Assembly: GCF_000012625.1 (NCBI RefSeq)
Contig: NC_007516.1
Span: forward strand, 1,116,001 to 1,180,000
From: Synechococcus sp. CC9605
GTDB taxonomy: Bacteria > Cyanobacteriota > Cyanobacteriia > PCC-6307 > Cyanobiaceae
Direction of reading: 5' to 3'
Length of the DNA stretch: 64,000 bases
Shown: positions 1 to 64,000 of the stretch, in pieces
Layout of the letters: every line of letters begins with the position of its first letter
How positions within the stretch are numbered: the first letter of the stretch is position 1
Program-made: the position numbers and the translations under genes
The notes under the pieces: model-generated
Seen by the model: only the letters and a program-made list of their open reading frames with translations
What the model was told of the DNA's origin: nothing
Databases searched by the model: none

Positions 1-1
1 C

Positions 2-64
2 GCCGGTCTGCGTCGTGCCAGCAATTTTCTGCCCACCTGGCAACTTCCTTCCCCCACCGCCTGA
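2..64 (+). CDS. secD: SecD C-terminal end (truncated by window edge)
   Basis: The last 20 codons of an open frame end in TGA three bases before the secF start. The visible tail reads AGLRRASNFLPTWQLPSPTA. Assignment to SecD, the partner of SecF in the SecDF export accessory complex of the inner membrane, rests on position directly upstream of secF, where secD normally lies. The peptide alone is too short to prove it. Confidence 0.7.
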   Translation, partial: AGLRRASNFLPTWQLPSPTA

Positions 65-67
65 ACC

Positions 68-1057
68 ATGACTGAAGCTTCGTCATCGGCACAAGCGGCC
101 ACGGTCCTCAGCCTGCGCTGGTCCCTCAGCAGCATGCGCCGCAAGGTGTGGCTGATCTCTGGTCTAGTGGTTCTGATCAGCCTGTTGGGCTTGTTGCTCA
201 GTTGGTTGGACCCTGCGATTCATGCTCCCCTCCGTCCGGGTCTGGATTTCACCGGCGGCACACAGATCCAACTGGAACGCCGTTGTGATGACGCCTGCGC
301 TGAGCTCAAGGCGATTGATGTCTCGGATGTGATCCGCAGCCTGGAGCTGCCTCAGGAGGCGGGCCAACCTCTCCCCAACCTGGGCGCTCCCCGGGTGCAG
401 CTTCTGGATGGCGGTCAGTCGTTGTTGCTGCGCCTGCCAACGTTGTCGGCTGCCCAGGGCCAAGCGGTGATTGAGGCGGTTGAACCCGTTGCAGGGCCGT
501 TCCTCTCCGGTGGTCAATCGGTCGACACGATCGGGCCGAGCCTGGGCAAGCAACTGCTGCGCAGCAGCTTGATCTCTCTGTTGGTGGCGTTTGGGGGTAT
601 TGCGGCCTACATCAGCTTCCGCTACGACCGCCGCTACTCCTTTCTTGCTCTGGTGGCGCTGGCCCATGACGTGGCGATCGTCTGTGGTGTCTTTGCCTGG
701 CTCGGAGTTGTGCTTCAGCTGGAGGTGGACAGCCTGTTTGCGGTTTCACTGCTGACGATTGCCGGGTATTCGGTGAACGACACGGTGGTGGTCTTCGATC
801 GCATCCGCGAACGCAGCAAGGACGCCCCCGATCTGCCGCTCTCACTGCAGGTGGATCAAGCGGTTTCCGCCACATTGACCCGCACGCTTTACACCAGCGG
901 AACCACCTTGCTGCCTCTCTTGGCGCTCGTGTTTTTCGGTGGAGCAACGCTCTATTGGTTTGCGATCGCCCTTGCCCTCGGGGTTGTCGTTGGTTCCTGG
1001 TCGAGCATTGCCCTGGCACCGTCGCTGCTCACGCTCTGGGACCGCTCCCTTGACTAA
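68..1057 (+). CDS. secF: Protein translocase subunit SecF
   Basis: SecF (329 aa) works with SecD and uses the proton gradient to help proteins complete export through SecYEG. An N-terminal membrane segment lies near residues 29-47. It is followed by the SecF signature GLDFTGGTQIQLE near residues 59-71, a periplasmic domain, and five more hydrophobic segments from about residue 160. The motif SVNDTVVVFDRIRE near 236-249 is characteristic of SecD/SecF membrane domains. Length matches the family. ATG lies four bases after the preceding secD stop, so the two are probably co-transcribed. Confidence 0.96.
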   Translation: MTEASSSAQAATVLSLRWSLSSMRRKVWLISGLVVLISLLGLLLSWLDPAIHAPLRPGLDFTGGTQIQLERRCDDACAELKAIDVSDVIRSLELPQEAGQPLPNLGAPRVQLLDGGQSLLLRLPTLSAAQGQAVIEAVEPVAGPFLSGGQSVDTIGPSLGKQLLRSSLISLLVAFGGIAAYISFRYDRRYSFLALVALAHDVAIVCGVFAWLGVVLQLEVDSLFAVSLLTIAGYSVNDTVVVFDRIRERSKDAPDLPLSLQVDQAVSATLTRTLYTSGTTLLPLLALVFFGGATLYWFAIALALGVVVGSWSSIALAPSLLTLWDRSLD

Positions 1058-1274
1058 TGCCAAGGGTGGTGAATCAGAACGGAGACGCCGTGCTGTCCCA
1101 GCCCGTTGGTTCCCGATTCTGTTGATCCTGCTGGCTCTCGGTGATCTGCGCACCGAAGTCCTGCTGCTCAGTGATCAGTTCACCGTCACAGGGCTTGGTT
1201 ATGCCATTCGGCATCATCAGCTTGCTGTAGTGGTCTTGCTCGGTTCCAGCTCCCTCTGGCGTCGTTTCGGTTAA
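1050..1274 (+). CDS. Small membrane protein, function unknown
   Basis: An open frame starting at TTG 1050 overlaps the last codons of secF and encodes about 74 residues. A basic N-terminus (ESERRRRAVPARW) precedes a hydrophobic stretch (FPILLILLALGDLRTEVLLL) and a second weaker one (HHQLAVVVLLGSSSLW). This suggests a small two-segment membrane protein translated by coupling to secF. I do not recognise a named family. The start is uncertain because no ATG is available. Confidence 0.6.
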   Translation: MTNAKGGESERRRRAVPARWFPILLILLALGDLRTEVLLLSDQFTVTGLGYAIRHHQLAVVVLLGSSSLWRRFG

Positions 1275-1507
1275 CGCTTTGTGCTGTTGCCGAATTCATG
1301 CCAGATCGAATCCCAGGTGCGTTGTTTGACCTCCGCATTCCATTGCCCCTGGCTGTGGGTGGAGGCCCACCACGATTCGAACAGGTCGTGGGCTTCCTCG
1401 TGCAACAACTCAGGGTCCAGATTCTCGCGAACCAACTGCATCACGGCCTGCCTCAGTTCCTCGTAACGGGAGAAATTGAAGATGACGTCCAAGCCTGTTC
1501 GTCTCAA
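1271..1507 (-). CDS. Conserved-looking small soluble protein, unknown
   Basis: The 78-residue frame is rich in acidic and aromatic residues (EELRQAVMQLVRENLDPELL, then HEEAHDLFESWWAST). It has no membrane segment and is likely helical. It converges on the preceding gene with a four-base overlap. Even composition and the absence of a competing frame support a real gene. I cannot assign a function. The ATG used is the most upstream; a later start is possible. Confidence 0.55.
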   Translation of the reverse strand: MRRTGLDVIFNFSRYEELRQAVMQLVRENLDPELLHEEAHDLFESWWASTHSQGQWNAEVKQRTWDSIWHEFGNSTKR

Positions 1508-1621
1508 GACCTATTGGACACATTATTGGATTGAAGGGCGTGGAGGTCGCTTTTTCGGTATCGTTATGAACGTCAGTTCTTGGGAAGCCTGAGCTACGAC
1601 ACCTTTGGTTGCTCAGGTTCC

Positions 1622-1801
1622 ATGGAGTTGAATCCTGGTCTCAGCGAGGTGGTCTTCGGCTTGCGTGCTGAGGTAGAAGCTCTGAAGACGCGTTTGAACA
1701 AGATTGAGCGTGGTCAAGAGGTGGCGGTCTCTGCGGCCTATTGGCAAGCGGTTGAGCGGGAGCGTGATTCGAGCGAAAAAAAGAAACGTCACCTGCTCTG
1801 A
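1622..1801 (+). CDS. Short coiled-coil protein, unknown
   Basis: A 59-residue frame begins MELNPGLSEVVFGLRAEVEA and continues as a charged helix with heptad-like leucines (LKTRLNKIERGQEV), ending in a lysine-rich tail. It is predicted to be a small coiled coil. An in-frame ATG 42 bases upstream (1580) would add 14 less protein-like residues, so 1622 is preferred. No function can be given. Confidence 0.45.
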   Translation: MELNPGLSEVVFGLRAEVEALKTRLNKIERGQEVAVSAAYWQAVERERDSSEKKKRHLL

Positions 1802-1950
1802 TGTGGTCGAAAAAAATGGGACCCTCTCCCAAGAGTCCCAAGGCTCGACGCGTCGTTCTCACGACTCCGTAAAAATACTCACACAGCGCGGGTCTCAGGT
1901 GTGACCCCTGCTACAGGGTGTTCCGTGGGTTACATCTTTCGAGGACATTG

Positions 1951-2940
1951 TCAGGCCCAGCGGTCCATGATCTGCTGCACCACCACCCGCTGCATCAACA
2001 CCTGAAGCACCACCACCAAAGGAAGGGCCAGCAGCACGCCCGGAAGCCCGAGAAGAGCGCCAAGGCTGAGCTGGGCCGTTAAAGCCACTGTTGGCAGCAG
2101 ATTCACGGTTTTGCGCAGCAGCAGTGGTGTGAGCAGAAAAGCCTCCAGGTTCTGCAGCACCAGCCGGAACACCAGAACCGACAGCATCAATTGCGGCGAC
2201 TGCAGCAGGGCCAATCCCGCGGGCAGCAGCGTTGCCGCCGTAGGCCCGATGGTCGGAACGAACGTGAGCAGGCCACAGACCAGGGCACTCAACAGGGCCA
2301 AGGGTGCCTTAATCAGCATAAGGCCTCCCCAGGTGAGCAGAAACACGGTGGTGGAGGAAAGGGTCATGCCACTGAGCCACCCCCCCAAGGCTTGCCTGCA
2401 TTCATCCAGCAGATGTTCCATCTGCTCCCGGGCAGGTCGGGGGGTCATGGCCACCACCATGCGCCGATGGGCGTTTGGATCCAAGGCCAGCAGGATCGCG
2501 AGCAGCACCATCAAGAACAGTTGAACCAGCGAATTGGCTGCACCTCCTGCGAACCCCAGCAATGGCTGAAGTCCATTCAGGTTGAGGCCCTCACCCACAG
2601 CGTCATTTAGCTGCGCCAGGCGAGGCTCATTGCTCAGCAGGTCGGACACCTTGCTGACCAACTGCGGCAGATCCCGACCCAGTTGCTGGAACTGGTTGAT
2701 CAGTTCCGGCACCAGCAGCTGCCCCAGCAGTCCACCGGTCAAGATCAAAATCCCCAGCACGGCCGCCAGGGCCTGGGGGCGCTTCAGTGGGGTTCGCTTC
2801 TGAACCTGCGCAATCAGCACATCCAGGGCTACGGCCACCACAACGGCGCCAAAGAGCACCAGCAGCACCCAACGCAGGTGCCAGAGCAACAGCACCAGCA
2901 CCACCAAGGTGAGTGCAACAAGAAACGTGCCGGCTGTCAT
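1951..2940 (-). CDS. AI-2E family (PerM-like) membrane protein
   Basis: A 329-residue integral membrane protein of the AI-2E transporter/PerM family, whose members are proposed exporters or permeases with poorly defined substrates. Hydrophobic helices cluster at residues 4-45 and 60-85. A long soluble, amphipathic segment follows, then several helices at about 200-315, including the family-typical FVPTIGPTAATLLPAGLALL region. It overlaps the following paralogue by four bases (ATGA). The pair looks like an old tandem duplication transcribed leftward together with psb28. Confidence 0.85.
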   Translation of the reverse strand: MTAGTFLVALTLVVLVLLLWHLRWVLLVLFGAVVVAVALDVLIAQVQKRTPLKRPQALAAVLGILILTGGLLGQLLVPELINQFQQLGRDLPQLVSKVSDLLSNEPRLAQLNDAVGEGLNLNGLQPLLGFAGGAANSLVQLFLMVLLAILLALDPNAHRRMVVAMTPRPAREQMEHLLDECRQALGGWLSGMTLSSTTVFLLTWGGLMLIKAPLALLSALVCGLLTFVPTIGPTAATLLPAGLALLQSPQLMLSVLVFRLVLQNLEAFLLTPLLLRKTVNLLPTVALTAQLSLGALLGLPGVLLALPLVVVLQVLMQRVVVQQIMDRWA

Positions 2941-4016
2941 TGAACCGGCTCCAGGCGTTTCCAGCGATCCAAGACATCGTGGATCAGGACTTCACGAATG
3001 ATCACCTGCAGCACCACCGCCAACGGCAGCGCCATCAGCAGGCCGAGGGGACCAAACAGGAGAGTGAACAGGAATTGAGCTGCAAGAGTCAAACCGGGCA
3101 GCAGCTTCACCTGGTGGTGCATCACCGATGGAGTGATCACGTAACTCTCGATGTTCTGGATCACCACGTAGGCACCCAGCACCGCAGCTGCCTTCCAGGG
3201 GGCATCCAACAGGGCCACCGCCATCGGGAAGATCGTGCTCATGGTGGGCCCCACATTGGGGATCACGTTCAACAGCCCTGCAAGGAGTGCATTGGCAAGA
3301 ACGAGCTTCACGCCCAACAGCGTTAAAGCAATGCTGCAAAGCACAAACACGGCCAAGGAGCTGATCAATACACCCACCATCCAGCTGCTCAAGGCAGCAC
3401 CGCACTGATCCAGGATGCGACGCCCTCGGCGTCGGTAGAAGGAGGGAATCAACTGCAGACCAATATTTCGATAGGCCTGGGGCTGAATGCTGATCATCAG
3501 AGCCACCGCAAGCACGAACAACAGGCGCAGAATGCCGTTGCCGAGGTTGCCGGCCAAACCGAGCAGGCCCAGCACCCCACTGCCTAGTCCAGCGGCGAGT
3601 GATGAACCATCGGGCACGAGTTGGCGGGGACCACTTAGTCCCAGGTCATCGAGGTCGGGGAATGCATCAGCGCCGTAAATGGCTTCACTGATGTTGTCGA
3701 TCCAACCGAGGCCAAGTCGCATCAGGGTCTGCCCCGCTTCGGGCAGCTTCTGCAACAGCAGTGCAAATTCCTCAAGGAACGGGGGGACAACAACACCAGC
3801 CGCACCCGCTACCAGCAACAACAACCCAACGATGCAGAGCAACAGTGCGAGAGGCCTTTGCATTGGCCGCCGCTCGCGAAGGATGCCGACAAGCGTGCAC
3901 AGAGCCATTGCTAGAACCACTGCTGCAAAGATCAGCAGCAGCAGCTCACGCAGCGACCACAACAGGACGATGGCTGCAATGAACGCCGTCAGTAGCAGCC
4001 ACTGGGGCAGTCTCAA
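2937..4016 (-). CDS. AI-2E family (PerM-like) membrane protein, second copy
   Basis: A 359-residue homologue of the adjacent gene, with the same arrangement: N-terminal helices, a soluble central insert (about 90-150, longer here), and a C-terminal helix bundle containing [20 protein letters not shown]. Its start overlaps the psb28 stop region by four bases, so psb28 and the two paralogues appear to form one leftward operon. Substrate is unknown; similarity is to the family, not to a characterised member. Confidence 0.85.
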
Positions 4017-4396
4017 GCTTGTTGATTGTCGGCCCCTTCAGTCTGATCGGAATCCTGGCTTTGTGAATAACCCAAGCCATTGGCATCGGCGTAGCGCTGC
4101 GCGAAACGCATGAACCGTTCGAAGTCCTGTTCGGATTTCCATGAGTAAACGGCTTCAAGTGCACTGGCGGTGCCGTTCACGAATTTGCCATTCACTTCCC
4201 GGGTGACCATTTCGCCTTCTTCATCCACCATCCACATTCCGGTGATGTCACCCATGGTTTCGGGCGCAATCGCAGCTGGCTGTTCGAAACGGAAGGTTGC
4301 TTGCCCTGTGCGGCCGTCACGGCTGCGGGTCAGACGGATGTCGGGCACCACAGGCTCGTTGACTCCCCGAAAGAACTGAATCGCTGCTTTGCTCAC
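4013..4396 (-). CDS. psb28: Photosystem II assembly protein Psb28
   Basis: A 127-residue soluble protein matching Psb28. It begins [20 protein letters not shown] and contains the [20 protein letters not shown] core typical of the family. Psb28 binds the cytosolic side of photosystem II assembly intermediates, near CP47, during biogenesis and repair. This copy has a C-terminal extension rich in Q, S and D ([17 protein letters not shown]) beyond the usual length of about 110 residues. It is first in a leftward operon with two AI-2E membrane proteins. Confidence 0.95.
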
Positions 4397-4426
4397 GTCG
4401 TTCTCGAACCATCGATGAGAGCGATC

Positions 4427-5470
4427 TTAATCGGGGATTTCAACAAACCCCCGGTCGATCAAGGTCTCGGCGGCTTGATCAGGGCTGAGCCCTGAGAGAT
4501 CGATCGCGTTGCGTCTGGGCGATCGCGCCAGTTCATGGTCGTAACAGCGGTCGTAGTAATCGAGCGTGGCGCGGCAGGCGCTGTCCCAGTCTTCCCTGGC
4601 AATGGCTTCGAGGGCTTCCTTGGTGCGCTGGGGGCCCAGGCGTCGACTGATCCGTTCGGTTGCCTCAGCCAGAGCGGCTCCCCCCTGATGGCCGTACACC
4701 TGCACCAATTGGTTCACCCGTTCTGTCAGCTCGCGCTGAATCTCCAATACAGGCGCCTCTTGCATCTGATCAAACAGGGGCTTGGGAATGCGGCAGCGGC
4801 CCACCTGGATGCTTTCCGCCTCCAACCAGATGGCTGTGGCCCCACGGCGTTGGTGTTGATCCAAAGCCTCAGCCAATTGGTTCTCGTAGTGCTCGGTGCT
4901 GGGTTGATCCGGCAGCCCCAGACCGCCGAAACTGCTGCCGCGGTGGTTGGCCAGCCCTTCCAGATCCACCACGGCTGCACCGCGCGCTGCCATGGCCAAC
5001 AGCAGATCGGTCTTCCCTGTGCCCGTGCGGCCTCCCATCACGCGAAGGGGCCAGATCTGCTCAAATCGGCCCTGAGCCCAGCGCCGATAGCTCTTGTAGC
5101 CCCCCTGAAGGAGCCTGGGCTTGAGATCGATCTGCTGGGCCAGCCAGGCCACGCTGGCCGAACGCATTCCGCCCCGCCAGCAGTAGATCCGTGGATCCCC
5201 CTGGTCGCGAAGGCTTTCCAGTTGACGGGCCAGGCTGCTCAGCTTGGGGCCGGTGAGTTCAAGCCCAAGGTGAATCGCTGGCGTGCGCCCCTGCTGCTTG
5301 TAGGCGGTGCCCACTGCGGCACGTTCCTTATCGTCGAAAAGAGGCACGTTGATGGCCCCAGGCCAGTGGCCTTTCGCGAATTCACCGGGGCTGCGAACGT
5401 CCACAAGCGGACCTTTCAGCTCGCGAAGCTGCTGAATCTCGATTGAACCTGTTTCGCCCATGCCTGACAT
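4427..5470 (-). CDS. mnmH: tRNA 2-selenouridine synthase (MnmH/SelU)
   Basis: A 347-residue two-domain protein. The N-terminal rhodanese domain holds LVDVRSPGEF and the active-site loop YCWRGGMRSA, with cysteine at residue 97. The C-terminal half carries a P-loop, GGRTGTGKT, at about 146-154. MnmH replaces sulfur by selenium at position 2 of the wobble uridine through a geranylated intermediate, using selenophosphate. ATG 5470 is chosen; ATG 5461 is also possible. The longer upstream frame overlaps the divergent GUN4 gene and is not used. Whether selD exists elsewhere cannot be seen. Confidence 0.93.
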   Translation of the reverse strand: MSGMGETGSIEIQQLRELKGPLVDVRSPGEFAKGHWPGAINVPLFDDKERAAVGTAYKQQGRTPAIHLGLELTGPKLSSLARQLESLRDQGDPRIYCWRGGMRSASVAWLAQQIDLKPRLLQGGYKSYRRWAQGRFEQIWPLRVMGGRTGTGKTDLLLAMAARGAAVVDLEGLANHRGSSFGGLGLPDQPSTEHYENQLAEALDQHQRRGATAIWLEAESIQVGRCRIPKPLFDQMQEAPVLEIQRELTERVNQLVQVYGHQGGAALAEATERISRRLGPQRTKEALEAIAREDWDSACRATLDYYDRCYDHELARSPRRNAIDLSGLSPDQAAETLIDRGFVEIPD

Positions 5471-5509
5471 AGTGGCCAACACCGAGCCAGTTGGGGCCGG
5501 TTGCGACTC

Positions 5510-6229
5510 ATGCTCTCCGGTTCCACACCCGCCACCAAACTCAGCGTTGATCAGCTGCTGGATCGTTTCGCGAAGGGAACACCTCGCCAGCGCCGTCCGC
5601 TGATCAATCAGATCGAAACCCGCTCCGAGGAGTTGGCTGCGGTGGGCTCGGACCTTCTCTCTGGTTTCGACCCCGCCGGTGATGACTGGGCTGCCGGTTG
5701 GATCTTGCAGGTGTTGCAGCGCCACCAGCCCGATGCCGTCACTGCTCTGATCCCGTCGTCCGATCAAGGCTGGTGGACCACTGATTCCGGGGTTGGCCTG
5801 GATTACGGGCCGCTGCAGCAGGAGCTTCTCGAAGAGAACTTTGAAGAGGCGGATCGCGTCACCAGCCAGTGCCTGCGCGAATTGGCCGGTGATGCCGCCG
5901 TGAAACGGGGCTACGTCTACTTCACAGAAGTTGCGCCGATGTCAGGCGTTGATCTGGTCAGTCTTGATCGGCTCTGGACGGTGTATTCCCAAGGTCGCTT
6001 CGGCTTTACAGCCCAGTCCCAGTTGCTGTCAGCCCTTGATGGGCGTTACGAACGTCTTTGGCCCCGAATTGGCTGGAAATGCGATGGCGTCTGGACGCGT
6101 TATCCCGGTGCCTTCACCTGGTCCATCGAGGCTCCAGAGGGACACATGCCGTTGATCAATCAGCTCCGTGGCGTTCGCCTGATGGATTCCCTGTTGAATC
6201 ATCCGGCACTTGTGGCCCGCAGATCCTGA
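5510..6229 (+). CDS. GUN4 domain protein
   Basis: A 239-residue protein with a C-terminal GUN4 domain. Signature features are LVSLDRLWTVYSQGRFGFTAQ and the RIGWKCDGVWTRYPGAFTWS segment. GUN4 proteins bind porphyrins and activate magnesium chelatase in chlorophyll synthesis. The N-terminal 90 residues form a helical repeat-like domain, as in Synechocystis Gun4, which supports the orthologue over a stand-alone domain. ATG 5510 is preferred to TTG 5501. It is divergent from mnmH with 39 bases between starts. Confidence 0.9.
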   Translation: MLSGSTPATKLSVDQLLDRFAKGTPRQRRPLINQIETRSEELAAVGSDLLSGFDPAGDDWAAGWILQVLQRHQPDAVTALIPSSDQGWWTTDSGVGLDYGPLQQELLEENFEEADRVTSQCLRELAGDAAVKRGYVYFTEVAPMSGVDLVSLDRLWTVYSQGRFGFTAQSQLLSALDGRYERLWPRIGWKCDGVWTRYPGAFTWSIEAPEGHMPLINQLRGVRLMDSLLNHPALVARRS

Positions 6230-6282
6230 CGGGGCTTCCCATCAACGGTAAGTTCGAAAGACCGACGTCAACGGGCCACACT

Positions 6283-6720
6283 GTGCCGTCCAAGAGGTTT
6301 CGCTGGGCTGAGTTCACCTTGCCGTCGACCCTGCAGCTCGCTCCTCTGTTGGAGCTGCTTACCGAGCCCGTCGGTTGTGTGCTCACCAGTCAGCGGATTG
6401 AGCTGGGATTGCATGAAGCCCTGGTCAATGCCGTTCGCCATGGCAACGCCGAGAACCCTGCTAAGAAGCTCCGTGTTCGCCGCATCCTCACGCCCAATTG
6501 GATGGTCTGGCAGGTTCAGGATGAGGGTTGCGGCCTTCCACAACAGTCCCGCACAGCAACCCTGCCGCCGGCCCTCGATGCTCCCAGCGGCCGTGGGTTG
6601 TTTCTGATCCATCAATGTTTTGATGATGTGCGCTGGAGCCGCCGGGGGAATCGCCTGCAGCTGGCCTGCCGCCGGCCCGTCAGTGACGCGGACAGCCCGG
6701 ATCCTTCAGTTCTCCTCTAA
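6283..6720 (+). CDS. RsbW-like anti-sigma/histidine-kinase-type ATPase
   Basis: A 145-residue protein with the stand-alone GHKL ATPase fold of RsbW/SpoIIAB regulators. The N-box is ELGLHEALVNAVRHGN, the G1 box DEGCGLP, and the G2 box SGRGLFLIHQ. Such proteins bind and phosphorylate anti-sigma factor antagonists or sequester sigma factors in partner-switch stress signalling. No partner gene is adjacent. The GTG start is chosen because it precedes the fold by the usual distance; its 3' end overlaps the convergent downstream gene by 41 bases. Confidence 0.85.
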   Translation: MPSKRFRWAEFTLPSTLQLAPLLELLTEPVGCVLTSQRIELGLHEALVNAVRHGNAENPAKKLRVRRILTPNWMVWQVQDEGCGLPQQSRTATLPPALDAPSGRGLFLIHQCFDDVRWSRRGNRLQLACRRPVSDADSPDPSVLL

Positions 6721-6934
6721 CCCACCCGAGCGCCTGTTGGGTCAGGTTCTCCACGTCGGCGCTATTTCCTTGGCGGAGCAGTTGCACCATCGCTGCAGCG
6801 AGTAACTCAGCTCCACGCCGCTGTCGGTTGCTCTTCAGTTGATGCCACTCCCGATCGCCGATGCGGAGCAATTGATGCAGTTCTTCCGCCTTGGCTGTGG
6901 CGGAAGCAGGCCATGGGGCGTCGGTTGAAGTCAT
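6680..6934 (-). CDS. Conserved cyanobacterial protein (DUF6439-like)
   Basis: An 84-residue helical protein, starting MTSTDAPWPA, with the core ELHQLLRIGDREWHQLKSNR then LLRQGNSADVENLTQQALGW. The pattern resembles the cyanobacterial DUF6439 family; this is from memory of the family and not from a search. No membrane segment or catalytic motif is seen. It converges on the RsbW-like gene. Function unknown. Confidence 0.65.
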   Translation of the reverse strand: MTSTDAPWPASATAKAEELHQLLRIGDREWHQLKSNRQRRGAELLAAAMVQLLRQGNSADVENLTQQALGWVRGELKDPGCPRH

Positions 6935-6983
6935 CCCTGAATCAGCAGATCGATCTAGTTTCGGTTGATGTGGGTGCAACGGC

Positions 6984-7253
6984 GTGGAACAGCGCAAAGG
7001 CCAACGACGCGTTCGTGAATTGCGTTGGTTGCACCATGCCTCACGGCTGGTGTTGCAAGGGCAATGTCAGGCCCAAGCCCGATCGGGTGTTGCGGAGCGG
7101 CGATGGGTGCAGCGCCGCAAACTTGCTGCGAATCTGATCAGTCAACGGCCCGTCGGCTGGGCCAGCTCACCAGCGTCTGGCGAGCGCTTCTGGAGGGCAT
7201 TGCGTTTCGGTGGAGCAGGCTTTGCTTTGGCCTGGCTGCTGGCACAGCTTTGA
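6984..7253 (+). CDS. Small basic protein with C-terminal hydrophobic end, unknown
   Basis: An 89-residue frame from GTG 6984. The first two thirds are strongly basic (GQRRVRELRWLHHASRLVL). The end is hydrophobic (FGGAGFALAWLLAQL), which could be a tail anchor. It is divergent from the DUF6439-like gene with 49 bases between starts. No other frame here is convincing. It may be a lineage-specific small protein; function unknown. Confidence 0.5.
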   Translation: MEQRKGQRRVRELRWLHHASRLVLQGQCQAQARSGVAERRWVQRRKLAANLISQRPVGWASSPASGERFWRALRFGGAGFALAWLLAQL

Positions 7254-7290
7254 ACCCGATAGGAGATCAGGCCACCCGTTGACGATGGGC

Positions 7291-7581
7291 TTAGCCAACC
7301 ACCACCAGCGAATTGGAAGCCGGTGCGTCCTCCTTCGTCGGTGAAACCTCCGTGGGCTGTGCCATGTCCTGACCGCGAAGCCAGGCATTGTGCAGGGCTC
7401 GCCTGCGTCGATCTTCAGACAACACCAAACGATCGGCAGCTGCATGGGGACTTTCCCCTGGCATCACGGCCGTGCGCAGGCAGATACCGAAACCATGGGC
7501 TTCCACCTGCACATGGCCTTCCATCAGCACCACCTGAAACGTCCAGCCCTGAAGCCAACGCAGCCGAAAGGGATTGGTCAT
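7291..7581 (-). CDS. Conserved hypothetical protein
   Basis: A 96-residue soluble protein starting MTNPFRLRWLQGWTFQVVLM. It contains EGHVQVEAHGFGICLRTAVM and an arginine-rich helix, and ends in a low-complexity tail. The N-terminal half looks like a compact beta-rich domain. ATG 7581 gives a more compact protein than the ATG 21 bases further upstream. I cannot assign a family or function with confidence. Confidence 0.55.
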   Translation of the reverse strand: MTNPFRLRWLQGWTFQVVLMEGHVQVEAHGFGICLRTAVMPGESPHAAADRLVLSEDRRRRALHNAWLRGQDMAQPTEVSPTKEDAPASNSLVVVG

Positions 7582-7655
7582 GAAGTTCCCTTCGGGATCC
7601 AACTCACCCTATGGCTCGGAGCCGTTCGCGCAAGGGACGCTGTCAGGGAATCCTC

Positions 7656-8729
7656 TCAGCTGGCCTCTGCGATCGGTTTGCGTGCCGACCAGACCCGCGT
7701 CATGAAATGGGTTTCCGCGGTGATGCCTTCGAACCCTGAAGCAGCGAGGCGGGCGTCGATGTCGTCGCCGATGTAGTCGCGATAATAGGGCTCATGGAAG
7801 ACCCGCCGGAAGTTCTCCATCACGGAGGCGAATTTGGCTGAATCAGCCATTTGCACAGAGTCGGCAAGCACGAAAACACCGCCGGGTTCGAGCACACGCC
7901 AGGCCTCGTTCAGCACGTTCTGGCGGGCCTCTGCCGGCAGTTCATGCAGCAGGAACACACTGGTGACGGCCTGAACAGATTCATCGGCCAAGGGCAGGGA
8001 TTCGCCATTGGCACGGATCAGCTGAACCAGGGATGCATCACCGTCATTCAGCCAGCGGTTGGCTTGACGCAAGTACGACTCGGAGAGATCGGTTCCGATC
8101 AGCTGCGCGTGGGGCACAGCAGCGCGGATCTGCTGCAGGGTCCGGCCGGTGCCGGTGGCCACATCGAGAATTTTGAGGGAACCCGGAGCACGGTCTGCGA
8201 AGTGTTTCAAGCCGCGTTTCAAGGGAGCCAAAACTCTGCGTCGCATGGCATCGGCAGTGCCATTGAAGAGGATCTCCACCTGCAGGTCGTAAAGACCAGC
8301 CGAGTGATCACTCAAGTAGCCGTCGGTTTGATGGTGAAAATTCTGGAGGTAGTACTCGGGATAAAGCGCTTTGTCGGTTTGCTTGGGGAGATCGCGCACG
8401 TTGCGTTCTCGACGACGATCCCAGGTGGAGGGAAGGTCAATCCAGACCTGGGGGTAGCGGCTGACCCAATCGAGCCAGGGTGCATCGAACAACAACTGCT
8501 CTGGATAGATCCCCTGTTCGGCGTCCTGCCAGTCCTGCTCCTGCAGCTTGTTCATATCGAGCCGGAGCTCACCGAGAACTTCGGCGGAAACGGGCTCTGT
8601 TTTCGGCACCGCATCCGGCGCCAACAGCTCCATCAGCTTGGTGCTCAGCTCCTTGTGGGCCAGGCCCGCGATGCTTTTGCCTTGCTGAAGCGTTTGGTAC
8701 GCGAGCTTGCTCAGGGGCGTTGACGCCAT
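7656..8729 (-). CDS. SAM-dependent methyltransferase with N-terminal extension
   Basis: A 357-residue protein. A class I methyltransferase domain occupies roughly residues 170-330: motif I is ILDVATGTGRTLQQIRAA, the acidic motif II loop is LIGTDLSESYL, and the post-motif is EAWRVLEPGGVFVLADSVQ. About 170 residues precede it, with no recognised domain. The substrate cannot be told; the fold is shared by small-molecule, quinone and lipid methyltransferases. The start is placed at MASTPLSKL; in-frame ATGs upstream run into the glnA terminator. Confidence 0.8.
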   Translation of the reverse strand: MASTPLSKLAYQTLQQGKSIAGLAHKELSTKLMELLAPDAVPKTEPVSAEVLGELRLDMNKLQEQDWQDAEQGIYPEQLLFDAPWLDWVSRYPQVWIDLPSTWDRRRERNVRDLPKQTDKALYPEYYLQNFHHQTDGYLSDHSAGLYDLQVEILFNGTADAMRRRVLAPLKRGLKHFADRAPGSLKILDVATGTGRTLQQIRAAVPHAQLIGTDLSESYLRQANRWLNDGDASLVQLIRANGESLPLADESVQAVTSVFLLHELPAEARQNVLNEAWRVLEPGGVFVLADSVQMADSAKFASVMENFRRVFHEPYYRDYIGDDIDARLAASGFEGITAETHFMTRVWSARKPIAEAS

Positions 8730-8793
8730 CGCGGATTCAGACAACATCACTATTCCAACGAATGAGGCGCGCAATCGCGTGGCCAGCAGTCCA

Positions 8794-8821
8794 CAAAAAA
8801 ACCCGCCTCCAGAGAGGCGGG
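8794..8821 (-). terminator. Rho-independent terminator of glnA
   Basis: An eight-base perfect stem, CCCGCCTC and GAGGCGGG, with a four-base loop. Read leftward it is followed by a run of T residues. It lies 23 bases beyond the glnA stop and before the methyltransferase start, so it ends glnA transcription. Confidence 0.9.
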
Positions 8822-8843
8822 TCTTGGGATGCACGGGCACTGA

Positions 8844-10265
8844 TCAGGCGTCGTAGTACATGGTGAATTCGTGGGGGTGCGGCCGCTGGCGCAGCTGCTG
8901 CACCTCCTCGTACTTCAGGTCGATCCAGTTGTCGATGAAGTCGTCGCTGAACACACCACCGGCGGTGAGGAAGCCGCGATCGGCATTCAACGCTTCCAGG
9001 GCACCGTTGAGGGATGCGGGGACTGTGGCGATCTTCGAGAGCTCTTCAGCCGGAAGTTCGAACAGGTCGCGATCTTCGCCATCGCCAGGATCGATCTGGT
9101 TCTTGATGCCGTCTAGACCGGCCATCATCATGGCGCTGAAGGCCAGATATGGGTTGGCGAGGGCATCGCCGGAACGGAACTCGAGGCGCTTGGCCTTCGG
9201 GCTCGGGCCGGTGAGCGGGATCCGCACGGCAGCCGAGCGGTTGCCCTCGGAGTAGACGAGGTTCACCGGGGCTTCGAAACCGGGCACCAGACGCTTGTAG
9301 CTGTTGGTGGTGGGGTTGGTGAAGGCCAGGAAGGCGGGGGCGTGCTTGAGGATGCCGCCGATGTACCAGCGGGCCGTCTGCGAGAGGTTGGCGTAAGTGC
9401 CTTCGCCGAAGAACAGGGGCTGTCCGCCCTTCCAGAGGCTCTGGTGCACGTGCATGCCGGAGCCGTTGTCGTTGAAGACCGGTTTGGGCATGAAGGTGGC
9501 CGTCTTGCCGTACTTCTTGGCCACATTGCGCACGACGTACTTGTACGTCATCACGTTGTCGGCGGCCTGGATCAGCTCAGCAAATTTCATGCCGAGTTCG
9601 TGTTGGCCCGCGCCGGCCACCTCGTGGTGGTGCTTCTCGGTAGGAATACCCAGCTGACTCATCAGCAGGAGCATCTCGGAGCGGATGTCCTGAGCGGTGT
9701 CGTTGGGAGCGACAGGAAAGTAGCCCTCCTTCACCTGGATCTTGTAGGCGAGGTTGCCGCCTTCTTCGATCCGTCCGGTGTTCCAGCCCGCCTCGATCGT
9801 GTCAACGCTGTAGAAGGAACCGCCTTCGGCCGAGTTGTAGCGGACGTCGTCGAAGAGGAAGAACTCCGGCTCCGGACCGAAGAAGGCCATGTCGGCTAGG
9901 CCGGTGCTGGCCAGGTGGTTCAGTGCCCGCTGAGCCAGGGCTCGGGGGCAGCGCTCGTAGGGCTGGCCAGTGCGTGGCTCCTGAATCGAGCAAATCATGC
10001 TCAGTGTTTTGTGCTTATAGAAGGGATCAACCCAGGCGGTGTTGGCGTCCGGCACCATGGCCATGTCGGAGGCCTGGATACCCTTCCAGCCGCGAATGGA
10101 AGAGCCGTCAAAAGCAAGGCCCTCCGTGAAGGACTCCTCCTCCAGCAGATCGGTGCAGACCGTCAGGTGCTGCCACTTGCCGTGCAGATCGGTGAATTTG
10201 AGGTCGATCAGTTCGATGCCTTCGTCCTTGATCTGGCGCAGGACGTCCTGGGGGGATTTCGACAT
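8844..10265 (-). CDS. glnA: Glutamine synthetase type I
   Basis: GlnA (473 aa) condenses ammonium and glutamate with ATP and is the main entry point of nitrogen in cyanobacteria. The N-terminal beta-grasp domain includes [17 protein letters not shown]. The catalytic domain includes the [20 protein letters not shown] region and the glutamate-binding flap ([19 protein letters not shown]). Length fits bacterial GSI. At the place of the adenylylated tyrosine of enteric enzymes the sequence has Phe ([11 protein letters not shown]). This fits control in cyanobacteria by other means (NtcA, inactivating factors). An NtcA promoter lies upstream. Confidence 0.97.
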
Positions 10266-10302
10266 AAGAAAGGACTGCTCGACTGAATTGTGCAGTGATG
10301 TG

Positions 10303-10344
10303 ACCGTAAACAGCCACAAGACACCATTTTGTATCAAGGGGTAC
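10303..10344 (-). promoter_or_regulatory. NtcA-activated promoter of glnA
   Basis: The leftward strand reads GTA-N8-TAC (10331-10344). Exactly 22 bases later comes TACGGT (10303-10308), a TAN3T-type -10 box. This is the canonical layout of an NtcA-activated cyanobacterial promoter, in which the activator site replaces the -35 box. The -10 box lies 37 bases upstream of the glnA start codon. Nitrogen-responsive activation is inferred from the match. Confidence 0.9.
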
Positions 10345-10471
10345 GTTTCAACCGCCAGAAGGCGACTGCGTAACCGTTTCTGTCAACTTGGCTGAAATGC
10401 AGGCCTGCCAAAGGATCTGCCCGCCTCAACGGTGTTAGCTTCCGCTGGGGATCCTCTGGAGATTCAGGGAC

Positions 10472-10996
10472 ATGCGCGATGCAATCAGCGGTCTGATCGG
10501 TCGCTACGACCAGCTGGGTCGTTACTTCGATCGTCCAGCCATCGACAGCATCAATGCGTATCTGGATGAATCCGCGCTGCGGATTCAGGCCGTTGAGCTG
10601 ATCAACGGTTCCTCGGCCGAGATTGTGCGTGAGGCCAGCCAGCGCCTGTTCCGGGATGAACCCGACCTGCTGCTGCCCGGTGGCAACGCCTACACCACTC
10701 GCCGGCTCGCCGCCTGCCTGCGGGATATGGATTACTTCCTCCGTTACGCCAGTTACGCCCTGGTGGCCGGTGACTCCACAATCCTCAATGAGCGTGTACT
10801 GAACGGGCTCGACGACACCTATAAAAGCCTGGGGGTTCCCACCGGCCCAACGGTCCGCAGCATAGTTCTGTTGGGAGAGGTTGTTTCCGAGATGCTTCTG
10901 GCCAAAGGCGCTGCGTCCGATCAGCTCGCCACCGTTCTTCAGCCGTTCGACCATCTGGCCAAGGGGCTCGGCGAAACCAACGTGCGCCAACGCTGA
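10472..10996 (+). CDS. apcF: Allophycocyanin beta-18 subunit (ApcF)
   Basis: A 174-residue phycobiliprotein of the allophycocyanin beta type. It starts MRDAISGLIGRYDQLGRYFD and contains LLPGGNAYTTRRLAACLRDM, with the bilin-binding cysteine in that segment, then DYFLRYASYALVAGD. Sequence and a divergent tail identify the core subunit ApcF rather than ApcB. ApcF pairs with the core-membrane linker ApcE in the phycobilisome core and helps pass energy to photosystem II. It is divergent from glnA and lies apart from other apc genes. Confidence 0.88.
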   Translation: MRDAISGLIGRYDQLGRYFDRPAIDSINAYLDESALRIQAVELINGSSAEIVREASQRLFRDEPDLLLPGGNAYTTRRLAACLRDMDYFLRYASYALVAGDSTILNERVLNGLDDTYKSLGVPTGPTVRSIVLLGEVVSEMLLAKGAASDQLATVLQPFDHLAKGLGETNVRQR

Positions 10997-11104
10997 GCCT
11001 GAAGGTTGAGCGCAAGATTTGAACAGATTGCAATCGACCCATCCACACCCCTCCAATCGGGCGTGACTGCGTAGGCTCAACACTTCGAACCAACGATCAG
11101 GGCT

Positions 11105-12289
11105 TTGGCGACGACGAACTCACTCCTTCCCGTTGACGATCGTCACCGCAAAGCCTTTGCACCGATCGGCACACCCGACCGCCTCCTGCTTGGACCAGGC
11201 CCCTCCAACGCCCATCCAACGGTTCTGACGGCTCTGTCGAGAACTCCGATTGGTCACCTTGATCCTCTCTATGTGGATCTGATGTGTGAGGTGCAGGAAC
11301 TGCTGCGTTACGCCTGGCAGACCGACAACCGCCTCACACTTCCGATGAGCGGCACCGGCAGTGCTGCCATGGAAGCAACCATCGCCAACACCGTCGAGCC
11401 TGGAGACACCGTTCTGGTGGCGGTGAAGGGGTACTTCGGTCTGCGTCTGGCTGACATGGCCGGCCGCTACCGCGCTGAGGTGAAAACTATTGAGAAGCCC
11501 TGGGGTGAGTGGTTTTCTCTCGATGAGCTGGAAGTTGCCCTGATTGAGCACAAACCGGCCATCCTGGCGATGGTTCATGCCGAAACCTCCACGGGTGTCT
11601 GTCAACCCATGGAGGGCGTCGGCGATCTCTGCCGGAAGCATGATTGCCTTCTGCTGCTCGACACTGTCACTTCTCTGGGGGGTGTGCCGCTCTACATCGA
11701 TGAGTGGAAAGTCGATCTCGCCTACAGCTGCAGCCAGAAGGGCCTGAGCTGCCCTCCCGGTCTCGGACCATTCACCATGGGTCCCCGTGCCGAGGCCAAG
11801 ATGACAGCTCGTCAGGGCAAGGTTCCCAACTGGTATCTGGACGTCTCCTTGCTGAACCAGTACTGGGGCAGCGACCGCGTCTACCACCACACCGCGCCGG
11901 TCAACATGAACTTTGGCATGCGTGAGGCCCTGCGGCTGTTGGCTGAGGAAGGTCTCGACCAGGCCTGGGCACGCCATCGCAGCAATGCGGAGATGCTCTG
12001 GACCGGGCTGGAAAGTCTGGGCCTTTCGATGCATGTGCCGGCCGAGCGCCGACTCCCCACCCTCACCACGGTTCGCATTCCTGACGGTGTGGATGGCAAG
12101 GCCTTCAGCCAGCAACTGCTCAACAACCACGGCATTGAAGTTGGTGGTGGACTCGGCAGCCTGGCCGGCAAAATCTGGCGCATCGGCCTGATGGGGTACA
12201 ACTCCACCCCTGAAAACGTGAACCGTCTGCTCAACCTGTTTGAGACAGAGCTGCCTCGCTTCAGCGGTTCCGTCGCCGCCGCTGCCTGA
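11105..12289 (+). CDS. Serine/alanine-glyoxylate-type aminotransferase
   Basis: A 394-residue class V PLP aminotransferase. The glycine-rich start LLLGPGPSNAHPTVL is typical of alanine-glyoxylate and serine-glyoxylate transaminases. The cofactor lysine is in SCSQKGLSCPPG, and the substrate-carboxylate region is GLGSLAGKIWRIGLMGYN. It probably converts photorespiratory glyoxylate to glycine. TTG 11105 is the only plausible start, since the fold begins soon after. The exact amino donor cannot be decided from sequence. Confidence 0.88.
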   Translation: MATTNSLLPVDDRHRKAFAPIGTPDRLLLGPGPSNAHPTVLTALSRTPIGHLDPLYVDLMCEVQELLRYAWQTDNRLTLPMSGTGSAAMEATIANTVEPGDTVLVAVKGYFGLRLADMAGRYRAEVKTIEKPWGEWFSLDELEVALIEHKPAILAMVHAETSTGVCQPMEGVGDLCRKHDCLLLLDTVTSLGGVPLYIDEWKVDLAYSCSQKGLSCPPGLGPFTMGPRAEAKMTARQGKVPNWYLDVSLLNQYWGSDRVYHHTAPVNMNFGMREALRLLAEEGLDQAWARHRSNAEMLWTGLESLGLSMHVPAERRLPTLTTVRIPDGVDGKAFSQQLLNNHGIEVGGGLGSLAGKIWRIGLMGYNSTPENVNRLLNLFETELPRFSGSVAAAA

Positions 12290-12704
12290 ACCAGCGCTCC
12301 AGCTGCTCCCTCGCCTCCGGCTCGCGCACGCTCTGAATCACCTTCATGTGGTGATGGGCACTGGCATGGGTTGAGAGATCAAGGCTCCCCCCCAGACCAC
12401 CGCGCTTGGGATCTGACGCCGCAAACACCACTGTTCCCATGCGGGCCTGCACCAAGGCACCCGCACACATGGGGCAGGGTTCGAGGGTGACGATCAGTGT
12501 GCAGTTGTTGAATCTCCAGTCGTTCTGAACGATCGCTGCCTGTTGTAAGGCCACCAGTTCGGCATGCCCGAGGGGATCCCTGTTGTTCTCGCGACGGTTA
12601 CGTCCATGGCCGATGGCTCGCCCCTGTCCATCCAGGATCACAGCGGCCACCGGCACCTCTCCTTCCAATCCAACCCCCTCCGCGCGCTGGAGCAGTACGT
12701 CCAT
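12261..12704 (-). CDS. tadA: tRNA-specific adenosine deaminase TadA
   Basis: A 147-residue cytidine-deaminase-fold enzyme. HAE in DPLGHAELVAL gives one zinc ligand and the proton shuttle; PCPMCAGALVQARM gives the two zinc cysteines. TadA makes inosine at the wobble position of tRNA-Arg(ACG). MDVLLQRAEG at 12704 is taken as start because the frame upstream overlaps the divergent decarboxylase. ATGs at 12764 and 12785 remain possible. The 3' end converges on and overlaps the aminotransferase by 29 bases. Confidence 0.88.
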   Translation of the reverse strand: MDVLLQRAEGVGLEGEVPVAAVILDGQGRAIGHGRNRRENNRDPLGHAELVALQQAAIVQNDWRFNNCTLIVTLEPCPMCAGALVQARMGTVVFAASDPKRGGLGGSLDLSTHASAHHHMKVIQSVREPEAREQLERWFRQRRRRNR

Positions 12705-12885
12705 CCAGCGCGTGATCTCAACCCGCTGATCCACCGCTGTCCAACGTTGTCCTTTGAGAACCATCCCACGAGACGCGAAGATCACTGCAGTTCACGGGTC
12801 TCCGTTGCAAGCCTGTTCCGAGTCTCAGTACCCACCGGATCGGCTTGCTCCGTTCGCCATTCCCTCGGCTACAGACCCGGTGCTG

Positions 12886-14214
12886 ATGGACTTCCTGCAT
12901 CGCAGTTCAGATCTGCTCTGCCGTTGGATCGGCTCCGCTGATCGATCAAGCCCGGTCCCCGTCATGCGCCCCTTGCCTGACGTGGCCCCGGGGGCTCAGG
13001 GGGCCAGCGTTGAATCGCTGCTCAGCGACCTTCAGCAGGTGATGGACGGGGCGTATCAGCCGTCCCATCCCGGTGCTCTGGCCCATCTCGATCCGCCCCC
13101 GCTTACAGCGTCCATCGCGGCGGAATTGGTCTGTGCCGGTCTCAACAACAACCTCCTGGCCGAGGAGCTTTCGCCTGGTCTGACCGGCTTGGAACATGAC
13201 CTCTGCCGTTGGTTCTGCCACAGGATTGGCTTGCCCTCCGGTTCCGGAGGGGTGCTGGCCAGCGGCGGGACCCTGAGCAATCTCATGGCCTTGGTGGCGG
13301 CACGGGCGGCGCTGGGGTCCACCCATCGGGATCCTGTGCTGCTGTGCAGCCAAGACGCCCACGTCTCGATCAACAAAGCCGCAAAGGTGATGGGGCTGGC
13401 GGATGATGCGCTCCAGACGCTTCCCGTGGCCGCGGACGGAGGCCTTTGCCTCGAGGCTTTGGCCGAGCGTTTGTGGTCCCTGCAAGCGGATGGGCGGCCG
13501 TGTCTGGCGGTGGTGGCCACGGCCGGCACCACGGTGCGCGGAGCCATCGATCCTCTCTCGGATCTGGCAACCCTCTGCCGTGATGCCGAGGTCTGGCTGC
13601 ATGTGGATGCCGCCATCGGTGGTGTTTTTGCACTGGGTTCCACCCACGCATCACTGATGGATGGCATGGAACTGGCCGATTCGATCACGCTGAATCCTCA
13701 GAAATTGCTTGGCATCACCAAGGCGTCATCCCTGCTGTTGCTGCGGGATCGAACCCGTCTCCGTCAGGCCTTTTCCACAGGATTGCCCTACATGGAGGCG
13801 CCCAAAGGGATGGATCACGGCGGGGAGATCGGCTTGCAGGGCACCCGACCTGCGGAGATCCTCAAGCTTTGGCTGGGTCTGCGTCAGTTGGGCGAGGCAG
13901 GCATCGATGCGACGCTCAGCGGCGCGTTGCAACGGCGAACAGCCTTCGCAGCCCACTTGGATCCAGAGAAGTTCACGTTGTTGGCGGGTGACCTGCACCT
14001 GCTGGCCTTCCATCCCAGACACGGGGAGGTTGCTGCAGCCGGCCGTTGGAGTGAAGACACCCGGCGAATGCTGCTGTCGCACGGCTACATGCTGTCGCGA
14101 CCCTTCTACGGCGATCGTTTCTGCCTCAAGGCGGTTTTTGGAAACCCCCACACCACGGCTCAGCACCTCAGCGACTTGTCGGAACGACTGAATCAATCGC
14201 TGGTTCCAGCCTGA
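12886..14214 (+). CDS. PLP-dependent group II decarboxylase
   Basis: A PLP decarboxylase of the glutamate/DABA/aromatic-amino-acid group. Near the N-terminus is the HPGALAHLDPPPL motif. ASGGTLSNLMALVAAR binds phosphate, WLHVDAAIGG holds the ring-stacking aspartate, and NPQKLLG carries the cofactor lysine. Possible substrates include L-2,4-diaminobutyrate, aspartate or glutamate; sequence alone does not tell. MDFLHRSS at 12886 puts the HP motif about 60 residues in. The frame is open up to ATG 12754, which would overlap tadA. Confidence 0.82.
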   Translation: MDFLHRSSDLLCRWIGSADRSSPVPVMRPLPDVAPGAQGASVESLLSDLQQVMDGAYQPSHPGALAHLDPPPLTASIAAELVCAGLNNNLLAEELSPGLTGLEHDLCRWFCHRIGLPSGSGGVLASGGTLSNLMALVAARAALGSTHRDPVLLCSQDAHVSINKAAKVMGLADDALQTLPVAADGGLCLEALAERLWSLQADGRPCLAVVATAGTTVRGAIDPLSDLATLCRDAEVWLHVDAAIGGVFALGSTHASLMDGMELADSITLNPQKLLGITKASSLLLLRDRTRLRQAFSTGLPYMEAPKGMDHGGEIGLQGTRPAEILKLWLGLRQLGEAGIDATLSGALQRRTAFAAHLDPEKFTLLAGDLHLLAFHPRHGEVAAAGRWSEDTRRMLLSHGYMLSRPFYGDRFCLKAVFGNPHTTAQHLSDLSERLNQSLVPA

Positions 14215-14246
14215 TCGTTCACAATCGCCATCGTTTGAGACCTCTC

Positions 14247-14489
14247 ATGGCGGAACAGCAGCAAGGTTCACGCTGGGTTGCCATTGTCACCGGGGCGATC
14301 TCCGTGGCGATTGGTGTGCTCTATCTGCTCCTGATCACAGTTCTGGATGCCCGGGGGCCGATGCTTCCCCCTCCTGCTGAGGCCCTGGCCGGGGGGGAAG
14401 ACGTCCCGCCGCCGATTGTTGAAGTGGTTCAACCACTTGCCGCATGGCACTGGCCAGAAACCGCTGCAGGGAGAGTTCCCGTCGGTTGA
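14247..14489 (+). CDS. Small single-pass membrane protein, unknown
   Basis: An 80-residue frame from MAEQQQGSRW. One clear membrane helix (VAIVTGAISVAIGVLYLLLI) is followed by a proline-rich segment (GPMLPPPAEALAGGED) and a soluble end. The first 50 residues look like a small conserved membrane protein. The last 155 bases run antisense through the end of the GTPase gene, so the true product might be shorter in relatives. Function unknown. Confidence 0.6.
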   Translation: MAEQQQGSRWVAIVTGAISVAIGVLYLLLITVLDARGPMLPPPAEALAGGEDVPPPIVEVVQPLAAWHWPETAAGRVPVG

Positions 14490-15924
14490 GCTCAAAGGCC
14501 TGTTGCACCACGGTCTGCATGCCGCCGTCACCCCAGTCCTGGTCCTGCTCGAAATAGCGCATGAAACTGCTTCCGGCGATGCGGGTGAGCCATGCGGTCA
14601 CCACCCCCTGGAGCACCTGCCCCAGCACCAAAGTGGGCAAGCTCAGGCTCAGGCTGGTGCCCAGCAAGCTCATCGCTCCTTTGACGATGCCCAGCTTGCC
14701 CAGGGTCTGTCCAAGGGACAGGGCCAGATCCTTGGCGCGATCACGGGACATTTCAACCCCGTAGATCTTGGCCATCTCCAGGATCATCTGGGCATTCACC
14801 GCTGCGGTGCTCAACAGATCCACCCCTGGCAGCGGGTTGGCAGCGACAATCCCCGCCCCCATCCAGCTGTAGCCGTCAATGCAGCGTTTGGCTTCCCGAG
14901 ACCGCTGATCGTTCAACAGATCGCGCCCACGGTTGTCGAGGGATCGGCACTGCAAAAGGATGTTGTCGGCAATCAATTCCTCCCCCTCAGCGTGCAGCAC
15001 AACGGCGAGGCGCTGAAGCAGATCGCTGATGTCAGGCAGCGGCTGCAGCGGGCGACGCCCGGGTTGAGGAATCGATTGAGGGGAGGCACTGCAGGCCACC
15101 ACATCAGCAGGGTTGAGCTGTCCCTGGCAACGGGAGCGAAGCACCCGCAGGAGCCTTTTCTCCTCGTCAACCCCGCGTAAATCACGCTTGTTCAGCACCA
15201 GGAGCAGCCGTTTGCCGAGCCCGGCGAGCGACGTCACGACGGCGTATTCCGAGGCTCGGAGGTCTCCGTCCACCACCACGATCAACAGATCGGCGCGAAC
15301 TGCCCGACGACGGGCTGTTTCCTCCCGGCTGATGCCTTCGTCTCCGGCTTCCAGGATTCCTGGGGTGTCCACGAGCTGAAGTCCACGCTCCAGACCTTTC
15401 AAACGCAGGCGGTAGGCGCGGCTGGTTTTGGTCACGCCCATGGGCGCTCCCACATCGCCAACCATTTCTTTGAGCAGGGCGCGGATCAGCGATGTCTTGC
15501 CGCTGGATCCAGTGCCGAACACCACAACCACCAGATCGCCTCGCTTCAGCTCCTCAGCGACCCGGTCACGTTCCTTCTGAAGGCTGCCGCGACTGATGTC
15601 GTCCTGGATGCGTTCGATCAGACGATCCACGTGGCCGAGGCTGGTGGTCGCAGCATCCCGGCGATTCCGGGGAGCGGCGGTGGGTTGAGGTTGGCGTTGG
15701 GCGGGGCGCGATTTCAGGCGTTTCCACATCGGCCAACCCACTTGCACTGCAACGGTGGCGAACAGCACGAGCCCCAGCAGCAGCACCGGCGTGAGCAACC
15801 AGGGAGGCAGGAAGTAACTCAGATCCCAAAGCAGACTGCGGATGGTCTGAACGGCAACTCCGATCAGCACGAGAGCCATAAAGGCAACGGCGAGACCGAT
15901 GACCAACCGGGTTTGGCGTTTCAT
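14335..15924 (-). CDS. Membrane-associated GTPase with DUF697 domain
   Basis: A 529-residue protein. Two membrane helices lie at about 7-30 and 38-60. An Era/TrmE-type GTPase domain follows: G1 is FGTGSSGKTSL, G3 DTPG, and G4 NKRD. The C-terminal part, from about 345, contains GAGIVAANPLPGVDLLSTAA and further hydrophobic helices, typical of DUF697. Its role is unknown; homologues are widespread in cyanobacteria. It converges on the small membrane protein, with a 155-base antisense overlap. Confidence 0.85.
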   Translation of the reverse strand: MKRQTRLVIGLAVAFMALVLIGVAVQTIRSLLWDLSYFLPPWLLTPVLLLGLVLFATVAVQVGWPMWKRLKSRPAQRQPQPTAAPRNRRDAATTSLGHVDRLIERIQDDISRGSLQKERDRVAEELKRGDLVVVVFGTGSSGKTSLIRALLKEMVGDVGAPMGVTKTSRAYRLRLKGLERGLQLVDTPGILEAGDEGISREETARRRAVRADLLIVVVDGDLRASEYAVVTSLAGLGKRLLLVLNKRDLRGVDEEKRLLRVLRSRCQGQLNPADVVACSASPQSIPQPGRRPLQPLPDISDLLQRLAVVLHAEGEELIADNILLQCRSLDNRGRDLLNDQRSREAKRCIDGYSWMGAGIVAANPLPGVDLLSTAAVNAQMILEMAKIYGVEMSRDRAKDLALSLGQTLGKLGIVKGAMSLLGTSLSLSLPTLVLGQVLQGVVTAWLTRIAGSSFMRYFEQDQDWGDGGMQTVVQQAFELNRRELSLQRFLASAMRQVVEPLQQSAAGRLPPRPGPQQEGEASAPGHPEL

Positions 15925-15958
15925 GCCTGCGTCACACCAGCCTCAGGGCAAGTTTGGT

Positions 15959-16450
15959 TCAGCCACGGCTGTTGTCACGAAGGCTGCTGTCACCCCGGCG
16001 ATTCCATAGGTCGATGGCAAAGCAGAGCACTGCGAGATTGATGGCGACATCCGCAGCGTTGAAGATCGGGAAATCGATCGGTTCGAGCGCCAGAAAATCC
16101 ACCACATGACCCAGGCGCCAACGGTCAATCCCATTGCCCACGGTGCCGCCCAGAAGCGCAGCAGCGGCGAGGGCCTGCCAGAAGGGCAGCACCCGCTCAC
16201 GCCAGATCCACAGGATCAGCCCGATGCCCACCCCCAAACTGAGCAGCCCAAGCAGTGCAGTGGAGCCCTGCAGAACACTGAAGGCTGCGCCGGTGTTGTG
16301 AACCAATTGCAGCGACAGCAGATGCGGCAGAAGGGGCAGGGATTGGCCCCTTTGCAAAGCGCTGGAGGCCGCCGCTTTGCTCAGCTGATCCACCACCACG
16401 ATGAGCAGGGCAATCAGCAGGGTTGAGCGACGCGGAAGTGGTCTCGTCAT
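15959..16450 (-). CDS. lspA: Lipoprotein signal peptidase LspA
   Basis: A 163-residue enzyme with four membrane helices. The catalytic aspartates sit in GNGIDRWRLGHVVDFL and FNAADVAINLAV, and VHNTGAAFSVL is conserved. LspA cleaves signal peptides of diacylglyceryl-modified prolipoproteins in the inner membrane. ATG 16450 overlaps the bioY stop by four bases, indicating coupled translation. The frame upstream of this ATG is a shadow of bioY. Confidence 0.95.
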   Translation of the reverse strand: MTRPLPRRSTLLIALLIVVVDQLSKAAASSALQRGQSLPLLPHLLSLQLVHNTGAAFSVLQGSTALLGLLSLGVGIGLILWIWRERVLPFWQALAAAALLGGTVGNGIDRWRLGHVVDFLALEPIDFPIFNAADVAINLAVLCFAIDLWNRRGDSSLRDNSRG

Positions 16451-17016
16451 GGCTCGATGATCAACAACCGGCGCAACACCACCGAGAGAAAACCAGCACC
16501 GATGCAGAGCAGCATCTGAGCCGGCAGCGGACCGAACGAAAACTGCATTAGCAGCTCGAGGAAGCCAAGGTTCCATCGCCCCAGAAGTGCCCCGAGGGCG
16601 AGATTCAGCACCCCGCAGATCTGGAGAACGAACAGTCCTCCAAGGGCGCAGAGCGACTGTCTGGGCAGGTCATCCATGCCGTCCTGCTGCGCCAGACGAC
16701 CGGTGAGCCAGGCCGCGGGCACGAAGCCCGCCAGATAGCCGAAACCCGGTTCCAGCACGTAGCTCAGCCCGCCACCGCCATGGAACACCGGCAGACTGAA
16801 CAACCCCAGGCTCAGATAGCCAACAGCCGCCATGACGCCGGCGCGCGGGCCACTGACCATGGCGCAGAGAAGCAGCGCTGGCACCTGCCAGGTGACCGGC
16901 AGGGGGAGAAGGACCGGCTCGGGTGCAGGCAGGAGCAACGCGGCCGGCACCAGGCCACCGATGAGGATGGCCAGCAGACCCGCAAGGGCACCACACCAGG
17001 AGGCGAGAGCCCTCAC
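16447..17016 (-). CDS. bioY: Biotin transporter BioY
   Basis: A 189-residue protein with about six hydrophobic helices. It matches the BioY S-component of ECF-type biotin uptake: VTWQVPALLLCAMVSGPRAG, then GYLSLGLFSLPVFHGGGGLS with the glycine-rich loop, then EPGFGYLAGFVPAAWLTGRL. BioY can act alone or with an ECF module; none is adjacent. It precedes lspA in a two-gene operon with a four-base overlap. Confidence 0.92.
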   Translation of the reverse strand: MRALASWCGALAGLLAILIGGLVPAALLLPAPEPVLLPLPVTWQVPALLLCAMVSGPRAGVMAAVGYLSLGLFSLPVFHGGGGLSYVLEPGFGYLAGFVPAAWLTGRLAQQDGMDDLPRQSLCALGGLFVLQICGVLNLALGALLGRWNLGFLELLMQFSFGPLPAQMLLCIGAGFLSVVLRRLLIIEP

Positions 17017-17072
17017 AGCATTCGCTCAACTCGGCCCATCCTGCTCGAGAATGCAGATCCTGCCCAGTTCAA

Positions 17073-17300
17073 ATGACGGTATCGATTGGTGATCAGCTGC
17101 GCCTGTCGCAGCAGCTTCCTTACCTCAAGTCGGCGGATCCGATGCCGATGCTGCGACCGCCGGATCTGGTGGCGGCCGGTGAAGTGGGCGAGGTGGTTGC
17201 GCTTCATCCGATGGAGACGGTTGCCGTGCGTTTTCGCCGGGGTACTTTCCTGATCCCCCTCGAACGGCTGGATCCGGTGGATGCCGCTGAGGCGGACTAA
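17073..17300 (+). CDS. sipA: SipA-like regulator (DUF3148), NblS-interacting
   Basis: A 75-residue protein with the compact SH3-like pattern of SipA/DUF3148: IGDQLRLSQQLPYLKSADPM, PMLRPPDLVAAGEVGEVVAL, and VAVRFRRGTFLIPLERLDPV. In Synechococcus elongatus SipA binds the histidine kinase NblS, which controls photosynthesis-related responses to high light and starvation. Assignment is by family pattern. It is divergent from bioY (56 bases) and converges on an M16 peptidase gene with a four-base overlap. Confidence 0.82.
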   Translation: MTVSIGDQLRLSQQLPYLKSADPMPMLRPPDLVAAGEVGEVVALHPMETVAVRFRRGTFLIPLERLDPVDAAEAD

Positions 17301-18553
17301 GCAGCGACGCGGCGCCGCCAGCGCCGGCCGAGCTGCTCCAGCGTGGCGGAGGTTCCGCAAAGGCTGAGTCGTGGTTCCCCCAGCCAACGTTGGGCGGCCT
17401 GGCGCACATCCGTGGGTGTCAGCCCCGCGAGAGCCTCCACACAGCGTTGGTCATGATCGTCGGGCAGACCCTGGGCCTTTAGCTGAACCCGTCGCTCCGC
17501 CCGTTGGGAGCAGGTCTGCAGCCCCTGCGCGAGCTGGCCGATGTACTTGGCCCTTGCGAGCTCGAGAGCGGCTTCACTGAGAGGTTGCTCACTCAGCTCA
17601 TCCCAGATGTTCAGCAGCAACTCAAGAGCGAGCTCTGAGCGTTCCTCCACGCTGGAGGCCATCAGCACAAACGGCGCCGGCCCCGCCAAGGCAGGGAAGT
17701 GCGCGGCCACGTCGTAGGCCACGCCATGGTCTTCCCGCAGGCGTTGGAACAGCAGGCTCGACATGCCCACCCCCAGGTGGCACTGCAACAGACGCAGCGC
17801 CAGCTCATCCGGGTGGCCATGCCCCAGCGTCGCCTGCCCAAGCATCAGAACCACCTGTTCGGTGTCCATCGGTTCAAGTTGGATCGTCTCGGTCCCAACC
17901 GCTTCGGCATAGGGGCGGCGTCCTGAGGGATCGTTGCTGCTCCCCTGAGGCCAGTCGCAAAAGTCCTCAAGCGAGCCAATCGTCTCGATGATTTGTGGCG
18001 GGACGCTGCCCGCCAGGGCGAGAACGCTCGATGCCCGCGGGAGCCGTTCGGCCAACGGACGCAGTGCGTTCCGATCCAGATCAACCAGCTCCTCAGCGAT
18101 GCCCATGGGGTCGTGGCCGTAGCCCCCGTTGCCATAGACCAGCTGTCTCCAACCGGTCGTGGCGCAATGGAAGGGGTCCTCCCGTTGGCGTTGCAAGGCC
18201 TGAATCGTGAGCGAACGCTCAAGGGTCACCTGGCCAGGCTCAAGCTGGGGAGAACGAACCATCTGTGCCAACAGGGGCAGGAGCTGCCCTGCGTCTTCCA
18301 CCGTGCAGCGCAGGCTCAGCACAAGGGCGTCCTCCTGGGCATCGCAGCGCAGACCAGCTCCGCATCCCTCAACAAGGTCCGCCAGGTCCACGTGGTTGTG
18401 TTGTCCACAGCCGCGGCTAAGCAGGGATGCCAGCAGGTCATGGGCGCCCCGTGTTCCGGCAGGGTCGTCGGCGCTGCCGAAGGGAAGCAGCAGTTTCGCG
18501 GCCAGAATCCCCGGGCTGGAGACCGGCTCGATCAGCAGTTCGGGGTTACTCAT
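17297..18553 (-). CDS. M16 peptidase-like protein without the zinc motif
   Basis: A 418-residue M16-fold protein, starting [20 protein letters not shown]. The usual HxxEH zinc motif is missing; the equivalent region reads GAHDLLASLLSRGCGQ. The C-terminal half has the RLREDHGVAYDVAAHF substrate-binding pattern. In the M16B group an inactive subunit often pairs with an active one, and the active-type gene lies directly upstream with a four-base overlap. They probably form a heterodimer that degrades peptides. The physiological substrate is unknown. Confidence 0.85.
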   Translation of the reverse strand: MSNPELLIEPVSSPGILAAKLLLPFGSADDPAGTRGAHDLLASLLSRGCGQHNHVDLADLVEGCGAGLRCDAQEDALVLSLRCTVEDAGQLLPLLAQMVRSPQLEPGQVTLERSLTIQALQRQREDPFHCATTGWRQLVYGNGGYGHDPMGIAEELVDLDRNALRPLAERLPRASSVLALAGSVPPQIIETIGSLEDFCDWPQGSSNDPSGRRPYAEAVGTETIQLEPMDTEQVVLMLGQATLGHGHPDELALRLLQCHLGVGMSSLLFQRLREDHGVAYDVAAHFPALAGPAPFVLMASSVEERSELALELLLNIWDELSEQPLSEAALELARAKYIGQLAQGLQTCSQRAERRVQLKAQGLPDDHDQRCVEALAGLTPTDVRQAAQRWLGEPRLSLCGTSATLEQLGRRWRRRVAA

Positions 18554-19833
18554 CCGTTTTTCGTCTTGGCCTGGGCGGTCAGCACAAATGCCTGTTCGGG
18601 TTGAAGCCTTGGAAACAGGTCTGAGCGAAGCCGCTCGGCAGTCCATTGCAACAGGAAGGTCAGGGGGTGGAGCAGATCCTGCTGACGATCCCAGAGGGTC
18701 TGGCTGGCGCTGAGCCCAGACACCTGGCCCGTCGATTCCAAGGCATAGCGCAGTCCGTTGCTCACCAGCTGCTGGCCCCGTTTCAGCTCCTGATCGCTGA
18801 CTAGCTCATCTGCCATGGCACGCAGCTGCCGGTTCACCTCGTCTTCCACCGCCTCCAGATGCTCGTCGGGGCAGATCACCTCCAGGGTGATCAGGCTTCC
18901 CTGCTCCAGAACCGAAAGGTCCATCGACACACTTTCTACGATCTGCAGTTCCTCCCTCAAGCGGTTCACGAGACGGCTGCGTCGCCCTTCCCCTAGCAGG
19001 GTTGTGGCGAGATCAGCTGCCATCACGCCTGCCTGATCCTTGGCCTGGGGTGCTTCCCAGAGCATCAGCAGTCGGGCGGATTCGAGCCGGTCCACAACAA
19101 CGCTCTCGCGTCCAGGACGCACGCTCAGGGGGGATGACGCTAACGACGGATCTATGGCATCCAGGAGGCCCGCCAGAGCCGAGGACCCCAGGGCACTGCG
19201 CAGCTCAGTGGATGGCGGGCCCGCTATCGCTAGGCAGCAGTTGGAACCGCGGTACTGCCGCTGATGAAACGCCCGCATGGCCTCGTGCGTCATGCCTTTC
19301 AGGCTGCGGGGTGTCCCCAGGATGGGTCGGCCGTAGGGGTGCTGGTCACAGCTCTTGCTCAACAGCAGTTGCAGCACCTGCTCATTGGGTTGATCGGCGT
19401 ATTGAGCGATCTCTTCAAGCACCACCCCCCGTTCCGTGTGGAACCCGTCAGGCTCGAGGCTTGGCTGTAACACCAGTTCCAACAACAGATCCAACGCTTC
19501 GCGGGCTCGATCCGGTGGTGTCAGCACGTGGAAGTGAACGTCATCAAAGCCAGTGGCGGCATTGCTGCTGCCCCCCAGAGCTTCGATGGCCTCGTCGAAC
19601 GCCCCAGCGGCCAGACGCTCACTTCCCTTGAACACCATGTGTTCCAGGAAATGGGCCATGCCCGCTTCCCCTGGCTGCTCACTGGCACTGCCGGCACGGC
19701 ACCACAGATCAAGACAGGTCAGGGGTGCATCCGGCATGTCGGCCGTCACGCAGCGCACTCCGTTGGGGAGGGTCCAATGGTCGAGTGGGGGACCGGAGAA
19801 CGGAAGGTTCAGAACTGCGTGGCAAAGTTCCAT
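18550..19833 (-). CDS. M16 family zinc metallopeptidase
   Basis: A 427-residue M16B peptidase. The inverted zinc motif is [10 protein letters not shown], and the distal glutamate lies in [16 protein letters not shown]. The second domain includes [20 protein letters not shown]. It resembles processing-peptidase beta subunits. It is co-transcribed with the motif-less partner. The start at [10 protein letters not shown] leaves only 18 bases to the divergent pcyA start; a longer frame reaches 20382 but is antisense to pcyA and rejected. Confidence 0.9.
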
Positions 19834-19851
19834 TCTGTGCCTGCCCGTTCG

Positions 19852-20595
19852 ATGCAGCCCAAGCCGCTGGCGCCACCGCCAGGACAGCATCCCCTCGTGC
19901 AGGCCTTGGCGGCGTCGATCCGTAGTGCCTGGGCGGGATTGCCCGGATTGGAGATTCTCCCCTGCGATGAGGATTTGCGCTTCATCCAAGGGCAACTCGA
20001 TGGCGAAGGCCTGTCGATCGGCAACGAGCTTTTTCGCTGCATCGGCCTTCGCAAGCTTCATCTGGAGGTTGCGCGACTCGGCAACGGCCTGCAGATCCTC
20101 CACAGCGTCTGGTTCCCCGACCCCCATTACGACCTGCCGATCTTCGGGGCCGACATCGTGGCCGGCCCTGCGGGGATCTCCGCCGCGATCGTCGATCTCT
20201 CCCCCACCTCCGATGCCCTGCCGGAACAGCTGATCCAACGGCTTGAGGCCAGGCCATGGCCGGCGTTCCGTCAGGTTCGGGAGCTGCCGGCTTGGGGATC
20301 CGCCATCTTCTCGAACAAGGTGTGCTTCATCCGCCCGGATGGTGCAGACGAGGAAGCAGCCTTTCAGCAGCTGGTGAGCCACTACCTGCAGGTGATGGCC
20401 ACCAGCGTGATCGAGGCGACTCCCGAACAGTCAACGGCTCTCACTACAGTCCGCCGGTACGAGGGTCAGTTGAACTATTGCCTTCAGCAGAAACGCAACG
20501 ACAAGACCCGCCGCGTGCTCGAAAAGGCCTTCGATTCAGCCTGGGCCGATCGTTACATCGACATGCTTCTGTTCGACAACCCACCGGAACTCTGA
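19852..20595 (+). CDS. pcyA: Phycocyanobilin:ferredoxin oxidoreductase PcyA
   Basis: A 247-residue ferredoxin-dependent bilin reductase that makes phycocyanobilin from biliverdin for phycobiliproteins and phytochromes. [20 protein letters not shown] contains the histidine, and [20 protein letters not shown] the aspartate, equivalent to the catalytic pair of Synechocystis PcyA. The C-terminal [19 protein letters not shown] is also typical. It is divergent from an M16 peptidase operon with an 18-base gap, and its TGA shares one base with the ATG of a devB-like gene. Confidence 0.95.
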
Positions 20596-21491
20596 TGACC
20601 CCCAAGCGCTGGTCTGTTCTGGCTGGAAGTTTGGTCATTGCGGTCATCGGCGGATGGTTGTTGCGGCCGACGCCCGAACCCAAGCCGGTTGAACCGGCAC
20701 CTGCACGCACGGTTCGTCCCGAAGCGGTTGCTGCCCTGGGGCAGCTGGAGCCCGCCGGGGACATCCGCAATCTGGCGGCTCCCAATGCGGGAATGGCAGG
20801 CACACCGCGGGTGGCAGCCCTCAATGTGAATGAGGGTGATTTGATCAAGCGGGGCCAGGTGTTGGCGTCCTTCGATCACCGGGATGGCCTGCTCGCTGAT
20901 CTGGAGCGCGTCGATGCGCAGCTGCGCAGCCTCGACCAGGAGATACAGCTTCAGGCCCTTGAGGTGGAGCGCTTCAGCAAAGCCGCCGATTGGGGTGCGG
21001 CCGAATTGACTCTGGTGGACAACAAGCGTGAAGAGCTGGTGCGTCTTCAGGGAAAGCGGGATCAGGCCCTGGCGGAGCGCAAAGGGCTGCAGGCCGACCT
21101 CGTGCTCAGTCAGCTGATCTCGCCCCTTGACGGTGTTGTGCTCAAGCTGCATGCCCGTGCAGGCGAGCGCCCCGGTGCAGAGGGGGTGATGGATGTGGGG
21201 GCCAATCAGGCGATGCAGGCCAGCATTGAGGTCTACGAATCAGATATCTCCCTGATCCGCCTCGACCAGTCCGTGCGCCTCATCAGCGAGAACGGTGGTT
21301 TCCGGGGTGAACTCCTCGGACGCGTCCTGCGCATCAGCCCGCAGGTGGAACAACGGTCTGTTCTCTCCACCGATCCCACAGGCGATGCCGACGCCCGCGT
21401 TGTGGCGGTTGATGTGGTGCTCAACCCTGAAGATGCCGCCAAGGTCAGCCGTCTGGCTGGTTTGAAGGTGATCGCCCGCTTCGATCCATGA
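20595..21491 (+). CDS. devB: DevB-like membrane fusion protein
   Basis: A 298-residue HlyD/DevB-type adaptor: an N-terminal anchor (VLAGSLVIAVIGGWLL), a biotinyl-lipoyl-like half (VNEGDLIKRGQVLASFDHRD), and a coiled coil at about 95-165. The second lipoyl half (ISPLDGVVLKLHARAGERPG) and a beta barrel follow. In the DevBCA family this subunit links the DevC-DevA ABC exporter to an outer-membrane channel; in Anabaena the complex exports heterocyst glycolipids. The substrate in a unicellular strain is unknown. It overlaps pcyA by one base and devC by four. Confidence 0.88.
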   Translation: MTPKRWSVLAGSLVIAVIGGWLLRPTPEPKPVEPAPARTVRPEAVAALGQLEPAGDIRNLAAPNAGMAGTPRVAALNVNEGDLIKRGQVLASFDHRDGLLADLERVDAQLRSLDQEIQLQALEVERFSKAADWGAAELTLVDNKREELVRLQGKRDQALAERKGLQADLVLSQLISPLDGVVLKLHARAGERPGAEGVMDVGANQAMQASIEVYESDISLIRLDQSVRLISENGGFRGELLGRVLRISPQVEQRSVLSTDPTGDADARVVAVDVVLNPEDAAKVSRLAGLKVIARFDP

Positions 21492-22657
21492 ACCGGTTCT
21501 GGCGGGGCCGTCGGATTCCCCTCTCCTGGCTTTTGCTGACGCGCCAGCCCGTGCGGTTGCTGGTGGCACTCGCCGGCATCAGCTTCGCGGGAATCCTGAT
21601 GTTCATGCAGCTCGGCTTCCGTGATGGCCTTTTTGATGCCAGCGTCACGGCGCACCGTCTGTTCGATGCCGATGTCGTTCTGATCAGTCCCCGCTCCGCC
21701 AGCTCCGTGAGCATGGAAGCCTTTCCAAGGCGGAGGCTGGTTCAGACCCTGGCTGATCCATCCGTCGATGGGGTGACCCCGGTGCACTGGGGGCTGATGC
21801 TCTGGCGGAACCCTGAAACGCGTCGCAACCGGTCGATCCTCGCCTTGGGCTTCAATCCCGACGATCCCTTCTTCGTCGACCCCTCCCTGGCTGAAAAATC
21901 TGACGCTCTCAAGCAGAAAGGGCGGATCCTGTTCGATCAGCTGTCACGCCCTGAATTCGGACCCATTGCCGATTGGTATCGCGATGGCCGAGTGGTGGAG
22001 ACCGAGATCGCTGGCAACCGCGTCCGGGTGGCGGGTCTGGTGAGCCTGGGCACCAGCTTCGGTGCCGACGGCAATCTGCTCACGAGCACCGAGACGTTTC
22101 TCGATCTGATGCCTCAGAAGCCGCCTGGGGCGATCGAAGTGGGTCTAGTGCGGTTAAAGCCAGGAGCGGATCCTGAGCAGGTGGTGTCCCGATTAAGCCA
22201 GCGGCTGCCCAAAGATGTTTCGGTGCTGACCAAGCAGGGCTTCATCGATTTCGAGCAGAACTACTGGAAAAGCAGCACCTCCATCGGTTTCATCTTCAGC
22301 CTGGGTGCTGCCATGGGCTTCGTGGTGGGCTGCGTGATCGTGTACCAGGTGCTCTACACCGATGTAAGTGATCACCTGCCGGAGTACGCCACCTTAATGG
22401 CCATGGGCTATCGCCTCAGCCACCTCTTGGGAGTGGTGGTTCGTGAGGGCTTCTATTTGGCGGCGATGGGCTACGTCCCCGCCTACCTGGCTGGTCAGGG
22501 GTTGTACTGGTTCGTTCGTGACGCCACCAAGCTGCCCGTCGGCATGGATCTGTCCCGGGCGTTGACCGTTCTGGTGATGATCCTGGTGATGTGCATGTTG
22601 TCGTCGTTCCTGGCCATGCGTCGTCTCATTGATGCAGACCCTGCGGAGATCTTCTGA
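21488..22657 (+). CDS. devC: DevC-like ABC exporter permease
   Basis: A 389-residue MacB/FtsX-fold permease. An N-terminal helix at about 26-44 is followed by a large periplasmic domain (about 45-265) and three C-terminal helices from about 270 (IGFIFSLGAAMGFVVGCVIV and others). RVRVAGLVSLGTSFGADGNL is typical of DevC. It overlaps the devB stop (ATGA) and its own stop overlaps the devA start, so the three genes are a translationally coupled exporter operon. Confidence 0.9.
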   Translation: MNRFWRGRRIPLSWLLLTRQPVRLLVALAGISFAGILMFMQLGFRDGLFDASVTAHRLFDADVVLISPRSASSVSMEAFPRRRLVQTLADPSVDGVTPVHWGLMLWRNPETRRNRSILALGFNPDDPFFVDPSLAEKSDALKQKGRILFDQLSRPEFGPIADWYRDGRVVETEIAGNRVRVAGLVSLGTSFGADGNLLTSTETFLDLMPQKPPGAIEVGLVRLKPGADPEQVVSRLSQRLPKDVSVLTKQGFIDFEQNYWKSSTSIGFIFSLGAAMGFVVGCVIVYQVLYTDVSDHLPEYATLMAMGYRLSHLLGVVVREGFYLAAMGYVPAYLAGQGLYWFVRDATKLPVGMDLSRALTVLVMILVMCMLSSFLAMRRLIDADPAEIF

Positions 22658-23334
22658 TGGCCGCTGTTGTTGTCGACAACCTCTCCCATGCCTTCGGTCA
22701 AAGGGAGATGCGCCGCGAGGTTCTTCAGAACATCAGCTTCAGCATCGAGCCGGGCGAAGTCGTGTTGCTCACCGGTCCCTCCGGCTGTGGCAAGACAACG
22801 CTGCTCACCTTGATCGGCGCCTTGCGGACGGTTCAGCAGGGCCAGGTGTCTGTGCTTGGTCAATCCCTTGATGGAGCCGGTCGTCGTCGTCGCCAGCAGC
22901 TGCGCCGGCGCATTGGAATGATTTTTCAGGGGCACAACCTCCTGCGCTGCCTCACGGCTGAACAGAACGTGCAGATGGGAGCTGATCTTCTGCCTGATCT
23001 AAGCTACAGGGCCCGTCGGGATGAGGCCCGTCAGTGGCTCCGTGCCGTCGGCCTGGAAGACCACATGGCAAAAGTCCCCCATGACCTGTCCGGAGGACAA
23101 AAGCAACGGGTCGCCATTGCCCGTGCCCTTGCCGCCAACCCCCGTCTTCTTCTTGCTGATGAACCCACCGCTGCCTTGGACAGCCGTACGGGCCGCGAGG
23201 TGGTGGAGCTGCTTCGCCGACTGGCCCATGAACAATCCTGCGCGGTGCTGATGGTGACCCATGACCCGCGCATCGTTGATGTTGCCGATCGCTTGCTCGA
23301 GATGGAGGACGGGCGACTAAAGAATGCTGTTTAG
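22657..23334 (+). CDS. devA: DevA-like ABC exporter ATPase
   Basis: A 225-residue ATPase of the MacB/LolD group. Walker A is GPSGCGKTTL, the signature LSGGQKQRVAIARALAA, Walker B LLLADEPTAALDS, and the H-loop MVTHDPR. It powers the DevB-DevC exporter encoded just upstream, with which it overlaps by one base. The sequence does not show what is transported. Confidence 0.93.
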   Translation: MAAVVVDNLSHAFGQREMRREVLQNISFSIEPGEVVLLTGPSGCGKTTLLTLIGALRTVQQGQVSVLGQSLDGAGRRRRQQLRRRIGMIFQGHNLLRCLTAEQNVQMGADLLPDLSYRARRDEARQWLRAVGLEDHMAKVPHDLSGGQKQRVAIARALAANPRLLLADEPTAALDSRTGREVVELLRRLAHEQSCAVLMVTHDPRIVDVADRLLEMEDGRLKNAV

Positions 23335-23370
23335 TACGATGACTGTTGATATCAGAGTCCGCAGTTCCGC

Positions 23371-23526
23371 ATGGCCAAGCGCAGAAACCTGAAGAAAGAA
23401 AAGCAGGAGCGGAACCGCGCCTACGCGCGCAAGTTCAAGAAGCGCAAGATGCGCAACGATGGCCGTGGTGAAGGCGCTGGTAACGGTGTGACCGGAACCG
23501 CCAACAACGGTGGTGCAGCCGACTGA
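23371..23526 (+). CDS. Small, highly basic cyanobacterial protein
   Basis: A 51-residue frame from ATG 23371 begins MAKRRNLKKEKQERNRAYAR and continues with more lysine and arginine (KFKKRKMRNDGRG) before a glycine- and asparagine-rich tail. It is flanked by an upstream gap and a strong terminator, so it looks like a monocistronic gene. Its charge suggests binding to RNA or ribosomes, but this is inference. Similar short basic proteins occur across cyanobacteria. Confidence 0.8.
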   Translation: MAKRRNLKKEKQERNRAYARKFKKRKMRNDGRGEGAGNGVTGTANNGGAAD

Positions 23527-23544
23527 TCAGCGGTTCAAATCATC

Positions 23545-23578
23545 CAAAAAAGGGGGCCTGCGGGCCCCTTTTTTGTTG
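23545..23578 (+). terminator. Rho-independent terminator
   Basis: A GGGGCC stem (23553-23558) pairs with GGCCCC (23563-23568) around a TGCG loop. It is preceded by an A run and followed by TTTTTTTG. It ends the small basic-protein gene; the A run could make it weakly bidirectional. Confidence 0.9.
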
Positions 23579-23615
23579 TTCGTAGGGTGGGTGGCCCTAT
23601 GCATCGGCCGTCGCG

Positions 23616-24548
23616 ATGTTCGTCAGCGTCGTTATTCCGACCTACAACCGACGCCCGATCCTTGAGAAATGCCTTTCGGCACTGGAAGATCAGCAGCTTG
23701 CTGGAGCTCTTCAGGACTACGAGGTTGTTGTGGTCGACGACGGGTCCACCGATGGAACGCCGTCATGGCTGAGTGAGCAGGCCCATCGTTTTCCCCATGT
23801 GCGCCTGTTTGAGCAGGAGCACGGTGGCCCTGCAGAGGGCCGGAACCGAGGCGTGGACCACGCCCGTGGCGATGTGATCGTCTTCATCGACAGCGACCTG
23901 GTGGTCACAGAAACCTTCCTGGCTACCCATGCACGGGCGTTGAAGCAGTGCTGGCAACGGCGCGGTGATCGGCTCTGCTTCACCTATGGCGCGGTCATCA
24001 ACACCGCCAACTTCGAAGCACCCTGCTCGGAACGCCACAAATTACGTGACTTGTCCTGGGCTTATTTCGCCACCGGCAATGTGGCCATCGATCGGGAGGT
24101 GCTGGAGCGTTCAGGCCTGTTTGACACTGGTTTCCGCCTTTATGGCTGGGAAGACTTGGAACTCGGTGAGCGTCTGCGGCGGATGGGGGTTGAGTTGGTC
24201 AAGTGTCCGGACGCGGTCGGTTACCACTGGCACCCAGCCCTGAGTCTCAACCAGATCCCCCGTCTTGTGGAAGTGGAGGGAGAACGGGCGCGTATGGGGC
24301 TTGTCTTCTACCGCAAGCATCCAACCAGGCGGGTGCGGTTGATCATTCAGTTCACCTGGTTCCACCGCATCCTTTGGGAAGTGCTCACCCTCTGTGGGCT
24401 GATCAATCCCTCCAGCCTTCGCCCGCTGCTCCGCTGGCTGATTCGGCACGGCTATCCAGGAACGGCGATGGAGCTGCTTCGTTTGCCCCTCAACCGCATC
24501 GGTGTGCGTGCCCTGTTCCACGAAGCCAGAGCGGCCGGACTTCGCTGA
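23616..24548 (+). CDS. Family 2 glycosyltransferase
   Basis: A 310-residue GT-A fold glycosyltransferase. The N-terminus FVSVVIPTYNRRPILEKCL is the nucleotide-binding start, VVVDDGSTDGT the family signature, and VFIDSDLVVTE holds the DxD-type metal motif. The acceptor loop includes YGWEDLELGERLRRMG, the ED motif of GT2/GT27-like enzymes. It may act on cell-surface polysaccharide or glycolipid. No other polysaccharide genes are adjacent, so the substrate is open. Confidence 0.88.
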   Translation: MFVSVVIPTYNRRPILEKCLSALEDQQLAGALQDYEVVVVDDGSTDGTPSWLSEQAHRFPHVRLFEQEHGGPAEGRNRGVDHARGDVIVFIDSDLVVTETFLATHARALKQCWQRRGDRLCFTYGAVINTANFEAPCSERHKLRDLSWAYFATGNVAIDREVLERSGLFDTGFRLYGWEDLELGERLRRMGVELVKCPDAVGYHWHPALSLNQIPRLVEVEGERARMGLVFYRKHPTRRVRLIIQFTWFHRILWEVLTLCGLINPSSLRPLLRWLIRHGYPGTAMELLRLPLNRIGVRALFHEARAAGLR

Positions 24549-24588
24549 TCAACGTTTTGATACCTTCTATAGGTCCTTTCACTCCGCA

Positions 24589-24653
24589 CACCTGCCCGTT
24601 TCGGGTGCACCGTGAGACCAGCTCTTGCTGGTTGTTCAGGTCCCTGGCAGGTG
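24589..24653 (+). promoter_or_regulatory. Structured leader upstream of rpsB (possible S2 autoregulatory element)
   Basis: A perfect eight-base closing stem pairs CACCTGCC (24589-24596) with GGCAGGTG (24646-24653). Inside it lies a hairpin ACCAGC-TCTT-GCTGGT (24617-24632). The element sits in the 130-base gap upstream of rpsB, ending 25 bases before the start. Ribosomal-protein leaders that bind S2 are known in bacteria; whether this is one is inferred from position and pairing only. Confidence 0.5.
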
Positions 24654-24678
24654 GAGGCGAACCCGAAACCCTCAAGCC

Positions 24679-25395
24679 ATGGCTGTCGTCACCCTCGCCG
24701 AGATGATGGAAGCTGGCGCCCACTTTGGGCACCAGACCCGTCGTTGGAACCCCAAGATGTCGCGCTACATCTACTGCGCGCGCAACGGCGTTCACATCAT
24801 CGATCTCGTGCAGACCGCCGTCTGCATGAACAACGCCTACAAGTGGACCCGTTCTGCTGCCCGCAGCGGCAAGCGTTTCCTCTTCGTTGGCACTAAGAAG
24901 CAAGCCTCTGAAGTGGTGGCGCTTGAAGCCGCCCGCTGCGGAGCCTCCTATGTGAACCAGCGCTGGTTGGGCGGCATGCTCACCAACTGGACCACCATGA
25001 AGGCCCGGATCGACCGCCTCAAGGATCTGGAGCGGATGGAGTCCAGTGGCGCCATCGCCATGCGCCCCAAGAAAGAGGGTGCGGTGCTGCGTCGCGAACT
25101 CGAGCGTCTCCAGAAGTACCTGGGTGGTCTCAAGAACATGCGTCGCCTGCCCGACGTTGTGGTTCTGGTGGACCAGCGTCGTGAGTCGAATGCCGTGCTC
25201 GAAGCCCGCAAGCTCGACATTCCCCTGGTCTCCATGCTGGACACCAACTGCGATCCGGACCTCTGTGAGGTGCCGATTCCCTGCAATGACGACGCCGTTC
25301 GTTCTGTGCAACTGATCCTGGGCCGTTTGGCCGATGCGATCAATGAGGGCCGCCACGGCTCCAACGATCAGCGTGGTGGCGACAGCGAAGGCTGA
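24679..25395 (+). CDS. rpsB: 30S ribosomal protein S2
   Basis: S2 (238 aa) with [20 protein letters not shown] at the start, [17 protein letters not shown], and [20 protein letters not shown] as expected. S2 joins the small subunit late in assembly and interacts with S1. The start is at MAVVTLAEM; in-frame codons upstream lie in the structured leader. It is followed by tsf after 84 bases, the usual rpsB-tsf order. Confidence 0.97.
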
Positions 25396-25418
25396 TCTCC
25401 TCTCACCGCTAAGTTCAC

Positions 25419-25448
25419 GCCGCTGATTCCAAACAGGGAATCAACGGC
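25419..25448 (+). other. Hairpin between rpsB and tsf
   Basis: GCCG-C-TGATTCC (25419-25430) pairs with GGAATCA-A-CGGC (25437-25448) around AAACAG, with a single C/A mismatch. There is no T run, so it is more likely an RNA processing, stability or attenuation element than a strong terminator. Confidence 0.5.
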
Positions 25449-25479
25449 GATTCAATTTCCCTTCTCACTGCTCCGACCG

Positions 25480-26142
25480 ATGGCTGCTGCCGTATCCGCC
25501 AAGCTTGTCAAAGAACTGCGCGACAAGACCGGCGCGGGGATGATGGATTGCAAAAAGGCCCTGGCCGCCACGGAAGGCGATGCCAACAAGGCCGTTGAGT
25601 GGCTTCGCCAGAAAGGCATCGCCAGCGCTGAAAAGAAATCAGGTCGCACCGCCGCCGAGGGTGCCATCGGCAGCTACATCCACACCGGTGCCCGCGTCGG
25701 AGTTCTGGTTGAGGTGAACTGCGAAACCGATTTCGTGGCCCGGGGCGACATGTTCCAGTCGCTTCTGCGTGATGTCTCCATGCAGGTGGCGGCATGCCCC
25801 AACGTGGAGTACGTCACCACCGATGAAATCCCCAACGAGATCCGTGAGCGGGAAAAGGCGATCGAAATGGGCCGTGACGATCTCGAGGGCAAGCCTGAGC
25901 AGATGAAGGAAAAGATCGTTGAAGGTCGCATTGGCAAGCGCCTCAAGGAACTCGCCCTCATGGAGCAACCTTTCATCAAGGACAGCTCCATCACTGTTGC
26001 TGACCTCGTGAAGCAAACCGCCGGCAAGATCGGCGAGAACGTGAAAGTTCGTCGCTTCACCCGTTACACCCTGGGCGAGGGCATCGAGGTGGAAGAGAAC
26101 GATTTCGCTGCTGAAGTGGCGTCCATGCAGAACGCCGGCTGA
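25480..26142 (+). CDS. tsf: Translation elongation factor Ts
   Basis: EF-Ts (220 aa), the nucleotide exchange factor of EF-Tu. The N-terminal UBA-like domain is [20 protein letters not shown]. The TDFVARG motif near residues 82-88 is the EF-Tu contact. The short form is normal for cyanobacteria, lacking the second large subdomain found in enteric EF-Ts. It follows rpsB, and an unrelated gene starts five bases after its stop. Confidence 0.97.
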
Positions 26143-26147
26143 TTCCC

Positions 26148-27269
26148 TTGTCCGACCCGGACGTCAAGCCTTCTTACGACCCGTCAGAACAGCTGGCACG
26201 CCTTCAACGGTTGTGCCGGCTTCGGGCCATCGCCCTGTACAGAGAGCAGGCTCTCTATCTCCAGGTGCTGCGGGATCTGCTGGAAGGAGCAACCCGTCAG
26301 GCCCTGTTCAATCTTCTCGGTGAGGTTGATCCCTCCCGTTTCAGTCGGCTTCCGGAGTCGACCCGTCAAAACTTCCACGCATCGGTCAAAGACTTGACCG
26401 ATCGCTGCAGCGTCCTGCTCACGGTGGAGCAGTTGATGCAGTTGGTGCGGCAGATGCAGGAGGAGCAACGGCGCCAGCAGGCCCATGCCAGCAGAAGCAT
26501 GCTGCAGAAGCTCAGTCGCCAGACCCAGGACAGTGCGCCTGTACCCGAGCCACCCACATCTGAGCTGCCGCGGGAGGAACCCAATGGATCCATTCAGCTG
26601 AGCTTGGCTTCACCGCTTGAATCCCCCCAGATGCCCTCTGCCCAGGATCCCGTCAAAGAACCGGTCCCTGAACCAGCAGACAACAATTCCTCGGGCGATT
26701 TGGATGTGCTCCGCTCACTGTTCGAGCTGGCCGGTGACGCGATGCAGCAGGCCCACCAGCCCCTTGAGCCCGGTGCTGCACATGACCCATCGCTGGAAGA
26801 AAACCAACACTTTCTCCCGAATGAACCGGATGCCCTGTTGCACTGGATCCACGCAATGGATCAGGCGCTTGAGCGACGCCTGCGCAACCTGTCCCATGCG
26901 GTGAATGTGCAGATGCTGCGGTCAGGACTGGCCCAGACCCTTCTACCCATCAGCCTGCTGGATGCTGTCTTGAAGGGACAGGTCGAAACGCAGCCAACGG
27001 CCACGAATGTGCTTCGCCTCCGCCTCCCTCTGGCTGTCGGCGAGCTCGATCAGGGCATGGATGTGCTCTGTGTGCTCTTACGCAGCAACGATCTGGAGTT
27101 CGACAGCCCACGTCTGCGTCAGTGCCGCAAACGATTGCGCGCTCACCACCATGCTCTGCTCACAATGGTGCGGCAGCAGCGTCATTGGCAGCGTCGCTCC
27201 CTGGATCGTGAGGCCCGGACCCATTGGCAGACCCCATCCGATTCAACGCAGCAGCTGAGCGGGGACTGA
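26148..27269 (+). CDS. Conserved hypothetical protein with disordered centre
   Basis: A 373-residue soluble protein from TTG 26148. An N-terminal helical domain (about 10-115, with LRDLLEGATRQALFNLLGEV) is followed by a proline- and glutamate-rich linker (about 125-190) and a second helical domain (about 220-350) ending in a histidine- and arginine-rich stretch. It lies tightly between tsf and recG and overlaps recG by 46 bases. No family is recognised. Confidence 0.7.
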   Translation: MSDPDVKPSYDPSEQLARLQRLCRLRAIALYREQALYLQVLRDLLEGATRQALFNLLGEVDPSRFSRLPESTRQNFHASVKDLTDRCSVLLTVEQLMQLVRQMQEEQRRQQAHASRSMLQKLSRQTQDSAPVPEPPTSELPREEPNGSIQLSLASPLESPQMPSAQDPVKEPVPEPADNNSSGDLDVLRSLFELAGDAMQQAHQPLEPGAAHDPSLEENQHFLPNEPDALLHWIHAMDQALERRLRNLSHAVNVQMLRSGLAQTLLPISLLDAVLKGQVETQPTATNVLRLRLPLAVGELDQGMDVLCVLLRSNDLEFDSPRLRQCRKRLRAHHHALLTMVRQQRHWQRRSLDREARTHWQTPSDSTQQLSGD

Positions 27270-29740
27270 CCAGCGAGCAGCTTTCGCTGCTTCTGGCCTG
27301 GATGCTTCCCATTCAGCGTTCGCTGGGGTTGGAGGCCGATCGTGGTTTTCAGAATCTGCAGGGTCGCCAGCAGCGCTTTCACGCATTTCTGCAACAGCAA
27401 CTCGCAGCGCCGCCGGCCTTGCCTTTTCCCCAGGAAGTCAGTGAGCGCATGTCCAAGCTCAGCTCAGGTTTTGCTGATTATCCAAACCTCGCTGATCCCG
27501 CCCGCCGTCGCCTGGTCACCGATGCCCGGCAGTGGCTGCATGAACTGCGCCATCGCTTGGAACCCTCGGCTCCGATGGCACCACCACGTCTGAAGGTTCA
27601 GGCGTCTCCCCAGCAGCGGACCAGCTCACCACTGCAGCTCGACAGTCCCATCACCCAGATCCGTGGTGTGGGTCCGAAATTCGCGGCTCGGCTGGCCTCG
27701 ATCGGCCTGCTTCTGGTGCGTGATCTGCTCCGTTATTACCCCCGCGACCATGTCGATTACTCCGCGATGCGCCGCATTGAGGCGCTGGTGTCGGGGGAAA
27801 CGGCCACGATCGTCGCCACGATTCGCCGGTGCAACGGATTCGTCAGCCCGAGGAACACCAACCTCGCCATTATCGAGCTCCAGCTGCAGGATCCGACCGG
27901 GCGCCTGAAGGTGAGCCGTTTCCTGGCGGGCAAACGCTTCAGTTCTCCGGCCTACCTCAAAGGCCAGCAGCGCCTCTACCCCGTTGGTGCCACTGTGGCT
28001 GTAAGTGGTCTGGTGAAAGATGGGCCCTATGGCATCACCTTTCAGGATCCATTGATCGAGGTGCTGGACAGCCCCTCGTCTCCGGTCAAATCCCCCAGCA
28101 TCGGTCGGCTTCTCCCGGTGTATCCCCTCACCGAAGGAGTCGGAGCGGACCGTTTCCGCAGCCTGATCGATCAGGTTTTGCCCCTGGCGGCATCGTGGCC
28201 TGATCCTCTCCCCGCCCTGCTGCAGCGGCAATTCCAGCTGCCGGCACTGTCGGACTCCCTGCAGGCCCTGCATGCTCCCAAGGACCGCGAAAGCCTCGAT
28301 CAGGGACGCCGCCGGCTGGTGTTCGATGAGTTTCTGCTCATGCAGCTCGGTCTGTTGCGCCGACGCCAGGCGTTGCGCTCCCGGACGGGACCGGACCTGG
28401 ATCTCCAGTCCAGCTCCAGCGGGCTTGTGGGGGAGTTCATGGATCTGCTGCCCTTCCGCTTCACCGCAGCTCAGCAACGGGTATTTCAAGAGATCGAAGT
28501 TGATCTGGCGCGCAGCGAACCCATGGCCCGGCTGGTACAGGGGGACGTCGGCTCGGGAAAGACGGTGGTCGCCATTGCAGCGTTGCTCAGCACTATTGCC
28601 TCGGGCTGGCAGGGGGCCCTGATGGCCCCCACGGAGGTGTTGGCTGAGCAGCATTACCGCAACCTCTGCCAGTGGCTGCCGCAGCTCCATGTGAGCGTCG
28701 CGTTGCTGACCGGATCCACGCCGCGGCCTCGCCGTCGGGAGCTGCTGGATGACCTAGCCAACGGTTCGCTGAAGGTGCTGGTGGGCACCCATGCCTTGCT
28801 CGAGGATCCGGTTGTTTTCAACCGCCTGGGGCTGGTGGTGGTGGATGAACAGCACCGTTTCGGTGTGCATCAACGGGATCGCCTGCTCAACAAGGGCTTG
28901 CAGCCCCATCTGCTCACCATGACGGCAACACCGATCCCACGGACCCTGGCGCTCTCGATGCATGGGGATCTGGATGTCAGCCAGATCGATGAATTGCCGC
29001 CAGGGCGAACACCGATTCGCACTCGCATGCTCACGGCTGCGAAGCGGGAGAAGGCCTATGAGTTGATCCGTGAGGAGGTGCAGCTGGGCCAGCGGGCCTA
29101 TGTCGTTCTGCCTTTGGTGGACGAGTCGGAAAAGCTCGAGCTTCGCTCGGCCGTGGAAGTTCACGCTGAATTGGCCTCGGAGGTTTTTCCTGATCTGGCC
29201 GTTGGTTTGCTGCACGGGCGTCTCTCCAGTGCCGACAAGCAGGCTGTGCTGACCGATTTCTCTGCTGGCAAGACCCAGGTTCTGGTGTCAACCACGGTGG
29301 TGGAAGTGGGGGTTGATGTGCCTGAAGCCAGCGTGATGGTGATCGACCATGCCGAACGCTTTGGTCTGGCGCAGCTGCATCAGTTGCGGGGGCGGGTCGG
29401 CCGAGGTGCTGCTGCCTCCCATTGCCTGTTGATCAATGGCAGCTCCAACCCCCTGGCCCGCCAGCGTCTCGATGTGCTGGTGCGCTCCACCGATGGTTTC
29501 GAGATCGCCGAGATGGATCTGCGCCTGCGCGGACCTGGACAGGTGCTGGGGACCCGTCAGTCGGGCCTGCCTGATCTGGCTCTGGCCAGCCTCGCCGATG
29601 ATGGTGCTGTTCTGGAGGATGCACGAACAGCCGCCCAGGAACTGTTGAAGACCGATCCTGAGCTCGAGCAGCACCCGTTGTTGCGCGAGACCCTGGATGC
29701 ACAGCAGCGTCGTCTCAGCGGCGGCACCCCCTTGAACTGA
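27224..29740 (+). CDS. recG: ATP-dependent DNA helicase RecG
   Basis: An 838-residue RecG, which remodels stalled replication forks and Holliday junctions. About 130 N-terminal residues of extension are followed by the wedge OB-fold domain (ITQIRGVGPKFAARLASIGL and on). Motif I is GDVGSGKT, Ia is MAPTEVLAEQHY, II is VDEQHRFGV, III is TATPIPRTLA, and the C-terminal helicase part contains the RGRVGRG motif. TTG 27224 is the earliest start; the extension is common in cyanobacterial RecG. Confidence 0.95.
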   Translation: MADPIRFNAAAERGLTSEQLSLLLAWMLPIQRSLGLEADRGFQNLQGRQQRFHAFLQQQLAAPPALPFPQEVSERMSKLSSGFADYPNLADPARRRLVTDARQWLHELRHRLEPSAPMAPPRLKVQASPQQRTSSPLQLDSPITQIRGVGPKFAARLASIGLLLVRDLLRYYPRDHVDYSAMRRIEALVSGETATIVATIRRCNGFVSPRNTNLAIIELQLQDPTGRLKVSRFLAGKRFSSPAYLKGQQRLYPVGATVAVSGLVKDGPYGITFQDPLIEVLDSPSSPVKSPSIGRLLPVYPLTEGVGADRFRSLIDQVLPLAASWPDPLPALLQRQFQLPALSDSLQALHAPKDRESLDQGRRRLVFDEFLLMQLGLLRRRQALRSRTGPDLDLQSSSSGLVGEFMDLLPFRFTAAQQRVFQEIEVDLARSEPMARLVQGDVGSGKTVVAIAALLSTIASGWQGALMAPTEVLAEQHYRNLCQWLPQLHVSVALLTGSTPRPRRRELLDDLANGSLKVLVGTHALLEDPVVFNRLGLVVVDEQHRFGVHQRDRLLNKGLQPHLLTMTATPIPRTLALSMHGDLDVSQIDELPPGRTPIRTRMLTAAKREKAYELIREEVQLGQRAYVVLPLVDESEKLELRSAVEVHAELASEVFPDLAVGLLHGRLSSADKQAVLTDFSAGKTQVLVSTTVVEVGVDVPEASVMVIDHAERFGLAQLHQLRGRVGRGAAASHCLLINGSSNPLARQRLDVLVRSTDGFEIAEMDLRLRGPGQVLGTRQSGLPDLALASLADDGAVLEDARTAAQELLKTDPELEQHPLLRETLDAQQRRLSGGTPLN

Positions 29741-29760
29741 TCCCATCTGTTGCCGCCTCG

Positions 29761-30462
29761 ATGCGTCCCTGGAGCCCGATTCCCATCGCAGAGTGCGGCG
29801 AGCCGATGCAAGAGCTGCCTCCAGCTTTGTTGCGGATGGAGCCTCATCCGTACATGGCGCTTGGGGCGCCCTATGGGGCATCGGGGACTCCCTTCCAACT
29901 GCGCCTGGGGGTGGTTCAGCGCCTGCTTGACGCCCAGCAGCAGCTGATTGAGCACGATCCCAGTCTGCGCCTGAGCATTTTTGATGCTTATCGGCCGATT
30001 GCCGTGCAGGCCTTCATGGTGGATCACAGCATTGCCGAACTCTGCCGTGAACGCGGTGTTGAAGTGCGCTCGGGGGACGCCTTTGATCAGGTGGTGGCCG
30101 ATGTGGGGCGGTTCTGGGCAGCTCCCAGTCGGGACCCCATGACACCGCCACCCCACAGCACCGGTGCTGCTATCGACCTCACCCTCAGCAGCAGCGATGG
30201 AACGCCTTTGGCCATGGGGGGAGAGATTGATGCCATTGGTGCGGTGTCTGAACCGCAGCACTACGCCGGTCGGGACGACTCGAATGCTCGGCGCTGGCAT
30301 CAACGCCGGCAGTTGCTGGCTGAAGTAATGGGAGCAGCAGGGTTTGCCCAGCATCCCAACGAGTGGTGGCACTACTCGTTCGGAGATCAGCTCTGGGCCT
30401 GGCGAAGGGGTGCCGCTTTGGCGATCTACGCCGAGGCCGTCAACAGCGCGCTCACTTCCTGA
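29761..30462 (+). CDS. D-alanyl-D-alanine dipeptidase (VanX/DdpX-like, M15D)
   Basis: A 233-residue zinc peptidase. The first zinc motif is PPHSTGAAIDLTL (SxHxxGxAxD type, here with P-H) and the second is EWWHYSFGDQ, with the catalytic Glu and third ligand. LSIFDAYRPIAVQAFM fits the family. VanX-like enzymes hydrolyse D-Ala-D-Ala; in non-resistant bacteria they are thought to recycle cell-wall dipeptide. No vanA or vanH genes are adjacent. The end converges on sir with a 37-base overlap. Confidence 0.87.
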   Translation: MRPWSPIPIAECGEPMQELPPALLRMEPHPYMALGAPYGASGTPFQLRLGVVQRLLDAQQQLIEHDPSLRLSIFDAYRPIAVQAFMVDHSIAELCRERGVEVRSGDAFDQVVADVGRFWAAPSRDPMTPPPHSTGAAIDLTLSSSDGTPLAMGGEIDAIGAVSEPQHYAGRDDSNARRWHQRRQLLAEVMGAAGFAQHPNEWWHYSFGDQLWAWRRGAALAIYAEAVNSALTS

Positions 30463-32183
30463 TCACCCAGCTTCTCGATGTGGTCCCCGAAACTGCGACG
30501 TCCACCCGCGGCTTTCCAGCTGATCAGGAGCGGTTCAAGGGTTTTTTCCAGATCATCCAGGGGCAGTTTTTCCATGTAAGGGCGTGCCAGACGCTGGAGG
30601 TTGGGGGTGCCGCCGAGCCAGAGCTGGTACTGGTTGACTCCGTTGCCCACCAAGCCCAGCTCGGCCATGTAGGGGCGGGCGCAGCCGTTGGGGCAGCCGG
30701 TCATCCTCACCAGCAGGGACTTCTCAATCTCAAGCCGCCGCAGTTGGGCATCGAGGCGATCGAGAACATCCGGAAGGATGCGCTCTGATTCGGTGATGGC
30801 GAGCCCGCAGGTGGGTAGAGCTGGGCATGCGATGGCATGCCTGGCCAAAGGTGCTGGGGCTTCAGGCACCTCAAATCCGAGAGCTTCCAGCTGGGTGCGG
30901 ATGCTGGCCCGCTGGGAGGTGCCGATGTTGCACAGCAGCAGGTCTTGATTGGCGGTGAGGCGAATCTCCAGCTGATACGTCTCCACGAGCTGCCTGAGGC
31001 CGGCCTTGAGATCTCCATTCAGTCGACCGCAGAGCAGGGGCAGCCCCACAAACCACATCCCTGCCTTCTGGCGATGCCATCCGAGGTAGTCCAAAAGTTT
31101 GGCCTTGGGCTCATTGCGCAGCCCCTTGAGGTCTCCCTTGAAGTAGGTCGCGCACATGGTGTCGCGGAACCATTGGATTCCCTTGTCGTGCAGCAAATAC
31201 TTCATGCGGGCGTGCTTGCGCACCTCCCGATCACCGTGGTCCCGTTGCAGCGCCAGGATCGCCTGAACTACATCAAGAACGTCGGCGGCATCGACGTAAC
31301 CCAAAGGATCCGCCGTGCGGGCGAAGGTCTCCTCCTTGTTGTGGGTGCGGCCCATGCCACCGCCCACGTAGACGTTGCAGCCCCGCAGATCGCCGGAGGG
31401 GTCGGTGAAGGCCACCAGGCCGATGTCCTGGGTGAGCAGGTCAACGGAGTTGTCCCCGGGAACGGTGACGGCCACCTTGAATTTCCTGGGTAAGTAAGTG
31501 TCTCCGTAGAGAGGTTCCTCTGTGCTGCCGGAAAACAGGCCGCCTTCGCTCTGGCGCTTTCTGGCCTTCTGAACGGCTCGGCTGGGCTTGAAGCGATAAC
31601 TCAGGTCACCATCCACCCAGAGGTCGAGATACGCCCCTTCGGCCGCCTCGGGGCTGAGCAGATCGGCAATTTCATCGGCCAGGCGCCGTGCCACGGGATA
31701 GCCGCCTTTCTCAAAAGGAGCTGGTGGTGCCATCACATTGCGGTTGATGTCCCCGCAGGCCGCCAGGGTCGAGCCCATGTTGCGAACGATGGTGCCAATC
31801 ACCTCTTTCAAGTCGGCCTTGGCGATGCCGTGCATCTGAAAGGCCTGCCGGGTGGTAGCCCGCAGGGTTCCGTCCCCAAGGCGGTTGGAGAGGTCATCGA
31901 GGGCGAGGAACAGCCGGGCAGGGATGCGTCCGCCCGGACTGCGCAGCCGCAGCATCATCTGCCAGCTGCGGATCTTGTCCGTTTTGCGCAGTTCTCGGTG
32001 GTGCTGTTGGTAGCTGCCGTGAAACTTCAGGAGTTGAACGGCATCTTCCGTGAAGCGCACATCGTCGTTGCTGAGCTCGCTCAACAACGGGTCGCGCAGA
32101 TGGTCGCTGTCCAGCTTGCGCTGCTCCGATTTGGACAGCGATTGAGTTCCTGTTTCCGCCACTGCCAAGGAGCCTTCCCCCAC
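30426..32183 (-). CDS. sir: Ferredoxin-sulfite reductase
   Basis: Sir reduces sulfite to sulfide with ferredoxin in assimilatory sulfur metabolism. Both halves of the nitrite/sulfite reductase repeat are present. The siroheme and 4Fe-4S ligands are in CPALPTCGLAITE and MTGCPNGCARPYM. From GTG 32183 the protein is 585 residues. The frame is open to 32402 but lacks family-like sequence there and overlaps glyS, so a start near LSKSEQRKLDSD is used; GTG 32162 is an alternative. It is divergent from glyS. Confidence 0.9.
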   Translation of the reverse strand: MGEGSLAVAETGTQSLSKSEQRKLDSDHLRDPLLSELSNDDVRFTEDAVQLLKFHGSYQQHHRELRKTDKIRSWQMMLRLRSPGGRIPARLFLALDDLSNRLGDGTLRATTRQAFQMHGIAKADLKEVIGTIVRNMGSTLAACGDINRNVMAPPAPFEKGGYPVARRLADEIADLLSPEAAEGAYLDLWVDGDLSYRFKPSRAVQKARKRQSEGGLFSGSTEEPLYGDTYLPRKFKVAVTVPGDNSVDLLTQDIGLVAFTDPSGDLRGCNVYVGGGMGRTHNKEETFARTADPLGYVDAADVLDVVQAILALQRDHGDREVRKHARMKYLLHDKGIQWFRDTMCATYFKGDLKGLRNEPKAKLLDYLGWHRQKAGMWFVGLPLLCGRLNGDLKAGLRQLVETYQLEIRLTANQDLLLCNIGTSQRASIRTQLEALGFEVPEAPAPLARHAIACPALPTCGLAITESERILPDVLDRLDAQLRRLEIEKSLLVRMTGCPNGCARPYMAELGLVGNGVNQYQLWLGGTPNLQRLARPYMEKLPLDDLEKTLEPLLISWKAAGGRRSFGDHIEKLGDQEVSALLTASA

Positions 32184-32256
32184 CCCGAAAAGGATTTCTT
32201 GATTTGAACGTAGCGAAACGGCTTCCAATACAGTCGCTTTCGGCTTTGACCTTGGC

Positions 32257-34428
32257 GTGACGGCAACCTTTCTTCTGGAAATCGGCACCGAGGAGCTTCC
32301 TGCTGATTTCGTCCGGCAAGCGCTTGACCAACTGCAGCAGCGGGTTGGTCGTGACCTGCGTGAGGCAAGGCTGGGCCATGGAGTGGTGTCGGTGTTCGGC
32401 ACCCCCCGGCGATTGGTGGTCTCCGTCGCTGAGCTGGAGGACCGCCAACCCGATCTTCAGGAAGAACGCAAGGGTCCTCCCGTGGCTCAGGCCTTCAAGG
32501 AAGGTGTCCCAGGGCCAGCGGCGATCGGTTTCGCCAAGCGCTGCGGTGTTGACCCCTCAGATCTTGAGCAGCGTGACACTCCGAAGGGGCCTTGCGTCTT
32601 CGCAACTGTTCTCACCCCGGGTCAAGCCAGTGTTGAACTGCTCCAGGGGCTGATTCCTCAATGGATTGATGCTCTTCAGGGACGGCGGTTCATGCGCTGG
32701 GGCACTGGAGCCCAGCGCTTCAGTCGCCCCATCCGCTGGCTGCTGGCGCTCAAGGGTTCTGAGCTGATCCCTGTGGTGCTCGATGGTGCTGACCCCGAGG
32801 TCCGCAGCGATCGTTTCAGCCGTGCCCACCGTCTCCATGGTGACGAGCCACTGTCCATTGCATCAGCGGAGCAGTTTGGAGAAACCCTGGCAGCCGCCGG
32901 TGTTGTTGTGGATCGTGCCGAGCGGGCCAAACGGATCCGCACCAGCCTTGATCAGTCGGCTCAGGCCGCCAACGGAACACCCGACTGCCCGGCGTCGCTG
33001 TTCGAAGAACTGGTGGACCTGGTTGAAGACCCAAGGATTCTCGAGGGGACCATCGCTGAGCGGTTCCTGCAGCTTCCCCCGGAGGTGATCAGCACGGTGA
33101 TGCAGGCCCATCAGCGTTATGTGCCGCTGCAGGTGCCTGGTCTGGAGGCAGACCCCCTGCGACTCACTGCTGAGGCTGTGCTTCGTCCCCAGTTCCTTTT
33201 GGTGGGGAACGGATTAGCCCCTGCGTCGACCTTGATCGTTCGCGGGAATGAACGCGTGCTTGGAGCGCGCCTTGCAGACGCCGAATTTTTCCTCGATGTC
33301 GACCGGCGGCAGTCCAGCGCCTCCCGGCGTGAAGCCCTCGATCGTGTCACCTTCGCCGAGGGCCTGGGCAGTCTTCTGGACCGCTCCGAGCGAATCGAGC
33401 GGCTCACGGGCCTGCTGTTGAAGCAACTCGGCCTTGATCAGAGCATGGCGGATGCGGCCCAGCGTGCCGCTCATTTTTGCAAGAACGATCTGGTCAGCCA
33501 GATGGTGGGGGAGTTCCCTGAACTTCAGGGCCTGATGGGGGGCAAATACCTCCTGGAGGAGGGAGAAACCCGAGAAGTCGCCCTCGCGGTAGTGGAGCAC
33601 TATCTGCCCCGGGGAGCCGGTGATGCTCTGCCCGCAACCCCCGCGGGGGCAGTTGTGGCCTTGGCGGAACGGCTCGAGCTGCTGCTCAGCATCTTTGCCA
33701 AGGGAGAGCGACCAACCGGATCCTCCGACCCCTATGCCCTGCGGCGGGCCGGTAACGGTGTGGTGCAGATTCTCTGGGGCATGGCCTGGCGCCTAGACCT
33801 CATGGCGTTCCTGAGCAAGGCCGTGGAGGAGTGGGTTGCTCTGTTCCCAGACTTTGCGGTGGACGCCAGCCAACTGCACAACGACCTCTGTCAGCTAATG
33901 CGGCAGCGGATCGTGTCTCAACTGGAAGACGACGGGTTTGCGCCTGATCTGGTGCAGGCTGTGGCTGGTGATGCCGTCTCCAGCCAGCGTCTGCTCAGTG
34001 ATCCTCTGGATGTGAAACAGCGGATTCAACTGTTGCGTGACCTTCGGGACAGTGGTCAGCTGGATGCCGTTCAGGCGGTGGTGCAGCGGGCAGCGAAGCT
34101 TGCTGAAAAAGGTGATCTGGCACGGGATCAGCTTGTGGCCAGCGATGTAGTTGAGCCCGAACGGTTCGAGTCCGCCAGTGAGAAGGATCTGTTCGCAGCT
34201 CTCGAGCAGCTGCAGCCAATGGCTCAGCAGCGGTCGTATCAGGCCCTTGCCGATGCGCTTGTTGCGGCGACCCCGGCTCTCCAGGCTTTCTTTGATGGAG
34301 AGACCAGTGTGATGGTGATGGTCGACGATTCCGCGCTGCGGCTCAATCGCCTCAACCTGTTGGCGGTCCTGCGCAATCAGGCCTCGGTGTTGGCCGAATT
34401 TGAATCGATTCAAAAGGCAGAGGCCTAA
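32257..34428 (+). CDS. glyS: Glycine-tRNA ligase beta subunit
   Basis: The beta subunit (723 aa) of tetrameric glycyl-tRNA synthetase. It starts at GTG with TFLLEIGTEELPADFVRQAL and contains FMRWGTGAQRFSRPIRWLLA, the KNDLVSQMVGEFPELQGLMG HD-like region, and a C-terminal anticodon-binding domain. The final codons are altered by the element inserted here: after the repeat FESIQ, the tail is KAEA-stop, whereas the far end of the element preserves FESIQSK-stop. The protein should stay functional. Confidence 0.97.
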   Translation: MTATFLLEIGTEELPADFVRQALDQLQQRVGRDLREARLGHGVVSVFGTPRRLVVSVAELEDRQPDLQEERKGPPVAQAFKEGVPGPAAIGFAKRCGVDPSDLEQRDTPKGPCVFATVLTPGQASVELLQGLIPQWIDALQGRRFMRWGTGAQRFSRPIRWLLALKGSELIPVVLDGADPEVRSDRFSRAHRLHGDEPLSIASAEQFGETLAAAGVVVDRAERAKRIRTSLDQSAQAANGTPDCPASLFEELVDLVEDPRILEGTIAERFLQLPPEVISTVMQAHQRYVPLQVPGLEADPLRLTAEAVLRPQFLLVGNGLAPASTLIVRGNERVLGARLADAEFFLDVDRRQSSASRREALDRVTFAEGLGSLLDRSERIERLTGLLLKQLGLDQSMADAAQRAAHFCKNDLVSQMVGEFPELQGLMGGKYLLEEGETREVALAVVEHYLPRGAGDALPATPAGAVVALAERLELLLSIFAKGERPTGSSDPYALRRAGNGVVQILWGMAWRLDLMAFLSKAVEEWVALFPDFAVDASQLHNDLCQLMRQRIVSQLEDDGFAPDLVQAVAGDAVSSQRLLSDPLDVKQRIQLLRDLRDSGQLDAVQAVVQRAAKLAEKGDLARDQLVASDVVEPERFESASEKDLFAALEQLQPMAQQRSYQALADALVAATPALQAFFDGETSVMVMVDDSALRLNRLNLLAVLRNQASVLAEFESIQKAEA
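34398..34413 (+). repeat. attL-like core repeat in the 3' end of glyS
   Basis: ATTTGAATCGATTCAA is identical to 43603-43618. The inner 14 bases (TTGAATCGATTCAA) form a perfect palindrome. It lies inside the glyS coding sequence, 79 bases before the integrase start. It is interpreted as the attachment core created by site-specific integration. Confidence 0.85.
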
Positions 34429-34481
34429 ACCCCAGAACACCATTGACATCAAGGGATCCTGGCTAAGCTAGGGCCTACAAG

Positions 34482-34493
34482 CTGGGCATACAT
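34482..34493 (+). repeat. Candidate integrase arm-site repeat, left
   Basis: CTGGGCATACAT occurs here, 69 bases inside the left core, and again at 43531-43542, 61 bases inside the right core, in the same orientation. Similar placement near both ends suggests recombinase arm sites. It overlaps the integrase start codon by one base, so binding could also affect its expression. Confidence 0.4.
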
Positions 34494-35713
34494 TGGCGAA
34501 CTATCTGACCCGAAGGAAGGGCAGAGACGGCTACTACTTCCAGCGCCGGGTACCGCCTGCACTGGTCGAGGCCATTGGCTGTGCCATGTGGAGACGCAAG
34601 GCCGGCACCACGCTTGCTGAGGCGAAGAGGAACGCCGCCATCTTCATCACTGAGACAGACCAGCTGATCCAAGCGGCCAAGGGAGCGAGCCAGACCCCAG
34701 AGCAGAAGCTTCTGTCTCTACTGCCCAACCGTGAGGAGATCCCAGACGAGATCGATGCTCATGACCTGGTCCATCGGGTAAGCAAGGAGCCCGTCTATTT
34801 AGACGACAAGGGGACAGTCAATCCTGAATACGAACGACTGCACCAACTAGCCACGGGCGTGCTGAAGGGCACAGCAAGACAGGTCCACTCAGCTGATGAC
34901 CTACTTAAACGAGCAACCCTTCTGAAGGATCCAGCACCCGGCACTGTCTTCGAGTGGACCCGCTACATCACCAAGTTGATGGAGCACAGCGGCAGGCAAT
35001 ACATCGAGCAAGTCACCAGGGAAGACGCTCTCTCATGGCGTGCTGATGAGCTGCGTAGGTGCCAAGCATCGACGGTGAAGAACCGGCTACGGCTGCTCAA
35101 TGGATTGTTTGGTGTTGCTGCTGAAGAGGGGTGGTTACAGTCGAACCCCTTCAGTGATCTGACCAAGCGCATCAAGTCGAAGGCCAAGGTCAAGGGAGTT
35201 GTGCTGCTGGACGAATCCGACAACAACTGGGAGAAGCTTCCGCAACTTCACCACCTGCTGTGGCATCTCCTCCGCTGGTCAGGTGCTCACGCTTCAGAGG
35301 TGGGTGGCTTGAGGTGGGAGGACATCGACCTGCATGGAGAGGAGGTGATCCACTTCACGAGCCATGAGACAAGGCCACTGAAGAACGCCTTCAGGGTGAG
35401 GACCATTCCCATCCACACCAGGCTCCTGCCGATCCTCAAGCAAGAGCACCTTGACGAACGATGCGAGGGGTTGATCTTCCCGTGGGCATACAACGAGGCC
35501 AGAGGGAGATGGTGTGAGGGTCTGCACTGGCAGCGCTACCTAGGCATCAGTCCCAAGGCCACAAGAGATTGGGCAGCTACTTGCCTCAGGTCGAAGGACA
35601 TCAATGAGATGGTCATCGGCCGACTGTTTGGCCATAGCCCCAAGACAGTCACCGGAAGGTATGGGTCAGTTGATCTATCAACGATGCGTAAGGCCTTGGA
35701 ACAGCTGACTTAA
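34493..35713 (+). CDS. int: Tyrosine recombinase (phage-type integrase)
   Basis: A 406-residue integrase. The N-terminal YLTRRKGRDGYYFQRRVPPA resembles a DUF6538 arm-binding domain. A SAM-like core-binding domain lies at about 145-235 and the catalytic domain follows. The nucleophile is Tyr in VTGRYGSV, preceded by GHS. The first catalytic Arg position reads His (SGAHASEVGGLRW), and the HxxR box reads KATR. These changes depart from the usual R-K-H-R-H-Y set but occur beside clear att repeats. TTG start; no clear Shine-Dalgarno sequence. Confidence 0.88.
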   Translation: MANYLTRRKGRDGYYFQRRVPPALVEAIGCAMWRRKAGTTLAEAKRNAAIFITETDQLIQAAKGASQTPEQKLLSLLPNREEIPDEIDAHDLVHRVSKEPVYLDDKGTVNPEYERLHQLATGVLKGTARQVHSADDLLKRATLLKDPAPGTVFEWTRYITKLMEHSGRQYIEQVTREDALSWRADELRRCQASTVKNRLRLLNGLFGVAAEEGWLQSNPFSDLTKRIKSKAKVKGVVLLDESDNNWEKLPQLHHLLWHLLRWSGAHASEVGGLRWEDIDLHGEEVIHFTSHETRPLKNAFRVRTIPIHTRLLPILKQEHLDERCEGLIFPWAYNEARGRWCEGLHWQRYLGISPKATRDWAATCLRSKDINEMVIGRLFGHSPKTVTGRYGSVDLSTMRKALEQLT

Positions 35714-35928
35714 ACGAAGTATTGACTGCACCAACGACAGCCTGTGTGTGCCGCCCAATAGATCCATTCGCTGTGATACAGGACCCGATCGCGTATCTCT
35801 TTTGTCACGACGCGAGCACCTGATGAGTTGAGAGCAACGGTGGTGGCTACGACGTGGCTGTCTTCTTGTTTTGGCTTGCCATGCAGATGTATCTCGCAGA
35901 TTGCGTTTTTCCTGAGATTGAAGGCCAA
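35710..35928 (-). CDS. Small protein with C-terminal CxxC motif, uncertain
   Basis: A 72-residue frame ends in EWIYWAAHTGCRWCSQYFV. The part from about residue 25 on looks protein-like (VATTVALNSSGARVVTKEIR). The same C-terminal motif is found in a degenerate copy at 36775-36815 on the same strand, where a TGG codon has become TAG. That argues the frame was coding. A GTG at 35808 would give 32 residues and avoid overlapping the DUF3303-like gene. It overlaps the integrase stop by four bases. Function unknown. Confidence 0.4.
   Translation of the reverse strand: MAFNLRKNAICEIHLHGKPKQEDSHVVATTVALNSSGARVVTKEIRDRVLYHSEWIYWAAHTGCRWCSQYFV
35724..35753. repeat. 30-bp direct repeat, copy 1
   Basis: Identical to 36775-36804. 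Beyond it, weaker similarity continues (AATAGATCCATT against GATAGATCTATT). On the leftward strand it encodes HTGCRWCS at the end of the small CxxC protein. Confidence 0.9.
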
Positions 35929-36198
35929 CTGGCTGCCTACAAGAGCTTCTGTGAGCTGTGGGATTCAGGCGAAATGGCAAAGCTGGATAACTTTGATGGC
36001 TTTGAAATGTTGTTCCGCGTGCATGCTCCTGGCGCAGGCCGAGTGACGATCCTCTTCAAAGCTGAAAGTGATGCTCAAATCTTTGAGCACTTCGCACCAT
36101 GGCGTGCTCAGTTCGGCATTGAAATGGACTTCACTCCTGTTATCGGCTGTCAGGACGTGGTCGATTACCACAAGAAGCTCTTCGCCAAAATGTCCTGA
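35881..36198 (+). CDS. DUF3303-like small protein
   Basis: A 105-residue soluble alpha/beta protein from MQMYLADCVFPEIEGQLAAY. It has a central RVHAPGAGRVTILFKAESDA and an end DFTPVIGCQDVVDYHKKLF. This is the ferredoxin-like pattern of DUF3303, whose function is unknown. Such proteins are frequent in marine picocyanobacteria. ATG 35887 is an alternative start. It is carried within the element as possible cargo. Confidence 0.6.
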   Translation: MQMYLADCVFPEIEGQLAAYKSFCELWDSGEMAKLDNFDGFEMLFRVHAPGAGRVTILFKAESDAQIFEHFAPWRAQFGIEMDFTPVIGCQDVVDYHKKLFAKMS

Positions 36199-36231
36199 TC
36201 TTTTGAAAGGATAATGAACTTAGGGTCGGCG

Positions 36232-36435
36232 TCAGGCTGGCCCTTTTTCTATGTCGTACTTCCGAGTCAGGACAAGCTTTCTGCCCGTTCCGCTGCAGTA
36301 GCTGCAGACGTGCATGTAGCCGTCATATCTGCTCTTCTTGTAACCACTACCTCCGCAGTGCTTGCACTTGTGACTTGTGATCTTGGTATTGAACAAAGGC
36401 AGTGCAATTTGTAGTGCTGTTGCTTCTGATGTCAT
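36232..36435 (-). CDS. Small zinc-finger protein with two DnaJ-type CxxCxGxG motifs
   Basis: A 67-residue protein. CKHCGGSGYKK and CSYCSGTGRK form a pair of CxxCxGxG half-sites, separated by 12 residues, as in the central zinc domain of DnaJ. Four cysteines should bind one zinc. The N-terminus (MTSEATALQIALPLFNTKIT) has no known match. Comparable free-standing DnaJ-like fingers occur on phages and mobile elements. It is transcribed leftward, converging on the DUF3303-like gene. Confidence 0.7.
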   Translation of the reverse strand: MTSEATALQIALPLFNTKITSHKCKHCGGSGYKKSRYDGYMHVCSYCSGTGRKLVLTRKYDIEKGPA

Positions 36436-36524
36436 GTCTTATTTCCAACGACAACTCACCACTAGCTCTGGTCAATCAGCAATTTCAATAGACATAGACT
36501 TAGTAATAACTATCAGTCTCAAAA

Positions 36525-36671
36525 GTGCAGCTTATTGATGACGATTCCCCGAAGGTGCCGAACCCTGCTGATGACTCATTGAGCAGTCCGCAGTCACGGC
36601 GCTATTGGCGCGAGCAGGGTCCTTCCGAGCCAAACCCGCGTGGGTCGTTCGTGCGCGCGTTATTCATCTAG
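36525..36671 (+). CDS. Possible small ORF, uncertain
   Basis: A 48-residue frame from GTG 36525 reads VQLIDDDSPKVPNPADDSLS and ends WREQGPSEPNPRGSFVRALF then I. It is hydrophilic and could be a remnant or a short peptide. It is the only reading in the 397-base gap 36436-36832 that looks at all protein-like. The rest of that gap holds an imperfect hairpin (36729-36752) and the second copy of the 30-bp repeat. Confidence 0.25.
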   Translation: MQLIDDDSPKVPNPADDSLSSPQSRRYWREQGPSEPNPRGSFVRALFI

Positions 36672-36774
36672 CTACGGCAATTTCTCGACCAATCACCTAG
36701 TTCGATAATGACAGTTTTAAACCTGAGTAAAGCCAGTGCCCACCTGGGCTTTAAGTCATGCGTCACATTGCGGC

Positions 36775-36815
36775 GACTGCACCAACGACAGCCTGTGTGT
36801 GCCGACAGATAGATC
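36775..36815 (-). pseudogene. Decayed copy of the CxxC small protein
   Basis: The first 30 bases equal 35724-35753. Read leftward the frame gives LYFQ-stop-IYLSAHTGCRWCS against LYHSEWIYWAAHTGCRWCS in the intact copy, so the tryptophan codon TGG has become TAG. The reading then diverges. Interpreted as a duplicated and inactivated gene end. Confidence 0.6.
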
Positions 36816-36832
36816 TATTGGAAATACAGGAG

Positions 36833-37051
36833 TTACGGGGCATAGGGATCCACATGCGAGCAATAGGCCCAGTGCTTACAGCTCTTCAAGGGAGGAGACC
36901 CAGGAGCCAATAGCCCCTGCCTGAGGTGACACGAGCCGAGGACTTGGCACTGCCCAAGGGTCACGTATCCGAAGTGAGCACAGGTCGCACAGCTCCGGTG
37001 GCCCTTGAAGGATTCCAGGTCCCTGTCATCGACAAAGCCCCAGTCCTCCAT
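36833..37051 (-). CDS. Cysteine-rich small protein, paralogue A
   Basis: A 72-residue protein starting MEDWGFVDDRDLESFKGHRS. It contains CATCAHFGYVTLGQCQVLGSC and a later LKSCKHWAY. It is a paralogue of the gene at 41204-41434, sharing the WGFVDDRDL start and the five-cysteine spacing, which suggests a zinc or iron-sulfur site. AAGGAGG lies seven bases before ATG. A LexA-box-like palindrome sits 13 bases upstream. Function unknown; damage-inducible expression is inferred. Confidence 0.75.
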   Translation of the reverse strand: MEDWGFVDDRDLESFKGHRSCATCAHFGYVTLGQCQVLGSCHLRQGLLAPGSPPLKSCKHWAYCSHVDPYAP

Positions 37052-37064
37052 CAACCTCCTTAGA

Positions 37065-37078
37065 AGTACGTCTGTACT
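37065..37078. promoter_or_regulatory. LexA-box-like operator, site 1
   Basis: AGTAC-GTCT-GTACT is a perfect five-base inverted repeat with four-base spacing. It matches the arms of the cyanobacterial LexA (SOS) box AGTAC-N4-GTACT. It lies just upstream of the ribosome-binding site of cysteine-rich paralogue A, where a repressor would block transcription. Confidence 0.75.
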
Positions 37079-37109
37079 ACTACAGATTGGTCGGGCTTGG
37101 CAATGGTGT

Positions 37110-37664
37110 TCAACGCCTTTGGCTGAGCAGGTCAACTATGCGGAGCATCACTTCCATGGCATCAGCTCTCCGGCGGTCCGTCTCCTCGCGGTCCATCTCG
37201 TACATGGCGATGAATCCATCAATCCTTTTCCGCTGTTCAAGCAGCTCAGTCTTGATGTCGATCTGACCGCCATCGAGGGCATTCAGCTTTCGGTCAGCGA
37301 TCTGGAAGTGGCGCTGTTCGTTCCTGTTCTGGGTTGCAGCGTTCTTGGCCAGACCTTCAATCCTGCGGCTGTCGACTTCGCGCTGATGCTGTTGCGCCTT
37401 CTCAGGGGTGCGTGTTGACCAGAAGTCTTTTTCTTCCTGTGTCTTCAGGCTCCGGTCGATTGCCTCTGGGCGTTGGGGTAATGCGGGGTAGGAGTTCGCG
37501 GAAACGTCGGGGCGGCCGTGTTCGGCTTCCCATTCGCGAATAATCCGCTGCTCTAAGGGTTCATCCCACGGATCGCTTGTGTCAATGATGGGCTCACCAA
37601 TTTCTCGGTGAAAGCGGACCAGCTCCTGAATGGCTGGGTGATTGGGGTTTTTGAAGGTCGGCAT
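37110..37664 (-). CDS. Hypothetical protein, charged and helical
   Basis: A 184-residue protein starting MPTFKNPNHPAIQELVRFHR. An N-terminal segment contains EPLEQRIIREWEAEHGRPDV. The C-terminal half is a long charged helix (TELLEQRKRIDGFIAMYEMD and on), probably a coiled coil. There is no membrane segment or known motif. An upstream continuation of the frame to 37829 looks non-coding. It is transcribed leftward toward the LexA-controlled gene. Confidence 0.65.
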   Translation of the reverse strand: MPTFKNPNHPAIQELVRFHREIGEPIIDTSDPWDEPLEQRIIREWEAEHGRPDVSANSYPALPQRPEAIDRSLKTQEEKDFWSTRTPEKAQQHQREVDSRRIEGLAKNAATQNRNEQRHFQIADRKLNALDGGQIDIKTELLEQRKRIDGFIAMYEMDREETDRRRADAMEVMLRIVDLLSQRR

Positions 37665-37846
37665 GGGCCTCGTATTTGAATTTGTTTTGTTGGGTGTTTC
37701 CGGCGTTACCGGCGTGCGTTCGAGGTTTGATTGCGGCCGTCTCCAGCCCCTGGTCAGCTCAATACCCTGTGATGCGTGGAACATCAGGCTAGTGGCACGG
37801 TGAGACTCAGGCAAGGCGATTGACACCACCCATGGTGTCTCGGGGG

Positions 37847-37996
37847 TCAGTCCAGGGCATTCCTGAGCGCAGCCTTGGCGTCCTCCCTACTTGAGGGGAT
37901 CTTCCAGGGAATAGCGGCGTGGACCTTGGCAACTGCTGTCTGCTTGTAGAGCTGGCCGTAGGTCTTCTGGAGCTGTGCCCGTAGGGTTCCGAGCAA
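37847..37996 (-). CDS. Possible small protein downstream of a terminator
   Basis: A 49-residue frame from TTG 37996 reads LLGTLRAQLQKTYGQLYKQT and continues AVAKVHAAIPWKIPSSRED, ending in AALRNALD. Composition is protein-like. It starts one base after the terminator of the SSB-like operon, so it would need its own promoter or readthrough. It may be the surviving end of a larger gene. The rest of the gap 37665-38026 shows no convincing gene. Confidence 0.4.
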   Translation of the reverse strand: MLGTLRAQLQKTYGQLYKQTAVAKVHAAIPWKIPSSREDAKAALRNALD

Positions 37997-38020
37997 GAAA
38001 AAAGGCCCCCGAAGGAGCCT
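37997..38020 (-). terminator. Rho-independent terminator of the SSB-like operon
   Basis: Leftward, AGGCTCC (38014-38020) pairs with GGGGCCT (38003-38009) around TTCG, with one A/C mismatch, followed by a T run. It lies seven bases past the stop of the SSB-like gene. Confidence 0.8.
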
Positions 38021-38026
38021 GGTGAA

Positions 38027-38467
38027 TCAGAACGGTGCTTCCTCCTCTGGAGGCTCAGCATCAAGTTCGAGCAACCGATCAAGCTGCTCAGCCTCTGGTT
38101 GGGGCGGAGGGGGCAAGACGTTGGACTGCTTCAGCGTGAGCATCGGCAGTTTTTCCAATTCCTGGCTTCCTGCTTCGTTGCCTAGGCGAACCAAGATGTT
38201 GATCAGATAACTCAGCACTGGCCCAGGCTGGTTGTCGAATGGCAGGACCTCCGCACGCATCCGTCGGCCATGGCCGATCAGAAGGCAGCTCACCTCTTGG
38301 CCGATCAAGAAAGTGTTGACCAATCCAAGAGGGAATGTCTGAAGGAATCCATGAACGGGGATTTGACATTCGCCGTCATCGATTTCTCCACGCATCAGCA
38401 CTCCAGGTCCTCTGCCGAACCGCTTGAACTGCCCGATCACCTGGGTGATCTTCACCATCACGATCAT
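38027..38467 (-). CDS. Candidate divergent single-stranded DNA-binding protein
   Basis: A 146-residue protein. The first 105 residues are beta-rich and could form one OB-fold (KITQVIGQFKRFGRGPGVLM, then GQEVSCLLIGHGRRMRAEVL). A proline-rich linker (NVLPPPPQPEAEQ) follows. The last residues are LDAEPPEEEAPF, an acidic tip ending in Pro-Phe like the SSB C-terminus (DDDIPF) that recruits repair and replication enzymes. The N-terminal part shows no obvious match to standard SSB, so this is inference. It is last in a leftward four-gene operon and overlaps the preceding gene by four bases. Confidence 0.6.
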   Translation of the reverse strand: MIVMVKITQVIGQFKRFGRGPGVLMRGEIDDGECQIPVHGFLQTFPLGLVNTFLIGQEVSCLLIGHGRRMRAEVLPFDNQPGPVLSYLINILVRLGNEAGSQELEKLPMLTLKQSNVLPPPPQPEAEQLDRLLELDAEPPEEEAPF

Positions 38468-39075
38468 GATTCGGCGAAAATCTCGGGGGGCAGAAGGACG
38501 TATCCAGCCGCGACCAGGCCAGAGACTTTTGCCTCTCGCCCCACGGCCGCAATGATCTGATTCATCGCGGGGATACAGGGATGCATGGTGCTGCTGTCGA
38601 TCTCGACGTGATCAACTTCACCGTCTCGAACCTCAGTGCTCTCCAATTCATCCGTGGTCTGAGCAGGGTTTTCGAAGACCAGAGGTTTGCTGTCCTTCGG
38701 TGCCAGTGACGGGTCTTGAAGACGTTGAATCACCAGCTCTTTCAGCTCCTCTGGTTGGCGGTCCCAACCTTTGCCACGCAGAAAGTTGCTGTCGGGTTCG
38801 ACGGCAACGTGGCAGTCAAGAGCAAGTTCTAGATAGTGCGGGTCAGGCCAGAACTTGAGATTGAACAAGGCCTGATGTTCCTGCCCTGTGTTGATGTCCT
38901 GGACCGTTGTCCACATCAACTCATGGTCTCTGCCAAATTTGTCGGGGAATCGTCCCCTGCATTTCGTCAGCCTGGCCTTGGTCAAGAGACCAAGAGACGG
39001 AGTTCCCTGCTTGGTTTGGCCGTGATTAGGGAAGGTTCGCTTGCCTGAGCCGCGGAGGCTTTCGAGGATCCCCAT
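38464..39075 (-). CDS. Hypothetical protein in the SSB-like operon
   Basis: A 203-residue protein starting MGILESLRGSGKRTFPNHGQ. AAGGAGG lies eight bases upstream and fixes the start. A possible alpha/beta domain contains HELMWTTVQDINTGQEHQAL. A later acidic segment (ESTEVRDGEVDHVEIDSST) leads to a hydrophobic end with VSGLVAAGYVLLPPEIF. No family is recognised. Its stop overlaps the SSB-like start, suggesting coupled translation and possibly a shared DNA-metabolism role. Confidence 0.7.
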   Translation of the reverse strand: MGILESLRGSGKRTFPNHGQTKQGTPSLGLLTKARLTKCRGRFPDKFGRDHELMWTTVQDINTGQEHQALFNLKFWPDPHYLELALDCHVAVEPDSNFLRGKGWDRQPEELKELVIQRLQDPSLAPKDSKPLVFENPAQTTDELESTEVRDGEVDHVEIDSSTMHPCIPAMNQIIAAVGREAKVSGLVAAGYVLLPPEIFAES

Positions 39076-39076
39076 C

Positions 39077-39241
39077 TCAGTTACCTCCTTGGCCATAGCC
39101 ATGAGTGAGGTCAACGCAGTGGGGACTGCGGAGCTGATGCTGTTGCAAGCGCTGGAGTTGGGCCAACTCGCTGGTGACGTCATAATGGGTACGAGTCACG
39201 AGAGGAAGAACACTTTCGTGCTCTCTTGTGGTTTCGGGCAT
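39077..39241 (-). CDS. Small protein in the SSB-like operon (54 aa)
   Basis: A 54-residue frame starting MPETTREHESVLPLVTRTHY and containing SELAQLQRLQQHQLRSPH, a short amphipathic helix. Its TGA is one base before the next ATG, and that gene's Shine-Dalgarno sequence lies within its last codons. This is typical of translational coupling. The opposite strand also has an open frame here but no ribosome-binding site. Function unknown. Confidence 0.6.
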   Translation of the reverse strand: MPETTREHESVLPLVTRTHYDVTSELAQLQRLQQHQLRSPHCVDLTHGYGQGGN

Positions 39242-39264
39242 GGTTAAAAAGGGTCGTTTATTGA

Positions 39265-39690
39265 CTAACCGTTGTTCTCACTATTGGGCTCAGAGTGATT
39301 GACACCCGTGAACCAGCCGAAAGCATGGGGCTCGCTTTCAAATAGCAGCTTTTGTAGCTGGTAATGATAACGATGGTATTTGGGCGCTGTTTGGCGCATC
39401 TCATGCAGTTGAGCAGAATCAAAATCAGACAAGTTGCCTGTCTGACGAAGGAATTCATCGTTCCTTTTTGATGCTGCTACGTATTGAGCCGTGTTTTCGC
39501 GTGTCGGCGCAGGAATTTCCCGACCGTACGCAAACTCTTGGCGAACATGTTGCATTGCGCCACCACGCTGGGATTCAGTCAGGTCAAGACCCTTTGGGAG
39601 CCTTGTCTGGGAACCTTTCCGATCCTTGATCGGTTCCACCAGGTAGGCGAGAAGATCCAGGTAATTTCCAGCACGACGCAACGGTTCCAT
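39265..39690 (-). CDS. Hypothetical protein, first gene of the SSB-like operon
   Basis: A 141-residue soluble protein starting MEPLRRAGNYLDLLAYLVEP. It is basic and helical in the middle (ESQRGGAMQHVRQEFAYGRE) and ends in a Ser/Asn/Glu-rich tail. The region QLHEMRQTAPKYHRYHYQLQ is unusually rich in aromatic and basic residues, which could fit nucleic-acid binding, but no family is recognised. It is followed after 23 bases by the 54-residue gene. Confidence 0.6.
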   Translation of the reverse strand: MEPLRRAGNYLDLLAYLVEPIKDRKGSQTRLPKGLDLTESQRGGAMQHVRQEFAYGREIPAPTRENTAQYVAASKRNDEFLRQTGNLSDFDSAQLHEMRQTAPKYHRYHYQLQKLLFESEPHAFGWFTGVNHSEPNSENNG

Positions 39691-39833
39691 CCTTTCGAGG
39701 AGAACTTCAGTTACGACAGGCCAGAACGGGCAACCGAATGATCGGCGGCAGGAACCAGGGAGTCAATGATTTTCTACAGAACTTTCTGCAGTTCGTCAAC
39801 GGCCAGGGAGAAAATCTCGTTCATGGCCTCGTC

Positions 39834-39872
39834 TCACCCAGCCTCAGGAGCCCAGCTCACTTGCTTTTCATA
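39834..39872 (-). pseudogene. Fragment of the cysteine-rich family (C-terminal tail)
   Basis: Thirteen codons read YEKQVSWAPEAG-stop, matching the tail WQKAVGWAPEAG of the intact gene at 41204. The rest of the gene is missing. It lies in a loose stretch (39691-40090) where I see no convincing gene. Confidence 0.5.
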
Positions 39873-40090
39873 CGTCATCAATAAAAAAGGACGGGCCCCT
39901 CAGCCCACCCCATACAGACGAATTGAAAGCAGCTCTGCTTCCGAGACAACAATACCAATTACTAGGCATTACTACTTAGCAATAATCATTTTCACTTGGG
40001 TCATAGTTCCGCTGACGCGTGCAGCTCTGCAAACGCGTTGGGAGATGGAAGTGCATGCAGCGGGTTTCCCTCGACCCGCTTCTCCCTGAA

Positions 40091-40258
40091 CTAACCAACT
40101 TCAGGAGCCCAGCCCACTTCCTTCTGCCAGGTGGGTGCTCAGAGCTTGCACCGCTTCTTTAGGTGCTGCCCTTGCTCCAGCTGCTTCTGCCTGAGGTTGC
40201 AGCCAACCATCGTGTGGCAATGCTCATCACCAGTGCAGTAGAGGCAGAAACCGATATC
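40091..40258 (-). pseudogene. Broken copy of the cysteine-rich family
   Basis: Leftward the frame reads CLYCTGDEHCHTMVGCNLRQ and then KQLEQGQHLKKRCKL-stop, followed in frame by APTWQKEVGWAPEVG-stop. The intact gene has W where the first stop occurs (CKLWAPTWQK), so TGG became TGA at 40139-40141. The N-terminal WGFVDDRDL part is absent, replaced by the end of the neighbouring gene. Probably inactive. Confidence 0.7.
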
Positions 40259-40266
40259 TGATCCGT

Positions 40267-40512
40267 TTACTGCCAGTCGCCCTTCACAATTTTCAACTGA
40301 ATGGGAATCTTCGAGTGCACTTCAATCGGGGAATCCAGCAGATGCTTTTCTTGAAATTCGTTGAGTGCGCCGTCTATCAAATCAAAGGCCCTTTTCAATC
40401 TCACCTGCTCCATGTCATCCGCCGTGGACACGCTGGCGTCCTCCAGAACCCGAACGACTGACTCCCAGTTCTCCCTCGAAAGCTCAAGCGTCAATTTGAT
40501 ATCTGCGGTCAT
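40267..40512 (-). CDS. Hypothetical protein (81 aa)
   Basis: Starts MTADIKLTLELSRENWESVV and continues with helices containing EQVRLKRAFDLIDGALNEF, ending KIPIQLKIVKGDWQ. It is a small helical protein without known motif. ATG 40512 is preferred; sequence upstream in frame is not protein-like. Its end abuts the broken cysteine-rich copy, which suggests a recombination junction. Confidence 0.6.
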   Translation of the reverse strand: MTADIKLTLELSRENWESVVRVLEDASVSTADDMEQVRLKRAFDLIDGALNEFQEKHLLDSPIEVHSKIPIQLKIVKGDWQ

Positions 40513-41203
40513 GTGAGTTGGAGTAACGATTGGCGATGAAGTGCAGCAGCAGAGCGCAGTGGCGTGGCCTACGACATCTGGTGCGCCATGAAACCTTGGC
40601 AACGCGACAAGATCACTGCCACACGCAAGGTAGACAAGGACATCCAGCCATTGGTGGAGCGATACACCTGAGCAATGCAGCTTTGAACTGATCGCTCAGC
40701 ACATTTGTGTTGATCAACCCGCTTCGGGAAGCGGATTTTTCGCGGGTTCCCCCGCCCGCGACTCCCGCTTATGCGTTCAGGGAGAGGGAGGCAGCCGTAA
40801 GCCTCCCCTCCGCTAAGGCAAGAAAGACCCCTGGTGGTGTCAGTCCCAGGGGCTGAGCACTCCTCGCCGATTTCAAGTTGATGCACTTGTGTGACCAGGG
40901 TGTGATCGGCAGGCGTCGGATTCATGACCAGGTCCAACTCGCTGGCCAACCCGCCTCAGTAGCAAGTGATGCGTCAGGCCATTGAGTACCAGGGCCACGA
41001 TTGAACTGCTCGCAGTTGTCGCACTTCTGAGAGCGGCGAGGTCACCTCTCGAGGGTAGGGGCTTCGCCTGTCCAAAAAATGAGCCCCCCGCAGCTCTATA
41101 AGAGGAGGCTCGTGTTAATTAACAAGCTGACATTGGCGACTGAATGAAGTTTTGGGTCGTTGAGTCAGTAGGTCCTTACAGATGTTCTGCTTACTCAGCA
41201 TGA
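40513..41203. other. Loose region without confident genes
   Basis: On the + strand, 40564-40671 could encode 35 residues (VAYDIWCAMKPWQRDKITAT and on), which look like the end of a lost gene. A hairpin CCGCTT-CGGG-AAGCGG (40719-40734) followed by ATTTTTC resembles a rightward terminator after it. A leftward open frame at 40569-40949 starts in protein-like fashion but turns low-quality. A second stem pairs GGGGCT (41058-41063) with AGCCCC (41082-41087). Confidence 0.5.
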
Positions 41204-41434
41204 CTAACCCGCTTCAGGTGCCCAGCCAACTGCCTTCTGCCAGGTGGGTGCCCAGAGCTTGCAGCGCTTCTTTAAGTGCTCACCCTGCTGCAGTTGGCGT
41301 TGCCTGAGGTTGCAGCCCACCATCGTGTGGCAGTGCTGGTCGACTCCGTAGGTGAAGTGCTGGCAGGTCATGCAGACCACGCCTCCCTTCCAGTTCTGCA
41401 GGTCTCTGTCATCTACGAAGCCCCACTCTTCCAA
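41204..41434 (-). CDS. Cysteine-rich small protein, paralogue B
   Basis: A 76-residue protein from TTG 41434 with the family start EEWGFVDDRDLQNWKGGVVC. It has cysteines in CMTCQHFTYGVDQHCHTMVGC and RCKLW, and the tail WAPEAG. The five-cysteine pattern CxxC...C-x5-C...C matches paralogue A. AGAGGTG precedes the start, and a LexA-box-like palindrome lies 18 bases upstream. A small metal-binding protein is likely; function unknown. Confidence 0.7.
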   Translation of the reverse strand: MEEWGFVDDRDLQNWKGGVVCMTCQHFTYGVDQHCHTMVGCNLRQRQLQQGEHLKKRCKLWAPTWQKAVGWAPEAG

Positions 41435-41452
41435 GTGCCAGCACCTCTAATC

Positions 41453-41466
41453 AGTACAGCTGTACT
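41453..41466. promoter_or_regulatory. LexA-box-like operator, site 2
   Basis: AGTAC-AGCT-GTACT is a perfect palindrome with the same arms and spacing as the site at 37065-37078. It lies between cysteine-rich paralogue B and the ribbon-helix-helix-like gene upstream. Two such sites in front of two paralogues are unlikely to be chance. Confidence 0.75.
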
Positions 41467-41497
41467 AGCAGGGGTGAGGAAGGCTTTGCAACGAAGT

Positions 41498-41893
41498 TCA
41501 GGAACCCAGCAGCTCCATCAGCAGCTTGAGCTTCTGAAGCTTCTCCTTCTGGACGCCACCAAGGTTGTCGATGTCGTCAGCTGCCATCTTCAGCAGCCTG
41601 TCTGTCGGGTTCTTCTTCAGGGCTTCTTGAACAGCTGCACTGTCTTTGGAGGTGACTACGTCTCCATCGGATGAAGGTGCCAGCACTGGTGGTTCGATTC
41701 CCTCGTCCTTGAGCCGCTTCTTCTGAGTCTTGATGGCGTCTTCAACAGCCACCCGGAACCACTGGCTGATGGTGCGCCGGTCATAGCGAGCCATCTGCTG
41801 GGCCTCCTCATAGAGGGCCATGGGGATGTTCACTGCCACCCGCTTGGTTCTGACTGGGTTGACCGGCACGACAGGTGAATCAACCAAGCACAC
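41498..41893 (-). CDS. Ribbon-helix-helix-like DNA-binding protein
   Basis: A 131-residue protein. TKRVAVNIPMALYEEAQQMA followed by RYDRRTISQWFRVAVEDAI fits the strand-helix-helix pattern of CopG/Arc repressors. A linker of about 40 residues leads to a charged C-terminal helix (KEKLQKLKLLMELLGS). The start is placed at GTG 41893 because the frame beyond it is antisense to the better gene at 41927. It is divergent from the rightward cluster and may repress it; this is inference. Confidence 0.6.
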   Translation of the reverse strand: MCLVDSPVVPVNPVRTKRVAVNIPMALYEEAQQMARYDRRTISQWFRVAVEDAIKTQKKRLKDEGIEPPVLAPSSDGDVVTSKDSAAVQEALKKNPTDRLLKMAADDIDNLGGVQKEKLQKLKLLMELLGS

Positions 41894-41926
41894 CCAGCTT
41901 CCTGCTGGTGCTTTGGAGTACCCGCG

Positions 41927-42223
41927 ATGACTGCTGAGAAGTTCTCCCTCGACCCAAACATGACGACCTCCGCTGAATGGCATGAAGCCAGGGCGGAGGA
42001 GCGGAAGGAGATGGGTGTCTATTTCGGGGACCGAGTCTCCGTGAAGAGTGGATCTAAACCCCAGGGCAAGTCCAAGGAGGTAGAGGGTCCAACCCTGAAG
42101 CCCTATCCCCAGACACTCAACGTTGCCCGGACCGGACACGAACCCGTCAACAACAAGCCGACTCGCCACAAGGCTCCCACCCTCAACCAGCTCAACAAGA
42201 GACGCAGATCCCATCCCTCTTAA
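41927..42223 (+). CDS. Hypothetical basic protein, first of rightward cluster
   Basis: A 98-residue hydrophilic protein starting MTAEKFSLDPNMTTSAEWHE. The C-terminal half is Lys/Pro/Asn-rich (NNKPTRHKAPTLNQLNKRRR). GGAG lies eight bases before ATG. It is divergent from the ribbon-helix-helix gene (33 bases apart) and followed five bases later by the next gene. Likely intrinsically disordered; no known family. Confidence 0.6.
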   Translation: MTAEKFSLDPNMTTSAEWHEARAEERKEMGVYFGDRVSVKSGSKPQGKSKEVEGPTLKPYPQTLNVARTGHEPVNNKPTRHKAPTLNQLNKRRRSHPS

Positions 42224-42228
42224 TTCTT

Positions 42229-42450
42229 ATGTCTACCCCTGCTCAAATCTTCTACCCAGTTCCCAACCGGACTGGGCTCTACAACCGAGAGCGTGACCTT
42301 GAGACAGCGTACGCCGTCGATAAAGGCACCGCTGATCGGATCGAAGCTCAGATCGAGCTAAGACGTGGCAACTCAGAACGAGTGAAGAACCTCGTGATCG
42401 CAAAGATCTCCAGCGGTGGTCTCTATGTCAATGAGATCCAGGTCGGCTGA
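42229..42450 (+). CDS. Hypothetical protein of rightward cluster
   Basis: A 73-residue soluble protein, MSTPAQIFYPVPNRTGLYNR at the start, with a helix AYAVDKGTADRIEAQIELRR and an end of predicted strands (VIAKISSGGLYVNEIQVG). No recognised family. It is placed five bases after the preceding stop, so the two are probably co-transcribed. Confidence 0.6.
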   Translation: MSTPAQIFYPVPNRTGLYNRERDLETAYAVDKGTADRIEAQIELRRGNSERVKNLVIAKISSGGLYVNEIQVG

Positions 42451-42500
42451 TCGGTTTCCTTGACCCGTAAACACCGCTTTTCATTTCCCACAACAACAAC

Positions 42501-42674
42501 ATGAAGATCATCCGTCTCAAACGGAGTGGCAGACCTACGGGTCAGATAAAGCTATCCAAGATGTTGAACACCGGCACACCCCAAGTTGATGTTCTGGGCG
42601 GCGTCGCGATGCTGCTCGATCATTACAAGGTTTGTGCCCACATATCTCAATACGAAGCACATGGACTTACCTAG
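42501..42674 (+). CDS. Small protein of rightward cluster (57 aa)
   Basis: Starts MKIIRLKRSGRPTGQIKLSK and contains GTPQVDVLGGVAMLLDHYK. It is basic at the start and small. It overlaps the next start by 14 bases, in keeping with a compact phage-like cluster. No family is recognised. Confidence 0.5.
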   Translation: MKIIRLKRSGRPTGQIKLSKMLNTGTPQVDVLGGVAMLLDHYKVCAHISQYEAHGLT

Positions 42675-42813
42675 TCTCCAAGCGGCTTACCTCGAAGTTT
42701 GTTTAAGCCTTGATAGTGCCGGCAAGTCCTCTCTATCTAAACAACAGGAAGCTGCTTTGTCGTTGGCCAAGTATCTCATCAAGACCAAGAACAACGATGC
42801 CAAAACCAAATAA
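42661..42813 (+). CDS. Small protein of rightward cluster (50 aa)
   Basis: Starts MDLPSLQAAYLEVCLSLDSA and ends in a lysine-rich helix (LAKYLIKTKNNDAKTK). It overlaps both neighbours (14 and 17 bases). Composition is protein-like; function unknown. An in-frame ATG at 42586 exists but runs through the preceding gene. Confidence 0.5.
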   Translation: MDLPSLQAAYLEVCLSLDSAGKSSLSKQQEAALSLAKYLIKTKNNDAKTK

Positions 42814-43039
42814 CAACAAGGTCACAGAGTCTCAGGCCGCTGAAGTACACGCATTGACCGTGCAGATCCTTGAGCTCCAGGCCAAACAGATGCTGTTGAC
42901 CGGAGAGATCGATAACGCTGGTGTTCGCAACATGCTCACGTACCTGAAGCAACAGGACGTGACTGTTGATCCTGAAGAAGATCCCGGCACTATCAGCCTT
43001 GTGAAGGCTCTCAAAGAGATCGACCTCAACTACCTCTGA
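42797..43039 (+). CDS. Possible small terminase subunit-like protein
   Basis: An 80-residue protein starting MPKPNNNKVTESQAAEVHAL. A helical region, ILELQAKQMLLTGEIDNAGV then RNMLTYLKQQDVTVDPEEDP, resembles the LxxGEIDxAxxRxxLxxLK pattern I associate with small terminase (maturase) proteins of T7-like cyanophages. Satellites often carry only the small subunit, to redirect a helper's packaging. The match is by eye and weak. It is the last gene of the cluster, followed by a hairpin. Confidence 0.4.
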   Translation: MPKPNNNKVTESQAAEVHALTVQILELQAKQMLLTGEIDNAGVRNMLTYLKQQDVTVDPEEDPGTISLVKALKEIDLNYL

Positions 43040-43048
43040 CGTTCAGCA

Positions 43049-43083
43049 CCCCCTCTCCTCCGCCTTTGGCGTCCTCGAGGGGG
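43049..43083 (+). other. Strong hairpin after the rightward cluster
   Basis: CCCCCTC (43049-43055) pairs with GAGGGGG (43077-43083), enclosing an inner CGCC-TTT-GGCG stem. There is no T run. It may be a factor-dependent terminator or an RNA 3' end stabiliser. Confidence 0.5.
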
Positions 43084-43602
43084 AAGCCCTCAGACACCTC
43101 TGTAACCCTCTGTAGCAAGAGTGCAACCCTTGCGCGCTAGATCATCTATCGGAGCCGAGACCGGCCTTGTAGGGCGATCTGAAGGGGCTCAGAGTGAAAA
43201 TGACCCAAATTTCCAAGACCTGTACCTATACGCGTGGCGGCGAACTTCCCCCATAGCTACCCCCTGCTCGCAGCAATCAGGCCGGCAGGGGTCATGGGAA
43301 AGGCTGGGGTAGGTCCAGATCGATCGATGGGGGAGGGGCTAGGGCCCAGACCACTTGCTACGGCTGGCCGTGTGACGAAACAGATGAATCGATCAATGGT
43401 CAGTGCAGGCCTGGCTATCCCTCGAGATCCATTGGTACGACTGGGTTAGCGATAGGTCGGCCGCTGTTGCGAATGGCCGGGCTCGCGTATTCCTCATCTA
43501 CTCCTACTCATCTGTTGAAGGCGGTTTTGACTGGGCATACATCGTGGGCTTACACGATCAGCGAGACCCGTCGCAAACACTAGAGTCTTAGCCATGCCGA
43601 CG
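43084..43602. other. Right end of element, no confident gene
   Basis: About 520 bases with only short, unconvincing open frames on either strand. It contains the right copy of the CTGGGCATACAT repeat (43531-43542), the candidate recombinase arm site. It may hold binding sites, a packaging site or decayed sequence; nothing more can be supported. Confidence 0.5.
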
Positions 43603-43618
43603 ATTTGAATCGATTCAA
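43603..43618 (+). repeat. attR-like core repeat
   Basis: Identical to 34398-34413. In the frame of glyS this copy reads FESIQ and continues SK-stop (TGA at 43625-43627). This looks like the original glyS end displaced by the insertion. Confidence 0.85.
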
Positions 43619-43671
43619 TCGAAATGAAGGCAGCCTCTGCGGCTAAGCAGGGGCCAGTCCATGCAGCCTCA

Positions 43672-43896
43672 ATGTCTGATCAAGAGACGAACACCACCCA
43701 GCAGCCTGTGCTGATCCGCCAGGGAGGCAATGGTCTGGGAACCGTGATTGCGGCCTTGATCATCGCTGCCGCTGCTGTTTACGCCATCAACGTCTGGTCG
43801 ACGACCAAAAAAGAAACCTTCCCTGCCAAGAACATTGAGCTGGGGATTGAGCGAATCAAGGATGCCGCTGGCAAAGCGATCGAGTCGCGCAACTAA
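43672..43896 (+). CDS. Small single-pass membrane protein, unknown
   Basis: A 74-residue protein starting MSDQETNTTQQPVLIRQGGN. One membrane helix (LGTVIAALIIAAAAVYAINV) is followed by a charged helix ending EIRIKDAAGK-like (IERIKDAAGKAIESRN). The in-frame ATG at 43624 lies in the displaced glyS end and is not used. It would originally have followed glyS. A terminator follows. Function unknown. Confidence 0.65.
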   Translation: MSDQETNTTQQPVLIRQGGNGLGTVIAALIIAAAAVYAINVWSTTKKETFPAKNIELGIERIKDAAGKAIESRN

Positions 43897-43932
43897 CCAG
43901 CACTTCAACGCCGGTATTGAAGTGATGTTGTG

Positions 43933-43964
43933 GGCCGGCCTCCGTCAGGAAACGCCGGCCTTTT
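43933..43964 (+). terminator. Terminator shared by convergent genes
   Basis: GGCCGGC (43933-43939) pairs with GCCGGCC (43954-43960), followed by TTTT. It serves the small membrane protein gene and overlaps the last codons of the convergent chlP gene. Confidence 0.8.
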
Positions 43965-45312
43965 CCTTCCACTCGGAACCCTTGGATTCGCCAGCCTGAG
44001 CCTTGATCTGCTGGGCAGCTTCCTCCGCTAGGAAATCGCCATCGGAACGGCCAACGGCCGAAGGAACAGGGTTGTAATCGGAGGGAGCAAGGGCCTCGCC
44101 CCGGATCAGGCTGCCCAGGGTGCGGAGGGTCAGCTTGATCTGCTGCCAGGGGTTCATCATCACCACCCGCTTATACAGGTAGCTGTCGAAGGTCAGCTTC
44201 TGCACGTCCTTGTCGTCGCACATTTCGACAAAGGCTTCCCGGGCAGCGTCGTTGCGGTAGAAGATTCGCTGCAGGATATCGAGCACCACATAAGTGGCGC
44301 CGTATTTGCGGTCCCAGCGCTTGAGGTAGGTCGACTTGATCTGCTTCTCAGTGGGGATGGAAGCACCGTTGTTGGAAATTTCCACAATCGCTTCGGCACA
44401 CATCCGGCCGCTCTTGGCTGCGAAGTAGATGCCTTCACCGGAGCTCTTGGTGACGTAGCCGGCGGCATCGCCCACTAGCGCCATGCGGCCCACGACGCGA
44501 CGGGGACGGGGGTGCTCAGGAATCGGGTGGGCTTCCACCTTGATCACTTCACCCTGGAACAGACGCTTGTTGGCCCGCTCCCGGATGCCCCTTTGCAGAC
44601 CTTTGATTAGGCTCTGGTTCTGCTGCATGGTTCCCGTTCCAACGGCCACGTGATCGTATTTGGGGAACACCCAGGCGTAGAAGTCAGGTGAGACGTCTGT
44701 TCCGACGTACATCTCAGCCAGATTTTCGTAGTAGGTCATCTCCTCAGCAGGAAGCTTGATCCGCTCCTGGAAGGCGATGGCCACGTTGTAATCCCCGGCG
44801 TCCATGGCTTTCGCCACCCGGGAGTTGGCGCCATCGGCACCAATGATCAGATCCACAGCCAGGGTCTTCTGTTCACCGGTTGGGCCACCGCCGCTGTAGT
44901 CGGCGTAATGGATGGTGTAGGGGCCCTGACGGTCTGCACCGGTGTCGATCTTCTGCACCAGTCCATTGATCAGGGTTGTGCCCAGATCGGCAGCACGGTT
45001 GCGCAGGAAGGCATCGAACACCTCACGACGGCACATGCCGATGTAGGCGTTTTCGTCGTAGCCGAGGGGATCGAGTTTGATGTCCACCTCCCTGTTGGAA
45101 GGGGAAATCATCTTCATGTTGCGGACCTTTCGGTCGATGATTTCGTCGGGCAGGTCAAACTCCTCGACCATGCAGAGCGGAATAGCCCCACCACAGGGTT
45201 TGGCGTTGTCGAGTTTGCGCTCGAATAGCCAAGTCTCAATTCCCGCCTTGGCCAGAATTTCGGCAGCACAGGAGCCACTGGGGCCACCACCGATCACCGC
45301 AACTTGCAACAT
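43945..45312 (-). CDS. chlP: Geranylgeranyl reductase ChlP
   Basis: A 455-residue FAD/NADPH enzyme that reduces geranylgeranyl to phytyl for chlorophyll and tocopherol. It starts LQVAVIGGGPSGSCAAEIL (GxGxxG), then FERKLDNAKPCGGAIPLCM, IIGADGANSRVAKAMDAGDY, and the second FAD motif GRMALVGDAAGYVTKSSGEG. Full length, with a C-terminal extension typical of cyanobacterial and plant ChlP. It is monocistronic and converges on the small membrane protein gene. Confidence 0.96.
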   Translation of the reverse strand: MLQVAVIGGGPSGSCAAEILAKAGIETWLFERKLDNAKPCGGAIPLCMVEEFDLPDEIIDRKVRNMKMISPSNREVDIKLDPLGYDENAYIGMCRREVFDAFLRNRAADLGTTLINGLVQKIDTGADRQGPYTIHYADYSGGGPTGEQKTLAVDLIIGADGANSRVAKAMDAGDYNVAIAFQERIKLPAEEMTYYENLAEMYVGTDVSPDFYAWVFPKYDHVAVGTGTMQQNQSLIKGLQRGIRERANKRLFQGEVIKVEAHPIPEHPRPRRVVGRMALVGDAAGYVTKSSGEGIYFAAKSGRMCAEAIVEISNNGASIPTEKQIKSTYLKRWDRKYGATYVVLDILQRIFYRNDAAREAFVEMCDDKDVQKLTFDSYLYKRVVMMNPWQQIKLTLRTLGSLIRGEALAPSDYNPVPSAVGRSDGDFLAEEAAQQIKAQAGESKGSEWKEKAGVS

Positions 45313-45420
45313 CTCAGCCCGTCTCCGCTGGATTGTTTTTTGAAGCTATCACTGTCACAACAACCATTGTGGGTCGACCTGTCTGTTGCCTTTACGATCG
45401 AAACAACACGCATCAGCGTC

Positions 45421-46173
45421 TTGGTTCGGGCCTCCTCTGCGCGACGCACCGAGCGGGAGGACATTCCGGTCGCCCGTCGAACACGACAGCCGCGACAACG
45501 CAAGGGAAATAGCGCGGCTGGTCTGCTGTTCGGGCTTGTTCTTGTCTGTGCCGGAAGCCTTGCAGTGGTGATGCTGGTTCCCACCCTGCTGTCACAGCGC
45601 CAGCCCACGCAGAGCCTCGAGATTTCAGGCTTTCGAGAACGTCCCGACGCCGACGGCCGTCTCCTGGGTCACTTCCCCTATGACGAAGCGGATGCCGATC
45701 AACTCATCGTCTTTGAGCCAGGGATTGAGCTGAATGTGGAGGCCGCCGATGCCCTCGACACGATGATGCGATACGCCTCGGCTGACGGGGTTGATCTGCG
45801 TCTGCTCAGCGGATTTCGTTCCCTGGCCCTCCAGGAATCGATCTTTTTTGACGTGGCCTCCGAACGGAACCAAACCGCCGAAGAACGAGCTCAGGTTTCG
45901 GCTCCACCCGGCTACTCCGAGCACAGCACCGGTTATGCCGTGGATCTCGGCGATGGCCGTTTTCCTGAGACCAACCTCTCCCAGAGCTTTCAAGACACCG
46001 CAGCCTTTCGCTGGTTGCAGGACCATGCGGCCCGGTATCACTTCGTGTTGTCCTTTCCCGAAGGCAACAAACAGGGTGTGATGTACGAACCCTGGCATTG
46101 GCGCTACCAGGGCAATGCGGACGCACTGCGTTTGTTCGAGCCGGCCAGTCGGTTCTCCAGGCGCGACCCTTGA
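45421..46173 (+). CDS. VanY-like D-alanyl-D-alanine carboxypeptidase (M15B)
   Basis: A 250-residue protein: a basic N-terminus, a membrane anchor (AAGLLFGLVLVCAGSLAVVM), then a periplasmic M15B domain. Zinc and catalytic motifs are YSEHSTGYAVDLGD and EPWHWRYQG, and LRLLSGFRSLALQ is typical. VanY enzymes trim the terminal D-Ala of peptidoglycan stems. TTG 45421 is chosen because the frame further upstream overlaps the chlP start. Its TGA overlaps the TTG start of the U32 gene. Confidence 0.85.
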   Translation: MVRASSARRTEREDIPVARRTRQPRQRKGNSAAGLLFGLVLVCAGSLAVVMLVPTLLSQRQPTQSLEISGFRERPDADGRLLGHFPYDEADADQLIVFEPGIELNVEAADALDTMMRYASADGVDLRLLSGFRSLALQESIFFDVASERNQTAEERAQVSAPPGYSEHSTGYAVDLGDGRFPETNLSQSFQDTAAFRWLQDHAARYHFVLSFPEGNKQGVMYEPWHWRYQGNADALRLFEPASRFSRRDP

Positions 46174-48701
46174 ACGTCCCCGAACTGCTATCGCCCGCCG
46201 GCGACTGGGCTGCGATGAAGGCGGCTGCTGCCTCCGGTGCTGATGCGGTCTATTTCGGTGTTGATGCCTTCAACGCCCGCCAGCGGGCTGAAAACTTCCG
46301 ACTGCAAGACCTTTCCGAGGTGATGCAATGGCTGCATCAGCGGGGGGTGAAGGGATTCCTCACCTTCAACGTGTTGGTGTTCAGCGATGAATTGGAGGCA
46401 GCAGCTCAGTTGCTGATCGCTGCAGATCGAGCCGGCGCTGATGCGGTGATCGTCCAGGACGTGGGTCTCTGTCGCCTGGCCCAGCGGCTGGTGCCGAATC
46501 TCTGTGTGCACGGCTCAACCCAGATGTCGATCACCAGTGCAGCGGGCATCGCCCAGGCTGCTGCACTCGGTTGTCAGCGGGTGGTGCTCGCCCGGGAGCT
46601 GGCTTTGCGTGATCTTGAGCGCCTGCAGACACAACTGGTCCAGCGGAACCTTGCGATGCCGTTGGAGGTGTTCGTGCACGGCGCCCTTTGCGTTGCCTAT
46701 TCCGGTCAATGCCTGACTAGTGAATCGCTTGGGCAGCGCAGTGCCAATCGAGGTGAGTGTGCCCAGGCCTGTCGCCTGCCCTACGAACTGGTGGTGGATG
46801 GTCAACCTCACCTGCTTGATGACCAGCGATACCTCCTCTCGCCCCAGGATCTGGCGGCCTGGGAGCTGCTGCCGGAGTTGCAGCGCATCGGCGTGGCCAG
46901 CCTCAAGATCGAAGGCCGCCTGAAGGATGCTGCCTACGTGGCTGCCGTCACCGACGCCTATCGGCAGCGCCTGGATCAGACCTCCGCTGCGGCGCCGCAG
47001 GTGCATCGCCAACTTGAGCTGGCATTTTCCCGAGGCCTGTCCACCGGTTGGCTGGAAGGGGTGAACCATCGCCGTCTGGTGCATGGCCGCTGGAGCAAGA
47101 AACGGGGCCCCCTAGTGGGGCAGTTGCTGCGGGTGGAACGGGGTGGTTGGTTGCATCTGCGCAGCCGGGACCAGCTGCAACCTGGTCAGGGCCTTGTGCT
47201 GGAACAGCTGTCGTCCGACCCCCTGCAGCCGCCTCGGGAGATCGGTGGCCGGATCATGGTGTGTGAGCGGCTGGGCGACGAGCGCTGGAAGCTGCGCCTT
47301 GGGCCCGAGCGAGTGGATAGCTCAGGCTTGAGACCTGGCACCTCGGTCTGGCTCACCAGTGACCCTGACTGGCAGTCCCGTTGGCAGCGTGCTGCCCGCC
47401 GCACGGTGGAGGCCCGGTCTCGGGATCTTTCGCTGCGGGTGTCCGGTCGGCTCGATGCACCGCTGGAGTTGCACCTGCTGGCGCCCCCGGGGCTGGATCT
47501 GCAGGTCAGCAGCTCCATGCCGCTGCAGAGCGCTTCGCAGCGCCCCTTGGATCTGGATCGCCTAGAGCAGCAACTTGGACGCCTGGGGGGAACCGGCTGG
47601 TTGCTCCAGCGTCTTGAGGTCCAGCTGGAGGGCGATCTCTTTCTGCCGGTGGCGGAATTAAACCGCATGCGCAGGGTGCTGCTGGAGCGGTTGGAGGCCT
47701 CGTTGGATGGGAACAGTGATTCAGGTCCTGTCCCTGGAGACACCAAAACGGCAGACCCGACAGAGCTGCTGGCTCAGATGTGCCCACCAGTTGTCGCTCC
47801 CCTCAGCGAGACCAAGCCAGGCCTGGTGGTGCTGGTGCGCAGCCTGGAGCAGCTGCAGGCCTTGGTCGATCTCTCCGGCACGGACCTGCCGATTCGCTCG
47901 GTGGTGGCGGATCTCGAACAGCCGCGGGAGCTGCGGGAAGCGGTGGCGATCGGTCGAGGCTGCTGGCCGGAGGGTGTTTGGTTGGCCGGGGCACGGATCA
48001 CACGGCCTGATGAACGCTGGACGCTTGAGCCACTGATTCGTGCTCGCCCCGACGGTTTCCTGGTGCGAAATGCCGATCAGCTGGAGGTGCTGACTCCTCT
48101 GGCCCCTTGCATTGGTGACTTTTCCCTCAACACCGCCAACCCCCTGAGCCTCCACTGGTATCGCGACCACTGGAAGCTGCAGCGACTCACGGCCAGTTAC
48201 GACCTGAACCTTCAGCAACTGCTGGGTCTGGCCGTCGCCGTTGATCCGGCGCTACTGGAGGTCACCCTTCATCAGCACATGCCGTTGTTCCACATGGAGC
48301 ATTGCCTGTTCTGTGCGTTCCTCTCAAACGGCAAGGACCACACCGATTGCGGTCGTCCCTGTGAGAAGCACCACGTCACCCTGCGAGATCGCAGTGGCGT
48401 TGAACATCCCCTGCGGGCTGATCTGGGGTGTCGCAACACCCTTTTCAATGGCACGGCGCAATCGGGCGTGGAGGCGCTTCCGTCTTTGTTGCGGGCGGGT
48501 GTGCGCCGGGTTCGGCTTGAACTTCTTGATGAGGATGCCGCTGCAACGCGCCGGCGCGTCAGCTTGTACGCCGAGGCTTTGGCGGGCCGGATGGCCACCC
48601 AGGAGGTCTGGTCCCAAGAGCAGATCCACCACCAGCTGGGCGTCACCCGCGGCAGTCTGCGCAGCAAGGGTCCGGAGCGCACCAGTCGATTCTCACGTTG
48701 A
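46170..48701 (+). CDS. U32 family peptidase/RlhA-like protein
   Basis: An 843-residue U32 protein. The N-terminal TIM-barrel part begins LLSPAGDWAAMKAAAASGAD and holds the family signature EVFVHGALCVAYSGQC. A middle DUF3656-like part and a second region with cysteines (HCLFCAFLSNGKDHTDCGRP) follow, as in long-form members. E. coli RlhA and TrhP of this family make hydroxylated rRNA and tRNA bases using prephenate-derived chemistry and likely iron-sulfur clusters. Which of these activities applies is unknown. TTG start, coupled to the VanY-like gene. Confidence 0.87.
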   Translation: MNVPELLSPAGDWAAMKAAAASGADAVYFGVDAFNARQRAENFRLQDLSEVMQWLHQRGVKGFLTFNVLVFSDELEAAAQLLIAADRAGADAVIVQDVGLCRLAQRLVPNLCVHGSTQMSITSAAGIAQAAALGCQRVVLARELALRDLERLQTQLVQRNLAMPLEVFVHGALCVAYSGQCLTSESLGQRSANRGECAQACRLPYELVVDGQPHLLDDQRYLLSPQDLAAWELLPELQRIGVASLKIEGRLKDAAYVAAVTDAYRQRLDQTSAAAPQVHRQLELAFSRGLSTGWLEGVNHRRLVHGRWSKKRGPLVGQLLRVERGGWLHLRSRDQLQPGQGLVLEQLSSDPLQPPREIGGRIMVCERLGDERWKLRLGPERVDSSGLRPGTSVWLTSDPDWQSRWQRAARRTVEARSRDLSLRVSGRLDAPLELHLLAPPGLDLQVSSSMPLQSASQRPLDLDRLEQQLGRLGGTGWLLQRLEVQLEGDLFLPVAELNRMRRVLLERLEASLDGNSDSGPVPGDTKTADPTELLAQMCPPVVAPLSETKPGLVVLVRSLEQLQALVDLSGTDLPIRSVVADLEQPRELREAVAIGRGCWPEGVWLAGARITRPDERWTLEPLIRARPDGFLVRNADQLEVLTPLAPCIGDFSLNTANPLSLHWYRDHWKLQRLTASYDLNLQQLLGLAVAVDPALLEVTLHQHMPLFHMEHCLFCAFLSNGKDHTDCGRPCEKHHVTLRDRSGVEHPLRADLGCRNTLFNGTAQSGVEALPSLLRAGVRRVRLELLDEDAAATRRRVSLYAEALAGRMATQEVWSQEQIHHQLGVTRGSLRSKGPERTSRFSR

Positions 48702-48758
48702 GATAACCTGTCGCACTGCGCCTTTGGCGTTCTTCACAAATACTTACGGTCAGCCCGC

Positions 48759-50567
48759 ATGAGCGCCAACAGCAAGGCGATCCGCAACATCGCGATCATC
48801 GCCCACGTTGACCACGGCAAGACGACTCTGGTCGATTCGCTGTTGGCGCAGTCAGGAATTTTCCGCGACAACGAGGCCGTCCCCACCTGTGTGATGGACT
48901 CCAACGACCTGGAGCGTGAGCGGGGCATCACGATCCTGTCCAAGAACACGGCTGTCACCTACAACGACACCCGGATCAACATCGTTGACACGCCTGGGCA
49001 CGCCGATTTCGGTGGTGAAGTGGAGCGGGTGCTGGGCATGGTCGACGGTTGCCTGCTGATCGTTGATGCCAACGAGGGGCCGATGCCCCAAACCCGCTTT
49101 GTGTTGAAGAAAGCCCTTGAGCAGGGTCTGCGTCCGATCGTGTTCGTCAACAAGATCGACCGTGCCCGGGTGGATCCCGAGACCGCCGTCGACAAGGTGC
49201 TCGATCTGTTCATCGAACTCGGCGCTGACGATGATCAGTGCGATTTCCCCTACCTGTTCGGCAGCGGTCTGGGAGGGTTCGCCAAGCCCGACATGAAGAC
49301 CGACAGCGACAACATGCGTCCGCTGTTCGATGCAATCCTGCGCCACGTTCCGCCCCCGGTTGGTGATCCGGAAAAGCCCCTTCAGCTGCAAATCACCACC
49401 CTTGATTATTCCGACTTCCTGGGTCGGATCATCATTGGTCGCGTTCACAACGGAAAAATCAAACATGGTCAGAACGCTGCACTGATCAAGGACGACGGCA
49501 GCATTAAGAAGGGTCGCATCAGCAAACTTCTTGGCTTCGAAGGTCTGCAGCGCGTTGAGATCGAAGAGGCTTCCGCCGGTGATCTGGTGGCCGTTGCTGG
49601 TTTTGACGACGTCAACATCGGTGAAACCATCGCCTGCCCGGATGAGCCCACCGCTCTGCCGCTGATCAAGGTGGATGAGCCCACCCTCCAGATGACCTTC
49701 GTCGTCAACGATTCACCCTTCGCTGGCAAGGAAGGCAAGTTCGTCACGAGCCGTCAGGTGCGTGACCGCCTTCAGCGTGAGTTGCTCACCAACGTGGCCT
49801 TGCGTGTGGAAGACACCGATTCACCAGACCGTTTTGCGGTGAGTGGTCGCGGTGAGCTGCACCTCGGCATCCTGATCGAGACCATGCGCCGTGAGGGTTA
49901 TGAGTTCCAGGTGTCCCAACCGCAGGTGATCTACCGCACCATCGATGGCACCCCTTGTGAGCCGGTGGAAACTCTGGTGATGGATGTGCCTGAACCTGCC
50001 GTGGGCAGCTGCATCGAAAAACTGGGCACCCGCAAGGGCGAGATGCAGAACATGGAAACCAGCGCTGATGGCCGCACCCAGCTGGAGTTCATCGTTCCCT
50101 CCCGCGGTCTGATCGGTTTCCGCGGTGAATTCATCCGGGCCACCCGCGGCGAAGGAATCATGAGCCATTCCTTCTATGAGTACCGGCCGATGATGGGTGA
50201 ATTCGACACCCGCCGGAACGGTGTGCTGATCGCCTTCGAAGAGGGAACGGCCACGTACTATGCCCTCAAGAACGCCGAGGATCGCGGCCAGTTCTTCATC
50301 AGCCCGGGCACGAAGGTGTACAAGGGAATGATCATCGGGGAATACAACCGGCCGCAAGACCTTGAAATCAACGTCTGCAAGACCAAGCAGCTCACCAACA
50401 TGCGTTCAGCTGGCGCTGAGGAACTGGACACGCTGCAAGCACCGGTTCAGATGACGCTGGAGCGCGCATTGGAATACATCGGCCCCGACGAGATGCTCGA
50501 AGTCACGCCCGAGTCGATCCGTCTGCGCAAACTTCCCGGCAAGAAGCCGGCCAAGTCCAAGCGCTGA
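48759..50567 (+). CDS. typA: Ribosome-associated GTPase TypA/BipA
   Basis: A 602-residue translational GTPase. G1 is AHVDHGKTT, the switch I region [21 protein letters not shown]3 [10 protein letters not shown], and G4 NKIDR. The C-terminal domain contains [20 protein letters not shown]. TypA helps 50S assembly and growth at low temperature or under stress. It ends in a lysine-rich tail, and its TGA shares one base with the next ATG. Confidence 0.97.
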
Positions 50568-50923
50568 TGCCTCAGGCGGACCCCCGCTTTCAACAGGGAG
50601 TGGAGCTCTTCAATGCAGGTGATTGGTACGCAGCTCATGATCTGTTTGAGGAGCTCTGGCATGAAACAGCTGATCCGGATCGGCGCAGCCTGCAGGGAAT
50701 CCTGCAGGTGGCCGTAGCGCAGTTGCATTTGCAACGGGGCAACCGGCGGGGGGCCACGATTCTTTTTGGTGAAGCTCTGGGTCGTCTTAAACGTCCTGGA
50801 ACCCCAGATCTGGGCCTGGACCTCGCGTCTCTGTGCCGTGCTGCGCAACAGCGGCTCGAGGCGCTTCATCAGGATGGGGATCCCGAGTCATGCACTGTCC
50901 CTGTTCTTGAGTCCAAGCGCTGA
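50567..50923 (+). CDS. DUF309 protein
   Basis: A 118-residue helical protein. FQQGVELFNAGDWYAAHDLF then EELWHETADPDRRSLQGILQ carries the conserved FN..yaAHd..E..W pattern of DUF309, including the His-Asp and Glu-Leu-Trp residues. Function is unknown; the fold is a small helical bundle. It overlaps the typA stop by one base, so expression is probably coupled. Confidence 0.9.
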   Translation: MPQADPRFQQGVELFNAGDWYAAHDLFEELWHETADPDRRSLQGILQVAVAQLHLQRGNRRGATILFGEALGRLKRPGTPDLGLDLASLCRAAQQRLEALHQDGDPESCTVPVLESKR

Positions 50924-50958
50924 AGCGCCGGTAATCTCGACAAACTTGAGCGAGTTGC

Positions 50959-51411
50959 GTGGCGGTTAAAGCGATGCTCCGTATCGGGGGCTTTTGTTTA
51001 GCTCTCCCCCTTCTTGCCATCTTTTGGCCCCTGGTGTCGGCCCAGGCTCAGCAAATGGCTGACGCAGGCGTCATCACGATTGAGTCCGATCTGCAATCGG
51101 CCGACAACGGCACGGGTGTGATCACTGCCAGCGGCAATGTTCGCCTGGTGCATGCCGGTCGTGGCTTGGTGGCCACAAGCAGACAGGCCCAGTACTTCAC
51201 GGAGGAAGACCGGATTGTGCTGAGTGGTGATGTGGATGTGATTCAGGCCAATGGCAACCAGCTCCGCGCTGATCGCTTTACTTATCTGCTGGAGGAAGGT
51301 CGCGCGATCGCCAGCCCCGTTCCTGGCCAGCAGGTGTTCAGTCAGTGGTCGCTCACTCCCGGCCAACCCGTGCTCGACGTTCAGACCGAGACAACCACGG
51401 TGACTCGATGA
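50959..51411 (+). CDS. lptA: LptA-like periplasmic LPS transport protein
   Basis: A 150-residue protein. A signal peptide (LRIGGFCLALPLLAIFWPLV, then SAQAQQ) precedes an OstA/LptA beta-jellyroll (GVITASGNVRLVHAGRGLVA and RIVLSGDVDVIQANGNQLRA). LptA bridges inner- and outer-membrane components of lipopolysaccharide export. GTG 50959 is used; ATG 50974 would also leave a complete signal peptide. It overlaps lptB by four bases. Confidence 0.87.
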   Translation: MAVKAMLRIGGFCLALPLLAIFWPLVSAQAQQMADAGVITIESDLQSADNGTGVITASGNVRLVHAGRGLVATSRQAQYFTEEDRIVLSGDVDVIQANGNQLRADRFTYLLEEGRAIASPVPGQQVFSQWSLTPGQPVLDVQTETTTVTR

Positions 51412-52136
51412 CCCTGGAACTGTCGAATGTCTCCATCACCCTTGGGGGCCGCCAGTTGCTGAAGGGCTTGGATCTGAAGCTTTCCCCCGGTGAGGTGGTC
51501 GGCCTGCTGGGGCCCAACGGAGCTGGAAAAACCACCACCTTCAATCTGGTGATCGGTCTGCTCTCCCCTGATCAGGGTGATGTGACCGTGAACGGTGAGC
51601 GTGTCACCGACCTCCCCATGCCGGAGCGAGCACGGCTTGGGGTGGGTTATCTGCCCCAGGAAGCTAGTGTTTTTCGCAATCTCACGGTGCGTGAAAACCT
51701 GGATATCGCCCTTGAACAGACCGATCTCAGTTCCGAACAGCGACGGGAGCGGCGCCAGCAGCTGATTGAAGACTTTCACCTCACCGTGTTCATCAACCGG
51801 CTTGGCTTCCAACTTTCCGGGGGGGAACGTCGCCGTTGCGAAGTGGCCCGGGCGCTGGCATCGGGTGCCAACGGACCGACGTATCTCCTTTTGGATGAAC
51901 CCTTCGCCGGTGTTGACCCCCTCGCGGTGGCGGACCTGCAGTTGCTGATCGAGGGGTTGCGGTCTCGGGGCATGGGGATTCTGATTACCGATCACAACGT
52001 GCGGGAAACCCTGGCCACCACTGATCGGGCTTACATCCTCAACGATGGTGCGGTGTTGGCTGCAGGACGGTCCGAGGAGGTGGCGGCTGATCCACAGGTG
52101 CGTCGTTATTACCTCGGGGAAGGATTCCAACTGTGA
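51408..52136 (+). CDS. lptB: LPS export ABC transporter ATPase LptB
   Basis: A 242-residue ATPase. Walker A is GPNGAGKTTT, the Q-loop region LPQEASVFRNLTVRENL, the signature LSGGERRRCEVARALA, Walker B LLLDEPFAGVDP, and ITDHNVRETL contains the switch histidine, all as in LptB. It drives extraction of lipopolysaccharide by LptF/G. Start and stop overlap lptA and lptF, giving a compact lpt operon. Confidence 0.96.
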   Translation: MTLELSNVSITLGGRQLLKGLDLKLSPGEVVGLLGPNGAGKTTTFNLVIGLLSPDQGDVTVNGERVTDLPMPERARLGVGYLPQEASVFRNLTVRENLDIALEQTDLSSEQRRERRQQLIEDFHLTVFINRLGFQLSGGERRRCEVARALASGANGPTYLLLDEPFAGVDPLAVADLQLLIEGLRSRGMGILITDHNVRETLATTDRAYILNDGAVLAAGRSEEVAADPQVRRYYLGEGFQL

Positions 52137-53296
52137 TGGTGGACCGTCTCAAACGGGCCACCTGGATGCGGCTGGATCTCTTGGATCGTTGGTTGCTCAA
52201 GGAGCTTCTGGGTCCGCTGCTGTTCTTCATTGCTCTGTTCACTCTTCTGCTGCTCACCGGTGGCGTGATGTTTGAACTGGTGCGGCAGATGGTCGATAAG
52301 AACCTGCCGATCACGATTGCGGTTCAGGTTCTGTTGTTCAGCATTCCCCGTTGGTTGGCCTTCTCTGTTCCGATCGGAACGTTGATGGCGTCGTTGTTCG
52401 TGTTCACCCGCCTTTCGGCGAACAGTGAACTCACTGCCCTGCGAAGCCTTGGGATCACCACAGTGCGGATGATCAGCGCGGCCCTCGCCCTCTCCATGGT
52501 GATGACGCTCTTCACCTTCGTCCTCAACGACGTGGTGGTCCCTCGTAGCCAACGCTATGCAGAGGTCACCCTCAAGCGTTCATTGGGGCGTTCCCTCGCC
52601 AGTGAGACAGGACGCGACATCATTTATCCCCGTTTCGGGACTCGCTTCGATTCCGACGGCGAAGAAGACGGCAAGGGACTGAATCAACTCTTCTATTCGA
52701 GAAAGTTTCAGGACGGTGAAATGGCGGATGTGACGGTTCTGGATTTCACCCGATCCGGCTTCACCCAGATGCTGCGTGCGGATCGGGCGATCTGGAATGA
52801 GGACCAGGCCAGCTGGGACTTTCTTGATGGCCAGATTCTGACCCTGGCCGCCAACGGCAGCTCAACCAAGGCTGATTTCGATCGTTACGTCTATCCCCTT
52901 GGTTCAGGACCGGTGCGCCTGGCAGGAATTGAGAAGGATGCCGTCAACATGACTGTTGCTGAAGCTTTGCAGGCCCAGAGGCTGTATGAAGAGGCCGGCA
53001 GCATCAAGGAGGCCCGCAAGATTCGTGTGCGGATCCAGGAGAAGTTCACGGTTCCCATGGCTTGTCTGGTGTTTGGCTTGTTTGGAGCCACCCTTGGCGC
53101 TCAGCCCAGTTACCGAAGCAGCCGAAGCTTCTCGTTCGTGCTCACCCTCGGGATCATCGCTGTTTATTACGTGATCGGTTTCAGCTTCAGTTCCCTTGGG
53201 GTGAAGGGAACTCTTCCACCGATCCTGGCGGCCTGGCTGCCTGTGATGTTGTTTCTCGGGGCGGGTGGTCTATTGCTGAAACAGGCCAGTCGCTGA
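52133..53296 (+). CDS. lptF: LptF/LptG family permease
   Basis: A 387-residue YjgP/YjgQ family permease. Three N-terminal helices begin [20 protein letters not shown], a periplasmic jellyroll follows at about 130-285, and three C-terminal helices from about 295 include [20 protein letters not shown]. Cyanobacteria often encode one such permease, which may act as a homodimer with LptB. The start is GTG 52133 or ATG 52136; they differ by one codon. Confidence 0.93.
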
Positions 53297-53316
53297 TTGG
53301 CCGAGGCAGAATCGCA

Positions 53317-54249
53317 GTGTCTTTGGGAAACGGTGTGTTGAACACGCCTTTTGAGCTGGTCACCAGTCTTGGATTTGCAGGCTTCGTGTTGCTGCTGCTG
53401 GCCATGCCTCTGGCTTTCTGGGCGGTGTCCAGCCAGTCCCGCGCTGGCTTGGTTCGGCTTCTGGTGGCCGTCGCCAACCTTCTGTTCACAGCTCAGCTGA
53501 TTTTGCGCTGGTGGCAATCGGGCCACTTCCCGATCAGCAACCTCTACGAATCCCTTTGCTTCCTTGCCTGGGCTTGCACCCTCACCCAGCTGCTGGTGGA
53601 ACGGGCCTGGCCGTCTCCCATCGTTGCGGCAGCAGCCACCCCCATGGGCCTGGGTTGCATTGCCTTCGCCAGCTTCGCCTTGCCCGATCAATTGCAGTCA
53701 GCGGCTCCTCTGGTTCCTGCCCTGCGCTCCAGCTGGTTGGTGATGCATGTGAGCGTGATCATGGTGAGCTATGCCGCCTTGCTTGTGGGATCTCTGCTCT
53801 CCTTGGCGGTCTTGGTCACGGATCGCGACCAATCCCTGGAACTCAGGAGCAGTTCCATTGGCAGTGGTGGATTTCGTCAGGCGGCTTCGATCGCGAATGG
53901 TGGTTCTGTTCAGCTGCAATCGGTTCAGCTGAGCACCAATGAACAACTCGACAGCCTCAGTTACCGCACGATCACGGTTGGGTTCCTGATGCTCACGGTG
54001 GGCATCGTGAGTGGTGCTGTTTGGGCGAATGAAGCCTGGGGCAGCTATTGGAGCTGGGATCCCAAGGAAACCTGGGCCTTGATCTGCTGGCTGGTCTACG
54101 CCGCTTATCTGCACACCCGCCTCAGCCGCGGTTGGCAGGGTCGACGCCCAGCTCTTGTTGCAGTGGTGGGTCTTGTGGTGATCGCTGTTTGCTACATCGG
54201 CGTGAATCTGCTGGGCATTGGCTTGCACAGTTACGGCTGGTTTTTCTGA
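53317..54249 (+). CDS. ccsA: Cytochrome c biogenesis protein CcsA
   Basis: A 310-residue system II haem-handling protein with about eight membrane helices. The WWD haem-binding motif is [20 protein letters not shown]. Conserved histidines flank it ([13 protein letters not shown], and the GLHSYGWF end). CcsA works with CcsB to attach haem to cytochromes c6, cM and f. GTG 53317 is the first start after the lptF stop, from which it is separated by 20 bases. Confidence 0.93.
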
Positions 54250-54278
54250 CCAACTGCCTGCGTCTTCTCGATTAGGGC

Positions 54279-54755
54279 TCAACCACCATCGATCTGACAT
54301 CCGACCAGGGCACCGCCAACGGCTCCAGCGGGAATTGACCAGATCCAGTTGTCCTTTTTGGCGAGCGCGCCTCCCAAGGCTCCACCAAGAACACCACCGG
54401 CGAGACTTCCCTCCAAACAGGAATTGTTGTCCCCAGCAGCAGGGGCCTCGACGACGGTTTTTCCGCTTGACGTTGTTGGTGAATGATTTGGATGGTTGTG
54501 GGCGCGGTGCCCCTGCTGGTGCTTATGGCTTTTGCCCCCATGGAAATGCAGGGTCTTTGGACAAGGGCGTTCGACCCTCTCCTCTCGACTGCTGACGTAC
54601 CCAGGCTTGTCCCGGGTTCCGGGATGGTAGGTCTCAACGTATTGATTCTGATAGCAAGTCTTCGCCCTTGAGTAAGTGTTGTTGGCTATGGATGGTTGAT
54701 TCACAACTGTCGTCAAAACGACTCCTGTAATGAGTCCAGAAAAAATATTCTTCAT
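54279..54755 (-). CDS. Secreted protein with C-terminal glycine zipper, unknown
   Basis: A 158-residue protein. A signal peptide (KNIFSGLITGVVLTTVV, then NQPSIANN) leads to a basic, His-rich middle (KSHKHQQGHRAHNHPNHS). The C-terminal LAGGVLGGALGGALAKK and AGAVGGALVGCQ resemble glycine-zipper (Rick_17kDa or OmpA-like) membrane-associated segments. The histidine-rich stretch might bind metal. Function unknown. ATG 54755 gives the signal peptide a proper N-region. Confidence 0.65.
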   Translation of the reverse strand: MKNIFSGLITGVVLTTVVNQPSIANNTYSRAKTCYQNQYVETYHPGTRDKPGYVSSREERVERPCPKTLHFHGGKSHKHQQGHRAHNHPNHSPTTSSGKTVVEAPAAGDNNSCLEGSLAGGVLGGALGGALAKKDNWIWSIPAGAVGGALVGCQIDGG

Positions 54756-54898
54756 GACGGAGAAGTTGGTTTGTTGATTCATTCTGCATTCCCGAACGAG
54801 AAAGAGTCTGACAACTTCAGTTGGATCTATGACAGGATGCATCTGGACGTCAACTTATTGTTTTTTGTTGTATTCATTGTAGTGAGTTTTTTCACTTT

Positions 54899-54926
54899 GA
54901 TTAATCCCCCAGATGAGGGATTAATC
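54899..54926. other. 10-bp perfect inverted repeat
   Basis: GATTAATCCC (54899-54908) and GGGATTAATC (54917-54926) around an eight-base loop, in an AT-rich stretch (54756-55171) that holds no convincing gene. A rightward open frame with a hydrophobic segment (54837-55037) is possible but poor. The repeat could be a terminator-like or regulatory structure. Confidence 0.5.
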
Positions 54927-55087
54927 CTTACGCTCATATCCCCCATTTCAGGGATGTTGCGCGCCGGCTCAGTTTGTAAAGCCAGTACACCACCAGTGGA
55001 AGAGATTCTTGAGCTGCATGCCTGCAGCTGTGGATGAACTGCATGGTGGAGATGTGGGTCTGGCAGCGAAAGCGGCCGCCACAAGGG

Positions 55088-55151
55088 GATCGAGGCCTTA
55101 CGGACTCTCCCCACCACTCAGGGGGGATCGAGGTCCACATGGACTCTCCCC
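55088..55151. repeat. Imperfect tandem repeat upstream of the RlpA-like gene
   Basis: Two copies of a unit of about 37 bases: GATCGAGGCC..GGACTCTCCCC and GATCGAGGTCC..GGACTCTCCCC. They differ at a few positions and end just before the start of the broken lipoprotein gene. They could be a duplicated regulatory segment. Confidence 0.6.
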
Positions 55152-55171
55152 CCACACTCTTCACAACTCCG

Positions 55172-55561
55172 ATGAGAATCACTTTTTCGTTGGTGTCCCC
55201 TGTCGTCGGGCTTGTGCTGCTGGTCGTTACAGGCTGTTCCCGCAACAAGGTCGAGAACACCCAGCCCAACCACGATGTTTAACCTGCAACGGAGAAGCCT
55301 GTTGTTGGTCGGGCCACTTGGTATGGGCCTGGTTTCTACGGAAACAAAACCGCCAGTGGTGAGATCCTTCGGAGGAACACCCTGACGGCTGCCCACGGCC
55401 AGTTGCCTCTTGGGACGAAGGTGAAAGTGACGCGCGAAGACACCAATGAAAGTGTGATTGTGGTGATCAACGATCGAAAACCCTTCAAGGAGGACACAAT
55501 CATCGATCTTGCCCATGGAGCTGAAGATCAATTGGGGATCGATGAAGACGATGAAGCCTAA
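55172..55561 (+). pseudogene. RlpA-like lipoprotein gene interrupted by an in-frame TAA
   Basis: From ATG 55172 the frame gives a lipoprotein signal peptide (SPVVGLVLLVVTGCSRN, with a lipobox cysteine). A TAA stops it at 55280-55282. Without any shift it then continues PATEKPVVGRATWYGPGFYG, with TASGE, LTAAHGQLPLGTKVKV and a final IIDLAHGAEDQLGI. That is a double-psi beta-barrel (RlpA) domain of about 80 residues. One base change would restore 129 codons. It is a recent pseudogene, a sequence error, or a readthrough case. Confidence 0.75.
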
Positions 55562-56277
55562 GTAAGCGTCGAGGTTCTCGATTGAACCCATTGGCCACAC
55601 CGATCCACGAGGGAAGAGACCTTCTGGTTTTGGTGTCGCTTCGCACCCTGTCTTGAAATGTTGAAGCCCTATTGAGACGAGTGCTCGCTGAGCACTGACG
55701 TTGATGTTTCGGACTCTTCTGCTTGTGAGCGGAGATAACGCTTCCGCTGCGCCGATTCCAGACCAGACAGCAGGACTGCACGTCTGGTCGGAGCGACCGG
55801 TTGAGGTCGGTCAAGACCTCGAAGAAGTGGATGAATTCCTCGTCTGCTCATGCCGTTTTTTCGGATATGGGTGAATCTCGCGTCGTGACCTGTGGTCCAT
55901 CGCGTTAGTAAATAATTTCATGATCGTCAATCTTGTTTTGTGATCCACGTCACTGATTGGCGTAATGGTATTCCTGCGGTGGTTGTCCTCTCAGGACATG
56001 CATCAGACGATCGGGCAAAAAGGAAGGCCACCCCTGCACAGGGATGGCCTGAACCTTGTTGGCGTTCTTTGAAGCTGAACGAAGCGTCTGGCTGTATGGC
56101 TTGTCAGGCCAGTCAGGCAGCTTCTAGATCTTGCTCAGTTGGACTGTCGTCACGCATGGGACGCCTCCGACTTCGACAGTCCCAGCATCGCTCAGAGAAG
56201 ATGCTCGGATCATCCGTATTTCAACTCAGCGGCAGGGAGGAAAAGCGGAGCAAGCTCGATCCTCAAAGTTAACAGAA
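55562..56277. other. Intergenic stretch without confident genes
   Basis: About 715 bases. A 57-codon rightward frame at 55705-55875 (MFRTLLLVSGDNASAAPIPD at its start) has weak protein character. A hairpin AGGCCA-CCCC...GGG-TGGCCT lies at about 56026-56051 and could be a terminator. No RNA gene is recognised. Confidence 0.45.
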
Positions 56278-56406
56278 CTATTGAGCCAAATGTTGAAGAA
56301 CAGCACCGATATTCATGCTCCCTTTGAGATAACCGGCAAAAGCAAATGCGATCACACTGGCATTAAGCGCCAGAAATGCAGCAACCAATTTGACGTCATC
56401 GTTCAT
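56278..56406 (-). CDS. Possible 42-residue membrane protein
   Basis: A short frame reads MNDDVKLVAAFLALNASVIA followed by FAFAGYLKGSMNIGAVLQHL and AQ. It has acidic N-terminal residues and one strong membrane helix, with a soluble end. The clean hydrophobic pattern is unlike random sequence here, but no good ribosome-binding site is seen. Tiny proteins of this kind occur in photosynthetic complexes; its role is unknown. Confidence 0.5.
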   Translation of the reverse strand: MNDDVKLVAAFLALNASVIAFAFAGYLKGSMNIGAVLQHLAQ

Positions 56407-56502
56407 CCATTGATTATCGGAGGCTAGTTGGTGTCACTGTGGCCTCCAATTCTTTGGAGATGATGAAACTGTTCAAGCGCTTGGTTCTTTGTTGAAGTGA
56501 TC

Positions 56503-56531
56503 ACAAAAAAGCCCGGCATGGGCTGCCGGGC
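56503..56531 (-). terminator. Rho-independent terminator of rpe
   Basis: GCCCGGCA (56511-56518) pairs with TGCCGGGC (56524-56531). Leftward it is followed by a run of T residues. It lies 28 bases after the rpe stop. Confidence 0.92.
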
Positions 56532-56559
56532 TTGGGGTGCTCAGTTGATGGCCTGCTGA

Positions 56560-57243
56560 TCAGGCAAGAACGGCTTCCTTGCTGCTGCTGTTGCGGATGC
56601 CTTTGATCGCTTCGGCGTAATCGGGTTGGTTGAATACGCCGGAGCCAGACACAATCGCGTTGGCACCTGCTTCGATCACCTTCCAGGCATTACCGGCTTT
56701 GATGCCGCCATCCACTTCGATCCAGGGATCGAGACCCTTCTCATCGCACATGCGGCGCAGGTCACGGATTTTCTGAACCTGGTTTTCGATGAAGCTTTGG
56801 CCGCCGAAACCGGGGTTGACGCTCATGATCAGCACCAGATCGCAGAGCTCGAGGCAGTACTCGAGGGTGTCGAGTGGAGTTGAGGGATTCAGGACAGCAC
56901 CGGCTTTTTTGCCCAGGTCTTTGATCTGAGCCAGGTTCCGGTGCAGGTGCGGGCAGGCCTCAACCTGCACAGAAATGATGTCGGCACCGGCTTTGGCGAA
57001 GTCAGGGACGTACTTCTCCGGCTCAACGATCATCAGATGAACGTCCAGGGGCTTCTGGGTCACCGGACGCAGCGCCTCAACAATCAGCGGTCCAATGGTG
57101 ATGTTCGGAACAAAGCGGCCGTCCATCACATCCACATGGATCCAATCCGCACCGGCTTCGTCCACGGCTTTCACTTCTTCGCCGAGGCGTGCGAAGTCAG
57201 CCGACAGGATCGACGGCGAGATCACCAGGGGCTTGGTGCTCAT
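56560..57243 (-). CDS. rpe: Ribulose-phosphate 3-epimerase
   Basis: A 227-residue TIM barrel that interconverts ribulose 5-phosphate and xylulose 5-phosphate in the Calvin and pentose-phosphate cycles. [34 protein letters not shown] (metal and catalytic His-Asp), [17 protein letters not shown] and WIEVDGGI are all as expected. The start is at [10 protein letters not shown]; the frame upstream is not used. It is divergent from glpX, 150 bases away. Confidence 0.96.
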
Positions 57244-57393
57244 GGATGAGGAGCGCGAAGTGCCGGGTGATTTTAGGGACTCCTGCAACCACTGATACAG
57301 TGAGCCGCGCTCAGAAGTCGAGATCCACTGCGGCGACGGCCAACTGCCCGTCCAGAAGATCTCGCCAACCCGTCCCACCTCATCCGGAGTCCC

Positions 57394-58398
57394 GTGGATC
57401 AGACCCTCATTCAGGAAATTCTCGAGATCGTCGAGCAGGCCGCCATCGCTTCCGCCTCGCTCTCCGGCAAAGGCCTGAAGGATGAAGCCGACGCATTGGC
57501 CGTTGATGCCATGCGCAAGCGCATGAATCAGATCCAGATGCAAGGCCGCATCGTGATCGGCGAGGGGGAACGTGATGAAGCCCCGATGCTCTACATCGGA
57601 GAAGAGGTCGGCACCGGCACTGGCCCTGGTGTTGATTTTGCTGTCGACCCCTGCGAAGGCACCAACCTCTGCGCCTTCAACCAGCGCGGCTCCATGGCTG
57701 TTCTCGCCGCTTCCGATCGGGGCGGTCTGTTCAATGCCCCCGACTTCTACATGAAGAAGTTGGCTGCTCCTCCAGCAGCCAAGGGGAAGGTGGACATCCG
57801 CAAATCAGCCACTGAAAACATCAAGATCCTTAGCGAGTGCCTGGGTCTCCCCGTCGACGAGCTGAACATCGTTGTGATGGATCGCGCCCGTCACAAGGAC
57901 CTGATCGCTGAGATACGTGGCACCGGCGCTCGCATCCAGCCCATCTCTGATGGAGACGTTCAGGCCGCCATCGCCTGCGGTTTCGCTGGCACCGGAACCC
58001 ACTGCCTGATGGGCATCGGCGCTGCCCCTGAGGGTGTGATTTCAGCCGCTGCCATGCGCGCTCTTGGTGGCCACTTCCAGGGCCAACTGGTGTACGACCC
58101 CGCGATTGCTCAGACCTCCGAATGGGCTGACATGACCAAAGAGGGCAACCTTGCGCGTCTCGCTGAGATGGGCATTGCTGACCCCGACAAGGTCTACGAA
58201 GCCGAGGAGCTGGCCTGCGGCGAGCATGTTTGTTTCGCTGGCAGCGGCATCACGGATGGTCTGCTCTTCAATGGCGTTAAGTTCGAAAAGGACTGCACCC
58301 GCACAAGCAGCCTGGTGATCAGCAATCTGGATAACACCTGCCGCTTCACCAACACCGTGCACATCAAAGAAGACGCCCAGAGCATTGCTCTGAGCTGA
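57394..58398 (+). CDS. glpX: Fructose-1,6-/sedoheptulose-1,7-bisphosphatase, class II
   Basis: A 334-residue GlpX-type enzyme that acts on both fructose 1,6- and sedoheptulose 1,7-bisphosphate in the cyanobacterial Calvin cycle. [20 protein letters not shown] and [20 protein letters not shown] carry metal-binding residues. The later [16 protein letters not shown]-like region ([16 protein letters not shown]) and [20 protein letters not shown] fit the family. GTG start; hemA follows after 31 bases in the same direction. Confidence 0.95.
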
Positions 58399-58429
58399 TC
58401 GTCACCCATTGGTTGAGAGGAACGTCTTC

Positions 58430-59728
58430 ATGCATATCTCCGTCGTCGGCCTCAGTCATCGCACGGCACCGGTGGAGATCCGGGAACGGCTCAGTATTCC
58501 TGAGCAGACCATGGAGACTTCCCTTCAATCGCTCCGCGGTAATGAGCAGGTGCTCGAGGCATCAATCCTCAGCACCTGCAACCGGCTTGAGATTTACACC
58601 CTGGTCCGCAATCCGGACCTCGGCGTGTCTGCTGTCAGCGACTTTCTCAGCAGCCACTCCGGTCTTGAAACGGGCGAGCTGACGCCTCACCTGTTCAGTT
58701 ACCACCATGAAGACGCTGTCGATCACCTCATGCGGGTGGCAGCTGGTCTCGACAGCCTTGTGCTGGGGGAGGGACAGATTCTGTCCCAGGTGAAGAAAAT
58801 GATGCGGCTAGGTCAGGAGCACAAATCTCTGGGACCGATCCTGAATCGATTGCTCACCCAGGCTGTTACCACCGGCAAACGCGTCCGCAGCGAAACCAAC
58901 CTCGGAACAGGGGCTGTGTCGATCAGCTCTGCTGCCGTTGAGCTTGCTCAGCTCAAGCTCGGCCAATCCCGGGGACTGGATCATCTGGTCACCCTGGAAA
59001 GCGAGCAGATCGCTGTTGTCGGTGCCGGGCGCATGAGCCGTCTGTTGCTTCAGCACTTGCAGGCCAAGGGTGCCTCCGGTGTTGTTCTGCTGAACCGCAC
59101 TGTTGAGCGGGCCGAGCAGCTCTCGGCCGATTTCCCCGATCTTCCTGTTCAATGCAGGCCGCTCACGGATCTGGATCAGTACCTGAGCACCTGCTCGCTG
59201 ATGTTCACCAGCACCGCCGCTGATGATCCGATCATTGATGCCGCACGTCTGGCTCCTCTGAACCGTCGCAGCAAGCTGCGCCTGATCGACATCGGTGTGC
59301 CGCGCAACATCGCTGCCGATGCTGCCGACGTGAACGGCGTTGAATCCCACGATGTTGACGACCTTCAAGAGGTCGTTGCCCGTAACCAGGAAGCCCGTCA
59401 GGCCATGGCTCGGGAGGCAGAGCAGTTGCTTCAGCAGGAAGCGCAGCAGTTCCTCGAGTGGTGGGACAGCCTTGAGGCCGTGCCGACCATCAACCAGCTG
59501 CGGTCCTCGATGGAGTCGATCCGTACGGAGGAACTCCAGAAAGCCCTCAGCCGAATGGGCCCTGACTTCTCAGCCCGGGAACGCAAGGTTGTTGAGGCTC
59601 TAAGCAAGGGCATCATCAACAAAATTCTCCACACGCCGGTGACCCAGCTGCGGGCTCCTCAGACCCGTCAGGATCGCCAACAGGCTCTTCGAATTGTCGA
59701 AAGACTGTTCGATTTGGAAGCATCTTGA
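58430..59728 (+). CDS. hemA: Glutamyl-tRNA reductase
   Basis: A 432-residue GluTR, the first committed enzyme of tetrapyrrole synthesis. It reduces glutamyl-tRNA to glutamate-1-semialdehyde. HISVVGLSHRTAPVEIRERL starts the catalytic domain, and ILSTCNRLEIY holds the nucleophilic cysteine. GEGQILSQVKKMMRLGQEH and the NADPH motif VVGAGRMSRLLLQHL follow. The C-terminal dimerisation helix is intact. ATG 58430 is chosen over TTG 58409. With gun4 and chlP in this window it supports chlorophyll supply. Confidence 0.96.
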   Translation: MHISVVGLSHRTAPVEIRERLSIPEQTMETSLQSLRGNEQVLEASILSTCNRLEIYTLVRNPDLGVSAVSDFLSSHSGLETGELTPHLFSYHHEDAVDHLMRVAAGLDSLVLGEGQILSQVKKMMRLGQEHKSLGPILNRLLTQAVTTGKRVRSETNLGTGAVSISSAAVELAQLKLGQSRGLDHLVTLESEQIAVVGAGRMSRLLLQHLQAKGASGVVLLNRTVERAEQLSADFPDLPVQCRPLTDLDQYLSTCSLMFTSTAADDPIIDAARLAPLNRRSKLRLIDIGVPRNIAADAADVNGVESHDVDDLQEVVARNQEARQAMAREAEQLLQQEAQQFLEWWDSLEAVPTINQLRSSMESIRTEELQKALSRMGPDFSARERKVVEALSKGIINKILHTPVTQLRAPQTRQDRQQALRIVERLFDLEAS

Positions 59729-59738
59729 GTTTTTGAGC

Positions 59739-59759
59739 GATTCAGTCGCGATCTGAATC
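59739..59759 (+). other. Small hairpin after hemA
   Basis: GATTCAG (59739-59745) pairs with CTGAATC (59753-59759) around TCGCGAT, eleven bases after the hemA stop. No T run follows, so termination is uncertain. Confidence 0.4.
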
Positions 59760-59849
59760 CCAGTAATCTCGACTGATTCTTCCCAAAGACGGTTTCGAAG
59801 CCAAAAACTCCGGTAAGTTCTTGCGGCAACGCCGATTTGGGACAGCGGC

Positions 59850-61145
59850 ATGAAGCGCGTCTTGGCCATCATTCTGGGCGGCGGTGCAGGCACTCGCCTG
59901 TATCCGCTCACAAAAATGCGCGCCAAACCGGCCGTTCCCCTGGCAGGCAAATATCGACTGATTGATATTCCGATTAGCAACTGCATCAACTCCGACATCA
60001 ACAAGATGTACGTGATGACGCAGTTCAACAGTGCATCACTGAACCGCCACCTCAGTCAGACCTACAACCTCAGCAATTCCTTCGGTGGAGGTTTTGTTGA
60101 GGTGCTTGCAGCTCAGCAGACCCCCGACAGTCCCACATGGTTTGAGGGCACCGCAGACGCTGTACGCAAATACCAGTGGTTGTTCCAGGAATGGGACGTT
60201 GATGAATATTTGATCCTCTCCGGCGACCAGCTGTACCGGATGGATTACAGCCTCTTCATTGGGCACCACCGCCGCTCAGGCGCTGATCTCACAGTTGCGG
60301 CCCTTCCCGTTGATCCCAAGCAGGCAGAGGCTTTCGGTTTGATGCGGACCGATGAAAACGGCTCGATCAAGGAGTTCCGTGAGAAGCCCAAGGGAGATTC
60401 GCTGCTGGAGATGTCTGTCGACACCTCTCGCTTCGGCTTGAGTGTTGAGTCAGCCAAGGAGCGGCCCTATCTCGCTTCGATGGGTATCTATGTGTTCAGC
60501 CGTCAGACCTTGTTTGATCTGCTCGACAAGCATCCTGGCCACAAGGATTTCGGTAAGGAAATCATTCCCGAGGCTCTCGCCAGGGGCGACAAGCTTCAGA
60601 GCTACGTCTTCGACGACTACTGGGAAGACATCGGCACCATCGGTGCGTTCTATGAAGCCAACCTTGCGCTGACCCAACAACCCACGCCCCCTTTCAGCTT
60701 CTACGACGAGAAGTTCCCCATCTACACGCGTCCTCGCTATTTGCCCCCCAGCAAGCTGGTCGACGCCCAGATCACCAATTCGATTGTTGGTGAAGGCTCG
60801 ATCTTGAAGTCCTGCAGCATCCACCACTGTGTCCTGGGTGTGCGCAGCCGCATTGAAAGTGACTGCGTGCTTCAAGACACTCTGGTGATGGGAGCCGACT
60901 TCTTTGAATCACCCGACGAACGTGCCGTCTTGAAGGAGCGTGGAGGCATTCCTCTTGGCGTTGGCAAGGGCACCACGGTGAAACGTGCCATCCTCGATAA
61001 GAACACCCGCATTGGTTCGGGTGTCTCGATCATCAACAAGGACAACGTGGAAGAAGCCGACCGTTCGGATCAGGGCTTCTACATCCGCAACGGCATTGTG
61101 GTGGTTCAGAAAAACGCCACCATCGCCGATGGAACGGTGATCTGA
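59850..61145 (+). CDS. glgC: Glucose-1-phosphate adenylyltransferase
   Basis: A 431-residue ADP-glucose pyrophosphorylase, the control step of glycogen synthesis. The nucleotide-binding start is [20 protein letters not shown]. Glucose-1-phosphate binding ([20 protein letters not shown] and on) and the C-terminal left-handed beta helix are present. The family is activated by 3-phosphoglycerate and inhibited by phosphate. Full length, its own unit, with a terminator after it. Confidence 0.96.
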
Positions 61146-61160
61146 GGACAGGAAACGCTC

Positions 61161-61205
61161 TCAGGAATGAGTTGACGTCTTTCTGAGCCGATGGCTCATT
61201 CCTGA
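61161..61205 (+). terminator. Long-stem terminator after glgC
   Basis: A perfect 11-base inverted repeat, TCAGGAATGAG (61161-61171) and CTCATTCCTGA (61195-61205), with a 23-base loop, followed by CATTTATTGG. It lies 15 bases after the glgC stop. The weak T run makes it less than certain. Confidence 0.6.
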
Positions 61206-61280
61206 CATTTATTGGTTGATTTGCGGTCGAGACCAGCCGAAATCAACACACTGAGATCAGTCGTCAGTGGTCCTTAGGCC

Positions 61281-62699
61281 ATGTCCAAGTCTCACTTCGG
61301 CCTTATTGGTCTTGGCGTGATGGGCGAGAACCTCGTCCTGAATGCGGAGCGCAACGGTTTTTCCAGCGTTGTCTACAACCGCACCTACGCCAAAACCGAA
61401 GACTTCCTCCAGGGGCGCGGCAAGGACAAGAACATCCAGGGCGCAACCGACCTCGAGGATTTCGTCGGCAAGCTTGAACGCCCCCGCCGGATTTTGATGA
61501 TGGTGAAGGCGGGGCCCGCCGTCGATGCCGTTGTTGATCAGCTCTCTCCCTATCTCGAGGAAGGCGATCTGCTGATTGATGGAGGCAACTCCGACTATCA
61601 CGACACTGAACGTCGGGTAAAGCAACTCGAAAGCAAGAGTTTTGGCTTCATCGGTATGGGTGTGTCCGGTGGCGCCAAAGGTGCCCTGGAGGGTCCGAGC
61701 ATGATGCCCGGCGGAACTAAGACTTCCTACGAGGCCATCGAGGGCCTCGTGAACAAGATGGCGGCCCAGGTCGAAGACGGCCCTTGCGTCACCTACATCG
61801 GGCCAGGCGGATCAGGGCACCTGGTAAAAACCGTCCACAACGGGATCGAATACGGCATCGAGCAGATCCTTGCCGAGGGCTACGACCTGATGAAGCGGGT
61901 CAAGGGAATGAGCGGTGTGCAGATGGCCGACGTTCTCGGTCAATGGAACGCCACAGAAGAGTTGTCGTCGTATCTGGTGGAAATCACCGAGGTGTGTCTT
62001 CGCACCAAGGATCCCGTTGATGGCACGGATCTGGTGGAAAAAATCACCGATCAGGCTGGCCAGAAGGGCACGGGACTCTGGACCGTGGTGACGGCGCTGC
62101 AGATGGGTGCCTCCGTGCCCACCATCTATGCCTCCCTTAATGCACGGGTGATGAGCTCGATGAAGCCCCAGCGCATGGCGGCTGAATCGATCCTTAAGGG
62201 TCCTGCGATCAAGGACTTTGACCTGGGAACGCCTGACGACGCCATGGCTCCGTTGATGGATGCCACGGTGCTGAGCTGCATCGCCAGTTATGCCCAGGGA
62301 ATGGAGCTTCTACGCATCGCCTCGCAGGATCTCGATTATGAGCTCCACATGCCGTCCATCGCTCAGATCTGGAAGGGGGGCTGCATCATTCGGGCCCGTC
62401 TGCTGAAGCGGATTCAGGATGCTTTCGATGCTGATCCCCAACTGCCCAACCTGATGGTGGATCCTTGGTTCGCTGAGCAGATCAACCGACGTCTGCCCGG
62501 ACTGGCTCAAGTGGTGGCGGGTGCCGCCGAAGCCGGCATTCCCGTTCCCTGCTTCAGCAGCACCCTCGACTACGTCAACAGCTACCGCTCCGGTCGCCTT
62601 CCTCAGAACCTGGTTCAGGCGATGCGCGATTGCTTCGGCTCCCACACCTACCAAAGGGTCGACAAAGAGGGCACGTTCCATACCGAATGGCTCAGCTGA
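61281..62699 (+). CDS. gnd: 6-phosphogluconate dehydrogenase (decarboxylating)
   Basis: A 472-residue enzyme giving ribulose 5-phosphate and NADPH in the oxidative pentose-phosphate pathway. FGLIGLGVMGENLVLNAERN is the NADP site, and IGMGVSGGAKGALEGPSMMP and GSGHLVKTVHNGIEYG hold substrate and catalytic residues. The C-terminal tail has the usual PCFSSTLDYVNSYRSGRLPQ. It is followed 11 bases later by pgl, the preceding step of the same pathway. Confidence 0.97.
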   Translation: MSKSHFGLIGLGVMGENLVLNAERNGFSSVVYNRTYAKTEDFLQGRGKDKNIQGATDLEDFVGKLERPRRILMMVKAGPAVDAVVDQLSPYLEEGDLLIDGGNSDYHDTERRVKQLESKSFGFIGMGVSGGAKGALEGPSMMPGGTKTSYEAIEGLVNKMAAQVEDGPCVTYIGPGGSGHLVKTVHNGIEYGIEQILAEGYDLMKRVKGMSGVQMADVLGQWNATEELSSYLVEITEVCLRTKDPVDGTDLVEKITDQAGQKGTGLWTVVTALQMGASVPTIYASLNARVMSSMKPQRMAAESILKGPAIKDFDLGTPDDAMAPLMDATVLSCIASYAQGMELLRIASQDLDYELHMPSIAQIWKGGCIIRARLLKRIQDAFDADPQLPNLMVDPWFAEQINRRLPGLAQVVAGAAEAGIPVPCFSSTLDYVNSYRSGRLPQNLVQAMRDCFGSHTYQRVDKEGTFHTEWLS

Positions 62700-62710
62700 G
62701 TGATTGAGCG

Positions 62711-63424
62711 ATGACCAACTACCGCATCGAGCGGGCGAAGGATGCTCAGGACCTCGCCCGCCAGGCCTGTGAAACTGTTGCCGCCCAAATTGATCTGGCC
62801 TTGGATCATCGGGATCGTTGCCAGATCGCTCTCTCCGGGGGGAGCACGCCCGCCAGCGCTTACTCCCTGCTCGGTCAGGAACGGCTGCCCTGGGATCGGG
62901 TTGATGTCGTCCTGGGTGACGAGCGCTGGGTGGCTGCCGACGATGCGTCCAGCAACGCCGGCATGCTGCGCCGCACCCTGCTCGCACCCGGGCCAGGAGC
63001 TTCAGCCGCTTTTCATCCTATGCCCACCCTGGAACTGGAGAGTCCTGAGGCCAGTGCCCAGGCCTTTGCTGACCAGCTCTCTCAGCTGTGCCCAGGTGCA
63101 CCACCGGTGTTCGATGTGATGCTGCTGGGCCTGGGGGATGACGGCCACACCGCGTCCCTTTTCCCCGGCACTGAGGCTCCAGCGGTGCTGGATCGCTGGA
63201 CGACCATTGGTCGCGGCAAGGGGTTGGATCGCATCACCTTGACGGCTCCTGTGCTCAGTGCCGCCCGTCAGGTGATCTTCCTCGTCAGTGGGGCTGGAAA
63301 ACAGGAGGCCCTCAGGCGACTGGTGGATCCCTCTGAATCCTCTGATCGCACCCCCGCTCGGCTGGTTCAACCTGCTAGTGATGTGCTGGTCCTTGCCGAT
63401 CAGGATGCAGCCGCCGGTCTCTGA
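62711..63424 (+). CDS. pgl: 6-phosphogluconolactonase
   Basis: A 237-residue sugar-phosphate lactonase/isomerase-like protein. IALSGGSTPASAYSLLGQER, the DVVLGDERWVAADDASSN loop, and LLGLGDDGHTASLFPGTEA are family hallmarks. It hydrolyses 6-phosphogluconolactone, feeding Gnd. It overlaps the CIA30 gene by 20 bases, so gnd-pgl-CIA30 is one rightward operon. Confidence 0.95.
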   Translation: MTNYRIERAKDAQDLARQACETVAAQIDLALDHRDRCQIALSGGSTPASAYSLLGQERLPWDRVDVVLGDERWVAADDASSNAGMLRRTLLAPGPGASAAFHPMPTLELESPEASAQAFADQLSQLCPGAPPVFDVMLLGLGDDGHTASLFPGTEAPAVLDRWTTIGRGKGLDRITLTAPVLSAARQVIFLVSGAGKQEALRRLVDPSESSDRTPARLVQPASDVLVLADQDAAAGL

Positions 63425-63965
63425 GCAGATTCTTTTCCATGGCAGCGACTTTGCTGACTGGGCCAGCCTGAACGACACAATCATGGGCGGCCGATCCCGT
63501 GCTGGTTGTCGCGTAACCCCCGACGGACTCGTGCTGGAGGGCGAGCTGGTGGAGACCGGCGGTGGCTTTGTGAGCTGCCGTTCCCCGCGCCTGCAGCCTC
63601 CGCTCGATCTGTCCCCTTATTCGGCGCTTCAGCTGGATGTGGAGGGCGAGGGACGCACCCTGAAGATTGCCCTTGGTTGCCGGGATGGAGCCATGGGACT
63701 CACCGAACTGATTCCCGGTGGTCTCCGCTGGGTGGTGGATGTTCCGACTCAACCGTCTGGCGTGACCCCTGTTGTGGTGCCATTCGCCGACCTCAGACCC
63801 ACGGTGCGTGCCAAGCCCGTTGGCTTACCGCTGCGCTTCATTTCTAGTGGCATCACCCGCATTCAAGTGCTGCACTCGAAATTCGGCGATGCTGGAGATC
63901 TCAATCCGGGGTTTCGCGCTGGCTCCATCCGGGTGGTGATCCGCTCAATTCGCGCCTTGCCTTGA
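63405..63965 (+). CDS. CIA30 (NDUFAF1-like) domain protein
   Basis: A 186-residue protein. SDFADWASLNDTIMGGRSRA matches the CIA30 start, and the beta-sandwich continues with LEGELVETGGGFVSCRSPRL and an ending RAGSIRVVIRSIRAL. In mitochondria the domain belongs to a complex I assembly factor; in cyanobacteria it may assist complex assembly or bind carbohydrate, which is unproven. ATG 63405 lies within the pgl end. Confidence 0.88.
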   Translation: MQPPVSEQILFHGSDFADWASLNDTIMGGRSRAGCRVTPDGLVLEGELVETGGGFVSCRSPRLQPPLDLSPYSALQLDVEGEGRTLKIALGCRDGAMGLTELIPGGLRWVVDVPTQPSGVTPVVVPFADLRPTVRAKPVGLPLRFISSGITRIQVLHSKFGDAGDLNPGFRAGSIRVVIRSIRALP

Positions 63966-63969
63966 GTCG

Positions 63970-64000
63970 ATGGACCTTCTGGTGTTGATTGCCAAGGCAG
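63970..64000 (+). CDS. Start of an unidentified gene (truncated by window edge)
   Basis: An ATG four bases after the CIA30 stop opens a frame MDLLVLIAKA that runs off the window. Ten residues are too few to identify. The hydrophobic start might be a signal or membrane segment. Confidence 0.35.
   Translation, partial: MDLLVLIAKA

What the first reader, a model, noticed from the sequence alone, without database searches (positions are those of the whole stretch)
34493..43039. Candidate damage-responsive phage satellite of a new type
The element combines an integrase, LexA-box-like operators, an SSB-like protein in a leftward operon, a divergent small DNA-binding regulator, and a rightward cluster of tiny genes ending in a possible small terminase subunit. 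It has no visible capsid, portal, tail or large terminase gene. This recalls phage-inducible islands and related satellites, which are little described for marine cyanobacteria. Most gene products have no family I recognise.
Basis: inference. Interest (0 to 1): 0.78.

Follow-up and report, generated by a model that had tools for sequence, protein, structure and literature searches.

The report
Cyanobacterial island likely hijacking T7-like phages
A 9.2-kb mobile element sits in the end of the glyS gene of a marine Synechococcus and carries its own phage-type packaging gene but no recognisable capsid genes, so it probably travels by hijacking T7-like viruses that infect these cyanobacteria.

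Summary
The element is real and larger than reported: window 34398-43618 (9,221 bp). It is bounded by a 16-bp direct repeat found only twice in the 2.51-Mb genome; five of five relatives tested have an uninterrupted glyS-to-chlP junction there. It encodes a tyrosine integrase, a ribbon-helix-helix regulator and an 80-aa protein matching T7-type small terminases (PHROG_891, E=1.1e-5). No capsid, portal, tail or large-terminase gene was recognised. terS and about 490 bp of noncoding DNA behind it are conserved (86-88%) at other sites in two other Synechococcus genomes. One sister element also carries a diverged T7-like RNA polymerase. Related polymerase loci, mostly with integrases, occur elsewhere in the family; two encode C-terminal parts of a T7-type scaffolding protein. 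A Syn5-type large terminase was not found in the window's genome or either sister genome. The LexA boxes are real but stand before two members of a genus-wide LexA-linked gene family; induction is untested. The SSB-like assignment is unproven. Best reading: a satellite that an infecting T7-like cyanophage packages, directed by the element's own TerS; a new variant of phage satellite. There is no induction, packaging or virion evidence.

The parts
34398..43618 (.). whole element, attL to attR
   Evidence: 16-bp repeat found exactly twice in the genome; joined flanks align without a break to 5 of 5 relatives tested; 54.6% GC, below all 74 same-size windows outside it
34398..34413 (+). attL core ATTTGAATCGATTCAA, within the last codons of glyS
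34482..34493 (+). CTGGGCATACAT, candidate integrase arm site (left)
   Evidence: only two copies in the window, one inside each end; role inferred
34493..35713 (+). tyrosine integrase with DUF6538 N-terminal domain
   Evidence: PHROG_1 E=3.2e-28; DUF6538 over cut-off
35724..35768 (+). 45-nt repeat copy 1, just after the integrase gene
   Evidence: 91% identical to copy 2; similar DNA in the G225 element
35881..36198 (+). DUF3303 protein, possible cargo
   Evidence: Pfam DUF3303 E=7.3e-15
36232..36435 (-). zinc-finger protein, possible cargo
   Evidence: PHROG_3931 E=1.9e-7, PHROG_6060 antitermination Q-like E=6.4e-7; DnaJ_CXXCXGXG below cut-off
36775..36819 (+). 45-nt repeat copy 2
36833..37051 (-). 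Cys-rich protein of a genus-wide LexA-linked family
   Evidence: 90% identical to its counterpart in the G225 element; LexA box upstream
37065..37078 (.). LexA box AGTACGTCTGTACT
37110..37664 (-). orphan protein of the leftward operon
   Evidence: no Pfam match over cut-off
38027..38467 (-). SSB-like candidate, unproven
   Evidence: acidic ...EEEAPF tail; five predicted strands at pLDDT 43; no Pfam or NCBIfam match
38464..39183 (-). orphan protein of the leftward operon
   Evidence: no Pfam match; 3 weak hits besides itself in 400 genomes
39265..39690 (-). orphan protein of the leftward operon
   Evidence: no Pfam match
40267..40512 (-). small orphan protein
   Evidence: no Pfam match
41204..41434 (-). 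second Cys-rich protein of the LexA-linked family
   Evidence: family in 31 of 34 genus genomes
41453..41466 (.). LexA box AGTACAGCTGTACT between the RHH and Cys genes
   Evidence: identical box at the same place in the G225 element
41498..41893 (-). ribbon-helix-helix regulator
   Evidence: RHH_5 below cut-off; 76% identical to counterparts in both sister elements
41927..42223 (+). first gene of the rightward operon
   Evidence: 69% over 48 aa to a gene of polymerase element L081
42229..42450 (+). small gene of the rightward operon
   Evidence: ORF only; no family
42501..42674 (+). small conserved gene before terS
   Evidence: 78-86% identical in the sister elements
42661..42813 (+). small conserved gene before terS
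   Evidence: 88-92% identical in the sister elements
42797..43039 (+). terS, T7-type small terminase subunit
   Evidence: PHROG_891 E=1.1e-5, residues 3-76 of 80; hhalign to phage TerS E=3.7e-5; third-position changes dominate
43040..43529 (.). conserved noncoding right end, candidate packaging/replication site
   Evidence: conserved with terS in three genomes at different sites; role inferred
43119..43131 (-). one copy (1 mismatch) of AGGGGTTGCACTC, repeated in the G225 element
   Evidence: role unknown
43531..43542 (+). CTGGGCATACAT, candidate integrase arm site (right)
   Evidence: role inferred
43603..43618 (+). attR core; frame runs on as the displaced glyS end FESIQSK*

Best explanation
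A 9.2-kb integrative phage satellite. Shown: it lies in the 3' end of glyS between two 16-bp cores and gives glyS a new tail (KAEA where relatives have SK or SN). Inferred: its integrase excises it at those cores. Host SOS (two LexA boxes) and an RHH regulator control part of its genes. When a T7-like cyanophage infects, the element's own TerS recognises a site in the conserved noncoding right end and brings the element's DNA to the helper's large terminase, so that it is packed into helper capsids. The particle delivers it to a new cell, where it inserts in glyS. A sister element adds its own T7-type RNA polymerase, and more distant relatives add scaffold-derived domains that could alter helper capsid assembly.
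For: Exact att repeat, only two copies in the genome; uninterrupted site in 5 of 5 relatives tested. TerS by PHROG_891 E=1.1e-5, with the G225 copy at 6.6e-5, and by hhalign E=3.7e-5. No structural gene or TerL recognised. The terS-plus-noncoding module is conserved in 3 of 34 genus genomes at different sites, with terS changes mostly at third codon positions. The G225 sister carries a T7-like RNA polymerase, E=3.5e-90. A Syn5-type TerL is absent from G000, G225 and G249, so a helper would have to come from outside. Among 14 related polymerase loci none shows portal, MCP, tail or TerL in the stretch fetched and 11 have an integrase-like ORF, 10 of the 11 borne out by PHROGs; two encode scaffold-derived domains.
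Against: No virome or phage relative was found. TerS identity to phage TerS is only about 25% and hhalign probability 71; a phage-only TerS HMM gives just E=0.05-0.34 for the three copies; Pfam DNA_Packaging_2 is below cut-off; the fold search was uninformative. The window element has no polymerase or scaffold, and its leftward operon is orphan. The TerL test used one query (Syn5). The left border of the G225 element was not found. Induction, excision and packaging are untested.
Confidence: 0.66

Rival explanations
1. A decayed remnant of a T7-like prophage that has lost most genes and no longer moves.
For: terS, and in relatives the polymerase and scaffold domains, are T7-phage gene types. 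The own-genome polymerase locus L068 has its polymerase in two ORFs, and G304 holds only a partial TerS, so decay does occur in the group.
Against: Intact att cores and integrase; terS under purifying selection; the same end module at different sites in three genomes; 14 of 16 polymerase loci fetched lack portal, MCP, tail and TerL alike.
Confidence: 0.13
2. An ordinary integrative cargo element, the TerS match being misassigned; it spreads by other means such as random transduction.
For: The TerS match is modest; it carries possible cargo (DUF3303, zinc finger); no virome relative was found.
Against: Two profile methods point to TerS; terS is conserved together with noncoding element-end DNA; the sister element and relatives carry further T7-type genes.
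Confidence: 0.14
3. A TerS-type satellite whose helper is not T7-like (for example a cyanomyovirus or cyanosiphovirus).
For: Identity to the cyanopodovirus TerS compared is only about 25%, and no phage record shares the packaging-end DNA.
Against: PHROG_891 and DNA_Packaging_2 point to T7-type packaging (that the latter is the T7 gp18 family is recalled); the sister polymerase and the relatives' scaffold domains are T7-type.
Confidence: 0.07

Closest known systems
TerS-type SaPIs/PICIs (phage-inducible chromosomal islands)
   Same: Integrase at one end, own TerS, no TerL or structural genes; SaPI TerS redirects packaging to the island's own pac site (passages of PMC10690885)
   Different: T7-type TerS, RHH regulator, insertion in glyS; no PICI-type primase or replication gene recognised; LexA boxes in the element
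PICMIs (Vibrionaceae)
   Same: Small marine satellites of virulent phages without capsid-remodelling genes (abstract start)
   Different: Other hosts; its text has no mention of terminase, whereas this element carries TerS; no shared gene was tested
Tycheposons
   Same: Tyrosine-recombinase element of picocyanobacteria, within the stated 4-200 kb (passages of PMC10872708)
   Different: No tRNA in the window; described there as cargo transposons with tRNA borders. Original paper not held
VEIMEs (virion-encapsidated integrative mobile elements)
   Same: Marine satellites with integrases (passages)
   Different: Defined by presence in virions, which is not shown here. Original paper not held
T7-like cyanophages Syn5 and P-SSP2
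   Same: They have the gene types found spread over these elements: RNA polymerase, head-assembly/scaffold and TerS, and in Syn5 an integrase
   Different: The elements lack portal, MCP, tail and TerL; the G225 polymerase is only 24-27% identical to theirs

Membership tests
Site-specific integrative element | tyrosine integrase plus direct-repeat att sites and an empty site in relatives | tested here: met
Phage satellite (general) | phage packaging gene present, structural genes and TerL absent | tested here: met
   TerS by PHROG_891; no structural or TerL match among the ORFs scanned
Phage satellite (general) | mobilised in helper virions | not testable with these tools
   needs infection; viral-contig scans found nothing
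PICI/SaPI | own TerS (pac-type SaPIs) | tested here: met
   T7-type, not the SaPI type
PICI/SaPI | PICI regulators (stl/alpA) and pri-rep replication module (features recalled) | tested here: inconclusive
   no such Pfam, NCBIfam or PHROG match, but most proteins are orphans
cfPICI | own capsid, portal, TerL and TerS (passage of PMC10690885) | tested here: not met
   no capsid, portal or TerL match
Tycheposon | tRNA gene at the border (passage of PMC10872708) | tested here: not met
   no tRNA or tmRNA in the 64-kb window; site is the glyS 3' end
Tycheposon | tyrosine recombinase of the tycheposon clade | not tested
   reference sequences not at hand
VEIME | recovered from virions | not testable with these tools
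   no virion data; viral contigs gave no match
T7-type small terminase (PHROG_891) | profile match over most of the protein | tested here: met
   residues 3-76 of 80, E=1.1e-5; G225 copy E=6.6e-5
T7-type small terminase | fold like known TerS | tested here: inconclusive
   three-helix model, pLDDT 77.6, no telling match
LexA regulon (cyanobacterial) | box RGTACNNNDGTWCB / AGTACWNWTGTACT before the gene (passages of PMC3091678) | tested here: met
   two boxes fit RGTACNNNDGTWCB exactly; 7 AGTACNNNTGTACT places in the genome. LexA binding not tested
SSB (38027-38467) | SSB profile or OB fold | tested here: inconclusive
   no Pfam or NCBIfam match; model pLDDT 43

The most novel reading that the evidence does not exclude
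Marine picocyanobacteria carry an undescribed superfamily of integrative satellites of T7-like cyanophages, built from exchangeable modules of T7-phage type: an own TerS with a right-end packaging/replication site (window, G225, G249), an own T7-type RNA polymerase with element-specific repeated promoters (G225 and others), and scaffold-derived domains that could redirect capsid assembly (L072, L078), with host SOS wired in through LexA boxes.
Probability: 0.45. Interest if true: 0.88.

Novelty: new variant of a known kind. Interest (0 to 1): 0.74.

Why it matters
T7-like cyanophages infect marine Synechococcus and Prochlorococcus, which carry a large share of ocean photosynthesis (general knowledge). 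If integrative satellites parasitise these viruses, they would affect viral mortality and gene transfer in the sea. They would also be satellites that bring their own T7-type packaging specificity and, in a sister element, their own RNA polymerase. If the genome-size match to CC9605 holds, the element lies in a culture strain, and T7-like phages of close hosts such as Syn5 exist in culture, so the claim is directly testable.

Tried and rejected
Phage and virome relatives: tblastn of TerS and of ORF 38464-39183 against phages gave only hits with E of 3 or more; 3 of the 21 TerS hits lie under genes annotated as Vibrio phage terminase small subunit, at E 3-4, too weak to use. Viral-contig scans with TerS, integrase, the G225 polymerase, the end motif and the TerS alignment gave none. 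Blastn of the terS-plus-noncoding module against phages gave none.

Relatives of ORF 38464-39183: 3 weak hits besides itself in 400 genomes. Two (G177, G209) lie among ordinary chromosomal genes and were rejected; the third (G307) was fetched but not judged. A genome-contig scan gave none.

SSB idea: PDB sequence search and a single-sequence model did not settle it. TerS fold searches were uninformative: 0 viral matches at E up to 0.001; PDB second look Z up to 7.3, to unrelated helical proteins.

Cys family as a mobile-element marker: rejected; 1 of 30 loci has an integrase within about 1.5 kb. In the window's genome one copy (1536298) does lie beside an integrase (1535667-1536176).

Syn5 promoter (letters recalled) in the window: 2 matches at up to 3 mismatches against 1.2 expected; rejected.

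Left att of the G225 element, and a repeat for the L081 element near a tmRNA gene: none found. Those borders are unproven.

My first guess that the 272-aa G225 protein is a scaffold failed (hmmsearch E=0.48; no scaffold PHROG). A short G225 ORF gave E=9e-4, too weak to claim. The L081 and L070 candidates had no match.

Defence genes: two weak PADLOC hits only, E 0.006-0.008, among 10 proteins. Rfam: no match in the window.

I then scanned the integrase-like ORFs: PHROGs bears out 10 of the 11 loci and not L071.
Full report
What is there. The window is G000:C1:1116001-1180000 of a one-contig genome of 2,510,659 bp. The size fits Synechococcus sp. CC9605 (2.51 Mb, CP000110; passages of PMC2441476); that identity is my inference. 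Between glyS and chlP (gene names by my reading of the ORFs) lies a stretch of 54.6% G+C, below all 74 equally long windows outside it (56.3-63.2%). It is bounded by ATTTGAATCGATTCAA at 34398-34413 and 43603-43618, a sequence present exactly twice in the genome.

Empty site. In four of the five closest relatives the same exact core ends glyS in a single copy, followed by SK or SN and a stop (L013-L016; L012 lacks the exact core). The window's joined flanks align without interruption to five of five relatives tested, 82-90% over about 1,320 bp. In the window glyS ends ...FESIQKAEA*, and FESIQSK* lies at attR. The element thus replaced the last glyS codons with its own. No tRNA or tmRNA lies in the window. 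CTGGGCATACAT occurs once inside each end and nowhere else in the window; it may be an integrase arm site.

Genes. The integrase (34493-35713) matches PHROG_1 at E=3.2e-28. A ribbon-helix-helix regulator (41498-41893) is divergent from the rightward genes. The last rightward gene (42797-43039) matches PHROG_891, terminase small subunit, E=1.1e-5 over residues 3-76 of 80. Pfam DNA_Packaging_2 gives 14.5 bits against a cut-off of 27.5. The three-member alignment against three cyanopodovirus-type TerS gives hhalign E=3.7e-5, probability 71; a phage-only HMM gives only E=0.05-0.34. No capsid, portal, tail or large terminase was recognised. Most leftward genes are orphans. The SSB-like assignment rests on an acidic tail and a poor model.

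Relatives of the packaging end. TerS is in 3 of 300 family genomes. With the alignment it is 5 of 400 at E up to 0.01; one of these is a partial copy without integrase or polymerase in the 11.7 kb fetched (G304), and one is marginal (G251, E=0.005). As DNA the module is in G000, G249 and G225, 86-88% identical over about 1,045 bp, 3 of 34 genus genomes; G304 shares only 59 bp. G249 corresponds to a Synechococcus metagenome-assembled genome, CAJXPL010000032.1. The module runs through two small genes, terS and about 490 bp of noncoding DNA. In G225 and G249 it stops within a few bases of the stop codon of a different host gene. terS differences between the three copies fall mostly on third codon positions (2/0/10, 7/2/20, 5/2/13). 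I infer that this end holds TerS and the DNA site on which it acts.

The G225 element. It reaches from G225:C1:677485 to at least an integrase ending near 693450, about 16 kb. Its left border was not found. It shares the RHH gene (76%), a Cys gene (90%) and an identical LexA box with the window. It encodes a 957-aa single-subunit RNA polymerase (PHROG_414 E=3.5e-90), about 22-27% identical to the phage enzymes listed. A motif AGGGGTTGCACTC recurs on one strand: five copies at up to 2 mismatches, three exact, plus one copy with 2 mismatches on the other strand. The window and G249 ends carry one copy each. At up to 1 mismatch none occurs in the window flanks or in 7 other polymerase loci searched. 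Twenty 16-mers recur three or more times in this element against 0, 0 and 3 in three shuffles; some are not this motif. It is a candidate promoter or origin, untested.

Wider group. The polymerase has matches in 25 of 300 family genomes. I fetched 16 contexts from 16 of them, the window's own genome included. Two (L073, L080) are T7-like phage or prophage DNA with other phage genes. The other 14 show no portal, MCP, tail or TerL at E up to 1e-3 against Syn5 and P-SSP2 proteins in the 6-20 kb fetched, and 11 of 14 have an integrase-like ORF; PHROGs bears out 10 of these 11, not L071. A Syn5-type TerL is found in 4 of the 25 genomes (one of them broken) and not in G000, G225 or G249. L072 encodes a protein with two stretches matching the C-terminal half of head-assembly/scaffold profiles (PHROG_1052 E=1e-15, PHROG_1018 E=1.7e-12), and L078 a fusion ending in the same region (E=1.8e-7). 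The first gene of the window's rightward operon has a homologue in polymerase element L081 (69% over 48 aa), which in turn matches genes of the corresponding operon in G225 and G249. So the window element is tied by genes to this group, although it has no polymerase itself.

LexA. Two perfect boxes precede the two Cys-rich genes. The genome has 7 places matching AGTACNNNTGTACT, reversed control 0; 0.03 would be expected in 9.2 kb if they were spread evenly (my arithmetic). Another precedes genes that I recognise as umuDC (by eye). The motif forms are those reported for cyanobacteria (passages of PMC3091678). The Cys family occurs in 31 of 34 genus genomes. Of 30 loci fetched, 27 had a full-length start; in the 80 nt upstream 19 of 27 have a box at up to 1 mismatch and 26 of 27 at up to 2, against 87 and 125 of 5,400 random 80-nt windows of the same loci. 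One of 30 loci has an integrase within the locus. This is a genus-wide LexA-linked family that the element also carries. It ties the element to SOS but does not show that mobilisation is SOS-driven.

Mechanism. Shown: precise insertion, restored glyS frame, conserved TerS-plus-noncoding end, no recognised structural genes, no Syn5-type TerL in the host genome, real LexA boxes. Inferred: excision on damage or infection, TerS steering a helper's TerL to the element end, packaging in T7-like virions, reinsertion in glyS.

Comparison and novelty. It works most like a TerS-type PICI. Membership of a known satellite family was not established: the tRNA border of tycheposons and the capsid genes of cfPICIs are not met; PICI regulators and replication genes are inconclusive. 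The paper searches listed no title on T7-like satellites in cyanobacteria; of the papers listed I saw only listings, abstract starts and, for eight, passages. The tycheposon and VEIME papers are not held, so I do not claim that it is unpublished. I rate it a new variant of a known kind.

Noticed in passing
window 36833-37051 and 41204-41434; loci L110-L139: A family of small Cys-rich proteins, in 31 of 34 genus genomes, has a LexA-like box 12-35 nt before the start in 26 of 27 full-length copies examined (up to 2 mismatches): a little-known LexA-linked family of marine Synechococcus.
   Followed up: partly
L068 (G000:C1:739500-759400): The same genome has another element-like locus with an integrase and a T7-like RNA polymerase split into two ORFs.
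   Followed up: partly
L072:6102-6812 and L078:5764-6534: Proteins with the C-terminal part of T7-type head-assembly/scaffold profiles, in two stretches in L072 and fused to another domain in L078, in polymerase loci without recognised capsid genes: possible capsid-assembly interference.
   Followed up: partly
window 35724-35768 and 36775-36819: A 45-nt repeat (91%) brackets the DUF3303 and zinc-finger genes, as if a cargo block had been inserted after the integrase gene.
   Followed up: no
window 40090-40224 and 39838-39866: Fragments resembling the Cys gene region at 41203-41337 (86% over 135 nt; a shorter third copy): gene duplication and decay inside the element.
   Followed up: no
L081:15190-15654: A tmRNA gene lies at the integrase end of the polymerase element L081, a possible insertion site; no direct repeat was found.
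   Followed up: partly
L046:4057-4072, 4606-4621, 5165-5180, 7181-7196: Copies of the motif AGGGGTTGCACTC on one strand of the G225 element, a candidate promoter of its own RNA polymerase.
   Followed up: partly
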